Of a DNA stretch of 51,535 nucleotides, positions 1 to 51,535 are shown in pieces. This DNA is from a virus: positions 41,045-92,579 of the IMG/VR virus record IMGVR_UViG_3300030451_005792, one strand, 5' to 3'. A model generated the notes under the pieces. It was not told the DNA's origin and ran no database searches. It was given only the letters and a program-made list of their open reading frames with translations. Made by a program: the position numbers and the translations under genes. The first letter of the stretch is position 1. Each line of letters starts with the position of its first letter.

Positions 1-42
1 ACATATTGTGTGTGTTGTAGGATGAACTACGAAAGTATGTAA

Positions 43-666
43 TTATAATGATATCACCTTTTGTTTTGTAAGAAAATTATAAATATGTTGGTCTTTATCT
101 TCAATAGATAACGAGTGATTATCAATAATTAAATCAAAATTAGATTGGTCATAGTTGGCTTCATCTAGTGCAGTTTCACTAGCATGAGTTGACGAATACA
201 AACTCCTATCTAGTTTTATAACTAATCCACCTGCTTGTTTAACAGCTTCAACTTCATTAGGAAAACGACAGTCTGCAATCAAAGCTAACGGGAAATTTTC
301 TTTTTTGATTTTTCTAAGAGTAGCATCGGACCACACATTGTTTTGCATCCTTCTTAGCACATCAGTTCCCACATATTGCATCACCTCTCTCGCTGTCATT
401 TGTGCGTCAATACCCGGCCAAAAACAATTAACCAGTTCATTTTTATTTTCATCTGTACCATAACACTGCGCTTCGGTTAAACCTAATATGTCTATACATA
501 GCCTTTTTAATGGGTCAGCAAAGTTGTATGTTCTAACGACTTCGTAATAATCGCTTTGATCAATAACCATTCTATATTTATAGTAATCATCAGTAAAAAG
601 TCTAGAAGCAAATTGACATGCACTAGTTTTACCAGATTGTTTTTTACCAGCAAATGCAATAATCAT
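43..666 (-). CDS. Deoxynucleoside monophosphate kinase (T4 gp1-like)
   Basis: A P-loop kinase of 207 aa. Walker A GKKQSGKT lies at residues 7-14, followed by an ADPLKR segment and a late IADCRFPNEVEAV stretch typical of phage dNMP kinases. The family phosphorylates dNMPs to dNDPs and so feeds phage DNA synthesis in the cytoplasm. Length is close to that of T4 gp1 (241 aa) and smaller phage homologues. Its ATG overlaps the stop of the upstream primase gene by 4 bases, so the two are translationally coupled. It is the last gene of the replication block. The 42 bases beyond its stop show nothing I can call. Confidence 0.85.
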   Translation of the reverse strand: MIIAFAGKKQSGKTSACQFASRLFTDDYYKYRMVIDQSDYYEVVRTYNFADPLKRLCIDILGLTEAQCYGTDENKNELVNCFWPGIDAQMTAREVMQYVGTDVLRRMQNNVWSDATLRKIKKENFPLALIADCRFPNEVEAVKQAGGLVIKLDRSLYSSTHASETALDEANYDQSNFDLIIDNHSLSIEDKDQHIYNFLTKQKVISL

Positions 667-1811
667 GTTCTTTCCTTTATAAATTGTATAATTTGAGCAT
701 CAATTTCCTCACGAGTCATTTCTGCAATATCTGTTGCAGTAATTTGTGGCCTATATATTGTATAGGTGTTTTCACATTTTTGTTGTATCTCTTTAGCTGC
801 CTTATCTCCAGCTTCATCATTATCCATAATAAGAAATAATGTCATAGCTCCAGAAGAATCTAAAATTAGTTTCTGTCTGTCGCTTAAATTACAACCGAAA
901 ATTGCAACACTGTTATGAATATTGTTTTCTTCCAATTTCCATACGTTACCGGGACTTTCTACAAGTATTGCATAGTTGGTGTTATATATGTATTCTTTGG
1001 CATTCCAAAAATTATACAAATAATGTTGAGATTTAAAACCAAAGCTATGCTTCCATTTAGAGTATTGCCAGGAAATTTCTTTAGCAGGACACATCTCCTC
1101 TGGATCATGGTAAGATTGACAAATTTCACATTTATCAAATATACTTCTGCCAGTACAGCCTACTAAAAATTCTCCAGTGTCATCATATATTGGAACAACC
1201 ACTCTGTTATACATAGGCTTATCAGGATTGTTACAAAGTCCAACATCGTATTTAGTTAGGATGTCTTTTGAAAAACCCCTATCAATATAGTATTGAGAAG
1301 GTATCTCAATATTCTTGATGGCAGACTCTCTTGTAATTTTACTGTCTAATAGCTGCTTAGGATTAATTTTATCAATTATTCTAGCAAAATTATTTTTATC
1401 TTGAGCAACTTTACTTACTAATAAATCGCTACCACTAGAGCCTAGTAAATTTTTACAAAATTCTACAACCTCATTAAAGGAGCACATTTTATCTCCTTTT
1501 TCAGACCAACCATATTTTTGAGAGGATATAACACCTCTAATAAACCCTAAGATAGAACCTCTAAAACAATGCTCACATTGATGTGTTCTACATTTCCAAT
1601 TACCTCTATATGTATCTCCTTCGTAATACAAGTTTAAAGCAGAATCGTTATCACCACTATGAATAGGGCAAGACATAGTAATCATTTTACTATTGTCTCT
1701 ATAATCTTCTAAGCCCAAAGAATTCAATACGTCTTCTATATTATCACATAGCAAATCACAAAGATTTTTTAATTCTTGCTGATTATACGAATGGGATTTC
1801 GTCTTTATCAT
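663..1811 (-). CDS. DNA primase, zinc-finger plus TOPRIM
   Basis: A DnaG/gp61-type primase of 382 aa from the chosen start; an ATG nine codons upstream (1838) has no ribosome site. The N-terminus holds a zinc module: CPIH near residue 48, then CRTHQCEHC near 74. The TOPRIM domain carries the acidic residue in VESPGN (about 285) and MDNDEAGDKA (about 329-338). It should synthesise RNA primers for lagging strands with the helicase encoded just upstream, whose 3' end it overlaps by 29 bases. Odd feature: a second cysteine cluster (C-x8-C-x2-C-x9-C, about residues 219-241) is inserted ahead of the TOPRIM domain. Confidence 0.85.
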   Translation of the reverse strand: MIKTKSHSYNQQELKNLCDLLCDNIEDVLNSLGLEDYRDNSKMITMSCPIHSGDNDSALNLYYEGDTYRGNWKCRTHQCEHCFRGSILGFIRGVISSQKYGWSEKGDKMCSFNEVVEFCKNLLGSSGSDLLVSKVAQDKNNFARIIDKINPKQLLDSKITRESAIKNIEIPSQYYIDRGFSKDILTKYDVGLCNNPDKPMYNRVVVPIYDDTGEFLVGCTGRSIFDKCEICQSYHDPEEMCPAKEISWQYSKWKHSFGFKSQHYLYNFWNAKEYIYNTNYAILVESPGNVWKLEENNIHNSVAIFGCNLSDRQKLILDSSGAMTLFLIMDNDEAGDKAAKEIQQKCENTYTIYRPQITATDIAEMTREEIDAQIIQFIKERT

Positions 1812-3231
1812 TATCAACCACAAACCCTTCTGTATCATTTGAGTTATTATTAGCCAATTCTAATTTAGTTTTACCTTCGGTGATCTTTGCACACCAGCCT
1901 TTCATATTACAATTAATGTAATCGTTGTCATCCAAACCTCCGCCATGTCTACTAATAATAGGTATCAGTTTTCTATTACCAGCAGAAGGTCCATCTTCTG
2001 ATATTTCTTCATCACTTTTTCTTTTAAAAATTGTAAAGTTACTGCATAACCAAATAATTCTATCAGAACCACTAGCGGTATCTGTACTTTCTTTAGTTAT
2101 TCCATCACGATTTAATTGAATAAATGCAACTATAGGTATTTTGTATTTACTAGCAAAATTATGCAAACTAGTCATCATAAATCCTAAAAGTTGATACTCT
2201 TTCATATCGGCAGAAAGCCCTTGAGTATCCATTAATTTTAGATAGTCATAAAAAACTACGCAATCCTTCGCAGTCCCGTCATCGTTTAGACCTACTTCCT
2301 TTACTATCCATCTTTTCATAATAGATAACTGTTCGTCAAATGGTTTTCCTGCAATAGACTTATGATAAAAATTAGCATTTTTTAATTCGTCTGCTGCTTT
2401 ATTCACTTTTTGTATGGAGGCATGTGAATCTGCAAACTTGCCAGTTTCTATTTTGTTCATTTCTATTTCTGTCATCATAGCTATAAGTCTGTTCATATGA
2501 TCTTGCTTGGTCATTTCAGTGTCCATATTTAAAACCGGAATGCCTGACTTAGCTATATTTAAACCCATGTTATCTGACAATAAAGTTTTACCAGTTTTTG
2601 GTCTAGCAGCAATAACATTAATTGTGCTTTTTCGCAAACCTCCTCCAATTGATTGGTCGTATACTGGAAAGCCTGTAGGAATACCTACCTGATCTATAGG
2701 ATTTTCTTGTAATTCTTTTAAATAATCATCTAATCCTGTAGCCATTTGTTCTGGAGCAGTATCGTCGTTACTAATTAGGTTAGTAAAATCAAAAATCGGA
2801 TCTTCTGCTAAAGAAATAATATGCGAAACACTTTCCGAACCATTTATTCCATTGATATTTTTCTGAGCATTACTCAGTTGTTCTTTTAAAAGTCTTGCTA
2901 TTTTTAGTTTTGCTATTTTAGTAGCAAACTTTTTTACATTATCTAGATGTATAGGAAAATTTAAAACAGCTTGTAAATGGCTGAGTTCATCTTTTTTATT
3001 AAAAAAATCTTCATAGCCTAATTCTTTTGCTTTAGATAAAATAGATGCTATATCTATTGCTGTTACATTTTCTTCACAAAGGCTATGTAGACATTGGAAA
3101 ATTAATTTATTACTATCTATAGTAAAACACTCAGCGTCCATAATGTCCGCAATTTCCAAATATATACCATCTGCATATTTACACATGCCAGATAGTACTG
3201 CTCTTTCTGCTGCTGTGTCTTTTAACGACAT
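1783..3231 (-). CDS. Replicative DNA helicase, DnaB/gp41 family
   Basis: A 482-aa hexameric helicase that should unwind the phage fork and recruit the primase. The N-terminal half resembles DnaB NTD (AAERAVLSGMCKYADG at the start). The RecA-like core follows, with Walker A ARPKTGKT at about 209-216, a DTEM motif after strand 2 and a hydrophobic FYDYLKLMD Walker B region. The chosen ATG follows GGGGG at good spacing and sits two bases after the upstream stop; a nominal start at 3258 lies inside the neighbour. The C-terminal tail is acidic and asparagine-rich, as in many single-strand-binding or partner-docking tails. Confidence 0.88.
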   Translation of the reverse strand: MSLKDTAAERAVLSGMCKYADGIYLEIADIMDAECFTIDSNKLIFQCLHSLCEENVTAIDIASILSKAKELGYEDFFNKKDELSHLQAVLNFPIHLDNVKKFATKIAKLKIARLLKEQLSNAQKNINGINGSESVSHIISLAEDPIFDFTNLISNDDTAPEQMATGLDDYLKELQENPIDQVGIPTGFPVYDQSIGGGLRKSTINVIAARPKTGKTLLSDNMGLNIAKSGIPVLNMDTEMTKQDHMNRLIAMMTEIEMNKIETGKFADSHASIQKVNKAADELKNANFYHKSIAGKPFDEQLSIMKRWIVKEVGLNDDGTAKDCVVFYDYLKLMDTQGLSADMKEYQLLGFMMTSLHNFASKYKIPIVAFIQLNRDGITKESTDTASGSDRIIWLCSNFTIFKRKSDEEISEDGPSAGNRKLIPIISRHGGGLDDNDYINCNMKGWCAKITEGKTKLELANNNSNDTEGFVVDNDKDEIPFV

Positions 3232-3232
3232 A

Positions 3233-3622
3233 CTAACCCCCAAGCCTTGAGCAAGCATTGCATTTATAGCGAGAAGCTTCTGTAACTAATACAGGATTTA
3301 CTTTTTCTCTCTTACCACAACTACGACATGTAACATCAACACTATTGTACTTTCTGGTTCTTGGAGCAGGAGGTTTTACATTTAACTTTCTATCTATTTC
3401 TACATCTTCTTTGTGCATACCTCTAACATCCATACTCTCAAATTTATTTAGACTTGCTTTTTTTGTAGTTGTTGTACTCTTTTTCCTATTAGTTTTTGTT
3501 TTTTTACTAGTAGTTCTTTTTTTTCTAGTAGTCTTCTTAGGTGCTTCTTGGGGTTCGTCGTCATCAACCAAAGACCTTAAAAGATCTACGATTTGTTCTA
3601 TGGTTTCTTTTTTATTGCTCAT
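3233..3622 (-). CDS. Lysine-rich zinc-ribbon protein
   Basis: A 129-aa protein of unknown family. Residues about 25-55 are a run of Lys, Thr and Arg resembling histone tails or nucleic-acid-binding linkers. The C-terminus holds two CxxC knuckles (CRSCGK and CNACSR) that should form one zinc ribbon. It sits between the helicase gene and an unknown protein, overlapping the latter by 11 bases. I infer a DNA- or RNA-binding accessory of the replisome, for example a loader or single-strand-binding helper, but no motif proves it. Confidence 0.5.
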   Translation of the reverse strand: MSNKKETIEQIVDLLRSLVDDDEPQEAPKKTTRKKRTTSKKTKTNRKKSTTTTKKASLNKFESMDVRGMHKEDVEIDRKLNVKPPAPRTRKYNSVDVTCRSCGKREKVNPVLVTEASRYKCNACSRLGG

Positions 3623-4094
3623 GTTTCAATTTACTCCTCTGAATATTCAGCAAGATATCTGATAGGTTTTTGATACTATTTGCTATATACTGCAATCTGT
3701 CAGATCTCATCTTAGCGTATTTTTTAATTTTGTTCAATGAATTTGCGCTGTCATTATGCTTTATTGCTTGTGTTGATTTTTCAATATAGCCATACCCTTT
3801 GTATGTATTGAGTTCATCTGCAATAACTTCTTTAATATTCTCTTCAGCCCAATTACATCTTGCTAATTCTCTATTTATACTTCGTTGAATATGAAAACTA
3901 AACTGACCTAATCTATATGCTATTTCGCCACAATCTTGTGGTGTCATAGTTTCTAAAACTTTTCTGTCCATTGAAAAATAGTGTTCAAGTTCATCGTTAG
4001 AAAATTGCTGTCCTTGATAAACAGGAAGACCAATACCTTTTTCGTATTCATCTAAAACGCTATCCCATTCTTTAACTTTTTCTTTAGTATTCAT
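3612..4094 (-). CDS. Unknown protein in recombination block, possible UvsY-like mediator
   Basis: A 160-aa, mostly helical, soluble protein with no recognised catalytic motif. Its C-terminal third (about 120-150) reads as a long amphipathic helix with Arg, Asp, Leu and Ile spacing. That, its size and its place two genes from the RecA-like recombinase recall UvsY, the T4 mediator that loads UvsX on gp32-coated DNA. The similarity is one of pattern and context only. It overlaps both neighbours by about 11 bases. Confidence 0.35.
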   Translation of the reverse strand: MNTKEKVKEWDSVLDEYEKGIGLPVYQGQQFSNDELEHYFSMDRKVLETMTPQDCGEIAYRLGQFSFHIQRSINRELARCNWAEENIKEVIADELNTYKGYGYIEKSTQAIKHNDSANSLNKIKKYAKMRSDRLQYIANSIKNLSDILLNIQRSKLKHEQ

Positions 4095-4491
4095 CTATTC
4101 TTTTTGTCCAATCGTCTAAATTTTCATTATAAGGTAGTTCAACATATGTAATATTATTTTGCTCACACCATTCTTTTTTTTCGTTATCTCTTTTCTTCGC
4201 CTTCAAAAAATTTAATTTAGTAGTATGATAAAAAGGAATAAACTTATAATGTTGTTCCCCATGCACTTCGACACAAGTTTTTATGAGAGGTAAATAAAAA
4301 TCCAAATACAGAACTTCTTTGGACCTAACTGGTATAGATACTTCTTCTAAAATTTGAAGGGTAGGAAATAGTTCATGTAATAATTGTCTAGCACGAATAT
4401 GATGTGTAGATTTATTAGTAGCTGTAGCCTTAGAGATATATCCCTTTAGACTCCATTGTTTAGTATTATTATCTAAATCTATGATATTCAT
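4084..4491 (-). CDS. PD-(D/E)XK-type endonuclease (Vsr/DUF559-like)
   Basis: A 135-aa putative nuclease. YLDFYLP followed by VEVHGEQHY is the hallmark pair of the Vsr/DUF559-like branch of the PD-(D/E)XK fold: the first Asp and the E-x-H/Q triad bind metal. A late KRDNEKKEWCEQNN stretch and a VELPYNE strand complete the usual pattern. It lies directly beside the UvsX-like gene, ending at its stop. I infer a role in phage recombination or branch resolution rather than mismatch nicking. Confidence 0.6.
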   Translation of the reverse strand: MNIIDLDNNTKQWSLKGYISKATATNKSTHHIRARQLLHELFPTLQILEEVSIPVRSKEVLYLDFYLPLIKTCVEVHGEQHYKFIPFYHTTKLNFLKAKKRDNEKKEWCEQNNITYVELPYNENLDDWTKRIDEY

Positions 4492-5558
4492 TATATTCCT
4501 AACGCATCACTGACTTCTGATACTAAATTGTCATAAACTTCAGGATTGTGTACTATGAAATCTCTAGCCTTTTCAGAACCTTGAAACTTAGGTGTTTCGT
4601 CCACACTAGTAAAAGTATACCAAGCACCACCTTTACTAATAATGCCAATGTCTACTGCAAGATTAAATAGTTCCATATATTTATCAATACCTTCACCATA
4701 TCTAATATAGCTTGTAGTGGTTGCTCCCGGAGGACCTAAAGCAGAACATACTACTTGCCATTCTACCTCTTGTCCAATTTGATTATTCTCTTTTCCTAAG
4801 AGCCAAGGACTAAATCTTTTGGCTCGCAATTTAATATCTGTTTGATATGCAATAGCTTGTCCAGATTTTTCTTTAAACTCTGCACCATACCCTGTAGGAT
4901 TTCCCATTAGATGAGTAATACCTATCACAATATTTTTATTAACAGGAATAACATTTGCAACTTTCCTACAAAATTTTGCTAATAACTTTGCTCCATCTGC
5001 TCTTTGCATTTTATTCATATCTGACGTAATTTCTGCTTCAGTACATAGTGCAGAATAGGAATCTATAATTACAATACTTCCCGGTTCTTGGTTAATAATT
5101 CTTTCTGCAATCTGAAGATATTCTTCTGCATGTAAAATCTTACCTTGAGTAGAGCCTATTAAAGTAAACCTATTCAAGTCCAAACCCTTAATGCCTTCTA
5201 TATCTCTTTTCTTTAGTCTTCCTTCTATATTTAAATAGTATACATGTCTTGGTTTTTCTAGATTGCCTTGATACTTAGGGTCTAATGCGGTAGCGGCCAA
5301 ACTTAATGATGTAACAGTTTTACCACACTTAGGCTGTCCTGTCAATACCACAAAACTACCTTCTGGAACACCTCCGTTTAGTATCATGTCTAATGATGGA
5401 CTTAAAGGAATAACAATAGTTTGCTTTTCCTTAATAGAACTACCAGACATTAAAATATCTTCACCAAATGTTTTCTTTAAATCTGTAGCTAAAGCAGTAT
5501 TGATAGAGGGAACTGACAGTGCTGTTGATTTTTTAGTGCTAAGTGCTTTACTCGCCAT
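4491..5558 (-). CDS. uvsX: RecA/UvsX-type recombinase
   Basis: A 355-aa strand-exchange ATPase. Walker A GQPKCGKT is at 74-81, a Walker B-like hydrophobic strand IVIIDSYSAL follows, then GITHLMGNPTGYGAEFKEKSG, which matches the L2-loop region of RecA/RadA proteins. It should form filaments on ssDNA to drive recombination-dependent replication. Length matches RecA (about 350) and is slightly below T4 UvsX (391). The start follows AAAGGA at 8 bases, inside the tail of the upstream gene. The neighbouring nuclease and possible mediator make up a recombination cassette. Confidence 0.85.
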   Translation of the reverse strand: MASKALSTKKSTALSVPSINTALATDLKKTFGEDILMSGSSIKEKQTIVIPLSPSLDMILNGGVPEGSFVVLTGQPKCGKTVTSLSLAATALDPKYQGNLEKPRHVYYLNIEGRLKKRDIEGIKGLDLNRFTLIGSTQGKILHAEEYLQIAERIINQEPGSIVIIDSYSALCTEAEITSDMNKMQRADGAKLLAKFCRKVANVIPVNKNIVIGITHLMGNPTGYGAEFKEKSGQAIAYQTDIKLRAKRFSPWLLGKENNQIGQEVEWQVVCSALGPPGATTTSYIRYGEGIDKYMELFNLAVDIGIISKGGAWYTFTSVDETPKFQGSEKARDFIVHNPEVYDNLVSEVSDALGI

Positions 5559-5973
5559 TATCTAAGTCCTTTATTTTAGAAATAATACTTTTTTTATTTT
5601 TGTTGGTAGCAAATTTTTTGATAGTTTTTCGTTCATAGCTATTGTTTAAATCTGTATTTTCTATTGATAGCTTGTCTTCTTCACTCTCTATTATAGCAAT
5701 AAGATGTGGAGCCCTCAAGGAATAAATTCTAGAACTTTTCGGATTATTTAAAGCTCTGATGATAGCTTTAGAATTATACTTTTTAAGTAATTTATTTGCA
5801 GTTCCTATTTGATTTCTGTAATAAGCTGACCATGTTTTATGAGTCCAGAATCTATAATGTAAATCTAGCTTATTTTTTTTAGCATAATGTTCACATATAA
5901 TCTCAGTAATATATTGTGCAGCAGTTACTTCTTTATCATTAGAATATTTTGAAATATATTTTTGCTGTTTCAT
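5548..5973 (-). CDS. Hypothetical basic protein upstream of recombinase
   Basis: 141 aa, not recognised. The first 90 residues are rich in aromatic and basic residues (CEHYAKKNKL, RFWTHKTWSAYYRNQ) and look like a compact helical nucleic-acid-binding domain. The rest is a charged Lys/Ser/Asn tail. It overlaps the recombinase start and the stop of the upstream HTH gene, so it is cotranslated with both. A helicase-loader role is conceivable from position, but nothing in the sequence decides it. Confidence 0.4.
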   Translation of the reverse strand: MKQQKYISKYSNDKEVTAAQYITEIICEHYAKKNKLDLHYRFWTHKTWSAYYRNQIGTANKLLKKYNSKAIIRALNNPKSSRIYSLRAPHLIAIIESEEDKLSIENTDLNNSYERKTIKKFATNKNKKSIISKIKDLDNGE

Positions 5974-6302
5974 TCTGTGATTTTAAAAATGTTTTTATTA
6001 TGCTTATGTTCTGTAAATACTGGATGTTTCTTATTTGCGTCGTTTACTTCTGATGCTTCCTTAGTCATAACAGCGACTTGATTATTATTCTTGCTGTTGG
6101 TATGTCTGATCATTAAATCCTTAGAACTTACTGGGCCAGATTTAACGTCTGTTGTTTTCTCTTTTGTCGCTACAGAATTTTTAGCTACAAAATTGCTGAC
6201 TGTTTTTTCCGGAAGCTTTAATTCTTTAACAATTTCTGGTACAGACTTATCATTGTGAATTAGCCACTGAATTGCATATTTTTGTGTTTTATTTAATCTC
6301 AT
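5970..6302 (-). CDS. Small helix-turn-helix protein
   Basis: 110 aa. Residues about 3-40 form a clear HTH of the homeodomain-like/Sigma70-r4-like type (KTQKYAIQWLIHNDKSVPEI, then LPEKTVSNFV), where a turn separates two short helices. The remainder is low-complexity and polar. Likely a DNA-binding regulator or terminase-small-subunit-like module. No terminase large subunit lies in this window, so regulation is the more cautious reading. ATGA-type coupling links it to the genes on both sides. Confidence 0.5.
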   Translation of the reverse strand: MRLNKTQKYAIQWLIHNDKSVPEIVKELKLPEKTVSNFVAKNSVATKEKTTDVKSGPVSSKDLMIRHTNSKNNNQVAVMTKEASEVNDANKKHPVFTEHKHNKNIFKITE

Positions 6303-6685
6303 GATAGTTCCCTGTTAGTATTGTTAAGCCATGCAATATTTTTGGTCCTCAAAAAAGATAGATAAAGTTCAAAAACTCTTTGATTAACTTTTTTATAGTT
6401 AAATTCATTTTTACCTATTTTAGACAAGACTTTATTATGTTGACCTTCTGAAAACAAACCAATAGGATTATGTGCTCTATTATCTAATCCTACTTTAATA
6501 AAAAACTTACCACCCACTGTCTTTGCAAAAGTATTATCCTGTTCTTCGTTTTGTCTTGTATTACCTTCGTCATCAATATAGTCTTGATTCCCTACAGCAG
6601 TATAATACATACCTTCTTTTTGTTTGTTTGCAGACTCATTGTCTTTTGTTTTATTTACAATAAATTGGTCAAAATTATCAGTCAT
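6299..6685 (-). CDS. Hypothetical phage protein
   Basis: 128 aa from the preferred ATG, which has GGAG six bases upstream and begins two bases after the upstream stop; an in-frame ATG at 6697 lacks a site. The protein is polar, with a middle segment KTVGGKFFIKVG and a tail ending in a conserved-looking FLRTKNIAWLNNTNRE. No family is recognised. The run of small replication-block genes around it suggests a housekeeping phage function. Confidence 0.4.
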   Translation of the reverse strand: MTDNFDQFIVNKTKDNESANKQKEGMYYTAVGNQDYIDDEGNTRQNEEQDNTFAKTVGGKFFIKVGLDNRAHNPIGLFSEGQHNKVLSKIGKNEFNYKKVNQRVFELYLSFLRTKNIAWLNNTNRELS

Positions 6686-6687
6686 AA

Positions 6688-7029
6688 TTATCTCCACTTA
6701 ATTTTCTTTTGAGGTTTTTTTATTCTCGACATACCTTTTGGTAATTCTTTAGCCAAATCCTGATCTTTATATTCATTATGCTTTTTATCTAATGCAATCT
6801 TTTGGTCATCTGATAAATTGTCTCTGTTTCTATTCGCTAAATCTCCAATGGTTTTGAGTTCACTATCAGCTTTTTTAACAGATGCAGACTGTGTTAAGAT
6901 ATCATCGTAATCTCTTTGACAGGTTTTCTTGCAGTCTGGACATCTCACTCTTTCTTTATACTTGCTAATATAAAAAAACTTTTCGAAAGTTATATCGCAC
7001 TTAGGACAAAAATAACTATAATTAGGCAT
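6688..7029 (-). CDS. FmdB-like zinc-ribbon protein
   Basis: 113 aa. The N-terminus MPNYSYFCPKCDITFEKFF followed by RCPDCKKTCQRDYDD is the FmdB/CxxC_CxxC_SSSS zinc ribbon (two CxxC knuckles about 25 residues apart). Proteins of this family are proposed regulators, with uncertain biochemistry. The C-terminal half is a Lys-rich helix. The gene is the first of a run and has its own promoter 43-71 bases upstream (7072-7100), with GGGAGAT before the ATG. Confidence 0.65.
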   Translation of the reverse strand: MPNYSYFCPKCDITFEKFFYISKYKERVRCPDCKKTCQRDYDDILTQSASVKKADSELKTIGDLANRNRDNLSDDQKIALDKKHNEYKDQDLAKELPKGMSRIKKPQKKIKWR

Positions 7030-7071
7030 CAGATATAATATCTCCCATTTCTCAGTATCCTTTGGTCTACT

Positions 7072-7100
7072 ATAGTATGCAGCTGATAGGCGAATGGCAA
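7072..7100 (-). promoter_or_regulatory. Sigma70-type promoter for the replication block
   Basis: On the minus strand TTGCCA (7095-7100) and TACTAT (7072-7077) are separated by exactly 17 bases, in the 75-base gap between phoH and the FmdB-like gene. It would drive the run from the FmdB-like gene through helicase and primase. Seen in sequence; activity is inferred. Confidence 0.6.
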
Positions 7101-7104
7101 GGGT

Positions 7105-7815
7105 TCATTTTAATTTATTAACAATCTCAGCTATAATAGGATTTCTGACAATATCAATAGGTTCTAGATATGAAAAACCTATATTATATGTATCTTGTAA
7201 TCTATCTATTATAGTTTTAAAACCACCTTGTTTTCTAAATTCTAGATCAGACTGTTCTACATCTCCGGTTAAGACCATTTTACTATCCATGCCGATACGT
7301 GTCAATAGCATTTTTAATTGATCGTAAGAAGCATTTTGGCATTCATCAGCAACAATAAAAGAGTTATGAAAACTTCTACCCCTCATAAGACCTAGAGGTA
7401 CAATTTCTACTTGACGAGTATGAACTAATTTACTATAATGTTCTTTTTTTAGAAAGTAATTAATTTCATCAAATAATGGTAATAGATAAGGGTGTAATTT
7501 TTCTTCTGCTGTTCCCGGTAAAAAACCTAGTTTTTCTCCAGCCTCTACAACAGGTCTAGTAATTACTACTTTTTCTACCTTTCCATGTACTAAATGTTCA
7601 AAGGCCATACCTACAGCGATATGAGTTTTACCACTTCCAGCAACACCTTGACAGAAAGTGATCGTATTTTCTGCAACAGTTCTAATATAGTCTTTTTGAT
7701 TGTGGCTTCTAGGCTTTAGTCTATTTTTAAAACCAACACCCACATCTTCTATATTATCAACACTATGCTTATCTCCTTGTAAATGTATAGTTCCTTTTTT
7801 ATTTTTTTTTCTCAA
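7105..7815 (-). CDS. phoH: PhoH-family ATPase
   Basis: 236 aa. Walker A GVAGSGKT at 57-64, Walker B VADECQN at about 155-161, a VITRPVVEAGEKLGFLPG block and the sensor LTGDVEQSDL are diagnostic of PhoH. The family is a P-loop ATPase with RNA-helicase-like features, common in marine phages; its role in infection is unsettled. The reading frame opens with TTG, preceded by AAAGGGG at 7 bases, which I accept as a true TTG start because no ATG occurs before the conserved core. Confidence 0.88.
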   Translation of the reverse strand: MRKKNKKGTIHLQGDKHSVDNIEDVGVGFKNRLKPRSHNQKDYIRTVAENTITFCQGVAGSGKTHIAVGMAFEHLVHGKVEKVVITRPVVEAGEKLGFLPGTAEEKLHPYLLPLFDEINYFLKKEHYSKLVHTRQVEIVPLGLMRGRSFHNSFIVADECQNASYDQLKMLLTRIGMDSKMVLTGDVEQSDLEFRKQGGFKTIIDRLQDTYNIGFSYLEPIDIVRNPIIAEIVNKLK

Positions 7816-7839
7816 AATTATACCCCTTTAGGATAAAGA

Positions 7840-10035
7840 CTAAATCAGACAAGCACCACCGGCACAACTAATCTCTTCTATTCCTACGGTATTATCTTCA
7901 GTTTCCAGTAGTTGTGTGTAATCAACCTTTTTAAAACTATCATAAAGATCCATATAAAATTTCCAGTTATAAACATCTTTCATACAGTATGTTAAACGCT
8001 TTAGATCTCCATCAAAGTATTTCTGTGCAAATCTATTCATTTTAGTAGCAAAAAGCTTTTTATCTTCAGAATCTTTTTCATTAGCTTGTTCTAAGGTCAT
8101 ATAGTCGCAGGCTGCCCAAAGATTTAAATCGAAAGCGTTTAGACCTAATTCAATTAAACCGGAGCACCACAAAGCAGCATCTCCGTATTCTTTTACTATT
8201 TCTCTACTAGTATAAACTGTAGTAAAAGGAGCCTGTGGGTAGTCTTTATCTCCACTTTGAGGGATAAGACTAATACCAGCAAAAAACTTTCTATTATTAT
8301 AAATAAATTTAGTTACATCCTCCCATTCTTCAGGCTGTACTGTAACAGTATTGCTTACATTATGACTTAAAAAATCTTGCGTACAAAGAGATCTATTTTT
8401 ACCAGAATGCACCCAATTTTTTTGAGCGTCTTTAACTACAGACAACATTTCCACGGCTGGTAATTGATTTTTTAATTTAGACCCATCAGGAACTTCTATA
8501 GGAAATTTCACTACTTCATCAGTATCATTAGCTGACCAAGCAGATTTTTCGCAGGCTTGGGGGTTGTAACTTTTAAAATGCTGATATGGAGCTTCTAAAA
8601 CATTAGCTTGTACGTGCCTAATATATCTTTTAGCATGATGAGGATGGATACCAGAACTTGTACCTAACATACTACTGCTAGTTCCTTCTGGTTTCAGGCA
8701 TGTAACTCTAGCAGCTTGGTTGATTCCAATTTTTTTAGACAGCTCTTTGTTGGTTTCTACAGCGATTTTAGCACCTTTCTTTAGTACCTTTTCAGTTAAA
8801 ACTAATTCGTGCTTTTCCATAATCCCTGTGAGAGAAACACCAAGCAACGCTTCTCTGTCAAAAATAGCTTTGCTAATATCTCCCAAATAATCTAAACCAG
8901 TAAAACCAGCCTGCAAAGTACCAATAACCGCAGCAGCTTTACATCTTTCATAAAAGTCTTCTTCATCAACTACAGAGGAACAATTAATCGTAGATAAATT
9001 GCAACCCTGCCAACCTGACTTACCTGTTTTTTCGTCTACGGGCCACATACCTACTTCTACACATGGGTTAAAAGTCATTTCAGTAGAATCACTCCAAATA
9101 AAACCAGGTTCTCCAAACTCTTTTACTGATTCCATTAACACTTTAAATTGTTCATATGTCGTATCATCTTTTATCAACAAAGCTGAGTTATTACTTCTGG
9201 CTCTTTGAGGATTATCTACATACCAATTCCCTGTCTTAGCCTTAGCCATTTCTTCATCATCTGCACTAAATAATGCTAACGATGCGCTTCTACGAACACC
9301 ACCAGATAATACAGCATCGCTTGAGTGCATAATAATATCATAAGCATCAATAGGTCTGAGTTTTTTCTGTTTGTTTTCAACGCACTTCTCCAATAATTCT
9401 CTAATTTTTTCTAAACCATTTTGTAAAGGCTCAAAGCCCGGAGCTTTGCCCACACCAGAAGATAATTGAGCGCCTTTTTCTCTAATATTACTATAATCAA
9501 AAACAATGTGTTGATTTTTATATTGTTTGAATTTATCTTCAGATGGCTTATTGAAATAAGAACTAAGTAAAACACCTAAAGCATCAGCCCAGCCCTCGAT
9601 ACTATCTTCTATAACATACTTTACACCACGTTTAGGTTTAGGTTCATGAGATAAAGTAGGCAGTTTAGCAACATGGTGTTTTTGGACACTAAATCCTGTA
9701 CCGCTTCCACACAACAACAACCAGAAGCACTCTTGAAAAAATCTTAATCTATCACAATATGAACTAGTACAATTATATATTTTAGCATGTCTTTTTAATA
9801 TAGGATCTCCACCAAACTGCAAGGCTCTTTGACTACCTAGTACTCTTTTTTTAAACATTAAATCATAAGCCCAATCAATTTCTTCGGCAATATTGTCTTC
9901 AGAATATTTGGTATGCATCATATTTTTAACACGGTCTACTGCTTCTTTCCATGTTTCTCTTCTGTTTTCACTTTCTATCCAACGAGCATACTTGCTAACA
10001 AATGTATAATTCTGTAATTCATTTAATGCCGACAT
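7840..10035 (-). CDS. nrdJ: Adenosylcobalamin-dependent ribonucleoside-triphosphate reductase (class II)
   Basis: 731 aa, close to the 739 of the Lactobacillus leichmannii enzyme. It reduces NTPs to dNTPs through a cobalamin-generated thiyl radical. Visible marks: NCTSSYCDR near the N-terminus, NPCVEVGM (the N-x-C-x-E radical loop), GCNLSTINCSS, KPEGTSSSML and a C-terminal CAGGACLI with two cysteines five apart that re-reduce the active site. The ATG follows AAGGAG at 9 bases. The frame stays open to a TTG at 10128, but that lies over the -35 box of its promoter. Class II enzymes need no oxygen and no second subunit; the host must supply B12. Confidence 0.92.
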   Translation of the reverse strand: MSALNELQNYTFVSKYARWIESENRRETWKEAVDRVKNMMHTKYSEDNIAEEIDWAYDLMFKKRVLGSQRALQFGGDPILKRHAKIYNCTSSYCDRLRFFQECFWLLLCGSGTGFSVQKHHVAKLPTLSHEPKPKRGVKYVIEDSIEGWADALGVLLSSYFNKPSEDKFKQYKNQHIVFDYSNIREKGAQLSSGVGKAPGFEPLQNGLEKIRELLEKCVENKQKKLRPIDAYDIIMHSSDAVLSGGVRRSASLALFSADDEEMAKAKTGNWYVDNPQRARSNNSALLIKDDTTYEQFKVLMESVKEFGEPGFIWSDSTEMTFNPCVEVGMWPVDEKTGKSGWQGCNLSTINCSSVVDEEDFYERCKAAAVIGTLQAGFTGLDYLGDISKAIFDREALLGVSLTGIMEKHELVLTEKVLKKGAKIAVETNKELSKKIGINQAARVTCLKPEGTSSSMLGTSSGIHPHHAKRYIRHVQANVLEAPYQHFKSYNPQACEKSAWSANDTDEVVKFPIEVPDGSKLKNQLPAVEMLSVVKDAQKNWVHSGKNRSLCTQDFLSHNVSNTVTVQPEEWEDVTKFIYNNRKFFAGISLIPQSGDKDYPQAPFTTVYTSREIVKEYGDAALWCSGLIELGLNAFDLNLWAACDYMTLEQANEKDSEDKKLFATKMNRFAQKYFDGDLKRLTYCMKDVYNWKFYMDLYDSFKKVDYTQLLETEDNTVGIEEISCAGGACLI

Positions 10036-10100
10036 ACTTGCACACTCCTTGAAAAATATCTTGAAAGCCCTTTGAAAGAAAATATTGAAGTCATAAACAT

Positions 10101-10128
10101 ATGATAGCGTTCCGTTTATGTTTTGCAA
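10101..10128 (-). promoter_or_regulatory. Sigma70-type promoter of nrdJ
   Basis: TTGCAA (10123-10128) and TATCAT (10101-10106) on the minus strand, with 16-bp spacing. A leader of about 60 bases leads to the nrdJ ATG. The leader holds three TTTCAAR repeats between 10046 and 10080 that could be an operator or an RNA element. Confidence 0.55.
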
Positions 10129-10211
10129 GGGCTAGAGGAAAAAAATGGTTAATTTGGATAACTTATTATTACACCTGATACAAGTAGTACTACAAAAAGT
10201 TTTTATAATTT

Positions 10212-10676
10212 TTAAATATCAATTTCTTTTATCCAAGAAATATTTGGTGTAGCATAAACAACCTGCATACCGCTTTGTTTTACGAAAAAATCAAAATTGT
10301 GTTTTTCTTTATTGTTAAATAATTTTGTTCCATGAGAGTTTGCCATAATGACTTTGGTCACGCCTTCTTGCCACAAAGCTAAAATACAATCATTACAACA
10401 CTGTCCTGTGACATACGCTATGCCATTGTCTGGTCTAATGACACAATTACTTAAAGCATTTCTTTCCGCGTGTATCATCCAATCGTATTTTTCTGGTCTA
10501 GAAGTTGGTAATAAAGAGTCATTCATACCTTTAGGAAAGCCATTGTATCCTACTCCCAATATTCTATGGTTTTGGTCTGTGATCACACAACCATGTTGAG
10601 TATGAATATCATGACTACGTTGAGAAATAACTTTTGCAAGTCCTAAGAAATAGTTTGTCCAATCTGGTCTACTCAT
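10212..10676 (-). CDS. dCMP deaminase
   Basis: A zinc-dependent deaminase of 154 aa. The zinc site is H69-A-E71 with the proton-shuttling Glu and C94-x2-C97 (QCCNDC). GYNGFPKGMND is the substrate-contact segment of dCMP deaminases. It turns dCMP into dUMP for dTMP synthesis, feeding the same pool as nrdJ and the dNMP kinase. The chosen start overlaps the upstream stop as ATGA and has AGGA 8 bases before it; an ATG two codons earlier (10682) is too close to that site. Confidence 0.88.
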   Translation of the reverse strand: MSRPDWTNYFLGLAKVISQRSHDIHTQHGCVITDQNHRILGVGYNGFPKGMNDSLLPTSRPEKYDWMIHAERNALSNCVIRPDNGIAYVTGQCCNDCILALWQEGVTKVIMANSHGTKLFNNKEKHNFDFFVKQSGMQVVYATPNISWIKEIDI

Positions 10677-11503
10677 ATCCATTTTCCTATATTTTTATTG
10701 TGGTTATCTGAATAATACTGTATTAAATTATTTTTATGTCCTCTATATAGCACGGACCAAAAGCCGCAGTTTCCTGTATGTGTAATTAAAATTTTACATT
10801 TTGCTAATAAATTTACCGCAGCTACTAATTGTATGCTATGATTTATTCTGGTATCTGTTCCTCTTTCTAATTGAAAACCAACAATAGATTCTTTATTATC
10901 CATTCGCTCCAATTCATCTATATAAACTGAGTCGGGAAACTTTTTAATAAATTTTTGTAAAAAAACTTCTTCATCAGTTTGTACATAAAACTTAATGTTT
11001 GGATTTTGTTCCTTTAATTCCAATGCTTTGTATATAAAATCTTCATGAGATGCTATCTTGCATTCTTTCCATTTGTCGTTTCCCCTGTAAAATATACCAC
11101 AGGTATTTTCATAGTCTATGTCTAATAATTGTTTGTATTCATTTATTTTAGCATAAACCTCTGTACTGGGTTCAAAATACGTTTTAATAATAGGATTAAG
11201 ATGAGAATAATCTAATTTTTTATAATCTGTAAATTGATCTGTAAATTTAATTTCAGGTATATACTTTGGAATATTTTGAATATTGGTTCTAAGAAACCTG
11301 TGAGTTACGTCTGTTTTCAAATCACCAGCAATCGGTTTAGCTACCTCAAATTGAGCAGAGCTATCTATTTTTGAAGGATAGACTTTTTTTATATGAGCAT
11401 ATGATATAATACAGCTCAATCTCTGAGACATACATGAAAAAAATCCACAATTCCACAAAGTAACTAATGTGTTATTTTCTATTCTACACAAATCACTATT
11501 CAT
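10673..11503 (-). CDS. Putative glycosyltransferase, RGxDK type
   Basis: About 276 aa. The central GIFYRGNDKWKECKI motif, with a late HTGNCGFWSVLYRG, resembles the GDP-binding HxRRxD/RGTDK region of fucosyltransferase-like proteins (GT11, GT23 and GT65 style). Fucosyl transfer is an inference supported by a GDP-mannose dehydratase gene elsewhere in the window. The start is uncertain: ATG at 11503 lies directly after the upstream stop in a TAATATG junction, while an ATG at 11524 also fits. Neither has a good ribosome site, so re-initiation is likely. Confidence 0.5.
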   Translation of the reverse strand: MNSDLCRIENNTLVTLWNCGFFSCMSQRLSCIISYAHIKKVYPSKIDSSAQFEVAKPIAGDLKTDVTHRFLRTNIQNIPKYIPEIKFTDQFTDYKKLDYSHLNPIIKTYFEPSTEVYAKINEYKQLLDIDYENTCGIFYRGNDKWKECKIASHEDFIYKALELKEQNPNIKFYVQTDEEVFLQKFIKKFPDSVYIDELERMDNKESIVGFQLERGTDTRINHSIQLVAAVNLLAKCKILITHTGNCGFWSVLYRGHKNNLIQYYSDNHNKNIGKWI

Positions 11504-11504
11504 A

Positions 11505-12293
11505 TTAATTACCGTTAATTTCATTGTAAAAATATTTTTTGTCACCAACCAAAGCTGCGATATTAGCAAAACTACTTCCTATATTTCCAACTATATGTTT
11601 ACATTTAGATAGCAAAACTAAATTTACAAAAGCATCTTTACACCCTTGTTTAGTACTTCTGTTATGTACAATATTATTTAATTTTATTATTTTATTTCCA
11701 TATTCTTGTATAAATAAATTTTCATCGTCTTCATCTTCACAAGATAAAAAAAATGTCTGATCTGTATTTGCTTCTAGCTCTTTGTTCATATATCGCATTA
11801 TATATTTATTATGATTGTCATCTAATAATCTAGTATCATCCAAGTGCAGATTCTCACCTTTTAGATCTCCACCTCTTATGTGGATACCAATATGATCGTC
11901 TGTAATGTTCATTGAATTAATCTTTGTTAACAAGTCTTCTTGAATCTGTAAATAATTAAACGCAGATTTAAAACTTAATATTGGTTTAGACTTTTTAAAA
12001 GAAGCTATCGGGGTGTGCCAATAGAAACTTTGGTTTAACTCATTCTCCATTAGAACCCAATCTTTTTTTATTCTTTGATTGGATACTAATTTTTCATATT
12101 CACTACTTTTGTAATCACATACAGATAAACTATTGGTAAATAAATCGTTTAAGGTTGTTTCCCAAACTTTTTGCTGAGAAGGAAACCAATATGTAAAATC
12201 TATATTATGATTAATAGTAATATTTAATGTAGACAAAAGAGAATATAGCCTATTGCCAATGCCTGCCAAACACCCCACAGTGATTTCACTCAT
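11505..12293 (-). CDS. Putative fucosyltransferase-like glycosyltransferase
   Basis: 262 aa. The N-terminus CLAGIGNRLYSLLSTLN matches the G-x-GN-(Q/R)-L/M start of GT11/GT23-type transferases. IGIHIRGGDLKGE is the HxRGGD nucleotide-sugar site. The C-terminal VGNIGSSFANIAALVG resembles the S/T-S-F-A loop of the same families. It probably transfers a deoxyhexose from a GDP-sugar. The start overlaps the radical SAM stop by 4 bases. With the two neighbours at 10673 and 14219 it forms a trio of H/YxRxxD-type enzymes. Confidence 0.6.
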   Translation of the reverse strand: MSEITVGCLAGIGNRLYSLLSTLNITINHNIDFTYWFPSQQKVWETTLNDLFTNSLSVCDYKSSEYEKLVSNQRIKKDWVLMENELNQSFYWHTPIASFKKSKPILSFKSAFNYLQIQEDLLTKINSMNITDDHIGIHIRGGDLKGENLHLDDTRLLDDNHNKYIMRYMNKELEANTDQTFFLSCEDEDDENLFIQEYGNKIIKLNNIVHNRSTKQGCKDAFVNLVLLSKCKHIVGNIGSSFANIAALVGDKKYFYNEINGN

Positions 12294-13390
12294 AAGAAAT
12301 TTTTATCCTGAGTTTCTTCTGGATGATTAATAAAATCTAGTAACTTGTTTGGTTCACACAACTTACAACACATCTGACATTTTTCTTTATAATTTAAAGA
12401 CCTAACATATTTTATAGCCTCTTTCCGTTGTTCTGAGTGCCAAATATCTTTAAATGAATCTGTATTAATATTTCCAAAAGATAATTTAGGATCATCAGGA
12501 TGATAAGTACAAACTTTGACATCTCCTGCCGCTGTTAGTATTGGTTCAAAAAAATGACCTTCACAACTTCTAAATGAAAAGGCTGTACCGTTTTTCAAGT
12601 CTCTTCTTTTGTCATCGCTGAGATTAATCTTAGCCATTTGTTTTTGAGGAAGATTATCTAGGTAATCCCAAACCTCTAAATTTATTTCTGCTGTACCAGT
12701 TTCTTTGTATGCTGTCTCTGCTTCTTTATAAAATCTTGGAAGTATGGGTCTAAATTGTAAATAAGATATGTTATCACTATTATTAACCCAATCAACTAGA
12801 TCTTTAGCGTGTTGAAGAGTGATATTGGGGCCAACATTACAATTAATACCAATATTACAGTTGCCCATTCCATGCATTGTTTCAATATTTCTTTTAATAA
12901 TTTTGACACCATCTACCTCTTTCCATTCTTTGTATTTATCTTCATCTAAAGTATCAAGAGATATACGAATCCATTGGAAATTTTCTGCAATCAATCTACA
13001 GTACCTGTTCTTGAATACAGCATTAGTCATCATTCCTAGTTCTAGTCCAGCCTCTTTTGCTGAAACAACAGCTTCTTCAAAGTGAGGATAAAACGTAGGT
13101 TCTCCTTGACCAGCAAATGTTACTGCTTTCCCTCCCATATCAGCAAAATCTATAAAATATTTTTTAAGAGCATTTATACTAATATGTAGTCCTGCCTTAT
13201 TATCTCTTCCCAATTCTGTAATGCACCAGTAACAAGCCATGTTACATTTATCTGTTAATCCTATCTCCATAAAAATAGGACAATCAGTATCTCCATTAGT
13301 TTGATACTGGTGTAACTTGTCTAGATGCAACAACATCTTAGCTTGTGTAGCAAAGGGATTGTCTCCAGAAAATAAAGTATAATTATTCAT
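12290..13390 (-). CDS. Radical SAM protein with SPASM-like C-terminus
   Basis: 366 aa. C49-x3-C53-x2-C56 (CNMACYWC) binds the SAM-cleaving [4Fe-4S] cluster; FAGQGEPTFYPHFEEAV is the GGEPT-like second motif. The C-terminus contains CEGHFFEPILTAAGDVKVC and then KCQMCCKLCEP, a SPASM-type auxiliary cluster set. Such enzymes modify peptides or sugars by radical chemistry. It lies in an overlapping run with an epimerase and glycosyltransferases, so sugar or virion-protein modification is the likely task; the substrate cannot be read from sequence. Confidence 0.8.
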   Translation of the reverse strand: MNNYTLFSGDNPFATQAKMLLHLDKLHQYQTNGDTDCPIFMEIGLTDKCNMACYWCITELGRDNKAGLHISINALKKYFIDFADMGGKAVTFAGQGEPTFYPHFEEAVVSAKEAGLELGMMTNAVFKNRYCRLIAENFQWIRISLDTLDEDKYKEWKEVDGVKIIKRNIETMHGMGNCNIGINCNVGPNITLQHAKDLVDWVNNSDNISYLQFRPILPRFYKEAETAYKETGTAEINLEVWDYLDNLPQKQMAKINLSDDKRRDLKNGTAFSFRSCEGHFFEPILTAAGDVKVCTYHPDDPKLSFGNINTDSFKDIWHSEQRKEAIKYVRSLNYKEKCQMCCKLCEPNKLLDFINHPEETQDKNFL

Positions 13391-14219
13391 TATTGCTTTC
13401 TATTATTCTGTCTAGACCTGTAAAAATTGATATGCTTGGTTTGAAACCAAGAGATTTTAGCTTAGAAATGTCTAAATACATATCTTGAACCTGTACTGTT
13501 TTATGAAAATCTGGTGGTGCAATAGTAATTAATTGAGATGTAGAACCCGTTTTAAATTTTACATATTCAATTAGGGGTCTAAATCTTTGTGGTATACCGC
13601 TCCCTACATTTATTATAGTATTTGTGTCAGCTTTGTCAATGCACAAAGTTATAGCTGCACACACATCTTCTACATGCATAAAATCACGAATATTTGAACC
13701 ATCATCATATAATTCCACATCTTCATTATTAATAACCTTTTGAACCATAAACTGTAAAGCATTTCTTTTTACGGATACATTAGTTGCGTTTTCTCCGTAA
13801 ACATTACACAACCTTAATATTCTATATTTTAAATTAAAAGTTTCACAATAAGATTGAATCAATTGCTCTGCTGCATATTTAGTAATAGAATAAAACCCTT
13901 TGGGTTTACAAGTGCTGTCTTCATTGGCTGGAAAATCAGTATCTCCATATACAAACCACGAGCTTATAAAATTAAAGATGTTATTAGGGCATTTTATTTT
14001 AAACTCTTCAAGCACAGAAACCAGTTTAGTTAAGTTTACGTCAATATCAAGATGAACATTTTCAAACACATTATAGTTATGTGTAGTGCTAATAAAATAT
14101 ATAATATCTGTATTATTAACAGGATTATTACTTTCTCTAGGTATTTTAAAAATATCGGAAACAGAAGAACAAAAATTACTTCCTACAAAACCAGTAGACC
14201 CAAATATAGATTTATTCAT
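13383..14219 (-). CDS. NAD-dependent epimerase/dehydratase (NDP-sugar)
   Basis: 278 aa extended SDR. The N-terminal Rossmann loop is GSTGFVGSNF (about 7-16); the catalytic pair is in YSITKYAAEQL (Y-x3-K). RNALQFMVQKV and DGSNIRDFMHVEDV match sugar-nucleotide epimerases. It could act as a GDP-4-keto-6-deoxymannose epimerase/reductase or a 4-epimerase. The first would complete GDP-fucose with the Gmd at 34765, but this is inference. It overlaps the radical SAM start. Confidence 0.78.
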   Translation of the reverse strand: MNKSIFGSTGFVGSNFCSSVSDIFKIPRESNNPVNNTDIIYFISTTHNYNVFENVHLDIDVNLTKLVSVLEEFKIKCPNNIFNFISSWFVYGDTDFPANEDSTCKPKGFYSITKYAAEQLIQSYCETFNLKYRILRLCNVYGENATNVSVKRNALQFMVQKVINNEDVELYDDGSNIRDFMHVEDVCAAITLCIDKADTNTIINVGSGIPQRFRPLIEYVKFKTGSTSQLITIAPPDFHKTVQVQDMYLDISKLKSLGFKPSISIFTGLDRIIESNNE

Positions 14220-15175
14220 CAGCTAAGAACCCTTACATCAAAAGGTATTTCATATATTTTGCTAGGCCATACAACAAAACTAGATCCCCAAACATAACAA
14301 CTAAATGTAATATTTTTTTTACTGTTGATAATTAATTTTAAATCTAAAGCAGTATCTCTAAGTGCTGTTTTTTTAATAGGGTTTTTAAATTCTGTATATT
14401 TTAACAGTCCGGGACTAGGAGATGTATGTGTACTATTACAATGTAAAACATGGATATTTTTTTTATGAGCACTTTCGTCTTTAATAAATTTTTTAAAATC
14501 ATTAGAATCAGAAAGAACAATGGTATTTTTAAAATTATTTACTTTTGATTCTTTTATTATAAGATAGTAATAATAATCATAGTCGTGTTCAAACTTTTGT
14601 AAGTTATAGTTTTGTTTTACAGCATCATCAGATTTGTCTAGTGTTTTATCAATATCTTGAAATATATGTCTATCTCCAAGCCTGAAGTGAACTATACCAT
14701 AATCTTGAGGAGATAATTTCTTAAATAATTTATTAATTTCTGAACTAAAAACTATGCTATTTTTTACCAGATCTCTACATTTACTAGATACCACACTATT
14801 AGATATATTTTTCGTCCTATTTTCAGAAGAATCTTTATCTAAATCAGAATACCATGAAGATATTGTTGCAGGTCTAAATGATGCATCTTCAGCCACAGTA
14901 TTTATAACATTAGTAATTCCTGTTTCTATTCTATTTTCGTGAGAAACATCTAATAAAGCACCTCTAAAGTCTTCTGCGTCTATTATATACTTTTGATCAT
15001 ATTTAGGATATTTGTATTTAGAAGTAATATACTGGCTTATATCGTGATGACTCCAATCCATACCAACATCTAGACCAAATTTTATGCATTTTTTTTGAAG
15101 GTAGTTCGTTCCTTTTATAAAATCCCCTATGCCACCACTGAATTTATCGTGGTAGCAATTGATAATATCAAACAT
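14219..15175 (-). CDS. Hypothetical glycosyltransferase-like protein (HFRLGD)
   Basis: 318 aa. The start CYHDKFSGGIGDFIKGTNYL resembles glycan-transferase N-termini, where a Gly-rich loop faces the donor. YGIVHFRLGDRHIF is a variant of the HxRxGD donor motif of its neighbours. IVLSDSNDFKKFI and FSCYVWGSSFVVWPSK look like the later donor-binding strands. No family is certain. It is the first gene of this sugar block and follows an 18-base gap. Confidence 0.45.
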   Translation of the reverse strand: MFDIINCYHDKFSGGIGDFIKGTNYLQKKCIKFGLDVGMDWSHHDISQYITSKYKYPKYDQKYIIDAEDFRGALLDVSHENRIETGITNVINTVAEDASFRPATISSWYSDLDKDSSENRTKNISNSVVSSKCRDLVKNSIVFSSEINKLFKKLSPQDYGIVHFRLGDRHIFQDIDKTLDKSDDAVKQNYNLQKFEHDYDYYYYLIIKESKVNNFKNTIVLSDSNDFKKFIKDESAHKKNIHVLHCNSTHTSPSPGLLKYTEFKNPIKKTALRDTALDLKLIINSKKNITFSCYVWGSSFVVWPSKIYEIPFDVRVLS

Positions 15176-15193
15176 AAGTCCTTAATTTCCCTA

Positions 15194-15442
15194 TTATCTT
15201 TTAGTTAATTTATTATATACTAATAATGCAACTACTGATCCAGCAATTCCTAAAATGATACCAGCAGGAGCAACTGCGCTTTCTACGCCAAGCAAATATG
15301 CCGCCGCGCCACCAGCATATGAACCAGCAACACCCAAGCAAATAGTTTGGAAGAAACCCATTTTTTCTTCGCCGGGAACAATGCTTTTAGCAATAGAACC
15401 TACTACCACACCATAAACACACCATACTAAAATACTAATCAT
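15194..15442 (-). CDS. GlsB/YeaQ/YmgE-family small membrane protein
   Basis: 82 aa with three hydrophobic segments and a Gly/Ala-rich pattern (GVVVGSIAKSIVPGE, LGVAGSYAGGAAAYLLG, GIILGIAGSVVALLVY). This is the classic layout of the transglycosylase-associated GlsB/YeaQ family. Function is poorly known; members are stress-linked inner-membrane proteins. In a phage it may be a lysis or envelope factor, given the membrane-protein genes that follow. It overlaps the upstream gene by 8 bases. Confidence 0.75.
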   Translation of the reverse strand: MISILVWCVYGVVVGSIAKSIVPGEEKMGFFQTICLGVAGSYAGGAAAYLLGVESAVAPAGIILGIAGSVVALLVYNKLTKR

Positions 15443-15797
15443 TTATAGCCTCCATTAAAGTCTTTGTTTCAGAAAGTGAAATATTATTACCTACATTTAA
15501 AATGGCCGACTCCAATTCGCCCCTATATTTTATATATTGACCTGTGGTCATGACTTTTCTCATCTCTCTGCGCAGTCTCCATCTTGCCAGAGCCCTTTGA
15601 TTACAGAATTTTTTCATATCACCATATATGTCTTCTACAGAACTATTTACTTTATTACATTCTTGTATAATACGAATGGCAGTAAAACATAAACTAAGTA
15701 CCATTAGTAGTGCTATTACACTACCAAATTTTTCATCTTCTGGTATGCTAGTTTCTGCTAGAATTTTTTTAGATATATTTTCTAATTCTTTATTCAT
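15435..15797 (-). CDS. Small membrane-anchored protein
   Basis: 120 aa. One hydrophobic segment at about 25-42 (SVIALLMVLSLCFTAI) is followed by a cysteine- and arginine-rich region (FCNQRALARWRLRREMRK) and a helical tail. No family recognised. It is cotranslated with the GlsB-like gene. A topology with a short outer N-terminus and a charged inner domain is likely. The context is a run of envelope-directed genes. Confidence 0.4.
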   Translation of the reverse strand: MNKELENISKKILAETSIPEDEKFGSVIALLMVLSLCFTAIRIIQECNKVNSSVEDIYGDMKKFCNQRALARWRLRREMRKVMTTGQYIKYRGELESAILNVGNNISLSETKTLMEAIND

Positions 15798-15808
15798 AGT
15801 AACAACTT

Positions 15809-16690
15809 TTATGTAGTAGAATTGTCTGTTTTAGGATACACCATTTCTGTTTTTCTTCGATGTTCTAAGTACGATCTAATATTATTTAGTAATAAATCAT
15901 TATTGATAGCATATAAATTATTGTCGTCAAGCCGTAAATCTTTAGATGGTGCAAAATTGTATGCTGTTAAGATATTATTTCTTGATAGATATTTTCTATT
16001 GTGTATAGAACCATGGAAAAAATGTTGTACTGCTCCTTTAGTATATCCAATATTACCTCTTACCTTTTCCCAACTATCCCAAGCCCATAGTAAAAATTCT
16101 TTACGATATGCCATATTTAGATCAATAATATACTGATGATTCCATATGCCCATCCAAGCCATTAACTGTAAAACATCGCCATTACCTACAGGGTCACAAT
16201 CATATAATTTATTATCTACTAGTATATCTTTTCTGAATGCCCAACAAAATCCAATGTGAGGATATTCTGGAGTGTCATGATTAGAAGCCAATTTGAAACC
16301 TAAGCTAGTGTTATTATTATAATCGTTAACTTTTGGGTTTTCAAAACACGTATCAAACATTTGCACAACAGCGTATTTATCCAATTGTTTAAGTGTGTCT
16401 TTTGCAAAATGACGATTATAGAATCTAATATCTGTATCAATCCAAGCTATATTTTCAGCATTATTAGGTAGGCTCTCTATAGCTAAATTTAAACACTTCT
16501 CTTTTTGCCAAAAAATATTACATGGCTTAGACCTAATTTTGATGCTGTCTTCTATGAAAAACTTTTGATGAGGTAAGGCGACTTCTATTGTAGTAATAGG
16601 ATGAGGAAAGTGTTTTCTAAACTTAATATAGTTTTCTTTTATTTTTGTAGAATTACTAAAATTAAAATAAGAACAGATAAAGTGTAACAT
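15809..16690 (-). CDS. GT-A-type glycosyltransferase
   Basis: 293 aa. NIAWIDTDIRFYNRHFAKDT carries the DxD metal site of GT-A folds. GFCWAFRKDILVDNKLYDCD and a C-terminal VQHFFHGSIHNRKYLSRN (His-rich acceptor/metal loop) follow, as in phage and planctomycetal transferases that decorate surface or virion. Donor sugar unknown. It sits among membrane and virion genes rather than within the two large sugar blocks, so it may glycosylate a structural protein. Confidence 0.65.
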   Translation of the reverse strand: MLHFICSYFNFSNSTKIKENYIKFRKHFPHPITTIEVALPHQKFFIEDSIKIRSKPCNIFWQKEKCLNLAIESLPNNAENIAWIDTDIRFYNRHFAKDTLKQLDKYAVVQMFDTCFENPKVNDYNNNTSLGFKLASNHDTPEYPHIGFCWAFRKDILVDNKLYDCDPVGNGDVLQLMAWMGIWNHQYIIDLNMAYRKEFLLWAWDSWEKVRGNIGYTKGAVQHFFHGSIHNRKYLSRNNILTAYNFAPSKDLRLDDNNLYAINNDLLLNNIRSYLEHRRKTEMVYPKTDNSTT

Positions 16691-16959
16691 TAGTCTCTAA
16701 AAATTTCAGTTTTTTGTTCGCCAATTTCAGGTTCACAATATCCACAATCCACTTTAGCTATACCATCTCCACTAATATACCATCCTTTACCTTTGCATAC
16801 AGGACAGTCTTTCCTTTTGTATTTTACAGAAATACCATCACTAGTGTTTAGCACAGCACCACTAAGGCATACTCCTGCCATAGTGGATATTTTGCTTGTG
16901 TCAGTGCTTACTGATACCGTAGAGATTAAAGCTAACGCTATAATAGTTTTATGAATCAT
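16690..16959 (-). CDS. Exported small protein with DnaJ-like zinc motif
   Basis: 89 aa. Residues 1-20 (IIALALISTVSVS) look like a signal peptide. The mature part holds CPVCKGKGWYI and CGYC, i.e. CxxCxGxG plus a second CxxC, a half-site of the DnaJ zinc domain. Outside the cytoplasm such a module could bind metal or thiols. Its ATG overlaps the stop of the 56-codon gene upstream (ATGA). Function unknown. Confidence 0.5.
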   Translation of the reverse strand: MIHKTIIALALISTVSVSTDTSKISTMAGVCLSGAVLNTSDGISVKYKRKDCPVCKGKGWYISGDGIAKVDCGYCEPEIGEQKTEIFRD

Positions 16960-17126
16960 TTAAACCACCTATCTAAAATATCTTTTAGGGGTTTTCTTCT
17001 TTTAGGTTCTGAAGAGTCATTAGGTGAAAACATTTTTAAAATAGCCAAAATAAAATCAGTAATAATTTTAACAAGTTGATTAATTGCTATTTTGTCTAGA
17101 AACCCTTTATGTTTATTGTCTGTCAT
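16956..17126 (-). CDS. 56-aa small protein between protease and zinc protein
   Basis: A short gene that fills the gap between the papain-like gene and the zinc protein: ATG at 17126, preceded by GGAG at 7 bases, TGA at 16956. The product has an amphipathic or membrane helix (about 14-33, IAINQLVKIITDFILAILKM) and a basic KRRKPLKD tail. Both ends overlap neighbours as ATGA, strong support for real translation. Possibly a membrane-active helper of the lysis cluster. Confidence 0.6.
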   Translation of the reverse strand: MTDNKHKGFLDKIAINQLVKIITDFILAILKMFSPNDSSEPKRRKPLKDILDRWFK

Positions 17127-18049
17127 AAGTATTCTCCAAATCCGTAATCGGGTAATTTTTGAGGAGGAAAACCATTAAAATCACTAAAGGCATAAGCCCC
17201 GTTTTGTCTAAGCATCCCTTCTGCTACATCTGCATGTATCAAGAAAGAACCATCTGGAATTGGCCCCCATTCAGGATGCCCACCAGAGTTCCATTTGCCC
17301 CAGCTGTTTTGTACTAAGAACGCTGGTTCTTTGCCAGTATCGTCACAAGCTGTCCATGCCATTGCGTGAGCCCATGACCCACTTTTTCGCGCAAATCCAG
17401 TACTACTACGTTTATTGGAAAATCCATAACTACTACACACACTTAAACCATAGCCATTAGCTAGAGCATCTCTCGCTTCTTCTACAGTTTTAATTAATGA
17501 CACTGTTCTAATTTGATGATCATCTGCTTTATCTACAACTTTATCGGGAACTCCCCTACCTCCCCAATTAGTGCCGATCTTACTATTATATTTACTTAAG
17601 TCTATAATTCCTGGGTAGTTTTTTCTAACTAACAAACCACCTGTTTTGCTTACAAAAGTTGCTGCTCTAGCACAACTCATACCTTGTCCAGTATGTCCTC
17701 TCGCTCCATAGATAGCTTCAGTAGCGCCTCTAGCAATCCAACTTTCTTTGTCTCCCTTAACATCTATTTCTACTGCTCTTGTTAAATCACATCCGTTACG
17801 AGTAGCGTGTGAAACACAATCGCCTGTAGTTTGTCTTTCTACGTACGCATTCTTATCAAACTTTAGTACTGACATAAACGGAGTTGATAGTTTGCCTTTT
17901 CCGCTATTTTTAATTCTTTTAGCACCATCTTTAAAATATGCATACTTAGACATCTCTACTAAATCATCAAAAACATGCTGTTCCCAAAGACATCCACTAA
18001 AACCTTTTCTGTATTCGTTATACAGAGTATTTGGTGTGAACTTAGGCAT
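17123..18049 (-). CDS. Papain-family (C1) cysteine protease
   Basis: 308 aa. The full catalytic set is visible: Q73 and C78 in QTTGDCVSH, H228 in GSWAHAMAW, N248 in VQNSWGKW. No signal peptide or propeptide of usual size is obvious; about 65 residues precede the active site. C1-fold enzymes in phages may be virion-associated, cutting host surface proteins, or may help maturation. Planctomycetes have a protein-rich envelope, so entry or lysis through protein digestion is plausible. The gene starts next to a membrane-anchored gene and is coupled to the 56-aa gene. Confidence 0.8.
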   Translation of the reverse strand: MPKFTPNTLYNEYRKGFSGCLWEQHVFDDLVEMSKYAYFKDGAKRIKNSGKGKLSTPFMSVLKFDKNAYVERQTTGDCVSHATRNGCDLTRAVEIDVKGDKESWIARGATEAIYGARGHTGQGMSCARAATFVSKTGGLLVRKNYPGIIDLSKYNSKIGTNWGGRGVPDKVVDKADDHQIRTVSLIKTVEEARDALANGYGLSVCSSYGFSNKRSSTGFARKSGSWAHAMAWTACDDTGKEPAFLVQNSWGKWNSGGHPEWGPIPDGSFLIHADVAEGMLRQNGAYAFSDFNGFPPQKLPDYGFGEYL

Positions 18050-18544
18050 TTACTTTGCTCCCTCTAAACAGCCCCAAGCTAAAGCCTGAAATGCTTCTAC
18101 AGATTTGCTTCTTAATTCTTTGTCTAGCACAACAGAATCTCCAGAGATATGCTGCTTAAGCAATTTGTCACATGCTTCAGCCAATCCAGGATATTTACCT
18201 CTTAAGTCAATACGCAAGAGTTGTGCAGCTAATACATTGGCTTCTTTAATAGTTTCTGTGGTTTTGATAATAGGCTTGTCATCCAGCGATATTAATTTTG
18301 ACATATCATTATATAATTGTGCCAATCTATATCCATCTTGTTTTCTATCATCGTCACCTTGCTTAAACTTATCGGCTACATCTTCTGCTAGTGTTTTCAA
18401 TGTAGAATCTGATGGTTCTGAAATAGTTAATTCTTCAACAGGACTAATAGATGGAACATTAATTATAGGTAGAGAAATGTTAGATCTGTTTAATCCTAAA
18501 ACAATAAATATAGCAATGACAACAAGCAGTATTTTTTTACTCAT
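18050..18544 (-). CDS. N-terminally anchored extracytoplasmic protein
   Basis: 164 aa. KKILLVVIAIFIVLGL at 3-18 is a membrane anchor or uncleaved signal. The remainder is soluble, helical and charged (LAEDVADKFKQGDDDRKQDG; LLRIDLRGKYPGLAEACDKLL). Its stop touches the papain gene start. It resembles small phage i-spanin-like proteins only in topology; there is no lipobox or known domain. A partner of the protease is possible. Confidence 0.45.
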   Translation of the reverse strand: MSKKILLVVIAIFIVLGLNRSNISLPIINVPSISPVEELTISEPSDSTLKTLAEDVADKFKQGDDDRKQDGYRLAQLYNDMSKLISLDDKPIIKTTETIKEANVLAAQLLRIDLRGKYPGLAEACDKLLKQHISGDSVVLDKELRSKSVEAFQALAWGCLEGAK

Positions 18545-18884
18545 TTTTATCTTCTTCCTTGGGAACTAAATATGGAAACATTTGATCTGCTATTTCAACA
18601 GCTTTATCGGCTCCATAAATTTCAGCTAAATCTCTGGTTTGCTTCCAGCTTTTAATTAATTCAAAAAACACATCATCTTCTATAGAGTCTGAATAATCAA
18701 CATCTACAGGAATTAAATTGTTATTACTATTGTCTTTCCAAGAATTTAGATTATCCTTTAGTTTACCTACAATTTTATTTACTTGTTCCTGAAACAATAC
18801 ATATAACACTACAAGTAATCCAGCATAAAGAACAAGATCAACTGTTGATAATCCTGCTCCAAAATTTTCTAACGCCTCTTTCAT
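18537..18884 (-). CDS. Small membrane protein
   Basis: 115 aa. One strong transmembrane helix at about 14-32 (TVDLVLYAGLLVVLYVLF) is followed by a polar, acidic domain. An 8-base overlap with the next gene and a 4-base overlap with the previous one place it in the same translation unit. Not recognised; holin or spanin accessory is a guess from topology. Confidence 0.4.
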   Translation of the reverse strand: MKEALENFGAGLSTVDLVLYAGLLVVLYVLFQEQVNKIVGKLKDNLNSWKDNSNNNLIPVDVDYSDSIEDDVFFELIKSWKQTRDLAEIYGADKAVEIADQMFPYLVPKEEDKNE

Positions 18885-19330
18885 GTTGTCCTCGCTATCT
18901 CTGTTAAGTGGTCTAAAAAGTCATTAATTGGTGTCTCAATAGTAAGTTCTGTTGTTTTTATCACATTAAATACACCCACATCCTTAAAGGTAGCAACCAG
19001 AGCGTCTATAGCTGAATCTACTAAAATCATTAAAATTTTCTTGATATAGTCATGAATCAAAGACTCTAATGCACTAGGTAAAAATGGTAGATCAATGTGT
19101 TCAAAAATTGCATCATAGAAACTATTAATCAGTTCCATAGCTAGTTTCTTCTTTTCAGCACCACCTAAATCCGTAGCTATATTTTCAATTACTTGAATTA
19201 CTGCTGCTGTTAAAAGTTGCAGAATCTTCCATGCTTCTGCTATAGCAAAACTTTTGACTTCCCCTAGAGAATCTTTACTAGCTTCTATTAGCTTTTCTAT
19301 TTCTATTCGTACTTTTTCAGATGTTGTCAT
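18881..19330 (-). CDS. Helical amphipathic protein, unknown
   Basis: 149 aa composed of amphipathic helices with long hydrophobic faces (AWKILQLLTAAVIQVIENIA; DYIKKILMILVDSAIDALVA) but no clear single transmembrane span. Possibly membrane-associated or part of a coiled assembly. It lies between the holin-like/HhH gene and a membrane protein, overlapping both. No family recognised. Confidence 0.4.
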   Translation of the reverse strand: MTTSEKVRIEIEKLIEASKDSLGEVKSFAIAEAWKILQLLTAAVIQVIENIATDLGGAEKKKLAMELINSFYDAIFEHIDLPFLPSALESLIHDYIKKILMILVDSAIDALVATFKDVGVFNVIKTTELTIETPINDFLDHLTEIARTT

Positions 19331-19793
19331 TATGTTCCTCTATTGTTAAATATTTTTCTATGTCTCTATAAGTGCGTTCACCTATTCCGTTTACAGTCAT
19401 AAGGTCTGTTACATTTTCAAAAGGCCCATTAATATCTCTATGTCTAATAATTTTTTGAGCCAGAGAAGTTCCGATATGAGGCAGCTGTATTAGTTCTGCA
19501 AGGCTTGCACTATTTATATTAACCTCAGAAACTGTTTTGTCAACCCCTATATAATTTTCTAATTCAGTGCTAATGTTTTGTTCTTCTTGTTCTTTTGCTC
19601 TTTTTTTAGACATATATCGAGCAAAAACAGCTATTTGTCCTACAATTAAAATGATACTTTCTACGGCGTGAGTGACCACATAAGTTAGTTCTTCTTTATT
19701 GTAGTCACTAATAACGCCAAGTAGAAATAGACCGCTGATGATAAAACTTACTATAGTAAACCAAAATTCAGACGTTTGATATCTTGATTTCAT
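19317..19793 (-). CDS. Holin-like two-span protein fused to a ComEA-type HhH domain
   Basis: 158 aa. The N-terminus has two membrane spans (about 10-28 FWFTIVSFIISGLFLLGVI and 40-58 HAVESIILIVGQIAVF), as in class II holins, followed by a basic cytoplasmic loop KKRAKEQEEQ. The C-terminus (about 92-150) is a double helix-hairpin-helix: VNINSASLAELIQLPHIG and DLMTVNGIGERTYRDI, the ComEA pattern that binds DNA backbone. A membrane DNA-binding protein, or a holin with a DNA sensor, are the options. It lies in the membrane/protease cluster. Confidence 0.65.
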   Translation of the reverse strand: MKSRYQTSEFWFTIVSFIISGLFLLGVISDYNKEELTYVVTHAVESIILIVGQIAVFARYMSKKRAKEQEEQNISTELENYIGVDKTVSEVNINSASLAELIQLPHIGTSLAQKIIRHRDINGPFENVTDLMTVNGIGERTYRDIEKYLTIEEHNDNI

Positions 19794-19796
19794 CTA

Positions 19797-20030
19797 TCAT
19801 GCTCCGCCACCATTTATACCAGTAGCAGTATTGTAGTATGCAACCTCATCTAATCTATTAGTATATGTGGTTTCAACCGTAGCATGTAAAGGGGTATTTA
19901 CAACATAAGTATCAATAGTCTGATAAATATTACTAGGAACTTTAGAAGTCCCAACTACAATAGTGCCATGTTTAATAGTGTCTGTGGTTGTGACTGCTGA
20001 TTGTAAAACATCTGTAGTGGTAACTGCCAT
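19797..20030 (-). CDS. Small threonine-rich probable virion protein
   Basis: 77 aa, beta-prone and Thr/Val-rich, with an internal near-repeat of TTTDVLQSAV and TTTDTIKHGT. No transmembrane segment. Composition and position beside the tail-fibre-like gene suggest a small structural protein. A TGAGG site precedes the ATG. A GGTGTATAA element (20071-20079) lies 41-49 bases upstream and may be its promoter. Confidence 0.4.
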   Translation of the reverse strand: MAVTTTDVLQSAVTTTDTIKHGTIVVGTSKVPSNIYQTIDTYVVNTPLHATVETTYTNRLDEVAYYNTATGINGGGA

Positions 20031-20070
20031 AATTATGCCTCATATGAGTAAAGAGTGATATATCAATATA

Positions 20071-20079
20071 TTATACACC
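20071..20079 (-). promoter_or_regulatory. GGTGTATAA element upstream of a virion gene
   Basis: GGTGTATAATAT on the minus strand in the 57-base gap between two structural genes. The same GGTGTATAA core recurs in other intergenic gaps (21099-21107, 49663-49671). It looks like an extended -10 or a late-type promoter without a recognisable -35. Confidence 0.4.
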
Positions 20080-20087
20080 GTTTTAAA

Positions 20088-20294
20088 CTATTGTGCGCTG
20101 CGATCATAAACGATTACTGATCCAATAGCTATTTTATTTATGCTATTACCACCTACTTTTAGGTCAGAAACAGCGGTACTACCTATTTTGTTAGTATCTG
20201 TAATAGGATCGTCGTAAGCCAAACCCGTAACTACCTGTTTGGGGGTTTCCCCACTGAGTATTCTTTCATATAATTGTCTATTCTTATCAGACAT
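20088..20294 (-). CDS. Small hypothetical structural protein
   Basis: 68 aa. Polar N-terminus, then a beta-rich C-terminal half (IGSTAVSDLKVGGNSINKIA, IGSVIVYD) like short repeats of virion decoration or fibre proteins. It directly follows the tail-fibre-like gene with one base between stop and start. No family recognised. Confidence 0.4.
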   Translation of the reverse strand: MSDKNRQLYERILSGETPKQVVTGLAYDDPITDTNKIGSTAVSDLKVGGNSINKIAIGSVIVYDRSAQ

Positions 20295-20295
20295 A

Positions 20296-20685
20296 TCATG
20301 TTCCTGTTACAAAATATACTGTTGAAGGATGCTTTGATCCCAAAGCTGCGTAAGCACCAGAAGCAATACTCACTATATTAGTAACAACACTACCTCCACC
20401 CGCAACTCCTGTGTTACTTAATAGTTCAGCATTAATAGTTAGAGCACCTACTGTGCCACCACCACTTAATCCACTACCAGCAGTTACAGAAGTAATATCT
20501 CCAGCACCACCTCCTCCAGCAATCAGTCCACTTAATCCAGAAAAAGCTGTTAGGCCATTTCCTATTTTTAAGGTTGATGTATCAGTAGCGTATGCTGGTT
20601 CTCCACTAGATAGTACCTTACTAGCTAAGTTTGATGCTGTATCTCTTCTTAATTGTATTTTTACCTTGCCATATTCGTAAGCCAT
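20296..20685 (-). CDS. Tail-fibre/tropism-type N-terminal domain protein
   Basis: 129 aa. KVKIQLRRDTASNLAS followed by LSSGEPAYATDTSTLKIGNG is the well-known phage fibre or 'major tropism determinant' N-terminal domain, which attaches fibres to the baseplate. The rest is a Gly/Ser-rich low-complexity stretch (AGGGGAGDITSVTAGSGLSG) and a short tail. At 129 aa it is only an adaptor or a short fibre, lacking a receptor-binding tip. It is followed within a base by another small virion-type gene. Confidence 0.65.
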   Translation of the reverse strand: MAYEYGKVKIQLRRDTASNLASKVLSSGEPAYATDTSTLKIGNGLTAFSGLSGLIAGGGGAGDITSVTAGSGLSGGGTVGALTINAELLSNTGVAGGGSVVTNIVSIASGAYAALGSKHPSTVYFVTGT

Positions 20686-20690
20686 AATAG

Positions 20691-21029
20691 TTACCTTTCG
20701 ATTCTATTTTCTAGTGCTTCTAAAGTTTTTCCTAAAGTAGCTATTTGTACTTTGAGTTCTGTCATCACCTCTGTATTTTTTTCTAATGCCCTAAATAATA
20801 TACTAGTATCTTCTTTATGACTGTTTAATCTTTCCATAATAAACTGTCTGTCTTTAGCATATTGGCTAGCCTGTGCTGTAGCAGCTATCATTTCTTCAAC
20901 TTCTTTCCTGTTTACTAAGTTTTTAACAAAAGTAGTCCAAAATCCTATAAGAGCAATTACAACACTAAACATTGATGTTGTAAAATTTTCAAAAAAATGA
21001 CCTAATGTATTTGGATCTGTTTCTGACAT
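20691..21029 (-). CDS. Membrane protein with coiled-coil tail
   Basis: 112 aa from the ATG that has GGAG six bases upstream; the frame runs on to a TTG at 21041 that lacks a site. One hydrophobic helix near 15-35 (FTTSMFSVVIALIGFWTTFV) is followed by about 75 residues of heptad-like helix (LKVQIATLGKTLEALENRIE). The topology is that of phage tail or envelope-associated membrane coiled-coils. Function unknown. Confidence 0.45.
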   Translation of the reverse strand: MSETDPNTLGHFFENFTTSMFSVVIALIGFWTTFVKNLVNRKEVEEMIAATAQASQYAKDRQFIMERLNSHKEDTSILFRALEKNTEVMTELKVQIATLGKTLEALENRIER

Positions 21030-21051
21030 GCGTTTCTCCAATAATTAGTTA

Positions 21052-21086
21052 TAATAAAAGCCAGAGATGCCTTCACATCCCTGGCT
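21052..21086 (-). terminator. Rho-independent terminator after virion gene
   Basis: Minus-strand hairpin with 11-bp arms AGCCAGGGATG and CATCTCTGGCT (one G-U), a 6-base loop, directly followed by TTTTATTAT. It lies 41 bases after the stop of the 173-aa gene and ahead of the next gene. It is the strongest hairpin I see in the window. Confidence 0.85.
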
Positions 21087-21098
21087 TCTCTAAATGAT

Positions 21099-21107
21099 TT
21101 ATACACC
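21099..21107 (-). promoter_or_regulatory. GGTGTATAA element next to the terminator
   Basis: GGTGTATAAAT on the minus strand sits between the stop of the 173-aa gene and the hairpin. If it is a promoter, its transcript would begin just before the hairpin and carry it as a 5' stem-loop. This conflicts with a pure terminator reading. Confidence 0.35.
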
Positions 21108-21126
21108 ACCTAAATAATAATTTAAA

Positions 21127-21648
21127 TTAAGTATTTTTGGCACTATACTCATCTTGAACAATGCCCGAACCAAGTCTATACGCAAACTCACCGGGAGTAG
21201 TACGGCTTGGATTAGCAGCATTATCATTACCAAAATCAGGCGAGAGGCCAGTTACTAAAGGACTAAACACTCCACTGTAAGCATTCCATTGACCGCTTCT
21301 AATAGCTGTTGTACGATTGCTTATAACGATACCAGAAGTTTGGTGAATAGCATCTCTTTGACTTGGAACAGAAGCACCAGCTTGCAAAATGGTGTTACTA
21401 ATACCTCCAATAGTGGTATTTACTCTACGAACAACACCTCTAGGACTATCGAAGGCTAAAGTTCCAGCACTTCTAGCTTCGTCTACCTGACTATTATCTA
21501 CAACAGTGGACGCAAATACGGTTTTTTCACCTGCAAAAAAGCCCCTATTTGTTAATGTGGTAGCAGTACCGACATGCTTGCCTACCCCACCATTATTCTT
21601 AGTGCTACTAGTTGTAACGGCTGATCCGTCTACTTGTTTTGTGGCCAT
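21127..21648 (-). CDS. Probable virion/decoration protein
   Basis: 173 aa, Thr/Ser/Asn/Gly-rich, with no cysteine and no membrane span, typical of capsid decoration or tail structural proteins. N-terminal VTTSSTKNNGGVGKHVGTAT, then a beta-rich body with GGISNTILQAGASV. It is followed by a very strong terminator and preceded by a good GGAG site, consistent with high late expression. No family recognised. Confidence 0.45.
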   Translation of the reverse strand: MATKQVDGSAVTTSSTKNNGGVGKHVGTATTLTNRGFFAGEKTVFASTVVDNSQVDEARSAGTLAFDSPRGVVRRVNTTIGGISNTILQAGASVPSQRDAIHQTSGIVISNRTTAIRSGQWNAYSGVFSPLVTGLSPDFGNDNAANPSRTTPGEFAYRLGSGIVQDEYSAKNT

Positions 21649-21674
21649 ATTAATTCTCCATATTTAAAATTCGG

Positions 21675-21693
21675 GTTCTATAGCTATATGAAC
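21675..21693. promoter_or_regulatory. Imperfect palindrome ahead of the virion gene
   Basis: GTTC and GAAC arms flank an ATAGCTAT core (plus strand GTTCTATAGCTATATGAAC), 27 bases upstream of the 173-aa gene. It could be an operator. Seen in sequence; no function shown. Confidence 0.25.
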
Positions 21694-21719
21694 TAATACT
21701 ACATTACCCCAAAGTAGAT

Positions 21720-22376
21720 TTAAATTCTATATTTTTGAGAAATATTAGTTAAAATCTGTGTATTATTGACCCTAAAATGAGTAATTTTATTTTTTTCTAA
21801 TAAATTTAGGTGATTATCGTTATAAATATTAGCATTAGGAATTACCTTTACTTCGGGTATTTCCTTCTGTATCATGGCTAGGGCTATTAAATGGTCTACA
21901 ATATCGTCTAGTTTATTGCCAGTAGATATGTATATATTATTCAGGTCAAATTTAATGATATTTTTTATAAGACGATATAAACAAGCATAATTATACGCCC
22001 TATATTCTAAGATGTAGTGCAGGCTGACTGAATTATTGGAGCATAAATCATAACACTTTTCAATATCTGTTTTAATTTTAGCTGTTTGTTTATTATTAAT
22101 TAAAAAAGAGGGGGTTACTATTTCTATAGATTTACAGCCATCGTTTATAGATTGTTTGATTACTTCTAATTTATGAGAAGTTTGTAATACACCTAAAGGG
22201 AAGTCTATAATAGAAGATATAATATATCTATCTTTAAAATGATTTTTAATGTATTTAACATAAGGAGGCAAGCAAGCAATTTTTTTAACAAAATTATGAT
22301 CTTGCACTTTATTTAAAACATTAACAACTTCTTCATTAGATAATACTGAGTCTGTGCATTGAAATTCTATATTCAT
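21720..22376 (-). CDS. DeoC-like (deoxyribose-phosphate aldolase fold) protein lacking the Schiff-base lysine
   Basis: 218 aa. IIDFPLGVLQTSHKLEVIKQ and GCKSIEIVTPSFLIN match DeoC-family strands. In active DeoC the catalytic lysine lies in a K-T-S-T-G motif; here the aligned segment is IYISTG (148-153) with Tyr149 in that place, so the classical aldolase reaction is doubtful. A Lys-containing VKVIPNANIYN strand follows. It may be an inactive or repurposed TIM barrel, perhaps for nucleoside salvage or sugar chemistry. A TATAAATA promoter lies just upstream. Confidence 0.6.
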   Translation of the reverse strand: MNIEFQCTDSVLSNEEVVNVLNKVQDHNFVKKIACLPPYVKYIKNHFKDRYIISSIIDFPLGVLQTSHKLEVIKQSINDGCKSIEIVTPSFLINNKQTAKIKTDIEKCYDLCSNNSVSLHYILEYRAYNYACLYRLIKNIIKFDLNNIYISTGNKLDDIVDHLIALAMIQKEIPEVKVIPNANIYNDNHLNLLEKNKITHFRVNNTQILTNISQKYRI

Positions 22377-22403
22377 TTTACTGATTCTCTTAGTAGTATT
22401 TTC

Positions 22404-22411
22404 TATTTATA
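22404..22411 (-). promoter_or_regulatory. T4-type late promoter TATAAATA
   Basis: Exact TATAAATA on the minus strand in the 41-base gap before the DeoC-like gene, 28 bases from its ATG. T4 late promoters have this octamer as their only essential element. A gp55-like sigma factor is encoded nearby at 23480-24064. Confidence 0.6.
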
Positions 22412-22417
22412 GATACA

Positions 22418-23050
22418 CTATTTGAGAACCTTATCCGCAAAACCGTAATAAACACAGTCTTCAGCATTTAAAAACCAATCTCCATCTTTTAATTTTCTTT
22501 TCAACCAAGCATTTACTTTTGGTATGCTGTCTTTTGTGCCTCCGTATTTATCTTTAAAATATTTACCTCTATAACAACTGTCTGCATAAATATCAAACAT
22601 AATATTACAAATATTTTTTTCAAACCTTACCCAATTCTGTACATTAAGATATTCTCCATTGGCATCACTAGTTCCGTAGTGAGGCATGAAATAGCTATGA
22701 CGAGACATAATTCTCTCATCAGCAGACTGTAAAATAATACTACTCATACTTTCAGCTTGACCATATACAATAATTTTTACATAAGATTTACACATAGCAA
22801 TAGCATCAAAGATAGCCATGCCATCTGACCATTCGCCTCCAATACTATTCATGTGTATGGTAATTTCATCATTAGATTTTTTGTCTAAGATTTTAATATT
22901 TTTTAGAAAAACGTTAGCCATTCTATAATCCACACCAGGATTTTCTTCTTCAGAACTATAATAGTTATGTAAAAATATTTCCCTAGAATTTAAAGAAGCA
23001 CCATAGTTGTGCATGTCTTGTAGAATGTCTGAATTATTATAATAGTTCAT
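22418..23050 (-). CDS. ClpP-family serine protease
   Basis: 210 aa. The nucleophile Ser101 is in GQAESMSS (family GxAxS), the His124 in FMPHYG, and the substrate-side MNSIGGEWSDGMAI matches the ClpP NSPGG-like loop. Phage ClpP/S49 proteases often process the capsid scaffold (prohead protease), while host ClpP needs a ClpX partner. No ClpX is seen here. Either prohead maturation or a ClpP-like proteolytic role fits. The neighbouring gene starts one base away. Confidence 0.75.
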   Translation of the reverse strand: MNYYNNSDILQDMHNYGASLNSREIFLHNYYSSEEENPGVDYRMANVFLKNIKILDKKSNDEITIHMNSIGGEWSDGMAIFDAIAMCKSYVKIIVYGQAESMSSIILQSADERIMSRHSYFMPHYGTSDANGEYLNVQNWVRFEKNICNIMFDIYADSCYRGKYFKDKYGGTKDSIPKVNAWLKRKLKDGDWFLNAEDCVYYGFADKVLK

Positions 23051-23051
23051 A

Positions 23052-23483
23052 TTATACTATACTTTTTTGTATCACTTGGTTAAGCAGGATGTTGAAGTCC
23101 ATGTCAGGACTGAATCCCTCATGTTGGGTACTATTTACCATTTTTGTCCATTGAAAATTTTCTAAACATTCATACTGTAACAAAATCCCTCCATAACAAA
23201 TAATTAAATCTTCTTTTTCTACAAAATCAAAATTTTTGTGAACATATTTACAAGTTAACTCGTCTTGTACTGAAAGAAAATTATACTTACAAGCATCACT
23301 AAATTTTATAGAATCTGATTCAAAAAAATTAACAATGTGCTGGAGTGCTTCTTTATGAAAAAATTCTGTATATTTAATTTCTACAATAGGGACAGTAAAC
23401 TTTTCTCCCTTTAAAGTTAGTAAAAAACTTTCCTTCTGTTTTGGGTTCGACGAAAATATAATCGGCAAAATATAAACTTTCAT
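23052..23483 (-). CDS. Hypothetical protein between sigma factor and ClpP
   Basis: 143 aa, soluble, with beta-strand starts KVYILPIIFSSN and FTVPIVEIKYTEFF. No catalytic motif recognised. It overlaps the sigma-factor stop and precedes ClpP by one base, so all three share an operon and may act in late gene control or capsid maturation. No known family. Confidence 0.35.
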   Translation of the reverse strand: MKVYILPIIFSSNPKQKESFLLTLKGEKFTVPIVEIKYTEFFHKEALQHIVNFFESDSIKFSDACKYNFLSVQDELTCKYVHKNFDFVEKEDLIICYGGILLQYECLENFQWTKMVNSTQHEGFSPDMDFNILLNQVIQKSIV

Positions 23484-24064
23484 ACAAATTCACCTTGGAG
23501 TTTTTTTATGCAGCTTTTAAGAGTTTGTCTTATTGCTTCTCTAGTTACGCCATATTTTTTACCAACTTTCGCTAAACTATAACCCTCTATATAATAAAGT
23601 TTAATTTTATCTTTTTGTTCATCTGTTAATAGTTTAGAATCAAAAATGTCTTGTACAGTCTGAGATTTAAGCCTTTCTTCCTCTTGGTCTAAAAGCTGTC
23701 GAACAGGCTCATTTTGCTTTTCATCTACTAATAAATTAGTTAAATCAATTTCTGTATCTTGTACTAAATTATTTAAGTATGTAGTTTTCCTCTTTAGAGT
23801 TTTTTTTATATATGTTTGGATGCCCCAAATAGCACATTGATTTCTATAAGAATATTTAGTTTTAGATAAATTACTTATCTGCCCTTTTCTGTTTGGGTCG
23901 TATTTCCAATCTCCCCACATGATAGCCTGTGCTACATCTGCTATAGCATCTTCACTTTGAGACATCTGATAAGAGATGCCGGGGCAAATTTTATCAGCAA
24001 AAGCCTTGATTGCTTTTTGTGCAATCTGTATATATTCCACCATGTCCTTGTATTCTGTTTCCAT
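23480..24064 (-). CDS. Sigma-70-like late sigma factor (gp55-type)
   Basis: 194 aa. The N-terminal part holds a region-2-like segment: EDAIADVAQAIMWGDWKYDP, then YSYRNQCAIWGIQTYIKK, as in gp55-type phage sigma factors. The C-terminal HTH YIEGYSLAKVGKKYGVTREA is a region-4-like helix pair. It should direct RNA polymerase to late promoters such as the TATAAATA at 22404. Unlike T4 gp55, which lacks a full region 4, this one has a clear HTH. TTGACA occurs upstream without a proper -10. Confidence 0.75.
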   Translation of the reverse strand: METEYKDMVEYIQIAQKAIKAFADKICPGISYQMSQSEDAIADVAQAIMWGDWKYDPNRKGQISNLSKTKYSYRNQCAIWGIQTYIKKTLKRKTTYLNNLVQDTEIDLTNLLVDEKQNEPVRQLLDQEEERLKSQTVQDIFDSKLLTDEQKDKIKLYYIEGYSLAKVGKKYGVTREAIRQTLKSCIKKLQGEFV

Positions 24065-24109
24065 AATTAAAAGTCCTATCTAAATTGTCAAAAACAAACG
24101 TGCTCAAAA

Positions 24110-24499
24110 CTAACTGTTCTGAGCCCTTTTCCATGCTTCTTTATTAGGTCTGTCTTTATCTCCAGGTTTTGCTGGTTTATAATTTTTACCTTCACGAAGT
24201 TTTTTCTTTCTAATATTTTCCCACAAACTTGCAGGAGTCATATTCTTTTCATCGTCATTGGAAGGATTAAACTTTACAAAATCATGAATTGTTTTCATGT
24301 AATCCTCGGTTATAGCTATTTTACCTTGTAACCAAGCTTCTGTCAAGTTGTTCTTGACATTTTCTTCTTCTAAAGATGCTAAAATTTGTTGTGCGTGTTT
24401 AGCTATAGAAGCCAAAGAACCCATGTTCATTTCCAAAAAATCTTTTTTATATTCTGATAAATTGTCTTGTGCTTCAGACAGAATTGTGTATTTTCTCAT
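24110..24499 (-). CDS. Hypothetical small phage protein
   Basis: 129 aa, helical N-terminal two-thirds and a basic C-terminus (LREGKNYKPAKPGDKDRPNK). It overlaps the PAP2-phosphatase 3' end by 26 bases. Similar short helical proteins with a Lys/Asn/Gly tail occur in phage virion modules, but I cannot name a family. Weak ribosome site; probably translated by coupling. Confidence 0.35.
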   Translation of the reverse strand: MRKYTILSEAQDNLSEYKKDFLEMNMGSLASIAKHAQQILASLEEENVKNNLTEAWLQGKIAITEDYMKTIHDFVKFNPSNDDEKNMTPASLWENIRKKKLREGKNYKPAKPGDKDRPNKEAWKRAQNS

Positions 24500-25175
24500 A
24501 ATATTTGCTCAGTGTAGGGTAAATAGTTTGAATGATTTTGATTGAGGCTTCATTATCCGAAGGATAATGTACACCTTGTAATACACGAATATGGCCACAT
24601 TTTTCTGCTAAGGAACGAAAAGCCTGTCTTTTTTCAGGATATTTTTCGCTTAAAATTTCCGCAGCTAGAGCAGCATACATTGTATGTCCGCTAGGATATG
24701 CTGGTGTGCCATGAGTTCCAGTGCGTATAATATCAATAGGAATTTTGTAAAATTCTGCAATTTGAAAAGGTCTTGGTCTATTATAATAATATTTTAAATG
24801 ATCAATTAATTCTTGCACAACTAAGTTATATAAAGTAGCAAATTTATTATCTGGAAATATTAAATTATTACTATCTATAAAATCATTAAAAACAGAATTA
24901 GCATCCTCATCGACATCATACACTAATTTGATTTGTTCAGCACTACGGTTTTGAGTAAGTTTACTAATATATGATATTTCTTTTTTAGTAGTAGCCCCAG
25001 CATTAGATGGAGGCTTAGGAACAATATTAAATATGTCTATATTAGATAGTTCTGGAAAAGACATATGTACATACTTAGATTGTTTATAATCAAAATTTTG
25101 ATCATAACGCAAATCATCAATGTTAGAAATACTGTGCTGTAATTCTTTTTGAACAGAGTCAATTAATTTACGCAT
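24474..25175 (-). CDS. PAP2-superfamily phosphatase / haloperoxidase-like
   Basis: 233 aa. The three signature blocks are complete: K128-x6-R135-P136, P161-S-G-H164 and R197-x5-H203-x3-D207. No signal peptide or transmembrane segment, so it is a soluble phosphatase of the class A acid phosphatase/vanadium-haloperoxidase fold rather than the membrane PAP2. It could remove phosphate from sugar or lipid-linked substrates, fitting the glycan genes that follow, or be unrelated. Residues 1-60 are variable. Confidence 0.78.
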   Translation of the reverse strand: MRKLIDSVQKELQHSISNIDDLRYDQNFDYKQSKYVHMSFPELSNIDIFNIVPKPPSNAGATTKKEISYISKLTQNRSAEQIKLVYDVDEDANSVFNDFIDSNNLIFPDNKFATLYNLVVQELIDHLKYYYNRPRPFQIAEFYKIPIDIIRTGTHGTPAYPSGHTMYAALAAEILSEKYPEKRQAFRSLAEKCGHIRVLQGVHYPSDNEASIKIIQTIYPTLSKYYEKIHNSV

Positions 25176-25180
25176 GTTAC

Positions 25181-25696
25181 TTACCAGAACTTACATGACC
25201 AGTATCTTGCTTTATATTTTGGCCCCGGATTATCACAGTTATGTCTAGCTCTAAAAGATTTTCGTCTTGCAGGATCACTTTTCTTTATCTTCATATTAGG
25301 ATCGCCAAAATTTACCTTGACCACATTACCCTTATCGTTTTTAACATAGACACTTCTCTTCTTTGGTCCTTCAGGAGTCAAAAAAGGTTTATTAAGAGTT
25401 ACTTTTCTACCTTGGTATTCTGCACCTAGAGCGTTGCCTTCTTCATCATAGACCATTTCAGCTACAACCTCTTGAACAAATTCATCACATTCATCATCCC
25501 ATACAGCATTAGCAATTAGTAATTCATCTTGCATATCTGATATTAAAGATGACTTTGTATCTTCTTTAGCCTCTTTAACACAATAAGCTATGCGTTGTTT
25601 TGTGTCTGGAAAATCCTTCTTAGAGTTAGGATCAGACATACAACGACTTACGAATTTATTACGATCTTCACCGGGCTTATGTTTTGGTAGAGGCAT
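25181..25696 (-). CDS. Conserved phage protein with KSFRARHNC C-terminal motif
   Basis: 171 aa. The C-terminal stretch SDPARRKSFRARHNC followed by KARYWSCKFW is a recurrent phage motif, which I know from prohead-protease-type and other tail-end domains; it looks like a metal-binding or cleavage-signal element. The N-terminus (KHKPGEDRNKFVSRCMSD) has the same feel as small capsid-module proteins. Its 3' end lies 5 bases before the PAP2 gene. Function uncertain. Confidence 0.5.
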   Translation of the reverse strand: MPLPKHKPGEDRNKFVSRCMSDPNSKKDFPDTKQRIAYCVKEAKEDTKSSLISDMQDELLIANAVWDDECDEFVQEVVAEMVYDEEGNALGAEYQGRKVTLNKPFLTPEGPKKRSVYVKNDKGNVVKVNFGDPNMKIKKSDPARRKSFRARHNCDNPGPKYKARYWSCKFW

Positions 25697-26765
25697 CTAA
25701 CATCTCCTTAGATAAAATAGAGGCTGTATTATTCCATGTGTATTGTTTAACTGTTTCAAGACCTGCTGTATTAGTCTTGACATTATCTTTATACACCTTT
25801 TTCAGAAACTCTACAGTTTGATCCATTTGATTTGAGCCTAAATCTGCCCAATTTCCCTCATTATTAAAGAATTTTCCATCATCAGCACTAGTTAAATTTT
25901 CAATATCAATCAACATACTATTATCATTTGTACAATATTCTGTGTGTGCTGAGTAGTTTGTAGCAATAACAGGCTTGTTAAGAGCCATTACTTCCAAAAT
26001 TTCATTATTCCAACCTTCAGCCCTAGCTGGAAACACACCGCAATCACAATGCTGAATAACTTTAGACAGATCGTTATGTGTAGCAAGTCTAGGTAGGATG
26101 GTTACTTTTTCTCCTAGCTTACTATTTTTATACATATCTGCCCAAATTTGATTTTCTTGCCCGCTTAGAAAAGGATTTTGATTAATCATAACTAGTTCAA
26201 CATTATCTTCTTTTTCAAAAGCTTTATTAAAGGCTTCTAATAAAAAGTCATGACCTTTACGAATTTCCCATTTTCCAATGTTAATAAATCTGTACGCTTC
26301 TTTTTCAAACGGTGAATTGCCATCTCTGTTTTGGAAAACTGTTGTATCAACAGCAAGTGGAGACACCACAATAGGAATTGTAATATCATTTTTTTCTAAA
26401 ACAGTTTTAGCCCACTTACTTGCTACAAACACAACATCTAAATTATTAATCATTTGTTTTTCTAGATTTTGTAGTTTGTCTATTTCAAAAAAGATTAATG
26501 CCCCATACTTACCATTCCCTACTCTACTAGCTAGGTCGTACTGATGCCAAATTTTTAGACAAGGAGCATCAGCTGTCCAGCTTTTTAAAGTGTCTTCTAA
26601 AATAGATTTTACCATATTTTCATGCTGTGCTTCTACGGCAGTTTGACCAATTCCAAATAGCTTAACGTCAATATTTTTATCTTCGTGCAAAGCCTTTAAA
26701 ATATTAGTAGACGTAACACCATATCCAGTAGTATTATTAATTGGAGCATTTAGATTTAGATTCAT
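25677..26765 (-). CDS. GT4-type glycosyltransferase
   Basis: 362 aa GT-B enzyme. NTTGYGVTSTNILKAL at the N-terminus is a donor/acceptor loop. INIGKWEIRKGHDFLLEAF opens the C-terminal domain, and CGVFPARAEGWNNEILEVMA carries the E-x7-E motif of GT4 retaining transferases. It likely elongates a phage- or host-surface glycan. Together with 26776-40406 it forms the main sugar block. Confidence 0.78.
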   Translation of the reverse strand: MNLNLNAPINNTTGYGVTSTNILKALHEDKNIDVKLFGIGQTAVEAQHENMVKSILEDTLKSWTADAPCLKIWHQYDLASRVGNGKYGALIFFEIDKLQNLEKQMINNLDVVFVASKWAKTVLEKNDITIPIVVSPLAVDTTVFQNRDGNSPFEKEAYRFINIGKWEIRKGHDFLLEAFNKAFEKEDNVELVMINQNPFLSGQENQIWADMYKNSKLGEKVTILPRLATHNDLSKVIQHCDCGVFPARAEGWNNEILEVMALNKPVIATNYSAHTEYCTNDNSMLIDIENLTSADDGKFFNNEGNWADLGSNQMDQTVEFLKKVYKDNVKTNTAGLETVKQYTWNNTASILSKEMLDASTKT

Positions 26766-26775
26766 TATATATTCC

Positions 26776-27492
26776 CTATTTGTTTAATTTTGATAAGTTA
26801 ACTTTATTGTAGTGTAATAGAGCAATCGTATCCATACCAATACATTTCATGCCGTACTTTCTATAGTCAAGCCATTCTTTCATTTCTTCTTCCCATAAAT
26901 CCCATGACTCAATATCTTTAGGAATATGAATTGCCATTCTATCATTAGGAATTGCTTCTCTCATCTTTTTGATGGCGTTTTGGAATTTTTCATGCTTAAA
27001 ATCACCGGGAACCTCTAGACTTAGCGATAAATCGTAAGGCCCAATAAGATGGAAGTCAAAACCATAGCTTCTAATTTTTTGGATATTGTCAATTCCTGCC
27101 TTAGACTCAATTTGAGGAACTATTATCGGAACCCTGCTAACTAAGCCACCTCTTTCTCCCCATAAATTTTCTCTGACCAGACCTAAACCTCTTTTACCTT
27201 TAGGTGGATAGTAACAAGCATTTATTATCGCTTGACATTGTTCCTCTGTTTCTACTGTAGAGAATATTAAACCGTCACATCCTGCATCAAGACAATATCT
27301 AACTAGTGTTGGGTTAACTTCTGTAAGTCTTACAAAAGCCTTTAGTCCTTTTAGTTTAATAATTTGTATAGAACTAAAAATACTTTCATTATTAAAACAA
27401 CCATGTTCGGTATCTAGCACAACACCGTCAAAACCTTTACACATGATTTCGGTTATTTGAGTGGACGGAATTTGCTGCCACGATAGTTTCAT
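26776..27492 (-). CDS. HpcH/HpaI-family aldolase
   Basis: 238 aa class II aldolase. GVVLDTEHGCFN, YPPKGKRGLG, PQIESKAGIDNI (metal Glu) and GPYDLSLSL (metal Asp) are the diagnostic strands. Family members join or split pyruvate and an aldehyde to give 4-hydroxy-2-oxo acids. With the phosphatase and CMP-transferase nearby it may build a 2-keto-3-deoxy sugar acid; this is inference. It overlaps the GDPD-like gene by 4 bases. Confidence 0.8.
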   Translation of the reverse strand: MKLSWQQIPSTQITEIMCKGFDGVVLDTEHGCFNNESIFSSIQIIKLKGLKAFVRLTEVNPTLVRYCLDAGCDGLIFSTVETEEQCQAIINACYYPPKGKRGLGLVRENLWGERGGLVSRVPIIVPQIESKAGIDNIQKIRSYGFDFHLIGPYDLSLSLEVPGDFKHEKFQNAIKKMREAIPNDRMAIHIPKDIESWDLWEEEMKEWLDYRKYGMKCIGMDTIALLHYNKVNLSKLNK

Positions 27493-27938
27493 TGATAATC
27501 TCCTATATAATCAGAACAAATACCAGCACAATTTTCAAAATAAACTTGATGATATTCTAATGAACATTTTTCTGGAAGTACCCATATGGATCTTGAGCCT
27601 ATGCTATATCCCGGATATGTCCAGATATAACCATTGCTCGTTAATGTATAATAGTCATTTTGATGCCAAAGGCAAGTAGCATTTATATTTAATAAATTTT
27701 CCAACCCTAATAAATTTTTAGCATGACACCACAAATGTTGTTTATTTTCGAGAAAAAAAGAAATATCTACACTGACAGAAGCCTCATCATGACCTAGCCA
27801 CCATTTATTTTTATCACAACATCTTACATCTACTTCTACATGAAATCCTTTTTTTATTGCAGAAAGTATATAATCGGGGGTGTTTTCATGGTCAGGATTT
27901 GGTCCTGATATATTTCCTCTATGAGATATTAATATCAT
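27489..27938 (-). CDS. GDPD-like phosphodiesterase fold protein
   Basis: 149 aa. SHRGNISG and ENTPDYILSAIKKGFHVEVD match the HRG...E..A...G....E.D signature of glycerophosphodiester phosphodiesterases; the later GHD matches the third metal/acid motif. Half the usual length (about 240), so a minimal barrel or truncated enzyme. It may cleave a phosphodiester in a glycan or lipid linkage, or modify sugar phosphates. Confidence 0.6.
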   Translation of the reverse strand: MILISHRGNISGPNPDHENTPDYILSAIKKGFHVEVDVRCCDKNKWWLGHDEASVSVDISFFLENKQHLWCHAKNLLGLENLLNINATCLWHQNDYYTLTSNGYIWTYPGYSIGSRSIWVLPEKCSLEYHQVYFENCAGICSDYIGDYQ

Positions 27939-28276
27939 ATTATATTACCATTTTGATCTGTGTTGTATTTATCTGAAGGGACAGAAGGCCATTTAATCAC
28001 AATAACATCTACATCTTCTAATACCTCTACATCCGCTACTTCATAAGGCTCATATAAAAACATATCCCCAGTACTTAAAATATCACCAGATACATTCAAT
28101 TTACCTTTAACTATGTATGTTAATTCTTGTGCTATTTTATGAGTATGAAAATCGGCTTTGTAACCTTTACTGTGCTGGTGATGAGCAACTTCAAAAAAAC
28201 AATTTTTGAATACCGATGGATTAAAGTCTCCAATAAACCAACCATTAGTCATATTTTTAATATTATATTTTTTCAT
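27935..28276 (-). CDS. Cupin-fold protein
   Basis: 113 aa single-domain cupin. FHTHKIAQELTYIVKGKLNV is the metal-binding cupin motif 1, and LSTGDMFLYEPYEVADV is motif 2. Could be a sugar isomerase/epimerase or a metal-dependent regulator. Coupled on both sides to aldolase-side and nucleotidyltransferase genes, so a sugar-pathway isomerase is likely. Confidence 0.65.
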   Translation of the reverse strand: MKKYNIKNMTNGWFIGDFNPSVFKNCFFEVAHHQHSKGYKADFHTHKIAQELTYIVKGKLNVSGDILSTGDMFLYEPYEVADVEVLEDVDVIVIKWPSVPSDKYNTDQNGNII

Positions 28277-29433
28277 GATAGTTCTTGAACTCTAAGCTGA
28301 TGTCTACCTCCATCAAAAGAATTACGAGTTAATGTATTTATAATATCTAGTATAAATTTTTCTGATGTGCATAATCTTGCTGGAAAAGCGAAAAAATTTG
28401 CACAGTTATGCCTAATAGACATTTCTGCTGTATAATTATCTAACATTAAAGCAGACCTAATACCATCGAATTTATTTGCACAAATATTAACACCTTGACC
28501 AGTTCTGCAAAAAGCAAATATAAAATCACAGAAACCATCTTTTTTTGACAAAACTGCTTGACTAATAAAATATTTGTAATCACAATCATCACTAGAATAA
28601 GTACCAAAGTCAATATACTTGATATTTAAACTATCTAAACATTTTTTACATAATTCCTTAGCTTCATATCCTGAGTGGTCTGCGCATAATCCAATAGGTT
28701 TATTTCCAATTTTTTTAATTACATTGTCTTTGTAAAAAACAAACTCTTTTGGAGTGCCGAAAATATGTATTTTTTCAACTTGTTGAGTGTTGATCTTAAA
28801 ATTATCATTAATTAATAGATTATATAAAGGAGTTATATAGAACTCTCCCTTGGTTGTAATTTCTTCCTTAACCATTTTGTCTGCATACGAACAAAAAATA
28901 GACCCTTTGGCAAAGTAATATATTCCTACACACGCTTGATCGCTAATAACTTTCTTTTCTGCTGTTTTAGTTACTAATCCATTAGCATCTTCTTGAACAT
29001 AACTATAGTTCGAAGAATTTGATTTAAAGGTTAATAACGTACCATCTGTATTTTGTTCAACCAAATCTCTTGGATTGACTTTAGGGAAAAACTCTATATC
29101 AAGAGTATGTATAATTAAGGGTAAATCATTATCAATCAGATTACGAGCCAATAAACAGCTGCACACAGAGCCTCTTGTTAAATTTTCTGATACTACAATG
29201 CTAATATCTTCACCAAATTTATTTTTTAATATTTGCTCTGCGTTGTGACTGTATACTTGTTCATCTCTCACAATAAAAATTAAATTACATTCTGTCATAT
29301 CTATACAACTTAAAGAAATATCAATTAATTGTTTATTGTCTATATGAATAAATTGTTTAGGGGTTTCATACCCTTCTTCTTTAAACCGACTACCTAGACC
29401 GGCCATTGGTATTAATAGATTATATTTTTTCAT
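28273..29433 (-). CDS. Fusion of sugar nucleotidyltransferase and RpiB-type isomerase
   Basis: 386 aa in two domains. Residues 1-230 are an NTP_transferase: LIPMAGLGSRFKEEGYETPK binds the nucleotide. Residues 240-386 match ribose/galactose isomerase B: GLCADHSGYEAKELC, the catalytic Cys in FAFCRTGQGVNICANK, and His in RHNCANFFAFPARL. A single chain thus isomerises a sugar phosphate and may activate it. I know no standard RpiB-nucleotidyltransferase fusion. Confidence 0.75.
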   Translation of the reverse strand: MKKYNLLIPMAGLGSRFKEEGYETPKQFIHIDNKQLIDISLSCIDMTECNLIFIVRDEQVYSHNAEQILKNKFGEDISIVVSENLTRGSVCSCLLARNLIDNDLPLIIHTLDIEFFPKVNPRDLVEQNTDGTLLTFKSNSSNYSYVQEDANGLVTKTAEKKVISDQACVGIYYFAKGSIFCSYADKMVKEEITTKGEFYITPLYNLLINDNFKINTQQVEKIHIFGTPKEFVFYKDNVIKKIGNKPIGLCADHSGYEAKELCKKCLDSLNIKYIDFGTYSSDDCDYKYFISQAVLSKKDGFCDFIFAFCRTGQGVNICANKFDGIRSALMLDNYTAEMSIRHNCANFFAFPARLCTSEKFILDIINTLTRNSFDGGRHQLRVQELS

Positions 29434-30338
29434 TTATTTACCTTTAATGTTCTAGTGCTTATTTGATCTATTAATGTTTTTATTGATGTTGGTAGATTGT
29501 TTGGCCAAGAATGATTTTGACTAACATCAACATTTAAAAACTCCGCTGATCGACCTACCGGGCCTTGCAACTGTGAGTCTGATCTGTTTGGCGGAAAATG
29601 TCCACACAATATTCTATGTGGTGGTATTTCTACGTCACCACGCAGAACATCTATGCATTCTATATCAATTATTCTAAAATCACTAAAGTCTGGTGACATT
29701 AAAATATTATTGGCTGAAATATCAGAAAAATACAATCCAGTTGCGTCATAAAACTTTTGATATTCGTCAATAATTTGATTATATAAATTTTTTATAAATT
29801 CATAATTTGATAGCTTTGAATGGTATTCTGCTTTATGTTTTTGAAAAACTTCGTTCGTATAGAAATCACAAACATCCAACACTACTAATGGAACCCAATC
29901 AGGGTAAAATTTTGTTAATACTCCCAACTGGTTGTCAACCTCTGTTAAAGAGTTTTTTATTTCTATAATTTTATTGTCTTTTAAAGAGTATTCTTGGGCT
30001 TCATTCTTTTTTTCTTGAGAAAGAGCACCCCAACGCAAACCTTCATTGACCGGAACAAAAAATAACTCTTCTCCATGATTCAATATTTCAAAATATTTAG
30101 TACCCCATTTATTTTCATGTGTCTTAGTAATTTGAGTCCATCCATGCGATTCGGACATTTTCTTTTGAGCTTCCATCACACCGTCATAAAGCTGATTGTA
30201 AGCAGACTTCACAAGGTCTAACCGTATAGGCCCTAAGTGAATGTGAACCATGCCATCTGCATTATATTCAATAGTCAGATTTTTGTACTCAGGATCTGTA
30301 TTAACATCTCCCAGAATTTTTTTCACTATATGTCCCAT
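29430..30338 (-). CDS. Kinase-fold protein (APH/lipopolysaccharide-kinase-like)
   Basis: 302 aa. YFSDISANNILMSPDFSDFR followed by IIDIECID mirrors the H/Y-x-D-x4-N catalytic loop and D-x-G/D-I-E metal motif of small-molecule or lipopolysaccharide kinases. The N-terminal region contains VHIHLGPIRLDL, a short motif repeated in the next gene. It may phosphorylate a sugar or lipid head group; protein-kinase activity is less likely. AGGA precedes the start. Confidence 0.6.
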   Translation of the reverse strand: MGHIVKKILGDVNTDPEYKNLTIEYNADGMVHIHLGPIRLDLVKSAYNQLYDGVMEAQKKMSESHGWTQITKTHENKWGTKYFEILNHGEELFFVPVNEGLRWGALSQEKKNEAQEYSLKDNKIIEIKNSLTEVDNQLGVLTKFYPDWVPLVVLDVCDFYTNEVFQKHKAEYHSKLSNYEFIKNLYNQIIDEYQKFYDATGLYFSDISANNILMSPDFSDFRIIDIECIDVLRGDVEIPPHRILCGHFPPNRSDSQLQGPVGRSAEFLNVDVSQNHSWPNNLPTSIKTLIDQISTRTLKVNK

Positions 30339-30613
30339 TATAATCTTCCTTTTCTTTTCATATGAATATATAATTCATTAAATTCTTCATACGTAAAATG
30401 TAGTCGTATGTTTGGCAAATCCTTATAAAAAGGACAGGCTTCTTTTGACGTTAAATCAGGAGGTGCTTCGCCATTAGAGTAAACTGGTCTTATATCTCCC
30501 ATATGAATGTGTATAGGATACAGATCTCCTATATTGTCTTCTATAATATATTTGCAACCTTTAATTGGAAAGTCGCAAGTGCCTTCATATAAATCTTTTG
30601 CTATTATTCCCAT
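30338..30613 (-). CDS. Small hypothetical protein with IHIHMGDIR motif
   Basis: 91 aa from the ATG (an in-frame TTG two codons earlier is unsupported). It contains YPIHIHMGDIRPVY, which matches VHIHLGPIRLDL in the kinase-like neighbour, and then FTYEEFNELYIHMKRKG. It appears to be a stand-alone copy of the kinase's N-terminal module. Function unknown; likely a partner or regulator. Confidence 0.4.
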   Translation of the reverse strand: MGIIAKDLYEGTCDFPIKGCKYIIEDNIGDLYPIHIHMGDIRPVYSNGEAPPDLTSKEACPFYKDLPNIRLHFTYEEFNELYIHMKRKGRL

Positions 30614-30615
30614 TG

Positions 30616-31272
30616 TCAACCACCCCCTAAGCTATATTTATTAACAGAATTTAAATCTTGATTGTATAAAGATTCAACTATTTTTTGAGCATAAGGCAAG
30701 GTCAATTCAACTGATTTTACTAAGTTCTTTTTTTCTACCTGTGGTAATAGCTCGAAAACACGATTTATGGACTTTTGTTTCCAGTTGCCCCTTTTGTCTA
30801 AAACATTTCTCAATATTTGTATAGTAATTTCATTTTCAGCAGACGGTATCCATATAAAACCTTCATCGAATTGTTTTTTGATTTTAGTTTCATAAACATA
30901 TTCATTAAATGAATGAGAAACAATCCAAGTAGTTTCATAATTCTTTAACGGACTATCGAAAAATAAAGAACTGTCTGTATCAATATAAAATCTTTTTTCT
31001 GCTATGTCATCGTTGTCTGGGCCTTTTGTTTTATAAGAATGATTGTTCATAAAAGCATACTCAGCAAATCCATATTCTCTAATCCAATGGCAATCAAGAT
31101 GTTTTTTAATAATCTCCATGCACTCGTCAAAGTTAGTATAATGAGGGACTAAATCAATGTCATTATCACCAGAATCCGGCAACCTCAGAAAACCTCTGAC
31201 TATAACATAATTTATGTCGTTTAAGTTAATTTCTTGCATTACATCCCAAAATTGTTGTTTATGACTTTCCAT
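30616..31272 (-). CDS. Nucleotidyltransferase-fold protein
   Basis: 218 aa from the ATG behind AAGGAG at 7 bases. YVIVRGFLRLPDSGDNDIDL has the G-S/G...D-x-D pattern of the MNT/Pol-beta-type nucleotidyltransferase fold. The C-terminal half is helical (KKQFDEGFIWIPSAENE, IQILRNVLDKRGNWKQ). It sits between kinase-like genes, so a sugar or small-molecule nucleotidylation is plausible. Confidence in the fold is moderate. Confidence 0.5.
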   Translation of the reverse strand: MESHKQQFWDVMQEINLNDINYVIVRGFLRLPDSGDNDIDLVPHYTNFDECMEIIKKHLDCHWIREYGFAEYAFMNNHSYKTKGPDNDDIAEKRFYIDTDSSLFFDSPLKNYETTWIVSHSFNEYVYETKIKKQFDEGFIWIPSAENEITIQILRNVLDKRGNWKQKSINRVFELLPQVEKKNLVKSVELTLPYAQKIVESLYNQDLNSVNKYSLGGG

Positions 31273-31951
31273 TGTTTTTCTCCTTCTGTTCATTAAGATA
31301 TGTTGATATTGCATCATGAGATTTTTGTAAAGCATCTATTACATTTTTATTTTTTAAGTAATAATCAATAAATCCAGAAACCAACATATCTCCACAACCT
31401 AACACGTTCACACCGTCAATCTGTTTTACTTTAAAATGATCAATTTTTTCGCCTGTGTTATGATAATATGAACTTCCTAAAGAGTGATGCAAAATTAATC
31501 CTTTCTTTAAAAATTTACATATACGCTTTGGATCGCAAAACTCATCTTCATCAGACAAAAAAAGAAAATCCACATATTTGAGAATAGAAAAATCCTCAAT
31601 AACTCTACCTCTACAAACATCCGCAGAAACTATTCCACTCTTAATATCTTTTATATAACTGATATCATTCAGTTCATTCAAATACATAATGTGGTTCCAT
31701 TGTGATTCTTTCAAAGTCGGCTTTCTACATTTTAGACTTAAGTTTGCTATTGATGCTCGTTCGTTAGTATGCCTATTTATAAAAATCATTGCTTCACCAA
31801 TATCAGTTGGTTCAATATATATTTTTAGATTTGGATTTAGCCTATTTAAATATTTCCAAACATTGCCAATCGACCCGATTGAGCAATCTTTTTTAAAGTT
31901 GTCAAATATCCTATCTAAAGTTATATGTCCATATATAGCAACATTATACAT
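31259..31951 (-). CDS. PfkB/ribokinase-family sugar kinase
   Basis: 230 aa, shorter than usual (about 300). The C-terminal VLGCGDMLVSGF is the GAGD/DTxGAGD anion hole with the catalytic Asp, and GSIGNVWKYLNRLN replaces the usual N-terminal GGxxxN loop. It should phosphorylate a furanose or a sugar 1-position, as HldE/RfaE kinases do. Coupled to the HAD phosphatase start and the nucleotidyltransferase-fold gene. Confidence 0.68.
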   Translation of the reverse strand: MYNVAIYGHITLDRIFDNFKKDCSIGSIGNVWKYLNRLNPNLKIYIEPTDIGEAMIFINRHTNERASIANLSLKCRKPTLKESQWNHIMYLNELNDISYIKDIKSGIVSADVCRGRVIEDFSILKYVDFLFLSDEDEFCDPKRICKFLKKGLILHHSLGSSYYHNTGEKIDHFKVKQIDGVNVLGCGDMLVSGFIDYYLKNKNVIDALQKSHDAISTYLNEQKEKNNGKS

Positions 31952-32478
31952 TAAAAAATCTCTTTACTATCTAGTTTTTCTATATCACCCATACTACAGT
32001 CTGGTACTAAGCCTCTTTGATGCAGTATGTTGTATAGCTGGCATACTACATTATTACCTCCGTCTGTAGGTATTATATTATATGTTCCACAAATGTCAAG
32101 AATATCTGGACAAGCATCCTGCGGACAATATTTATGTCCTACTTCTAACATAATATCTTTATCAAATAAATCATCTCCCACATATAATATCTCTGCTCTT
32201 TTTACGCTGTAAACGGTTTCTAATGTGGGTAAAAATGATTTCTTGTTTTCCCCCTGTCTTGCTGCGTAAAAATCTATGTTTCTATTCTTTGCCATATTTT
32301 CATTTATTTTTTTGTCTCCAGACAAAAAGCATACGTCTACGCCTGATGCTCTTAGCCTTTTGATAGCGGTAAAATCTTTATCACAATAAGTTTTAGCAAA
32401 TGGCATACCATCTAAACCATAGTATTTCTTACCGTCTGTCAATACGCCATCTATATCCAGTATCACTAGTCCTAGCAT
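31951..32478 (-). CDS. KdsC-like HAD phosphatase
   Basis: 175 aa. LDIDGVLTDGKKYY carries the two catalytic Asp residues (D8 and D10) in the exact KdsC/CMP-NulO-phosphatase form. CFLSGDKKINENMAK and ILYVGDDLFDKDIMLEVG are motifs II-IV. KdsC removes phosphate from Kdo-8-P. Here it probably clears an ulosonic acid phosphate, next to a CMP-sugar synthetase at 33230. Length matches KdsC (about 180). Confidence 0.82.
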   Translation of the reverse strand: MLGLVILDIDGVLTDGKKYYGLDGMPFAKTYCDKDFTAIKRLRASGVDVCFLSGDKKINENMAKNRNIDFYAARQGENKKSFLPTLETVYSVKRAEILYVGDDLFDKDIMLEVGHKYCPQDACPDILDICGTYNIIPTDGGNNVVCQLYNILHQRGLVPDCSMGDIEKLDSKEIF

Positions 32479-32483
32479 TTATT

Positions 32484-33230
32484 TTACTCTCTGATAACAC
32501 TTAGTAAATTATTAGACATATGATTAATATCATAATTATTTTGGTGAATATAATCTTTAAACACATACTCAGCAAATACATTAGGATAATTATCTTTTAT
32601 ATTTCTTAGATTACATTTTAATATATCTATATGGTATTGGTGCATGAGTGTTTTCATAATATAATAGTTACTACCAAAAACAATGTCTCCAACTTTAAAA
32701 TTTTGGTCTGCCAACCCAAAGCAATTTACTTTATTGTTGTTAAAATTATCAAAAATGATAGGCTCTCTATAATCCAAATCAAATCTGCACTTAACTACAA
32801 GATCATAGTTACAATGAGAATCAATAATAAGATTGAATGCCCTATACCATGTGTGAGATTGAGCTATTATGCCATTTTGTATAAGTAGATTCGGCTGTAT
32901 ATGCTCAGGTGTTCCTATTACTTTTATTAATTTCTTTGTGTGTTCTCTAAAAAAAGAGTTTATCTCATGGTATTGATTCATGATGCAATACCGTTTTGGA
33001 CTATAAGACCTAATTATATCTATTAAAACATCTTCTGATAATTTCTTGATATCTGTAGCATATTCATTTGGTTTTTCTTTATCTTCTACTCTTAGGTGAG
33101 TATGATCCCATACAGATAGATATATGTCTAAATCATGATTTTGATTAGCGAGTAGTATATTTTTATTAAAACTAGGAAGAGACTTTTTATATGTTCTAGA
33201 TAAACCCGATAGAGTAATGGCTATTTTCAT
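32484..33230 (-). CDS. GT-A-like glycosyltransferase (RFDLD)
   Basis: 248 aa. The start IAITLSGLSRTYKKSLPSF is the opening of a glycosyltransferase group seen in large viruses, followed by IYLSVWDHTH. LVVKCRFDLDYREPI has the D-x-D metal site. No CAZy family assigned. It lies between the CMP-sugar synthetase and the HAD phosphatase, so it may use the CMP-sugar they supply; that is only an inference. Confidence 0.55.
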   Translation of the reverse strand: MKIAITLSGLSRTYKKSLPSFNKNILLANQNHDLDIYLSVWDHTHLRVEDKEKPNEYATDIKKLSEDVLIDIIRSYSPKRYCIMNQYHEINSFFREHTKKLIKVIGTPEHIQPNLLIQNGIIAQSHTWYRAFNLIIDSHCNYDLVVKCRFDLDYREPIIFDNFNNNKVNCFGLADQNFKVGDIVFGSNYYIMKTLMHQYHIDILKCNLRNIKDNYPNVFAEYVFKDYIHQNNYDINHMSNNLLSVIRE

Positions 33231-33877
33231 TAGTGTGTTTCTAGTAATTGTGCATTAGATACTATCTTCCAATCTTGTTCAGTATCAATATCTAAATTAT
33301 ATGGAAAGCCTAATTCTAGCAAATAAGGGTTCTTACCAATCCTATTGTCCTGATCCAACACTTCAGGCTTAAAAGCATATAAATATGAGTTTTCACAATA
33401 GTATTTAGGCAAGTCTTGGGTTTGTTCTAACTTCATAGGATTGTGATTAATGGGGCAGTAGCCATAAGACTCCTTTCTCCATAACCTTTGCTGCATAATA
33501 TCCACACTAAATACAGAGTCGTGTCCTGCGACTAACTTATCTTGAGCAATTTTTAAATGTTCTACTTGCAGGAAGGGGGATGTCACATGGATTTGGCAAA
33601 TATAATCTGTGACTTGGTAAAGCTCTCTAAAATTTTTTATGAGAGAAACAACCGATATTTTATCTCCTAATAAATCTTTATGTCTTGGATATGCTATAAC
33701 ATTATCAAGAGTCTCACATTCATTCATGATTTCTTTAGAATCAGTATCTATATAGACTGTATATTGATCAGAGACTTTGTCTACAGTATGTTTCCATAGA
33801 GGTTTACCCTGAAACATTCTAAAGTTTTTTCTCGGAACTCTTTGAGAGTTTTCTTTTATTGGTATAAATATTTTCAT
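33230..33877 (-). CDS. CMP-sugar synthetase, NeuA/KdsB-like
   Basis: 215 aa. IPIKENSQRVPRKNFRMFQG is the cytidylyltransferase signature (IPAR-x-GS-K/R-R-x-P-x-KN). TVYIDTDSKEIMNEC and QIHVTSPFLQVEHL are the later strands that bind CTP and the sugar acid. It should activate a nonulosonic or ulosonic acid with CMP. Length fits CMP-NeuAc synthetases (about 225). Confidence 0.82.
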   Translation of the reverse strand: MKIFIPIKENSQRVPRKNFRMFQGKPLWKHTVDKVSDQYTVYIDTDSKEIMNECETLDNVIAYPRHKDLLGDKISVVSLIKNFRELYQVTDYICQIHVTSPFLQVEHLKIAQDKLVAGHDSVFSVDIMQQRLWRKESYGYCPINHNPMKLEQTQDLPKYYCENSYLYAFKPEVLDQDNRIGKNPYLLELGFPYNLDIDTEQDWKIVSNAQLLETH

Positions 33878-34768
33878 TTAGTTGTCTCTTTGAGGATTTT
33901 CCTTTATGTGAGAAGCAATCCATTCATTTGTAATATCAAAATGTTGTGATATTCTATGGGTATCTAAATAATTAATATTGCTTGATTGTTTTTCGTTTAT
34001 AAATGTAGCAGCCAGAGTGTCTGATACATTCAATGGTCTGAAAAGGTTAAGATAAAAATATTTAATACTTAAAGAATCATTTAAGTTGTAATTAGCTGAT
34101 CTTAATTCATCTATCTGTTTATAGGATGCAGATATTTCTTTCCACATATTATCCATACCTAATTTGGCAGCACCGGGGTTTTGATTGTATGCTCCACCAG
34201 TAGAAACTCCATTATCATAAACCATCTTATGGCTACAAATAACATTTTTAAAAAAAGGAATCTCTTGTATATTAAACATGTGACATGCATCAATGTCTAC
34301 TCTATATTTAGTATACATAGGAAAGAACCAGTTCAACAAACTTTTATGAATCATTTTGAATCCAGCATGAGTAAATGGTATACAAGATTTTTCTCTACTC
34401 TGTAAATAGTCCATATCATGAGCATAAGGAGTATCCACCAAACTTTTACCGGGATAGTATGTAAGTACTGCTGGATTCCAATCTAAATCTTCTAAAACCT
34501 GTTCGCACGGATTTAAATTAGATCTAGTTGTCAAAATATAGTCATAATCCACAAAACCATAATAATCATATTGTTTGGGAACTAATTCAACAAGTGTATT
34601 TCTAGTTTCCGACCATACAGTATTAGGGCAAAACTTTAGAGCGTCTGGGTGTTCAGCATTGTGTGTGACAAAGAAAAAATCACAATCAGGCTTATCTTTA
34701 AAATATTCTATATGTTCTGGATTAGGTTTTTCGGGTGTGACTTGTAAGATGCAAAGTCTTTTACTCAT
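33878..34768 (-). CDS. Glycosyltransferase-like protein
   Basis: 296 aa from the ATG that overlaps the Gmd stop (ATGA) and has GGGAG 8 bases upstream. YYGFVDYDYILTTRSNLNP holds a D-x-D; PFTHAGFKMIHKSLLNWFF resembles a GT-A acceptor loop. No family assigned. It lies between Gmd and the CMP-sugar synthetase. Confidence 0.5.
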   Translation of the reverse strand: MSKRLCILQVTPEKPNPEHIEYFKDKPDCDFFFVTHNAEHPDALKFCPNTVWSETRNTLVELVPKQYDYYGFVDYDYILTTRSNLNPCEQVLEDLDWNPAVLTYYPGKSLVDTPYAHDMDYLQSREKSCIPFTHAGFKMIHKSLLNWFFPMYTKYRVDIDACHMFNIQEIPFFKNVICSHKMVYDNGVSTGGAYNQNPGAAKLGMDNMWKEISASYKQIDELRSANYNLNDSLSIKYFYLNLFRPLNVSDTLAATFINEKQSSNINYLDTHRISQHFDITNEWIASHIKENPQRDN

Positions 34769-35736
34769 AATTCTTGCTCCCATCTTTCTATCATTTCATC
34801 TATCATTGTATCGAATGTGTATTCTGGTCGCCAGCCTAAAACCTCTCTAGATTTTGTAGAATCTCCTTTAAGATATCTCAATTCTTCTGGCCTCATATAT
34901 TTTGGATTTTGAACCACAAACTCCTTGTAGTCCATACCAAGTTTATTAAATACTACTTCACACAACTCTCTGACAGAATGACTTTCTCCTGTAGATATAA
35001 TGAAATCATCTGGAATTTTATGATTAACTATCATATGCATCGCTCTAACATAGTCTTTTGAATGCCCCCAATCTCTAGAAGAATCCATATTCCCTAATTC
35101 TAATTGAGTAGCTAATCCTTTCTTAATAGAAACTGCTGTTTTAATAACTTTATTCGTAACAAAGTTAGAGCCTCTTCTTGGAGATTCATGATTAAACAAA
35201 ATGCCGTTACAAGCGTGAAGCCCATAAGCATGTCTATAGTGCCTGACTAAGTTGTAACCCAAGACTTTAGAGCATCCATAAGGACTAACAGGATTCATAG
35301 GAGTGGTAAGTCTTTGCACGCCATCATCGTCTACAGAGTTACCAAACATTTCAGAAGATGAGGCTTGATAAAATTTAGCATATGGGCATAGGGTTTTATA
35401 TATTTCTAACATATTCAGAACACCCAAGGCATTGGTCTGAATAGTATAGGCAGGCATATCAAAACTAATTCTAACATGACTCATGGCTCCCAAGTTATAT
35501 ATTTCATCTGGCATAACTTCGGTGAATATTCTTACTAATGATGGATAATCTAACAAATCGCCATAATACGACTTAACTTCTTTAGCGATATCATTTTTAG
35601 CAAGTCTGTAATTTTGATTTTCTGCTACTGAATGTCTTCTAACAATACCATGTACTTCATATCCTAAAGACAAAAGATATTCAGATAAGTAGCTACCGTC
35701 TTGTCCATTAATTCCGGTTATTAATGCTTTTTTCAC
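34765..35736 (-). CDS. gmd: GDP-mannose 4,6-dehydratase
   Basis: 323 aa, near the bacterial norm of about 345-370. TGINGQDGSYLSEYL (7-21) is the NAD(P) loop, RRHSVAEN the cofactor 2'-phosphate contact, and SPYGCSK gives Y153 and K157. NLGAMSHVRISFDMP and GNMDSSRDWGHSKDYVRA are GMD hallmarks. It converts GDP-mannose to GDP-4-keto-6-deoxymannose, precursor of GDP-fucose, GDP-rhamnose and GDP-perosamine. It starts 4 bases inside the aminotransferase-like gene. Confidence 0.92.
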   Translation of the reverse strand: MKKALITGINGQDGSYLSEYLLSLGYEVHGIVRRHSVAENQNYRLAKNDIAKEVKSYYGDLLDYPSLVRIFTEVMPDEIYNLGAMSHVRISFDMPAYTIQTNALGVLNMLEIYKTLCPYAKFYQASSSEMFGNSVDDDGVQRLTTPMNPVSPYGCSKVLGYNLVRHYRHAYGLHACNGILFNHESPRRGSNFVTNKVIKTAVSIKKGLATQLELGNMDSSRDWGHSKDYVRAMHMIVNHKIPDDFIISTGESHSVRELCEVVFNKLGMDYKEFVVQNPKYMRPEELRYLKGDSTKSREVLGWRPEYTFDTMIDEMIERWEQEL

Positions 35737-36332
35737 TTAAAAATCTCCATTTGTGTTAAATCGGGCCAATCTAATGCTTGCCACTGTCTAGGTTTCCTTT
35801 TAATTGCTTCAGGTAATTTTTCTATACCTATTTTTGCTGTTTCTGGAGTCATGTAATAATGATAACCCATAGTACTAATATTTTGTTCTCTCCAAGGAAT
35901 GTTCGGCAGTCTTCCGTCATATGACATTTTCTTGAGAGTCTCGTAACCTTCCTGACTATCTGTTAATATCATACCGCCTCTGCCTAAACTTAAATGTTTT
36001 TGAAACTGAAAACTTAGACACATAAAAGTATCCTTTATGTAGCTATTGGCTTTCCAGTTTACTGCTGCGTCTATAATGTTGGTGTTTCCTAAGAAATAAT
36101 AGTCTTGCCAATCTAAGTCTTGCCAAGAAAAATTTATTTGTAATTTATTAGCCAGCATAGGTATTGAAATGTAAGTTCTTTTTGGAACAGAGTAATGCAA
36201 AGTATTTGTATATCTCAAACATAATTCTATACCATGAGTACAACAATCTACCGCAACAGCGTATGGTGAACCATAAAAATCAGCTATACTATCTTCAAAA
36301 TCTTTTACTACTGTAAAATCGTTTTTACTCAT
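35733..36332 (-). CDS. DegT/DnrJ/EryC1-type aminotransferase, short
   Basis: 199 aa from the ATG with GGAGGG upstream; a further frame extension to 36395 runs into the cupin gene. CLSFQFQKHLSLGRGGMILT carries the PLP lysine, and DFYGSPYAVAVDCCTHGIEL is the cofactor-phosphate region. Standard family members have about 370 residues; the C-terminal small domain is missing. With Gmd it could make GDP-perosamine. Either a compact active form or a remnant. Confidence 0.65.
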   Translation of the reverse strand: MSKNDFTVVKDFEDSIADFYGSPYAVAVDCCTHGIELCLRYTNTLHYSVPKRTYISIPMLANKLQINFSWQDLDWQDYYFLGNTNIIDAAVNWKANSYIKDTFMCLSFQFQKHLSLGRGGMILTDSQEGYETLKKMSYDGRLPNIPWREQNISTMGYHYYMTPETAKIGIEKLPEAIKRKPRQWQALDWPDLTQMEIFK

Positions 36333-36747
36333 TATGCCCTCCAATAAAAACTTTATCTTTGTCTCTTCCAAAATATGGCCCATTTTTAAATTCATACAGC
36401 AAGGTATCGTTTTCTAATATTTTTAATGAATGACCACCATCATAGATAACTGCACAGTCGCCATCGTGTAAGACTATAGAGTTAAGGTATGAGTCATCTA
36501 AATCATAAAAAACTCCCTCTGCTGAACCATTTAGTATCACCCAAGCCTCTTGGGTTTTTGTAACATGCTTATTGCACGGTAAATGTTTATGCGGCTTAAA
36601 AAAATCTCCGTTCAATGTTTTCTTAGCACCTACCTGCATAAATTCACTATCTGGAGTAATATTTTGTCTTTCTTGAGTAATATCTTCTTTTTTTGTTATT
36701 GTGCAGATTAATTTCTCTGGATTTACTTTAGAATAATAATTAATCAT
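36325..36747 (-). CDS. WbuC/FdtA-type cupin
   Basis: 140 aa. HKHLPCNKHVTKTQEAWVIL is the histidine/glutamine-rich cupin motif and LHDGDCAVIYDGGHSL the second motif. The ending FKNGPYFGRDKDKVFI resembles cupin proteins of O-antigen clusters (WbuC family). Likely sugar isomerase or metal-bound helper in this block. Confidence 0.68.
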   Translation of the reverse strand: MINYYSKVNPEKLICTITKKEDITQERQNITPDSEFMQVGAKKTLNGDFFKPHKHLPCNKHVTKTQEAWVILNGSAEGVFYDLDDSYLNSIVLHDGDCAVIYDGGHSLKILENDTLLYEFKNGPYFGRDKDKVFIGGHNE

Positions 36748-37310
36748 TTAGTACACTCCACATTCAACATAATATGTATACCATTTTTATCTTTGTGGGG
36801 AACATAAGCAGCAGAATAATCGTCATAATCTTTGGGAAGAAATGTCTCCCAATCATACCTCTTACATTCCTTAAATCCGTGACTGTATAATATTTGACTA
36901 AGATATTCGTAGTCATAAGCATTTTTCTTATAGGTCACACATTTTTTGCCTTCGCTATCTGTAAACTCCCATTTACCAAATATCGGACCTAAAACTCCCA
37001 TACTATCAATTTTTTTATTTTTAAGGTAAAGTTCTACTTGTTTTTCAAAATCAACCTCAGAAATCCTTAACGTACCTCCTGTTCGCAGGACTCTGTACCA
37101 TTCTGTCAAAACTCTTTGGGTTTCTTCTTTATCCAAATAACCTATCGCACCACAGTTGTATATCTCATCAACACTATTGTCTTGAAACATTGATAGATCA
37201 GACATATTTGTACAGTAATCAATATGAGGTAAATTATGTATATCAATATGAATATAACCATTTAAGTATCTTTTGCCACACCCTAAGTGTAGTTTAATTT
37301 TATCATTCAT
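36744..37310 (-). CDS. SAM-dependent methyltransferase
   Basis: 188 aa class I methyltransferase. LHLGCGKRYLNGYIHIDIHN (7-26) is motif I, followed by DNSVDEIYNCGAIGYLDKEE and EWYRVLRTGGTLRISEVDF. Similar short enzymes occur in surface-polysaccharide loci and methylate sugars or carboxyl groups. Flanked by two cupins and tightly overlapping both. Confidence 0.78.
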   Translation of the reverse strand: MNDKIKLHLGCGKRYLNGYIHIDIHNLPHIDYCTNMSDLSMFQDNSVDEIYNCGAIGYLDKEETQRVLTEWYRVLRTGGTLRISEVDFEKQVELYLKNKKIDSMGVLGPIFGKWEFTDSEGKKCVTYKKNAYDYEYLSQILYSHGFKECKRYDWETFLPKDYDDYSAAYVPHKDKNGIHIMLNVECTK

Positions 37311-37710
37311 CTATAATACTTCCTGCTAGTCTAAAAGTGTCTTGTTCATAATCCTTTCCACCTCTTAAGCCTTCAGTAAAAACTATAAACTCGTTATCTT
37401 CTACAATTTTTAAGGCGTGTATTTCGTTAGGAGGGGTGGATACTAAGTCTCCCTTTTGAAGTAATACATGCTTGGATTTTTCGTCTGAGTCTAAAGTTTT
37501 ATACCAATATTCTAAAGACCCTTTTGTTATCAGCATGTGTTGGGTTGTTTTTTTATGATAGTGGTTTCCTCTTATAGCCCCTTTTACAGATTGAATAATT
37601 GCAACATGGTCTATATTATGTTTGTAAAATATATCTACTATTGTTCCTCTTTCATCTTCATGTTTTTCGAGAGGCTCTTTGGGTGTATCCCAAACATTAT
37701 TTTTATTCAT
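37303..37710 (-). CDS. RmlC/WxcM-like cupin (sugar 3,4-ketoisomerase or 3,5-epimerase type)
   Basis: 135 aa. DERGTIVDIFYKHNIDHVAI followed by KGAIRGNHYHKKTTQHML carries the RGxHYHK motif of RmlC-like epimerases and FdtA/WxcM isomerases. It should act on an NDP-4-keto sugar, which the Gmd product would provide. Its start is 8 bases after the C-methyltransferase stop. Confidence 0.7.
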   Translation of the reverse strand: MNKNNVWDTPKEPLEKHEDERGTIVDIFYKHNIDHVAIIQSVKGAIRGNHYHKKTTQHMLITKGSLEYWYKTLDSDEKSKHVLLQKGDLVSTPPNEIHALKIVEDNEFIVFTEGLRGGKDYEQDTFRLAGSIIDE

Positions 37711-37718
37711 GTTCAGTC

Positions 37719-38930
37719 CTATTCATAAAAATTTACATATTCTATTTGTGGATTGAGTTCTTTTATTTTATTTTTTATAACATCGGATAAATTCCAAGAG
37801 AGTATGATTGCACATACTTTATTGGAAGATTTAATTTTACCATCACCAAAAATATCAATATTAGAAAGAGGAGTCTTTTTATTTTGTTTATGCTCTGAAG
37901 TATCTGTAATATAGTCAACAATAGTATCGTTTAAACTTAAAAAATTTAGAAGTGTATTTCCTTTTGCCGCTGCTCCTATACCAATAATTTCATATCCATT
38001 TATTTTGTAGTCTAATATTGTCGATAAAAATTTAATCTTTCTATTTTGAAGTTCATTACTAACACTTTTGTAAACATCTTGTGAGAATAAATATTCTTCA
38101 TTTTTAATCATTTCTTTAGCACTTGAACATTGTGTACCATCAGTGTTGTGTTTAGCCACAACTCGCAATGATCCTCCATGATAATCTACTACAGATATCT
38201 CTTCTATACTAAAACCACACATTGTTAGTAGTTTTGATAAAGATTTTACAGTAAAATAACTTACATGCTCATGATAAATTTGATCTATCTTTCTAGAATC
38301 TATGGTGTTTTTCCAATACGGAACTTCAAAAATAAAATACCCATCTTCTTTTAGTAATGTCCTAACCCCTTCGGTAAATGATACAGGATCATCTGAATGA
38401 TTATATACATTATTAGCAACAACAACATTATATTGACCATGAGTATTAACAACACTTACAGCTTGTTCTTTGTCAAAAACACAACATCTAGCTGGAATAT
38501 TATTTTTTCTTGAAATATTACACATTGATTTAGAAGCGTCAATGCCAAGAACTTCATTACTTAAATACTTCTTAAATTGACTTAATAAATATCCATCATT
38601 AGATCCTATTTCGCAAATTGTAGAATTTTTATTGAGATTTAATTTTTGTATGACATATCTAGCAAAATCATTCCAATGTGTTCTAGAAGTGTTGGAGTTG
38701 GAGGAAGTGTAAGAGTAGTCAAATAAATTATATCTATCAGATGGATCAGTTATAGATTCAGTTTGTATATGTTTACAATCTTCACACATAACACAAGACA
38801 GATTATATACTGGCATAATATCGTTTTGGCATTCTTCATTGACAAAAGTATCAGCAAATGGATGCAAACCTAAATCTAAAATTTTTGTCATTTTTTTAGA
38901 ATTACAGATTAAGCAATTATCTCTTTTCAT
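37719..38930 (-). CDS. Sugar C-methyltransferase (NDP-hexose 3-C-methyltransferase-like)
   Basis: 403 aa. The N-terminus CLICNSKKMTKILDLGLHPF with CVMCEDCKHIQ is the zinc-binding Methyltransf_13 domain. STICEIGSNDGYLLSQFKKY is the SAM motif, and a C-terminal domain with EIIGIGAAAKGNTLLNFL is Methyltransf_14. This three-part layout is that of TylC3/EvaC-type C-methyltransferases of deoxysugars. It probably makes a branched 6-deoxy sugar after Gmd. Confidence 0.85.
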   Translation of the reverse strand: MKRDNCLICNSKKMTKILDLGLHPFADTFVNEECQNDIMPVYNLSCVMCEDCKHIQTESITDPSDRYNLFDYSYTSSNSNTSRTHWNDFARYVIQKLNLNKNSTICEIGSNDGYLLSQFKKYLSNEVLGIDASKSMCNISRKNNIPARCCVFDKEQAVSVVNTHGQYNVVVANNVYNHSDDPVSFTEGVRTLLKEDGYFIFEVPYWKNTIDSRKIDQIYHEHVSYFTVKSLSKLLTMCGFSIEEISVVDYHGGSLRVVAKHNTDGTQCSSAKEMIKNEEYLFSQDVYKSVSNELQNRKIKFLSTILDYKINGYEIIGIGAAAKGNTLLNFLSLNDTIVDYITDTSEHKQNKKTPLSNIDIFGDGKIKSSNKVCAIILSWNLSDVIKNKIKELNPQIEYVNFYE

Positions 38931-38947
38931 TTTTTACTTTCAGAAAA

Positions 38948-39649
38948 TTATGTAGAGCGAAATAATTGTAAGGCTTCTTGTAATGAGGCTTTATCAAAAC
39001 ATTCTAATTTAGATACAGGGCTACAATTTATCATCCTAATCCCATGTTCTTTAGCTAATTGACCAAAGGCACACCAAGTAGGTTTCATAAACTCTTCCCC
39101 TCTAGGAATATTGTATCTATCTCCTGTTTGTTGATAATCATCAAACCAGTAATTAGGGTTTTTCTCAGGAGTTTTGGTAATCCTCAACCCTGACTTCCAA
39201 GGGGCAGCACCTTGAACATAATTAACGTAGTTACAATCTACTCCAACCAGAATGATTTTTTTATATCCTAAACACATAGCTACAGAACAGGCGTTTGCTC
39301 CACTGTTACCATTATCAGTAAAAAATTTAAAATCTTCAGGTGTCTTATTAATGTGATGGGTATGACCATAAAGCTGCATATTAATATGAGTAAAATTTGG
39401 CTTATCAGAAATGTTGTTTATATAAAAATGTCTTTGTATTTTACCGGTATCAATTAGCTTAACAAAGTTTTCTTGATGACAGTCAGTAACGATTTGATCA
39501 AAACAACCATGATATGTAGGATACCAGTTTAATTTTTCATATACTCTGTATGCCCCATTTAAACCAAAAGTATCACAACCTTCTAATAAAGACCAATCTA
39601 ATTCTTTTAATGATGGGCCATTACCCATTACGACTAATATTTCGTTCAT
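38948..39649 (-). CDS. GT42/DUF115-like glycosyltransferase (sialyltransferase-type fold)
   Basis: 233 aa from the ATG directly after the upstream stop (TAATATG); the frame extends into the neighbour. ILVVMGNGPSLKELDWSLLE is the CMP-donor loop of GT42 sialyltransferases (Cst-I/II) and also of DUF115. KKIILVGVDCNYVNYVQGAA is the second core strand. If GT42-like it would use a CMP-activated acid made by the synthetase at 33230. DUF115 is the main alternative. Confidence 0.55.
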   Translation of the reverse strand: MNEILVVMGNGPSLKELDWSLLEGCDTFGLNGAYRVYEKLNWYPTYHGCFDQIVTDCHQENFVKLIDTGKIQRHFYINNISDKPNFTHINMQLYGHTHHINKTPEDFKFFTDNGNSGANACSVAMCLGYKKIILVGVDCNYVNYVQGAAPWKSGLRITKTPEKNPNYWFDDYQQTGDRYNIPRGEEFMKPTWCAFGQLAKEHGIRMINCSPVSKLECFDKASLQEALQLFRST

Positions 39650-39650
39650 A

Positions 39651-40406
39651 TTATTTGTGTATAAAGTATACATCCTTCCTGTCGTTTTGATATTTTTTAA
39701 ATTCACTTGTAAAAGGCTCACCTAACAGTAAATGTTTGTCAGACATCATATGTCTAAACACATATTGACCAACCCACATATCTGCATTAAAATGAGGATT
39801 GGCTAAGTCTGTTCTAACTTGGCAAAAGGTATCTAAAAATAACATTATATTGCTATAATTTCCACCTATTACTCCCATATTAATAAGATCAAGTTTTCTT
39901 TGTAGATGCTGCATGGCGAACCAAGAATAGTTTTCCCATCCAGCCTGTTGATGAATACCTAAATATCCAAAATCAGCTAACTTAATACTGTCTTTACAGA
40001 TAAAGAAATCTACATCAGGATAATCTGTAATAACTTTAGCAGGGTCTTGTACTACTGTTACATCTGAACCATCTGTTAAAAATACGGAATCATACTGTTT
40101 GTCTTTTAAAAAATCCTTGTATACAAAAAATCTCCAATCGTTATTAGAGTATTCTGAAGGGTTGACTTTTACAAATTTAATATTATCGTTTTGATATTTG
40201 TTCACAAAGTCAGGCAATAAATTATCATAAAAAACCACACCTTGCAATCCTAGACTATTGATAGAATTATACCAAGGTGCAATATATTTTATATCGTTTT
40301 GCAAAACTCTTCCGTCATCAGTTTTGCCCACCACCCAGCGATCATTAGGGTCATTAGGGTGTATTTTTTGAGAAAAATAAGTCGTAAAGATTACTGAATT
40401 ACTCAT
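39651..40406 (-). CDS. GT-A-like glycosyltransferase
   Basis: 251 aa. KQYDSVFLTDGSDVTVVQDP has a D-x-S-D pattern at the metal site; DLINMGVIGGNYSNIMLFLD and NADMWVGQYV match the GT8-like core found in planctomycetes and large viruses. Family not certain. It overlaps the deoxyribosyltransferase-like stop by 8 bases. Confidence 0.5.
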   Translation of the reverse strand: MSNSVIFTTYFSQKIHPNDPNDRWVVGKTDDGRVLQNDIKYIAPWYNSINSLGLQGVVFYDNLLPDFVNKYQNDNIKFVKVNPSEYSNNDWRFFVYKDFLKDKQYDSVFLTDGSDVTVVQDPAKVITDYPDVDFFICKDSIKLADFGYLGIHQQAGWENYSWFAMQHLQRKLDLINMGVIGGNYSNIMLFLDTFCQVRTDLANPHFNADMWVGQYVFRHMMSDKHLLLGEPFTSEFKKYQNDRKDVYFIHK

Positions 40407-40932
40407 TAAGAAAATACCATCTATTTAAAGAGTCTATGTTAGCGCTAGTGTTAATGTGATATAAGTATGATATAATACCATCCCATGTATCGAAAAATAA
40501 TTCGTGTGGAATAGTACCAAAAAGCCAGTCTGGACAATTATGTTTACCCTGTTGTATATGAACTATAATAGGCTTCTTTTGTCTATTGGCAAGAAAAATT
40601 TCTTCTAAAGTTCCACAGGGATGAGTATCTATATCTAGATGTACAATTAAGAAGTCACTTATATCAACCAGCCTTAAATCAACTGCTCTAATGGTTTTCA
40701 TTATTTCAGTTAGTTGATCGTATTTTTTAGCGAGTTTTAAGGTTTGCTTGACTTTATGTGTTTCTTCATTCTCTAAACCTATAGCCCCTGGTTTTTTAAT
40801 AGGATCAAATACATTAATGTCTAATGTTTTTAAAACAGGAGTAATATGTTCTCTCCACCCCACTCCTCTATCTGGCACTCTATCCATAGCGCCAGCTAGA
40901 TATACACGCTGTCCTTTAAGTCTATTAGTCAC
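40399..40932 (-). CDS. Nucleoside 2-deoxyribosyltransferase-like protein
   Basis: 177 aa from a GTG behind GGTGG; the conserved domain starts just after. RVYLAGAMDRVPDRGVGWRE and DLRLVDISDFLIVHLD, with HPCGTLEEIFLANRQKKPII, are the NDT signature. The fold exchanges bases on deoxyribonucleosides or hydrolyses nucleotides. Phage copies may salvage nucleotides; the fold is also related to TIR/NADase-type enzymes, so NAD metabolism is an alternative. The gene before it is a possible macro-domain protein. Confidence 0.7.
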   Translation of the reverse strand: MTNRLKGQRVYLAGAMDRVPDRGVGWREHITPVLKTLDINVFDPIKKPGAIGLENEETHKVKQTLKLAKKYDQLTEIMKTIRAVDLRLVDISDFLIVHLDIDTHPCGTLEEIFLANRQKKPIIVHIQQGKHNCPDWLFGTIPHELFFDTWDGIISYLYHINTSANIDSLNRWYFLNE

Positions 40933-40991
40933 GGGTATAGCCACCAATAAAACTAACTATCATAATAAATAATAAAAAAATATAATAATCA

Positions 40992-41519
40992 CTACGCATA
41001 AATAGTTACCTCCATGCCCTGCCAACAATCTTTAATTAAATCAGATATTGTAGACCATTTTCCTCCAAAAGTATTAGTAATGCCAATATCTTGTTTACTA
41101 CAATGTATTTGTATATCTTTATCAAATTTTTTCTTTAGGTTTGTGGCTGCGTTTCTAATGTCTAGCATACATTTTACTAGATGAGCATAGTTAATATTTC
41201 TTCTATGTCTTTGGTGTTTGCCAACAAACATTTTACAGAAATAGATATTATTATTTTTAAAAGTTCCTACTTTAATAAAATTGCTTTGACCTAGTTTCTG
41301 TTTGCCCTCATACTCAGATGTTTTTAGCACAGGAAATACATAACTTGCTTCTTTTAGCAATCCTGTAGTTTTATTATTAGATATGTTACAAGCTACTGGC
41401 ACTATAATATCACATTCTTTATATGCATCTATAGCAGTCATAACCTTACCAGAGGCTATATCTCGAATACTATCTAAAATATTTTCCTCAGACACAGAAT
41501 AAGGCAATAAAGATTGCAT
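40992..41519 (-). CDS. Possible macro-domain (ADP-ribose binding) protein
   Basis: About 175 aa from the ATG overlapping the upstream stop (TGATG); an ATG at 41540 with GAAGGA is a good alternative. DIIVPVACNISNNKTTGLLK and IGITNTFGGKWSTISDLIKD, ending VTIYA, mimic the macro-domain strands (the usual forms are an N-rich loop and G-L-x-G-G-x-W...VTVY). Macro domains remove ADP-ribose from proteins or nucleic acid. The first glycine-rich loop is not canonical, so the call is tentative. Confidence 0.45.
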   Translation of the reverse strand: MQSLLPYSVSEENILDSIRDIASGKVMTAIDAYKECDIIVPVACNISNNKTTGLLKEASYVFPVLKTSEYEGKQKLGQSNFIKVGTFKNNNIYFCKMFVGKHQRHRRNINYAHLVKCMLDIRNAATNLKKKFDKDIQIHCSKQDIGITNTFGGKWSTISDLIKDCWQGMEVTIYA

Positions 41520-41791
41520 CACCATTTTCCTACTGGACATTTTTGATCCTTCCAAGCTAGTTTGTTCATAAAAATTTTCTTATCCGATAAATTACATCCA
41601 CACTGATTGCAGGTTGCTTTAATTCCATGCTGGTCAAACCTGTCAACAAAATTAAAATATTTACACTCTGTACATATACTATATCTATCATTAATGAGTT
41701 TCTGCGAACTCTTTTTCATTCCTGTTTTGATATGAGTATATAATGCTTTAATAAAATTTTTGATTTTTTGAGTAGTAGAGATACTCATCAT
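41519..41791 (-). CDS. Small zinc-binding protein
   Basis: 90 aa from the first of two ATGs preceded by AGAGGA. ICTECKYFNF and CNQCGCNLSDKKIF hold a C-x2-C and a C-x2-C-x-C, plus a late CPVGKW, giving five or six metal ligands in a compact finger. The N-terminus is helical and basic. Common in large phages as unknown zinc proteins. Its 3' end overlaps the possible macro-domain gene. Confidence 0.55.
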   Translation of the reverse strand: MMSISTTQKIKNFIKALYTHIKTGMKKSSQKLINDRYSICTECKYFNFVDRFDQHGIKATCNQCGCNLSDKKIFMNKLAWKDQKCPVGKW

Positions 41792-41915
41792 CCAGTTCCT
41801 CTTCCTGAACGTGTCTTTTCCTTTGTTTGAATTTTTTATTCTTTTGCTTTTCAGCATCAAAATCTGTTTTATGTTTTTCTTTATGCTTTTTTTTATTTTT
41901 TATATAACTCGACAT
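41748..41915 (-). CDS. Small basic protein with acidic tail
   Basis: 55 aa from the ATG with AGAGG at 5 bases. YIKNKKKHKEKHKTDFDAEK is extremely lysine-rich, ending with EEELDDEYLYY. It overlaps the zinc protein by 44 bases in another frame, but has a consensus promoter and a good start, so I keep it. Could bind nucleic acid or be a leader peptide. Confidence 0.45.
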   Translation of the reverse strand: MSSYIKNKKKHKEKHKTDFDAEKQKNKKFKQRKRHVQEEELDDEYLYYSKNQKFY

Positions 41916-41931
41916 TTGAACCTCTGTTATC

Positions 41932-41959
41932 ATTATAAGCCCATACTCTATCTTGTCAA
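41932..41959 (-). promoter_or_regulatory. Consensus sigma70 promoter
   Basis: TTGACA (41954-41959) and TATAAT (41932-41937) on the minus strand with 16-bp spacing, overlapping the end of the subtilase gene. It should drive the basic/zinc/macro/deoxyribosyltransferase run and possibly the sugar block. Confidence 0.75.
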
Positions 41960-42852
41960 GAAAGAACAGGAGTGATAATACCTCTAGAATGATATGTTTT
42001 AAAAATATGTTCTGGTTTTAAGCTATACTTAGAAAAATGCTCAATATAATCATATTTAGTTAATTTTCTTTTCTTGTACGCCAATAGTAATGCAGCACAT
42101 CCTGCCGCAAATGGATTTGCCATACTAGTTCCTGTCATATTAGCATAACTATCGTCAGGGACGCAACTAATAACATCTTCTCCCGGCGCTAAAAAATCTA
42201 ACTCACTTCCATTACTACAACTAAATCTAGATATTTTAAAGTTATTACTAATAGAACCAATAGAAATAGTATCTGTATATTTAGCTGGATATGATAATTC
42301 TTTGCTTTGTCCACTATTACCAGCAGCACAAAATAAAGCACACCCTTTATCGACTGCATAATTTATACATTGTCTTAACATTAAAGAACCAACAGGAGTT
42401 CCTAAAGACATAGTTATAATGTCTGCACCATTATCGGCTGCGTATAAAATAGCCTCGCCAATATCTCTAACACTACCAGAACCATCATCTCCTAGACTTT
42501 TTAAAGGCATAATTTTAGATTTAGGAGCAACTCCCACTATACCTTTTTTATTATTACGGGCAGCAATAGTACCAGCAACATGAGAACCATGACCATTACG
42601 ATCAACAGGAGATTTATTTCTTTCACAAAAATTATAACCGTCTACTAAACTTTCTTGTAGGTCTGGATGGTCTAAATCACAACCAGTATCTATAACAGCA
42701 ACTACAACACCTTCTCCCTGTGATTTTGCCCATTCTTTCTGGACATTAAATTGAGATATAGACCAAGGAATAACTTGTTGATTATTATAATTTAAGCCAT
42801 AAATATTTTTACGAATAAATGGTAATAGTTTACATTTCTGTCTTGACAACAT
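41956..42852 (-). CDS. Subtilisin-family serine protease
   Basis: 298 aa. The triad is complete: D55 in VIDTGCD, H88 in NGHGSHVAG, S243 in GTSMANP, and the oxyanion N179 in AAGNSG. There is no typical signal peptide (start LSRQKCKLLPFIRKN) and no long propeptide, so it acts in the cytoplasm or is released at lysis. It overlaps the trypsin-like gene by 23 bases. Protease pairs are unusual in phages; the target may be host proteins or virion precursors. Confidence 0.88.
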   Translation of the reverse strand: MLSRQKCKLLPFIRKNIYGLNYNNQQVIPWSISQFNVQKEWAKSQGEGVVVAVIDTGCDLDHPDLQESLVDGYNFCERNKSPVDRNGHGSHVAGTIAARNNKKGIVGVAPKSKIMPLKSLGDDGSGSVRDIGEAILYAADNGADIITMSLGTPVGSLMLRQCINYAVDKGCALFCAAGNSGQSKELSYPAKYTDTISIGSISNNFKISRFSCSNGSELDFLAPGEDVISCVPDDSYANMTGTSMANPFAAGCAALLLAYKKRKLTKYDYIEHFSKYSLKPEHIFKTYHSRGIITPVLS

Positions 42853-43597
42853 GCTTTTGTATCCATTCTAAATAAGGGTATATTTCTGTAAAAGAACCTT
42901 TATCTCCATAACTAGAATCTGCTTTACCATCCATGCCTATAATGCAAGAGGTTATACCAGCCAAAGCACCTTTAACAAATAAGCCTCCACCACTGTCTCC
43001 AGTATTAGGTAGCCACTCTAGAGTTGTTTTGGTATGGTCTTTAGACCCTGTGACTAATACACAATCGTTACGTCTATCTGAAACAATATTAGAACCACCT
43101 CTTATTTTATCATCTAATACTTTATCTTCACTTTTAATTCCAGTCAACATACTACCAAAGAAACCAAACCCAGCCATCGCACAGGTATCTCCTATTTTTA
43201 TTTTTTCTTTGTATAATTTAGGTTCTATGATATCATCTCCAAATCCTTGCTTACAAAAACCTAGAGCGATATCTGATTTATGCTCTTTAAGATCAAAATC
43301 TTTATGAATAATAAATTTATCAATAAAATATGCATTACCATTATGTAGAATCTTAATACTATCAACCTCTCTACCTTCTGGTATGTGTCCGGCAGTTATT
43401 ATCCAATGTTTATTTAAAATTACACAAGAAGCAAAGCCATAAACTGTACCGTCCTCTTCTTTAGTTGTAGTAACTAATTGCTTAACACAATAAAATTTCT
43501 TGCCAAATTCTAAATATTTAGATTCAGGAACATCGTGTCTCATACTTCCAGCTAATACAGATGAAGATAAACACAACATTAAAAATAAGGTTTTCAT
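42830..43597 (-). CDS. Secreted trypsin-like (S1) serine protease
   Basis: 255 aa. Residues 1-16 (LFLMLCLSSSVLA) are a clear signal peptide. H71 in TAGH, D109 in KSDIAL and S202 in NTGDSGGGLF form the triad. Several cysteines suggest disulfides, in line with an extracytoplasmic fate. It starts 4 bases inside the HNH gene. A role in envelope protein digestion at lysis fits the signal peptide. Confidence 0.85.
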   Translation of the reverse strand: MKTLFLMLCLSSSVLAGSMRHDVPESKYLEFGKKFYCVKQLVTTTKEEDGTVYGFASCVILNKHWIITAGHIPEGREVDSIKILHNGNAYFIDKFIIHKDFDLKEHKSDIALGFCKQGFGDDIIEPKLYKEKIKIGDTCAMAGFGFFGSMLTGIKSEDKVLDDKIRGGSNIVSDRRNDCVLVTGSKDHTKTTLEWLPNTGDSGGGLFVKGALAGITSCIIGMDGKADSSYGDKGSFTEIYPYLEWIQKHVVKTEM

Positions 43598-43908
43598 GGT
43601 CTTGCCTGTAGTTTCTTATAATAATTATCGCAGTCCTGAATAACATCTACATTCCAGCTTTTCCAGTATTTTAAATGTCCAAATATTATATGGCAAGGAT
43701 CAGCGCAGAGAGTAATTAAATTGTCTGGAGATAATTCTAGTTCTGGATATTTATGTACTGGTAGTATATGGTGGACTTCCAGTTTGTCCTTTTTGCCACA
43801 TGCTGCACAGTAAGGTTGTTTTTTGAGATGTTCTTTTCTAACTTTTGACCAACTAGAAGAACGTCTAGCACATCTAACAGGAATAAAGTTAAAAATAGAA
43901 AATATCAT
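43594..43908 (-). CDS. HNH endonuclease
   Basis: 104 aa. CAACGKKDKLEVHHILPVHK carries the first Cys pair and the HH of the HNH motif; LSPDNLITLCADPCHIIFGH completes it with the Asn and late His. Could be a homing or terminase-associated nuclease. No ribosome site is evident; a GGTGTATT sequence lies 10-17 bases before the ATG. Confidence 0.8.
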   Translation of the reverse strand: MIFSIFNFIPVRCARRSSSWSKVRKEHLKKQPYCAACGKKDKLEVHHILPVHKYPELELSPDNLITLCADPCHIIFGHLKYWKSWNVDVIQDCDNYYKKLQARP

Positions 43909-43930
43909 AATATAATTAATACACCGAAAA

Positions 43931-44821
43931 CTAATACTTTCCTAATATACGACCTTTGCTAGTTCTTCTGACATATCCCATCCTAACAAGATATGGCTCA
44001 ATACTATTCTCTATAGTATCCATAGCAATCCCCGTCATGCTAGAAATATTTTTGATGCCTAAAGCAGTACCTTTATTGTCTTTAAGAACTTCCATATACT
44101 TTCTATCGTTTTCATCTAATCCCGAGGAGTCTATTCCCTGTTCTGCAAAAACTTCTTCTACGCTTACAGAATCATCTTTAAAGTACAATTTATAATTTTG
44201 ATACCATTCTAGTCTAGCGTTTAAAATACGAGGTGTACCTTTGCTTCTAACGGCAATTTGATATGCCGTATCGTCATTCATAGAAAATCCTGACCTTTGA
44301 GCATTCAATCTTGCTAGTTTAGCTAGTTCATTTTCGGTATAAAAAGTCAAATGTTCCTTAATTGTAAATCTATCATAAAAAGGCTGAGTCAAAGTACCAC
44401 CGCTAGTTGTAGCACCCACTAAAGTAAATGGAGGTATTTCGATTTCCTCTGGCTCTGAATCAATAGCAATATTAGCAGTAAAATTCTCCATTACTGGATA
44501 AAGAAACTCTTCTACTAATTTAGGCAGGTTGTGTATCTCATCAATAAATAAAACACAATCTCTTGTAACGTTGTATAAGTATTTCATTATATTTCCAACG
44601 CTACGAATTGCTGCTGCATTTGCCGTAATTAATTCACTACCTAACTCTTCAGCTATCGCTGCTGCTATAGTAGTTTTACCTAATCCCGGTGGCCCATCTA
44701 ACAAAACATGAGACATAGGCTTGTTTTGCTGTTTGCAAGCAAAAGTTGAGATTTTTAATCTTTTAATTACTTCTTCTTGACCAATAACATCATCAAAAGA
44801 ACTGGGTCTGAAACTTTGCAT
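43931..44821 (-). CDS. ruvB: RuvB Holliday-junction helicase
   Basis: 296 aa. It starts MQSFRPSSFDDVIGQEEVI, with Walker A GPPGLGKT at 43-50, Walker B DEIHNL, sensor-1 LVGATTSGG and the arginine finger YDRF. The C-terminal winged helix IEPYLVRMGYVRRTSKGRIL is diagnostic of RuvB rather than a clamp loader. Slightly shorter than bacterial RuvB (about 336). The ATG has AAGGAAG upstream. It drives branch migration with RuvA, of which no gene is seen here; it may use the host's RuvA or act alone. Confidence 0.88.
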   Translation of the reverse strand: MQSFRPSSFDDVIGQEEVIKRLKISTFACKQQNKPMSHVLLDGPPGLGKTTIAAAIAEELGSELITANAAAIRSVGNIMKYLYNVTRDCVLFIDEIHNLPKLVEEFLYPVMENFTANIAIDSEPEEIEIPPFTLVGATTSGGTLTQPFYDRFTIKEHLTFYTENELAKLARLNAQRSGFSMNDDTAYQIAVRSKGTPRILNARLEWYQNYKLYFKDDSVSVEEVFAEQGIDSSGLDENDRKYMEVLKDNKGTALGIKNISSMTGIAMDTIENSIEPYLVRMGYVRRTSKGRILGKY

Positions 44822-44822
44822 C

Positions 44823-45266
44823 TTAATCTTCCTTAAAGTTTTTTGTCCAAAAAATAAAATCGTTTCTATCTTCATCAAAAGCGGAATCAAGATAACCTTT
44901 TTTAACTAGAATTGAAATCATGTTACTAATAAATCTTCTTTGAATATCTTCAATAACGTCACCAACTGCATCAATGCTTATTAGGTATACTTTTTCTTTA
45001 GTTTTTTTATGTCGTAATCTTTTAGTTTTATCTTTAACTATGGTCACACATTCTGAAAGGGCTAATAAATTGTTTAATTCTTCTTTTTCGTCATCTGTTA
45101 AATCGTTAATGTCGCAATCAAGTAAAAAGTCAGGTTCCTCTTCAGTATCTTCTTCGTCTATGTATTTAAGTACTGAGCCGTTAAAGTTAATATAAACCAT
45201 AGTTCTAAGATAGTTTGTAAACTTATCAAGGTCGTCTATTTCTAGCCATTCTGAATCTTTGCTCAT
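44823..45266 (-). CDS. Acidic hypothetical protein
   Basis: 147 aa. N-terminal half rich in Glu and Asp (DEEDTEEEPDFLLDCDIND), then a basic helix KTKRLRHKKTKEKVYL and a structured C-terminus. It overlaps nothing but touches the RuvB gene with one base. Similar acidic small proteins in large phages are of unknown role; it may regulate RuvB. Confidence 0.4.
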   Translation of the reverse strand: MSKDSEWLEIDDLDKFTNYLRTMVYINFNGSVLKYIDEEDTEEEPDFLLDCDINDLTDDEKEELNNLLALSECVTIVKDKTKRLRHKKTKEKVYLISIDAVGDVIEDIQRRFISNMISILVKKGYLDSAFDEDRNDFIFWTKNFKED

Positions 45267-45276
45267 TTTTATATCC

Positions 45277-45636
45277 TTAATTTAAGTTATCAAACAAACC
45301 TTTGTAATAACGTGGTTCTTTTAATATATATTTAGAGTGACTTTGTAAATAGTTTAAATATCTTTGTGCAAGTTTATTATCAATAAAGTATTCTTTTTTC
45401 CATAAAGGTTGACTTGTCATACCTTCTGGTAGTTCTGTAAGTTGTGGGTTTGTATTTGCTCCGACTATCCATACATTGTCTTGTTCTTGTACTATATCTT
45501 TAATAGCTTCTTCCAACCATAATTCCCAAGTTTCCCAATCAAATTTAAACTCTATTGGTTCTTGGTTTGTTTCTGGGTAATAATTGTAATAATCATCATC
45601 ATATTCGTTATGTTCTGGTTCTTCTTTATCATACAT
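45277..45636 (-). CDS. Acidic aromatic-rich small protein
   Basis: 119 aa. EPEHNEYDDDYYNYYPETNQ gives a strongly acidic, tyrosine-rich start; the middle has FKFDWETWELWLEEAI and a VWIVGANTNPQLTE strand. No known family. It is the first gene behind a consensus promoter (45678-45705), with CAGGAG as ribosome site, so an early protein, maybe a host-takeover factor or DNA mimic. Confidence 0.4.
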   Translation of the reverse strand: MYDKEEPEHNEYDDDYYNYYPETNQEPIEFKFDWETWELWLEEAIKDIVQEQDNVWIVGANTNPQLTELPEGMTSQPLWKKEYFIDNKLAQRYLNYLQSHSKYILKEPRYYKGLFDNLN

Positions 45637-45677
45637 AAGAAGGCTCCTGTCTAAGAAAGGTGCAGTACCTATTCTCT

Positions 45678-45705
45678 ATTATACCCCACAATCCAGAAAT
45701 GTCAA
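45678..45705 (-). promoter_or_regulatory. Consensus sigma70 promoter for the RuvB operon
   Basis: TTGACA (45700-45705) and TATAAT (45678-45683) on the minus strand with 16-bp spacing. It directly follows the tRNA-like hairpin 45716-45758. Confidence 0.8.
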
Positions 45706-45715
45706 CATAGAAAAG

Positions 45716-45758
45716 AGGTGTGGCGGGATCGAACCGCCATAGCCCTAATTGCCCACCT
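45716..45758 (-). other. Small tRNA-like acceptor/T-arm fold after rIIB
   Basis: On the minus strand AGGTG, 14 bases, TGGCGG TTCGATC CCGCCA, then CACCT. The T-arm matches tRNA (loop TTCGATC), and the AGGTG/CACCT helix stacks on it as an acceptor stem would. No anticodon arm or D-arm can be drawn, so it is not a full tRNA. It begins 15 bases after the rIIB stop and is followed by CTTTTC. Could act as mRNA 3' end, terminator, tRNA relic or tRNA mimic. Confidence 0.45.
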
Positions 45759-45772
45759 ACTATCACAGGAAA

Positions 45773-46612
45773 CTAAAACTCATCATCATAATCTTCTTCA
45801 AATTGATCCCAGTAATCTTCATCATACTCATCATAAACTGTAGAGTATTCTTCATTATCAACATAAGAGTCTGCTTCAAATTCAGCCTTGTAAAGAGGCT
45901 TTGGCAATTCACCCTGATACAGACCGACTACTTCATATTTACAAGTACGAAGTTTCTCGCAATTACAATCGCTAGGGACACTAACAACATCTTCAGGATT
46001 GATTTTAACAATCACGATATTGTCACCAGCATCAACACTACCATAAGTAGCGACATAGTTCAATGCACCTGCATGAAGACCTTGTGAACATCCAACCTTA
46101 CGGTTATCGTCTACCTTTGCTCTACGCATTTCGCAGACCTTACCAACACTATTGTCAAATGTACCTCTCCACTTATCCTTGAAATTACTATTGACTGCTT
46201 TATATGCAAGAAAGCATCCGTCTTCAGTGATAGGTAGATTTTCATGCTCTAAGAAGTCATACAGTTCTTGCTGACTCTGCATACTTGGATTTTGCATAAG
46301 ATTTTCCAAGAACTTTACAAGAGGCTCGAAAGGCAAACCTTTACTCATAAATTCTAGGATACGCTTACTGATACTGCCATGAACTTCTTCACCCTCAAAC
46401 ATTACCTTGCCATTTACGATTGATACTTGTCCTTGGCTAAAAGTAGCAACCGCCTTTTCAATGTCTACCAGTTCTAGCAACTCATCTTCTGTTGCTGTTG
46501 GTAGTGCTTCCAGAATCAACTTGTAATTAGTATGATCTGGAATTACTTGGTGAGCCTTGTTTTTTAAGATCACCGTTAAGTTACCATCAACCCACATAAA
46601 AGGAACACTCAT
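45773..46612 (-). CDS. rIIB: rIIB-like protein
   Basis: 279 aa. The segment FLEHENLPITEDGCFLAYKA is the diagnostic rIIB-like core (PITxDGxFLAYKxV). GCSQGLHAGALNYVATYG and IVIVKINPEDVVSVP follow. In T4, rIIB cooperates with rIIA in lysis control and escape from RexAB exclusion; how they act is not solved. It has CAGGAG and follows rIIA. The C-terminus is very acidic (DEYDEDYWDQFEEDYDD). Codon usage is less AT-rich than neighbours. Confidence 0.85.
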   Translation of the reverse strand: MSVPFMWVDGNLTVILKNKAHQVIPDHTNYKLILEALPTATEDELLELVDIEKAVATFSQGQVSIVNGKVMFEGEEVHGSISKRILEFMSKGLPFEPLVKFLENLMQNPSMQSQQELYDFLEHENLPITEDGCFLAYKAVNSNFKDKWRGTFDNSVGKVCEMRRAKVDDNRKVGCSQGLHAGALNYVATYGSVDAGDNIVIVKINPEDVVSVPSDCNCEKLRTCKYEVVGLYQGELPKPLYKAEFEADSYVDNEEYSTVYDEYDEDYWDQFEEDYDDEF

Positions 46613-46636
46613 AATTAAACTCCTGTGATAAAAACC

Positions 46637-49282
46637 TTAAACCAAATTTCCTATTGCTGTTCTCAGTTCGCTGAGTTCAACATTGTCAAACCATTTGTCT
46701 CGACCATAGTAACCATTGTTGTGAATATTTGTAGGATCACTGTCTTTGATCTTCTCAATATCCAACTCATCGTTACCACTAACAATATACTTTAGTATCG
46801 GTGACTTGTCAATAGCACCTTTAAGAATTTTTCTAAGACTATCCATTTTAGGCAGAGTCTTGATGATTGCCTGACTATGTGATTTCTTACCTGTTGGCAA
46901 TTCTTCATAACCATACAGTTTCTTAAATTCATAAAGCATGTTATTTAATTTAAGCATCTTAGTGTTAATATCTTTTGCATCTTCTACGATATTATATTGA
47001 CTTGCTATATTATTTACATGCTGTTCAAGTTGTTGTCTACTAAATACTCTAAGATTAAAATATTCACTATTTGCAACTTTAGCAAAGTAGTACATAAGTA
47101 GCCACTGATCTATAGCCTGAGTGACTGTCTCGTTTTTAATATAGTCTTTGTAGTCAAGACCATAGATATTTAAAAGATTAGCCATTACAACTCTATCTGA
47201 ACGCTCAGGAGTGTTAGACCACCGTGCTTTCTTCAATAGGTCTGAAGTGCAATACTCTTTGTCACAGTAGTTTATGACTGCATCATACTTGCCTACTTCT
47301 TCTCTTAGTTTCTTAGAAATTTTTGCAGCCTTACTCTTAAACCATTTGTTAAAGCAAACCAGATTGATGCCTTGCTTTTGTAGTTTAGATACTGCACCTT
47401 GCTTGATAGCGTAGATATTATATCTCTTGAATAGCAAACCACCCAAGACGTTATCTTTACCTGCTAGACTATAAATCTTACTCAAAGCAGGATAGGGACT
47501 AACAGAAGCATATCTAGTAATAGGAACATAGATTACTTGTTCAGCATCTTCTAGTCCTTCAACCAGACTATCACTTAGTTCACAAAGATGAGTAGAATCA
47601 TTCAGATTGTTACCACTCAGATTGGAACATTCATCAGGTTGATAATCTTTAGAACTTTTTAGTAGAAAGATTTCGTCTTTACTAATCATACCAGCACCAG
47701 TACCACTTCTTCCCTTGGTGCTAGATTGTAGCAGACTACGGTACTCAGAAATATTCTTGACGTTCTCTTCTCCACCAATATCTTTGATAAGTTTAGCGAA
47801 ACCCTCACCAGAATCTTCTGCTGGATTTTGAGTGTCAATCATAAGATATGCCATACAATCATTCTGATTACAATATCTAATCGCAATCTTCTTGGCAGTC
47901 TCAGGACTTCTAGTGTCGCAGACAAAGAAGGCTAGAGGATTACTCTTACGAGTTTTATCCCAATAGTTTGACGATCTACCTTGCAGAGTCTCATGGTGGA
48001 TGTGATCTGTAAGATATAACATCCTCTTAGAACGATGACTAGCAGTACGATAATTAATAACATACAGCTGCTTATGTTTACCTAGTTTATAATCTAGGTC
48101 TTTACCAGCAGATAGATCATGCTTCTTACCTTCTGGATCAATCCATTCTGCACCAGCAGTATATCCACCAGCAATATCAGCCAGCTTATAATATGTCTGG
48201 TAAGCATCTACAAGATTAGTACACTCTTCAACCTTAGTTGACATATTGCTCTTGAGTTGCAGATAAATATCCTGAGTCTTTTCTCTAAGAGTCTTAATAA
48301 CAGACTTAGTATACTGTAGACCTTCTCTACTAACATCCATCTCTAGTTCACCAATATCACAGGTGATTTCAAGATACATGCCAGAGTTTAGAATCTCTTT
48401 GACTAAATTAGTCCAGTTATCTACGTCTGCTTTCTTAAATGCTCTGTTCCATCGCTGGATAGCATCACTCTTTTGCTCTTGTTCTTCTTTACCGATAATT
48501 TTATCGGAATCTACTGGGTACGCAATATTACCCATGATAGCGACAATACCAGCACCGGGACTATTATATGTGCTAGGATACTTGTCATCATTATCAGAGA
48601 TTCTACCAACACGCCAGTTCTTCCCTTCTATAATAACATTATGATGACAATACTGATGATCCTCAAGAAGTGTACAAGTGCCACCTTCCATAATTGGCTT
48701 AGTCTTAAAGTAATGAAAGATTCTCTTAGACTTATTAGTAAATTCTTGAAAGTCATTCTGCTTTACTGCAAAACTAATCTCAAGACCATTAGGCTCATCT
48801 GTATGACTGATTCCGAATAGACTTAGGCTAGGCACACCATTCTCGTCCATAGCCGCTATGTAGTTGTATGCTTGCCCATTGTAGTAACTAGTTGTACTAA
48901 AACTCTTAGTGTAAGCAAATGGACTCTTAGAACCAAGACCAAGACAACCAGTAAAATCGTTACTGTCATTCTTATTACTAGCCCCGTAAGTCGTATAAAG
49001 TTCTTCCATGTCTTCCTGAGAAAGTCCCGTACCATAATCTCTCACCGTAAAATTGGGATTAGCTTGCGTAGGTAGAACAACCTTAAAGGGATTCCGATTC
49101 CCTGCCGCAATATGAGCATCGTTAGCATTAGTGGACAGTTCACGAATAACTGCCATGACCTTATCAGAATACAATGAGTCTGATAAAATCTTAAACATTT
49201 TACTTGTTTGAGCAATACTAAACTGGTTATTGCTATCAACACCATTAGAATGAATTTCAACTGTACGATCTGCAAGTTTCAT
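46637..49282 (-). CDS. rIIA: rIIA-like GHKL ATPase
   Basis: 881 aa, longer than T4 rIIA (725). It begins with a GHKL ATPase domain: N-box ELSTNANDAH (48-57), G1 VRDYGTGLS (80-88), G2 GLGSKSPFAY (115-124). The remaining 600 residues are mostly novel and include repeated Lys/Tyr segments. rIIA binds membrane and, with rIIB, shapes lysis timing and resistance to prophage exclusion. The largest gene here, with a near-perfect sigma70 promoter. Confidence 0.88.
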   Translation of the reverse strand: MKLADRTVEIHSNGVDSNNQFSIAQTSKMFKILSDSLYSDKVMAVIRELSTNANDAHIAAGNRNPFKVVLPTQANPNFTVRDYGTGLSQEDMEELYTTYGASNKNDSNDFTGCLGLGSKSPFAYTKSFSTTSYYNGQAYNYIAAMDENGVPSLSLFGISHTDEPNGLEISFAVKQNDFQEFTNKSKRIFHYFKTKPIMEGGTCTLLEDHQYCHHNVIIEGKNWRVGRISDNDDKYPSTYNSPGAGIVAIMGNIAYPVDSDKIIGKEEQEQKSDAIQRWNRAFKKADVDNWTNLVKEILNSGMYLEITCDIGELEMDVSREGLQYTKSVIKTLREKTQDIYLQLKSNMSTKVEECTNLVDAYQTYYKLADIAGGYTAGAEWIDPEGKKHDLSAGKDLDYKLGKHKQLYVINYRTASHRSKRMLYLTDHIHHETLQGRSSNYWDKTRKSNPLAFFVCDTRSPETAKKIAIRYCNQNDCMAYLMIDTQNPAEDSGEGFAKLIKDIGGEENVKNISEYRSLLQSSTKGRSGTGAGMISKDEIFLLKSSKDYQPDECSNLSGNNLNDSTHLCELSDSLVEGLEDAEQVIYVPITRYASVSPYPALSKIYSLAGKDNVLGGLLFKRYNIYAIKQGAVSKLQKQGINLVCFNKWFKSKAAKISKKLREEVGKYDAVINYCDKEYCTSDLLKKARWSNTPERSDRVVMANLLNIYGLDYKDYIKNETVTQAIDQWLLMYYFAKVANSEYFNLRVFSRQQLEQHVNNIASQYNIVEDAKDINTKMLKLNNMLYEFKKLYGYEELPTGKKSHSQAIIKTLPKMDSLRKILKGAIDKSPILKYIVSGNDELDIEKIKDSDPTNIHNNGYYGRDKWFDNVELSELRTAIGNLV

Positions 49283-49323
49283 TTGTAGTCTCCAAAAAAA
49301 GTTTCCTGTCCTGTGATATTCTA

Positions 49324-49352
49324 ATTATACCATCGTCTGTTTGCTGTGTCAA
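49324..49352 (-). promoter_or_regulatory. Near-perfect sigma70 promoter of rIIA
   Basis: TTGACA (49347-49352) and TATAAT (49324-49329) on the minus strand, 17 bp apart, 42 bases before the rIIA ATG. Ribosome site GGAG follows at 7 bases from the start. Confidence 0.88.
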
Positions 49353-49355
49353 GCA

Positions 49356-49625
49356 TTAATCTGATTCGGGATTTTCTGAATCATCTTCGTAATCTTCTGG
49401 CTCGACATGATAAGGATCAAATTCCTCCTCATCTTCTTCATCAGTTTCTTCTATAAACTCAAACATAGACATTTTATCAAGTAAAAAATCTAGTTTGTCA
49501 TCTATAATTGATAAACTTTTAATAATACTATTTGTCCTTTTAACTAATACATTATATTTAGTTTCTAAAGACTTATGATGTTTATCTATTTCTATTAGGA
49601 CTTTTTCTAATTCGTTATCTGCCAC
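49356..49625 (-). CDS. Small acidic coiled-coil protein, GTG start
   Basis: 89 aa. The frame begins at GTG with GGAGG 7 bases upstream; longer ATG/TTG options lack sites. Helical EKVLIEIDKHHKSLETKYNV with heptads, then a long acidic end EETDEEDEEEFDPYHVEPED. Acidic tails suggest a DNA mimic or protein-docking role. Its stop sits 4 bases before the rIIA -35 box. Confidence 0.5.
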   Translation of the reverse strand: MADNELEKVLIEIDKHHKSLETKYNVLVKRTNSIIKSLSIIDDKLDFLLDKMSMFEFIEETDEEDEEEFDPYHVEPEDYEDDSENPESD

Positions 49626-49662
49626 ATTAATACCTCCAGATAAATATATCAGTGTATTAATT

Positions 49663-49671
49663 TTATACACC
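49663..49671 (-). promoter_or_regulatory. GGTGTATAA element ahead of acidic gene
   Basis: GGTGTATAAAAT on the minus strand, 38-46 bases before the GTG start, directly after a 12-bp hairpin. GTGTAT pairs with ATACAC seven bases on, so it is also part of a small inverted repeat. Confidence 0.4.
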
Positions 49672-49677
49672 AAATTT

Positions 49678-49709
49678 TGATGCTTTATGCGGTAAAACAC
49701 AAAGCATCA
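49678..49709 (-). terminator. Hairpin after pilin gene
   Basis: Minus-strand arms TGATGCTTTGTG and CATAAAGCATCA, 12 bp with one G-U, 8-base loop, 23 bases after the pilin stop. No clean U-tract follows (AAATTT), so termination is probable rather than certain. Confidence 0.5.
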
Positions 49710-49731
49710 CCATAAAAAACCAACAAATAAA

Positions 49732-50715
49732 TCAGTCTATTTTACTTACTTCTCTACCATTACGAGTAATTGCACCAGCAAAAACTCTTAAATCCACGTT
49801 ATCATTAATAGTCCTAGTTGATCCATCTGCATATACTGTGTTCATAACACCGGGATGAAAACTAAATGCTTCACCATCATTAATAACATTAAAAGGAACA
49901 TTACCGGGACAATTTTTACATTTATCACCGTTACTATCTACTCCATGTAGTTTAAATGGCCCCAATGAATCTGCCCAACCAAGACACTGGTTAGTATCTC
50001 CGGTTGGAGTTCTACCTCCATTAATATTAGCCTTATAAGTATCAGGTCTGCTTCCACACTCTACGATCATAAGTGTATTAGAAAAACCATCAATAATTTC
50101 TTGCTCTTTAGTTACTTTATCTTTTATCAAACAACCATCATCACCAGTTTTATTAGCATAAGGATCACTACCAGCAGGAAATATCTTATCCTTAACTCCA
50201 GTGAATGTTTCATAGTCTGTATAACCAAGAACATTTGGGTCTAAACTTGGTGCAGCACTATCACTATCTCTAGTAGGCCCATCAATATTAGCATAACCAC
50301 CATTAGGAGGTAGTGCAGATGGACATTTGAATACAGCGGCTTCTGTAGCAATCGCAGCAGTATTCTCCCACCAATTTTTATTAAAATCATAAAGGTCTGC
50401 TACATTACCTTGTTCTAAATTTGCAAGAACAAATGCTCTCCAACTATGTTCTGTTCTTGAAGGATTGCCGAGAGAACTAGGAGTCTCAGATAAATCTTTG
50501 GCTTCGATAGTCCAAGCGGCAGCAGGAAAATATCTTTTCTGATCTAAACTCATGTGCATAGCCAAACCTTGTTGCTTTAAATTATTAGAACAAGATGCTC
50601 GTCTTGCTGCTTCTCTAGCAGATTGCACGGCAGGTAGTAACAATCCAACTAATACTCCAATAATTGCGATAACTACCAGTAATTCGATCAGAGTAAAACC
50701 TTTGCGATTTTTCAT
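49732..50715 (-). CDS. Planctomycete-type H-X9-DG pseudopilin (DUF1559)
   Basis: 327 aa. KGFTLIELLVVIAIIGVLVG is the prepilin cleavage and membrane helix (cleavage after G6, mature E5 equals E11). AARRASCSNNLKQQGLAMH starts the DUF1559 body. FSFHPGVMNTVYADG gives H287-x9-D297-G298, the family's C-terminal sorting-type motif. Length and all marks match planctomycete type II pseudopilins. It has AGAGGA as ribosome site, its own promoter and terminator. In a phage genome it is unexpected; a host-acquired moron or virion part are the options. Confidence 0.92.
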   Translation of the reverse strand: MKNRKGFTLIELLVVIAIIGVLVGLLLPAVQSAREAARRASCSNNLKQQGLAMHMSLDQKRYFPAAAWTIEAKDLSETPSSLGNPSRTEHSWRAFVLANLEQGNVADLYDFNKNWWENTAAIATEAAVFKCPSALPPNGGYANIDGPTRDSDSAAPSLDPNVLGYTDYETFTGVKDKIFPAGSDPYANKTGDDGCLIKDKVTKEQEIIDGFSNTLMIVECGSRPDTYKANINGGRTPTGDTNQCLGWADSLGPFKLHGVDSNGDKCKNCPGNVPFNVINDGEAFSFHPGVMNTVYADGSTRTINDNVDLRVFAGAITRNGREVSKID

Positions 50716-50750
50716 TATAATATTCCTCTTATATGGGGAAGTAGGCGAGA

Positions 50751-50764
50751 GGCTACAATTAGCC
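50751..50764 (-). other. Short hairpin in the pilin 5' leader
   Basis: Minus-strand GGCTA-ATTG-TAGCC (5-bp stem, 4-base loop), lying 36 bases before the pilin ATG and just downstream of the -10 box. May protect the 5' end of the mRNA. Confidence 0.35.
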
Positions 50765-50774
50765 TTGATTATCT

Positions 50775-50802
50775 ATTATACCCATACCGGCAAAAAATAC
50801 AA
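50775..50802 (-). promoter_or_regulatory. Sigma70 promoter of the pilin gene
   Basis: TATAAT (50775-50780) with TTGTAT (50797-50802) at 16-bp spacing on the minus strand. The -35 is imperfect. Confidence 0.6.
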
Positions 50803-50830
50803 GGCCATAGACTGTTAGTATTGTGTTAAA

Positions 50831-51151
50831 TTAATAAGAATAAATATGTACAGGATTGCCCGTTAATTCTGTAATAAATTGTGTTGCTTCATGTATATCA
50901 TAAAAATCAGCTATGGCTTTTCTGGGTCTAAAATAATCTTTTTTATATACAGCAAATACTCTGTAAAATGGATCATCTAAACCAAACTCATCAGTATCTA
51001 AAAAATCTTCTGCTGTTTTTAATTCTTGTATAATAGTACCACCATCGTAGTCATTCATTTCTCTACAGGTGATAATTTCAAAAGCATTAATAACAGATTG
51101 TTTGTTAGTGTTTAATGTAAAAGCATTACACAGTCTGTTTGACCGCTGCAT
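50831..51151 (-). CDS. Hypothetical soluble protein
   Basis: 106 aa, no signal or membrane segment. FYRVFAVYKKDYFRPRKAIA and ATQFITELTGNPVHIYSY suggest a small alpha/beta fold; aromatic and charged. No family. It overlaps the 61-aa membrane gene by 26 bases and has CAGGAG upstream. Its function is unknown. Confidence 0.4.
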   Translation of the reverse strand: MQRSNRLCNAFTLNTNKQSVINAFEIITCREMNDYDGGTIIQELKTAEDFLDTDEFGLDDPFYRVFAVYKKDYFRPRKAIADFYDIHEATQFITELTGNPVHIYSY

Positions 51152-51311
51152 TTTCTTGCTCCTGTAATTGTTTTTGTGCTTTGTGTAATTGTCTCAGTCT
51201 TTCTTTTTGTAGATAGTCGTAATATCCTAGAAAAACTTGAGAAGTGATTACGCCCATCCCTGCGATGAGCGTAACCACAACACCGCACACGAATAGTGCG
51301 AAATTATCCAT
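51126..51311 (-). CDS. Small membrane protein with coiled-coil tail
   Basis: 61 aa. Residues 3-22 (FALFVCGVVVTLIAGMGVIT) form a membrane helix; YLQKERLRQLHKAQKQLQEQ is a charged coiled-coil. Its ATG overlaps the 55-aa gene stop by 8 bases. Topology recalls small holin- or antiholin-like proteins, but no family is recognised. Confidence 0.45.
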   Translation of the reverse strand: MDNFALFVCGVVVTLIAGMGVITSQVFLGYYDYLQKERLRQLHKAQKQLQEQENAAVKQTV

Positions 51312-51471
51312 TATTAAAATATCCTCCCAGAGAAAGGATGCTAGGAACCCACAGTCCTACAAAGATAGCCTGTTCCTTGGCAGTTGATTGATCTCCTAAA
51401 AACCAAAGAGAAACACTTAGTACAAAACTGGCAAATGCTGCCAACACAAAATAACTCTTACTACTCATCAT
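51304..51471 (-). CDS. 55-aa small membrane protein
   Basis: ATG at 51471 (a second ATG follows directly), TAA at 51304. Two hydrophobic segments (YFVLAAFASFVLSVSLWFL and AIFVGLWVPSILSLGGYF) make it a tiny two-span protein. It overlaps the next gene by 8 bases, supporting real translation. Could be part of a holin pair with the 61-aa protein. Confidence 0.5.
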   Translation of the reverse strand: MMSSKSYFVLAAFASFVLSVSLWFLGDQSTAKEQAIFVGLWVPSILSLGGYFNNG

Positions 51472-51510
51472 CTATCTTTCTAGTTAAGGTAAAACAAATC
51501 TACAATAGGA

Positions 51511-51535
51511 GTGGCGGGAGTCGAACCCGCACTGG
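51511..51535 (-). tRNA. tRNA 3' end, truncated by window
   Basis: The minus strand shows T-stem GCGGG, loop TTCGACT, CCCGC, then a CACTCCT acceptor strand and a likely discriminator A. The 5' part lies beyond the window, so the amino acid cannot be read. It may instead be a T-arm-only element like 45716-45758. Confidence 0.55.

Follow-up and report, generated by a model that had tools for sequence, protein, structure and literature searches.

A candidate aldolase-based route to CMP-activated ulosonic acids in marine phages

Introduction

Kdo, sialic and pseudaminic acids are ulosonic acids of the cell surface, and the established pathways to them use PEP-dependent synthases. The Kdo and sialic acid (NulO) pathways combine such a synthase (KdsA or NeuB) with a KdsC-type phosphatase, a CMP-transferase (KdsB, NeuA or PseF) and a CMP-sugar glycosyltransferase. 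Class II pyruvate aldolases of the HpcH/HpaI type (HpaI, GarL, YfaU/RhmA, SwHpcH) have characterised natural roles that are catabolic. Purified members join pyruvate, in some cases hydroxypyruvate, to hydroxyaldehydes (PMC7610986). Large glycan gene blocks are known from the LPS clusters of T4-like marine phages such as P-SSM2, S-SM2 and S-SSM7, and it is a stated open question whether these genes are functional or “stuffer DNA” (PMC3037559).

Here we analyse a comparable block of a T4-like phage in a stretch of 51,535 nucleotides (the window) that belongs to a 92,579-base uncultured virus record. As in the Kdo and NulO pathways, it encodes a CMP-transferase of the NeuA/PseF/KdsB superfamily with conserved metal-binding aspartates and a GT42-like transferase (GT29-type transferases and a KdsB-grade enzyme occur in some related loci). 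It differs from them in that the record holds no PEP-dependent synthase, and what is linked to the CMP-transferase in its place is an HpaI-type pyruvate aldolase. For this pair we found no published counterpart in the phage LPS clusters.

Results and Discussion

Gene content of the block

All open reading frames of the block were recovered by an ORF check of the window, on the minus strand, contiguous and co-oriented (Table 1). Their families are those named in the first-pass annotation, with the kinase below its cut-off and the GT42-like transferase sub-threshold by Pfam alone, though backed by its family profile and structural model. As that annotation had noted, a condensing enzyme is missing: profile searches of the window's own 92.6-kb record, which is possibly incomplete, detected neither NeuB (PF03102) nor a KdsA/DAHP synthase (PF00793), the synthases that a canonical Kdo or NulO pathway would have in the same genome.

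Table 1. Features of the glycan gene block, in window coordinates
Feature	Position	Strand	Length (aa)	Module and basis
HpcH/HpaI-type class II pyruvate aldolase, proposed ulosonate-forming enzyme	26776..27492	-	238	Module B; PF03328, residues, clade
GDPD-like protein	27489..27938	-	149	phrog_34507, 6.7e-24
Cupin	27935..28276	-	113	Module A; follows NTP-RpiB immediately in most of 78 loci
Sugar-phosphate nucleotidyltransferase fused to RpiB/LacAB isomerase (NTP-RpiB)	28273..29433	-	386	Module A; PF00483 + PF02502
Short PfkB-like sugar kinase	31259..31951	-	230	Module A; weak PfkB, GCGD motif
KdsC-like HAD phosphatase	31951..32478	-	175	Module A; TIGR01670
CMP-ulosonate cytidylyltransferase, NeuA/PseF/KdsB superfamily	33230..33877	-	215	Module B; PF02348, PDB matches, Asp pair
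Probable glycosyltransferase, module B companion	33878..34783	-	301	DxD-like VDYDY; upstream of CMP-transferase in relatives
GT42-like (CstI/II-fold) putative CMP-sugar glycosyltransferase	38948..39721	-	257	Module B; family profile, AlphaFold/Foldseek

Mapped against other loci, the block falls into two modules. In module B, the HpaI aldolase is joined by the CMP-transferase and the GT42-like transferase, while module A consists of the KdsC-like phosphatase, the PfkB-like kinase, the nucleotidyltransferase-RpiB fusion, the cupin and the GDPD-like gene, the last of which occurs beside both modules. In the window, the fusion, kinase, phosphatase and cupin genes of module A sit between the aldolase and the CMP-transferase. 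A 20-kb portion of the block used as nucleotide query gave no match in the phage collection. Comparison loci were taken from uncultured virus contigs because named phage records are nearly devoid of relatives of the two central enzymes: among 50,697 such records none contained a relative of the CMP-transferase, and the aldolase found only two distant matches, in records labelled as Staphylococcus phages.

The aldolase

The aldolase scores 68.4 bits against PF03328 (cut-off 25), and its PDB matches are exclusively members of the HpaI family (E 2e-20). Its residues E29, H30, R55, E129 and D154, which are invariant across the phage alignment (A1), align with E46, H47, R72, E151 and D177 of AbHpaI, the catalytic and metal residues of that enzyme (PMC8560999). 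It thus shares the fold family and five key residues of the characterised aldolases, but its clade is found in glycan clusters next to CMP-transferases and branches apart from those aldolases. Scores against the curated degradative equivalogs HpaI, GarL and RhmA (73-95 bits) lie far below their cut-offs of 369-441. In the tree, the phage aldolases form one clade that groups with CMP-linked bacterial aldolases, and a branch with 99/91 support separates both from YfaU/GarL.

The characterised HpaI, GarL and YfaU enzymes are catabolic, judging by NCBIfam names and operons, and the phage enzyme might likewise work in the cleavage direction, yielding pyruvate for the infected cell or breaking down host sugar acids in a neighbourhood that is incidental. 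The 99/91 branch and the strong linkage, described below, with both CMP-transferases and sialyltransferase-like genes make this most improbable. The degradative reading, which the first-pass annotation had kept in view as a possible outcome, was rejected on the branch that sets the enzyme apart from the degradative E. coli aldolases.

The CMP-transferase

The CMP-transferase matches PF02348 with 56 bits (cut-off 22.6). The best NCBIfam model is PseF, at 74 bits against a cut-off of 205.7, and KdsB models give 16-26 bits, which places the protein outside both equivalogs. Its matches in the PDB are exclusively CMP-NeuAc synthetases, so that the nearest solved relatives are CMP-ulosonate cytidylyltransferases, and D196 and D198, invariant in the alignment, coincide with the Mg-binding D209 and D211 of NmCSS. 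Clustering with enzymes of a different nucleotide, the other outcome that had been envisaged, was thus not seen, and from the sequence we infer CMP as the nucleotide of the product. Gln104 of NmCSS contacts the sugar (PMC2901514); the phage enzymes invariantly have a histidine at this position (His97, alignment A2), unlike NeuA proper, and Neu5Ac itself is therefore an unlikely substrate. The position of NmCSS Lys142, where the alignment is ambiguous, was left out of the residue comparison.

The glycosyltransferases

Taken alone, the GT42-like protein stays below the Pfam thresholds for both CST-I (19.8 against 25) and MptE-like (33.3 against 34.6), and for this reason we label it GT42-like and do not file it as a GT42 member. 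Its family profile retrieves only GT42 sialyltransferases from the PDB, with CstII at 2e-9. The AlphaFold model (pLDDT 88.9) has a predicted GT42 fold, with CstII as the top Foldseek match (E 1.2e-5, TM about 0.51) and Maf also matched. The family of the companion gene at 33878 is fused to a GT29-like domain in some loci (e.g., L091 and L107), and a similar gene lies upstream of the CMP-transferase in L087 and L090-L092. Among 50 aldolase loci, 41 were scored as containing this family, a number inflated by merged GT42-like members.

Linkage of aldolase and CMP-transferase in phages

The aldolase is present in all 37 fetched loci that bear the CMP-transferase subfamily; at about 90% these loci form 26 clusters, and both genes lie on the same strand in every one of them. 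Seen from the aldolase, a CMP-transferase is found within 10 kb in 31 of 36 distinct phage clusters, often directly abutting, and 29 of these 31 also contain a GT29- or GT42-type sialyltransferase-like gene, both folds being backed by profiles and by AlphaFold/Foldseek. Among the five aldolase clusters in which no CMP-transferase was detected, two are short contigs and three (L125, L126 and L130) represent one subclade. By contrast, neither aldolase nor CMP-transferase, GT29 or GT42-like gene occurs in any of 80 module A loci, which served as controls of phage polysaccharide-type blocks. For the CMP-transferase this contrast gives a Fisher p of about 3e-23, or about 6e-16 when only module A loci of at least 15 kb are considered. 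Chance co-occurrence inside a glycan block was rejected on these controls.

The partner of the aldolase varies in type but keeps its role: it may be a PseF-like enzyme, a second NeuA/PseF-like enzyme, or a KdsB-type enzyme as in L124 and L132, the former of which scores 169.5 bits and thus above the KdsB equivalog cut-off of 155.2. The suggestion that the aldolase stands in the place of the synthase agrees well with these loci, in which it forms a tight unit with the CMP-transferase and a sialyltransferase-fold glycosyltransferase, at the position of KdsA/NeuB.

NeuB is absent from 33 of the 36 aldolase records and KdsA from 34. The virus records are fragmentary, and the acid could come from a KdsA or NeuB of the host; Kdo is made by most Gram-negative hosts. 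The phages might CMP-activate a host acid such as Kdo, with the aldolase making another building block of the same glycan pathway, for example a hydroxy-keto acid that decorates a sugar. This would fit L115 and L118, which carry KdsA-like and NeuB-like genes besides HpaI and in which the aldolase could act otherwise, as well as L094, L098 and L099, which have two CMP-transferases with one aldolase and no classical synthase. But the CMP-transferase subfamily was never found without the aldolase (37/37), and the three records with classical synthases each hold one CMP-transferase beyond the number of synthases (three in L115 and in L118, two in L124 with its NeuB-like and HpaI genes), which indicates that the extra one pairs with the aldolase. 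The one-to-one tally of synthases and CMP-transferases is not general, given L094, L098 and L099. On balance we regard supply of the activated acid by the host as rather unlikely and favour its formation by the aldolase.

Occurrence in bacteria

Bacterial clusters were obtained from a search of 395 genomes centred on the genome of one distant locus (profile search of genome contigs). A CMP-transferase, often KdsB-like, is present in 18 of 19 Desulfobacterota aldolase clusters, and in one of them it scores above KdsB cut-offs; none of 14 weaker HpaI paralogues had a CMP-transferase within 1.5 kb. The linkage is thus shared by marine phages and some sulfate-reducer-type bacteria and is not phage-only. 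The arrangement is seen in dozens of phages, and no description of an HpaI-KdsB or aldolase-CMP-ulosonate pathway was found in the open-access papers searched (weak evidence of absence).

Module A as a separate unit

Module A recurs as a conserved gene set in about 80 further phage loci, one of them in Synechococcus phage Bellamy, so that cyanophages have it as well. The phosphatase reaches 74.7 bits against TIGR01670, under the cut-off of 106.95, and is hence named KdsC-like; it is kept together with the kinase and NTP-RpiB in about 77 loci. The kinase is the weakest assignment (16.1 bits, sub-cut-off, with only the C-terminal nucleotide-binding part recognised), and its location directly downstream of the phosphatase is conserved across module A loci. 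The fusion protein scores 24.4 for NTP_transferase (cut-off 21.2) and 110.4 for LacAB_rpiB (cut-off 24.7). Synechococcus phages Bellamy and SynMITS9220M01 encode homologs of it with 60% identity over 99%. The GDPD-like protein, whose resemblance to GDPD is by motif alone, has no match in Pfam; its gene accompanies module A in 67 of 80 loci and the aldolase in 19 of 36 clusters.

One isomerase, a PfkB-like kinase, a HAD phosphatase and a nucleotidyltransferase, conserved in order in about 77-80 loci, recall ADP/GDP-heptose activation (GmhA; HldE/HddA; GmhB; HldE/HddC). The module differs in that the isomerase is an RpiB-type and not a GmhA-type SIS protein and shares one polypeptide with the nucleotidyltransferase, the phosphatase is KdsC-like, and the kinase match is too weak to identify a heptose kinase. 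By analogy, module A is most likely a route to an NDP-sugar that follows the logic of heptose activation, inherited separately as a second module.

The first-pass annotation had placed the RpiB, kinase and phosphatase genes in the same pathway as the aldolase and CMP-transferase. In such a five-enzyme route RpiB would provide an aldose phosphate, and phosphorylation, condensation with pyruvate, dephosphorylation by the KdsC-like enzyme and CMP activation would follow. The genes are contiguous and co-oriented in the window phage, the chemistry is plausible in this order, and NCBIfam names place KdsC-like phosphatases in Kdo/KDN pathways. However, about 80 loci have the isomerase, kinase and phosphatase set but neither aldolase nor CMP-transferase, RpiB and KdsC-type genes are missing from 35 of 36 aldolase records, the exception being the window itself, and the nearest relative, L087, keeps the backbone GT42 - 33878-like - CMP-transferase - aldolase without module A enzymes. 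A single pathway is therefore very unlikely, and the comparison corrects a scheme drawn from one genome in which two modules were mixed.

Proposed route and its implications

We consider it fairly probable that module B, separate from module A, represents the three-gene core of a route to an acidic CMP-sugar, in which a 2-keto-3-deoxy acid is made by the aldolase, activated with CMP and transferred. For the direction of the aldolase, the aldehyde, the acid made and its acceptor we infer the following: the class II HpaI-type aldolase would join pyruvate, or a closely related compound, to an aldehyde derived from a sugar and so form a 2-keto-3-deoxy (ulosonic-type) acid, replacing the PEP-dependent KdsA/NeuB synthase; the NeuA/PseF/KdsB-superfamily enzyme would use CTP to convert this acid to CMP-ulosonate; and the GT42-fold transferase (GT29-fold in related phages) would pass it to a glycan of the host surface or the virion. 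Whether this amounts to a dedicated PEP-independent class II aldolase route to CMP-ulosonic acids, widespread in marine phages and Desulfobacterota, seems to us evenly balanced.

The strict linkage in dozens of phages and in bacteria points to a second way to ulosonic acids and to new sugars to be found, and with only two small proteins involved, a direct enzyme assay is possible. Retention of the pair over deep divergence, with catalytic residues intact, also argues that marine phage LPS genes work.

Use of hydroxypyruvate as donor would lead to 3-hydroxy (Ko-like) acids. With the RpiB module set aside, the window contains no clear aldehyde-supplying phage gene. A SIS-HAD fusion gene, missing from the window's record, is found in 30 of 36 aldolase clusters and may supply the aldehyde there. 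Genes resembling D-2-hydroxyacid dehydrogenases occur with the aldolase in 11 of 19 bacterial clusters and in 6 of the 36 from phages.

Gene Content of the Window

Family scans bore out the gene content that the first-pass annotation had listed for a block of the window; a GT42-like gene lies further along. The product of that gene (38948) scores under the Pfam cut-offs for both MptE-like and CST-I. It is GT42-like by the profile of its family (17 members), which matched GT42 sialyltransferases only in the PDB (2e-9), and by its predicted structure (pLDDT 88.9), with Campylobacter CstII as the best fold match and a Magnetospirillum Maf glycosyltransferase as a further one. The reported lack of a NeuB or KdsA-type synthase also held across the whole record of 92,579 bases, of which the window spans 41045-92579; the record may be incomplete.

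Features of the window, with supporting remarks
Feature	Position	Strand	Remark
Block with the genes below up to the CMP-transferase	26776-33877	minus	all genes on minus strand
HpaI-type aldolase	26776	minus	confirmed by family scan
Nucleotidyltransferase-RpiB fusion	28273	minus	confirmed by family scan
PfkB-like kinase, short	31259	minus	weak family-scan match
KdsC-like HAD phosphatase	31951	minus	confirmed by family scan
CTP_transf_3 enzyme (CMP-transferase)	33230	minus	confirmed by family scan
Five-gene cassette (module A)	28273-32478		also in L001 and L002 (named cyanophages)
B12-dependent ribonucleotide-reductase-like protein	7840-10128		phage-encoded
PAP2-superfamily phosphatase	24474-25175		conserved in relatives L086-L088 and L090
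Nucleoside 2-deoxyribosyltransferase-like gene	40399-40947		about 13 kb upstream of aldolase
Subtilase-family (S8) protease	41956-42852		strong Pfam match; also in L087
RuvB-type Holliday-junction helicase	43931-44890		phage-encoded
DUF1559 (SBP_bac_10) pseudopilin-like protein	49732-50715		N-methylation motif

Linkage of Aldolase and CMP-Transferase in Phages

The phage aldolase profile, run against IMG/VR, matched 50 loci, and a CMP-transferase family member was present in the retrieved flanks of 45 of the 51 compared loci (the window counted), in many as the immediate neighbor of the aldolase, overlapping or abutting it. When the aldolases were collapsed at about 90% similarity, 31 of 36 clusters contained a CMP-transferase, and 29 of these 31 also a GT42- or GT29-like gene. 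An independent scan with the CMP-transferase subfamily yielded 37 loci, which collapse to 26 clusters at about 90%; the aldolase was present in 37/37, a figure valid only for the one subfamily that the scan patterns, derived from aldolase loci, cover, and both genes shared a strand in 26/26 clusters.

The partners of the aldolase vary. In many loci the CMP-transferase closest to the aldolase belongs to the PseF-like type seen in the window; others have a second NeuA/PseF-like type there, and L124 and L132 a KdsB type. The L124 gene scores 169.5 bits with TIGR00466 (cut-off 155.2) and overlaps the aldolase by 1 base. The CMP-activating partner is swapped while its role stays. The transferase partner of the pair is either GT42-like or GT29-like, and several loci (L102, L108, L109, L114, L122, L135) have a GT29-like gene, CMP-transferase and aldolase in succession. 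Ten of 14 GT29-like members match Pfam at E 0.01 or better (44 bits against 23 for L108), a PDB match of the family profile supports the assignment, and the best fold matches of the model (pLDDT 95.5) are mammalian sialyltransferases. Marine phages encode proteins of this animal-type sialyltransferase family (L108:8596-9345, L086:6419-7105 and relatives), which are sialylmotif-like in sequence and have a GT29-like fold predicted with confidence.

A Separate Module with a Proposed Role in Sugar Activation

The first-pass annotation had drawn isomerase, kinase, phosphatase, aldolase and CMP-transferase as one possible pathway, which the comparison of loci does not support: it resolves the genes into two separate modules. 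Scanning IMG/VR with the nucleotidyltransferase-RpiB fusion gave 80 loci with the conserved order phosphatase, kinase, fusion, cupin and (facultatively) GDPD-like gene, and a profile search found the HpaI aldolase, CMP-transferase, GT42-like and GT29-like genes in 0/80. Conversely, of the 36 virus records with the aldolase, only that of the window has RpiB and KdsC-type genes. For CMP-transferases (31/36 aldolase clusters against 0/80) Fisher's p is about 3e-23; restricting the module-A loci to the 38 that span at least 15 kb gives about 6e-16. Kinship within groups makes these values overstate the independent evidence, the contrast itself being complete. L087, the nearest relative, keeps the GT42 gene, a 33878-like gene (probable glycosyltransferase), CMP-transferase, aldolase and a 25677-like glycosyltransferase without any module-A gene; in the window, module A is placed between CMP-transferase and aldolase.

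Heptose activation proceeds through an isomerase (GmhA), a sugar kinase (HldE/HddA), a phosphatase (GmhB) and a nucleotidyltransferase (HldE/HddC) to an NDP-sugar. Module A would combine the same four functions, but with an isomerase of RpiB type, and by analogy we infer that it would likewise produce an NDP-sugar. The cassette recurs in about 80 loci, and its fusion gene is found in L001 and L002, the Synechococcus phages Bellamy and SynMITS9220M01 (60% identity over 99%). In named cyanophages its genes are mostly annotated as "phosphatase" or "hypothetical protein."

Active Sites and Proposed Pathway

Residues E29, H30, R55, E129 and D154 of the aldolase, invariant among the phages, align with E46, H47, R72, E151 and D177 of the reference enzyme AbHpaI, which have metal-binding or catalytic roles (PMC8560999). 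In the CMP-transferase, D196/D198 align with the metal-binding pair D209/D211 of the CMP-Neu5Ac synthetase NmCSS, and since His97 replaces Gln104, the sugar contact of NmCSS (PMC2901514), Neu5Ac is probably not the substrate. PF03328 aldolases combine pyruvate, some also hydroxypyruvate, with hydroxyaldehydes in vitro (PMC7610986), a range that makes the synthetic direction chemically reasonable.

NeuB is absent from 33 of the 36 aldolase records and a KdsA-type synthase from 34. Two related records, L115 and L118, each combine three candidates for an ulosonate-type synthase (KdsA-like, NeuB-like and HpaI; the KdsA-like gene of L115 reaches 244.7 bits against the NF003543 cut-off of 242) with three CMP-transferases in a stretch of about 9 kb, and in L124 a NeuB-like gene plus the aldolase go with two CMP-transferases. 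These matching counts argue that the aldolase is one more synthase; L094, L098 and L099, with two CMP-transferases and one aldolase, are exceptions to the one-to-one count.

Most likely, the aldolase would form a 2-keto-3-deoxy acid, which the CMP-transferase would activate and the GT42-like protein transfer; we infer substrate, product and direction. A candidate supplier of the aldehyde is a SIS-HAD fusion (L092:10680-11654; GmhA-like SIS domain and C-terminal HAD-like part) that accompanies the aldolase in 30/36 clusters, in phages usually directly downstream. It was not found in the window's record, where the aldehyde would come from host metabolism or, conceivably, module A.

Bacterial Counterparts and Aldolase Phylogeny

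The idea that the aldolase replaces the synthase, strengthened by linkage and synthase counts, gains further from Desulfobacterota (phylum label from the centre genome of a 395-genome set) and thereby extends to bacteria. These genomes hold 26 places with the best aldolase relatives (E 1e-30 or better), 15 of them with a CMP-transferase within 1.5 kb; within about 8 kb, 18 of 19 clusters examined had one, compared with 0/14 within 1.5 kb for weaker HpaI paralogs from 50 other genomes. Several clusters share five genes, encoding the aldolase, a KdsB-/PseF-like enzyme (that of L209 above KdsB cut-offs), D-2-hydroxyacid-dehydrogenase-like and NAD-dependent epimerase-like proteins and a HAD hydrolase. 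These glycan clusters (L205-L217, L234-L239) apparently represent a CMP-sugar pathway without earlier description.

In a maximum likelihood tree of 77 sequences, all phage aldolases form one clade (100/100). A 99/91 branch sets them and the bacterial aldolases linked to a CMP-transferase apart from YfaU, GarL and 15 unlinked paralogs. A long stem (1.35 changes per column) leads to the phage clade, whose exact place among the bacterial ones is therefore uncertain.

Other Genes of the Phage

The DUF1559 family is typical of Planctomycetota and relatives and may hint at the host of the phage. Four relatives (L086, L088, L089 and L090, near 10920) have the nucleoside 2-deoxyribosyltransferase-like gene immediately downstream of their aldolase.
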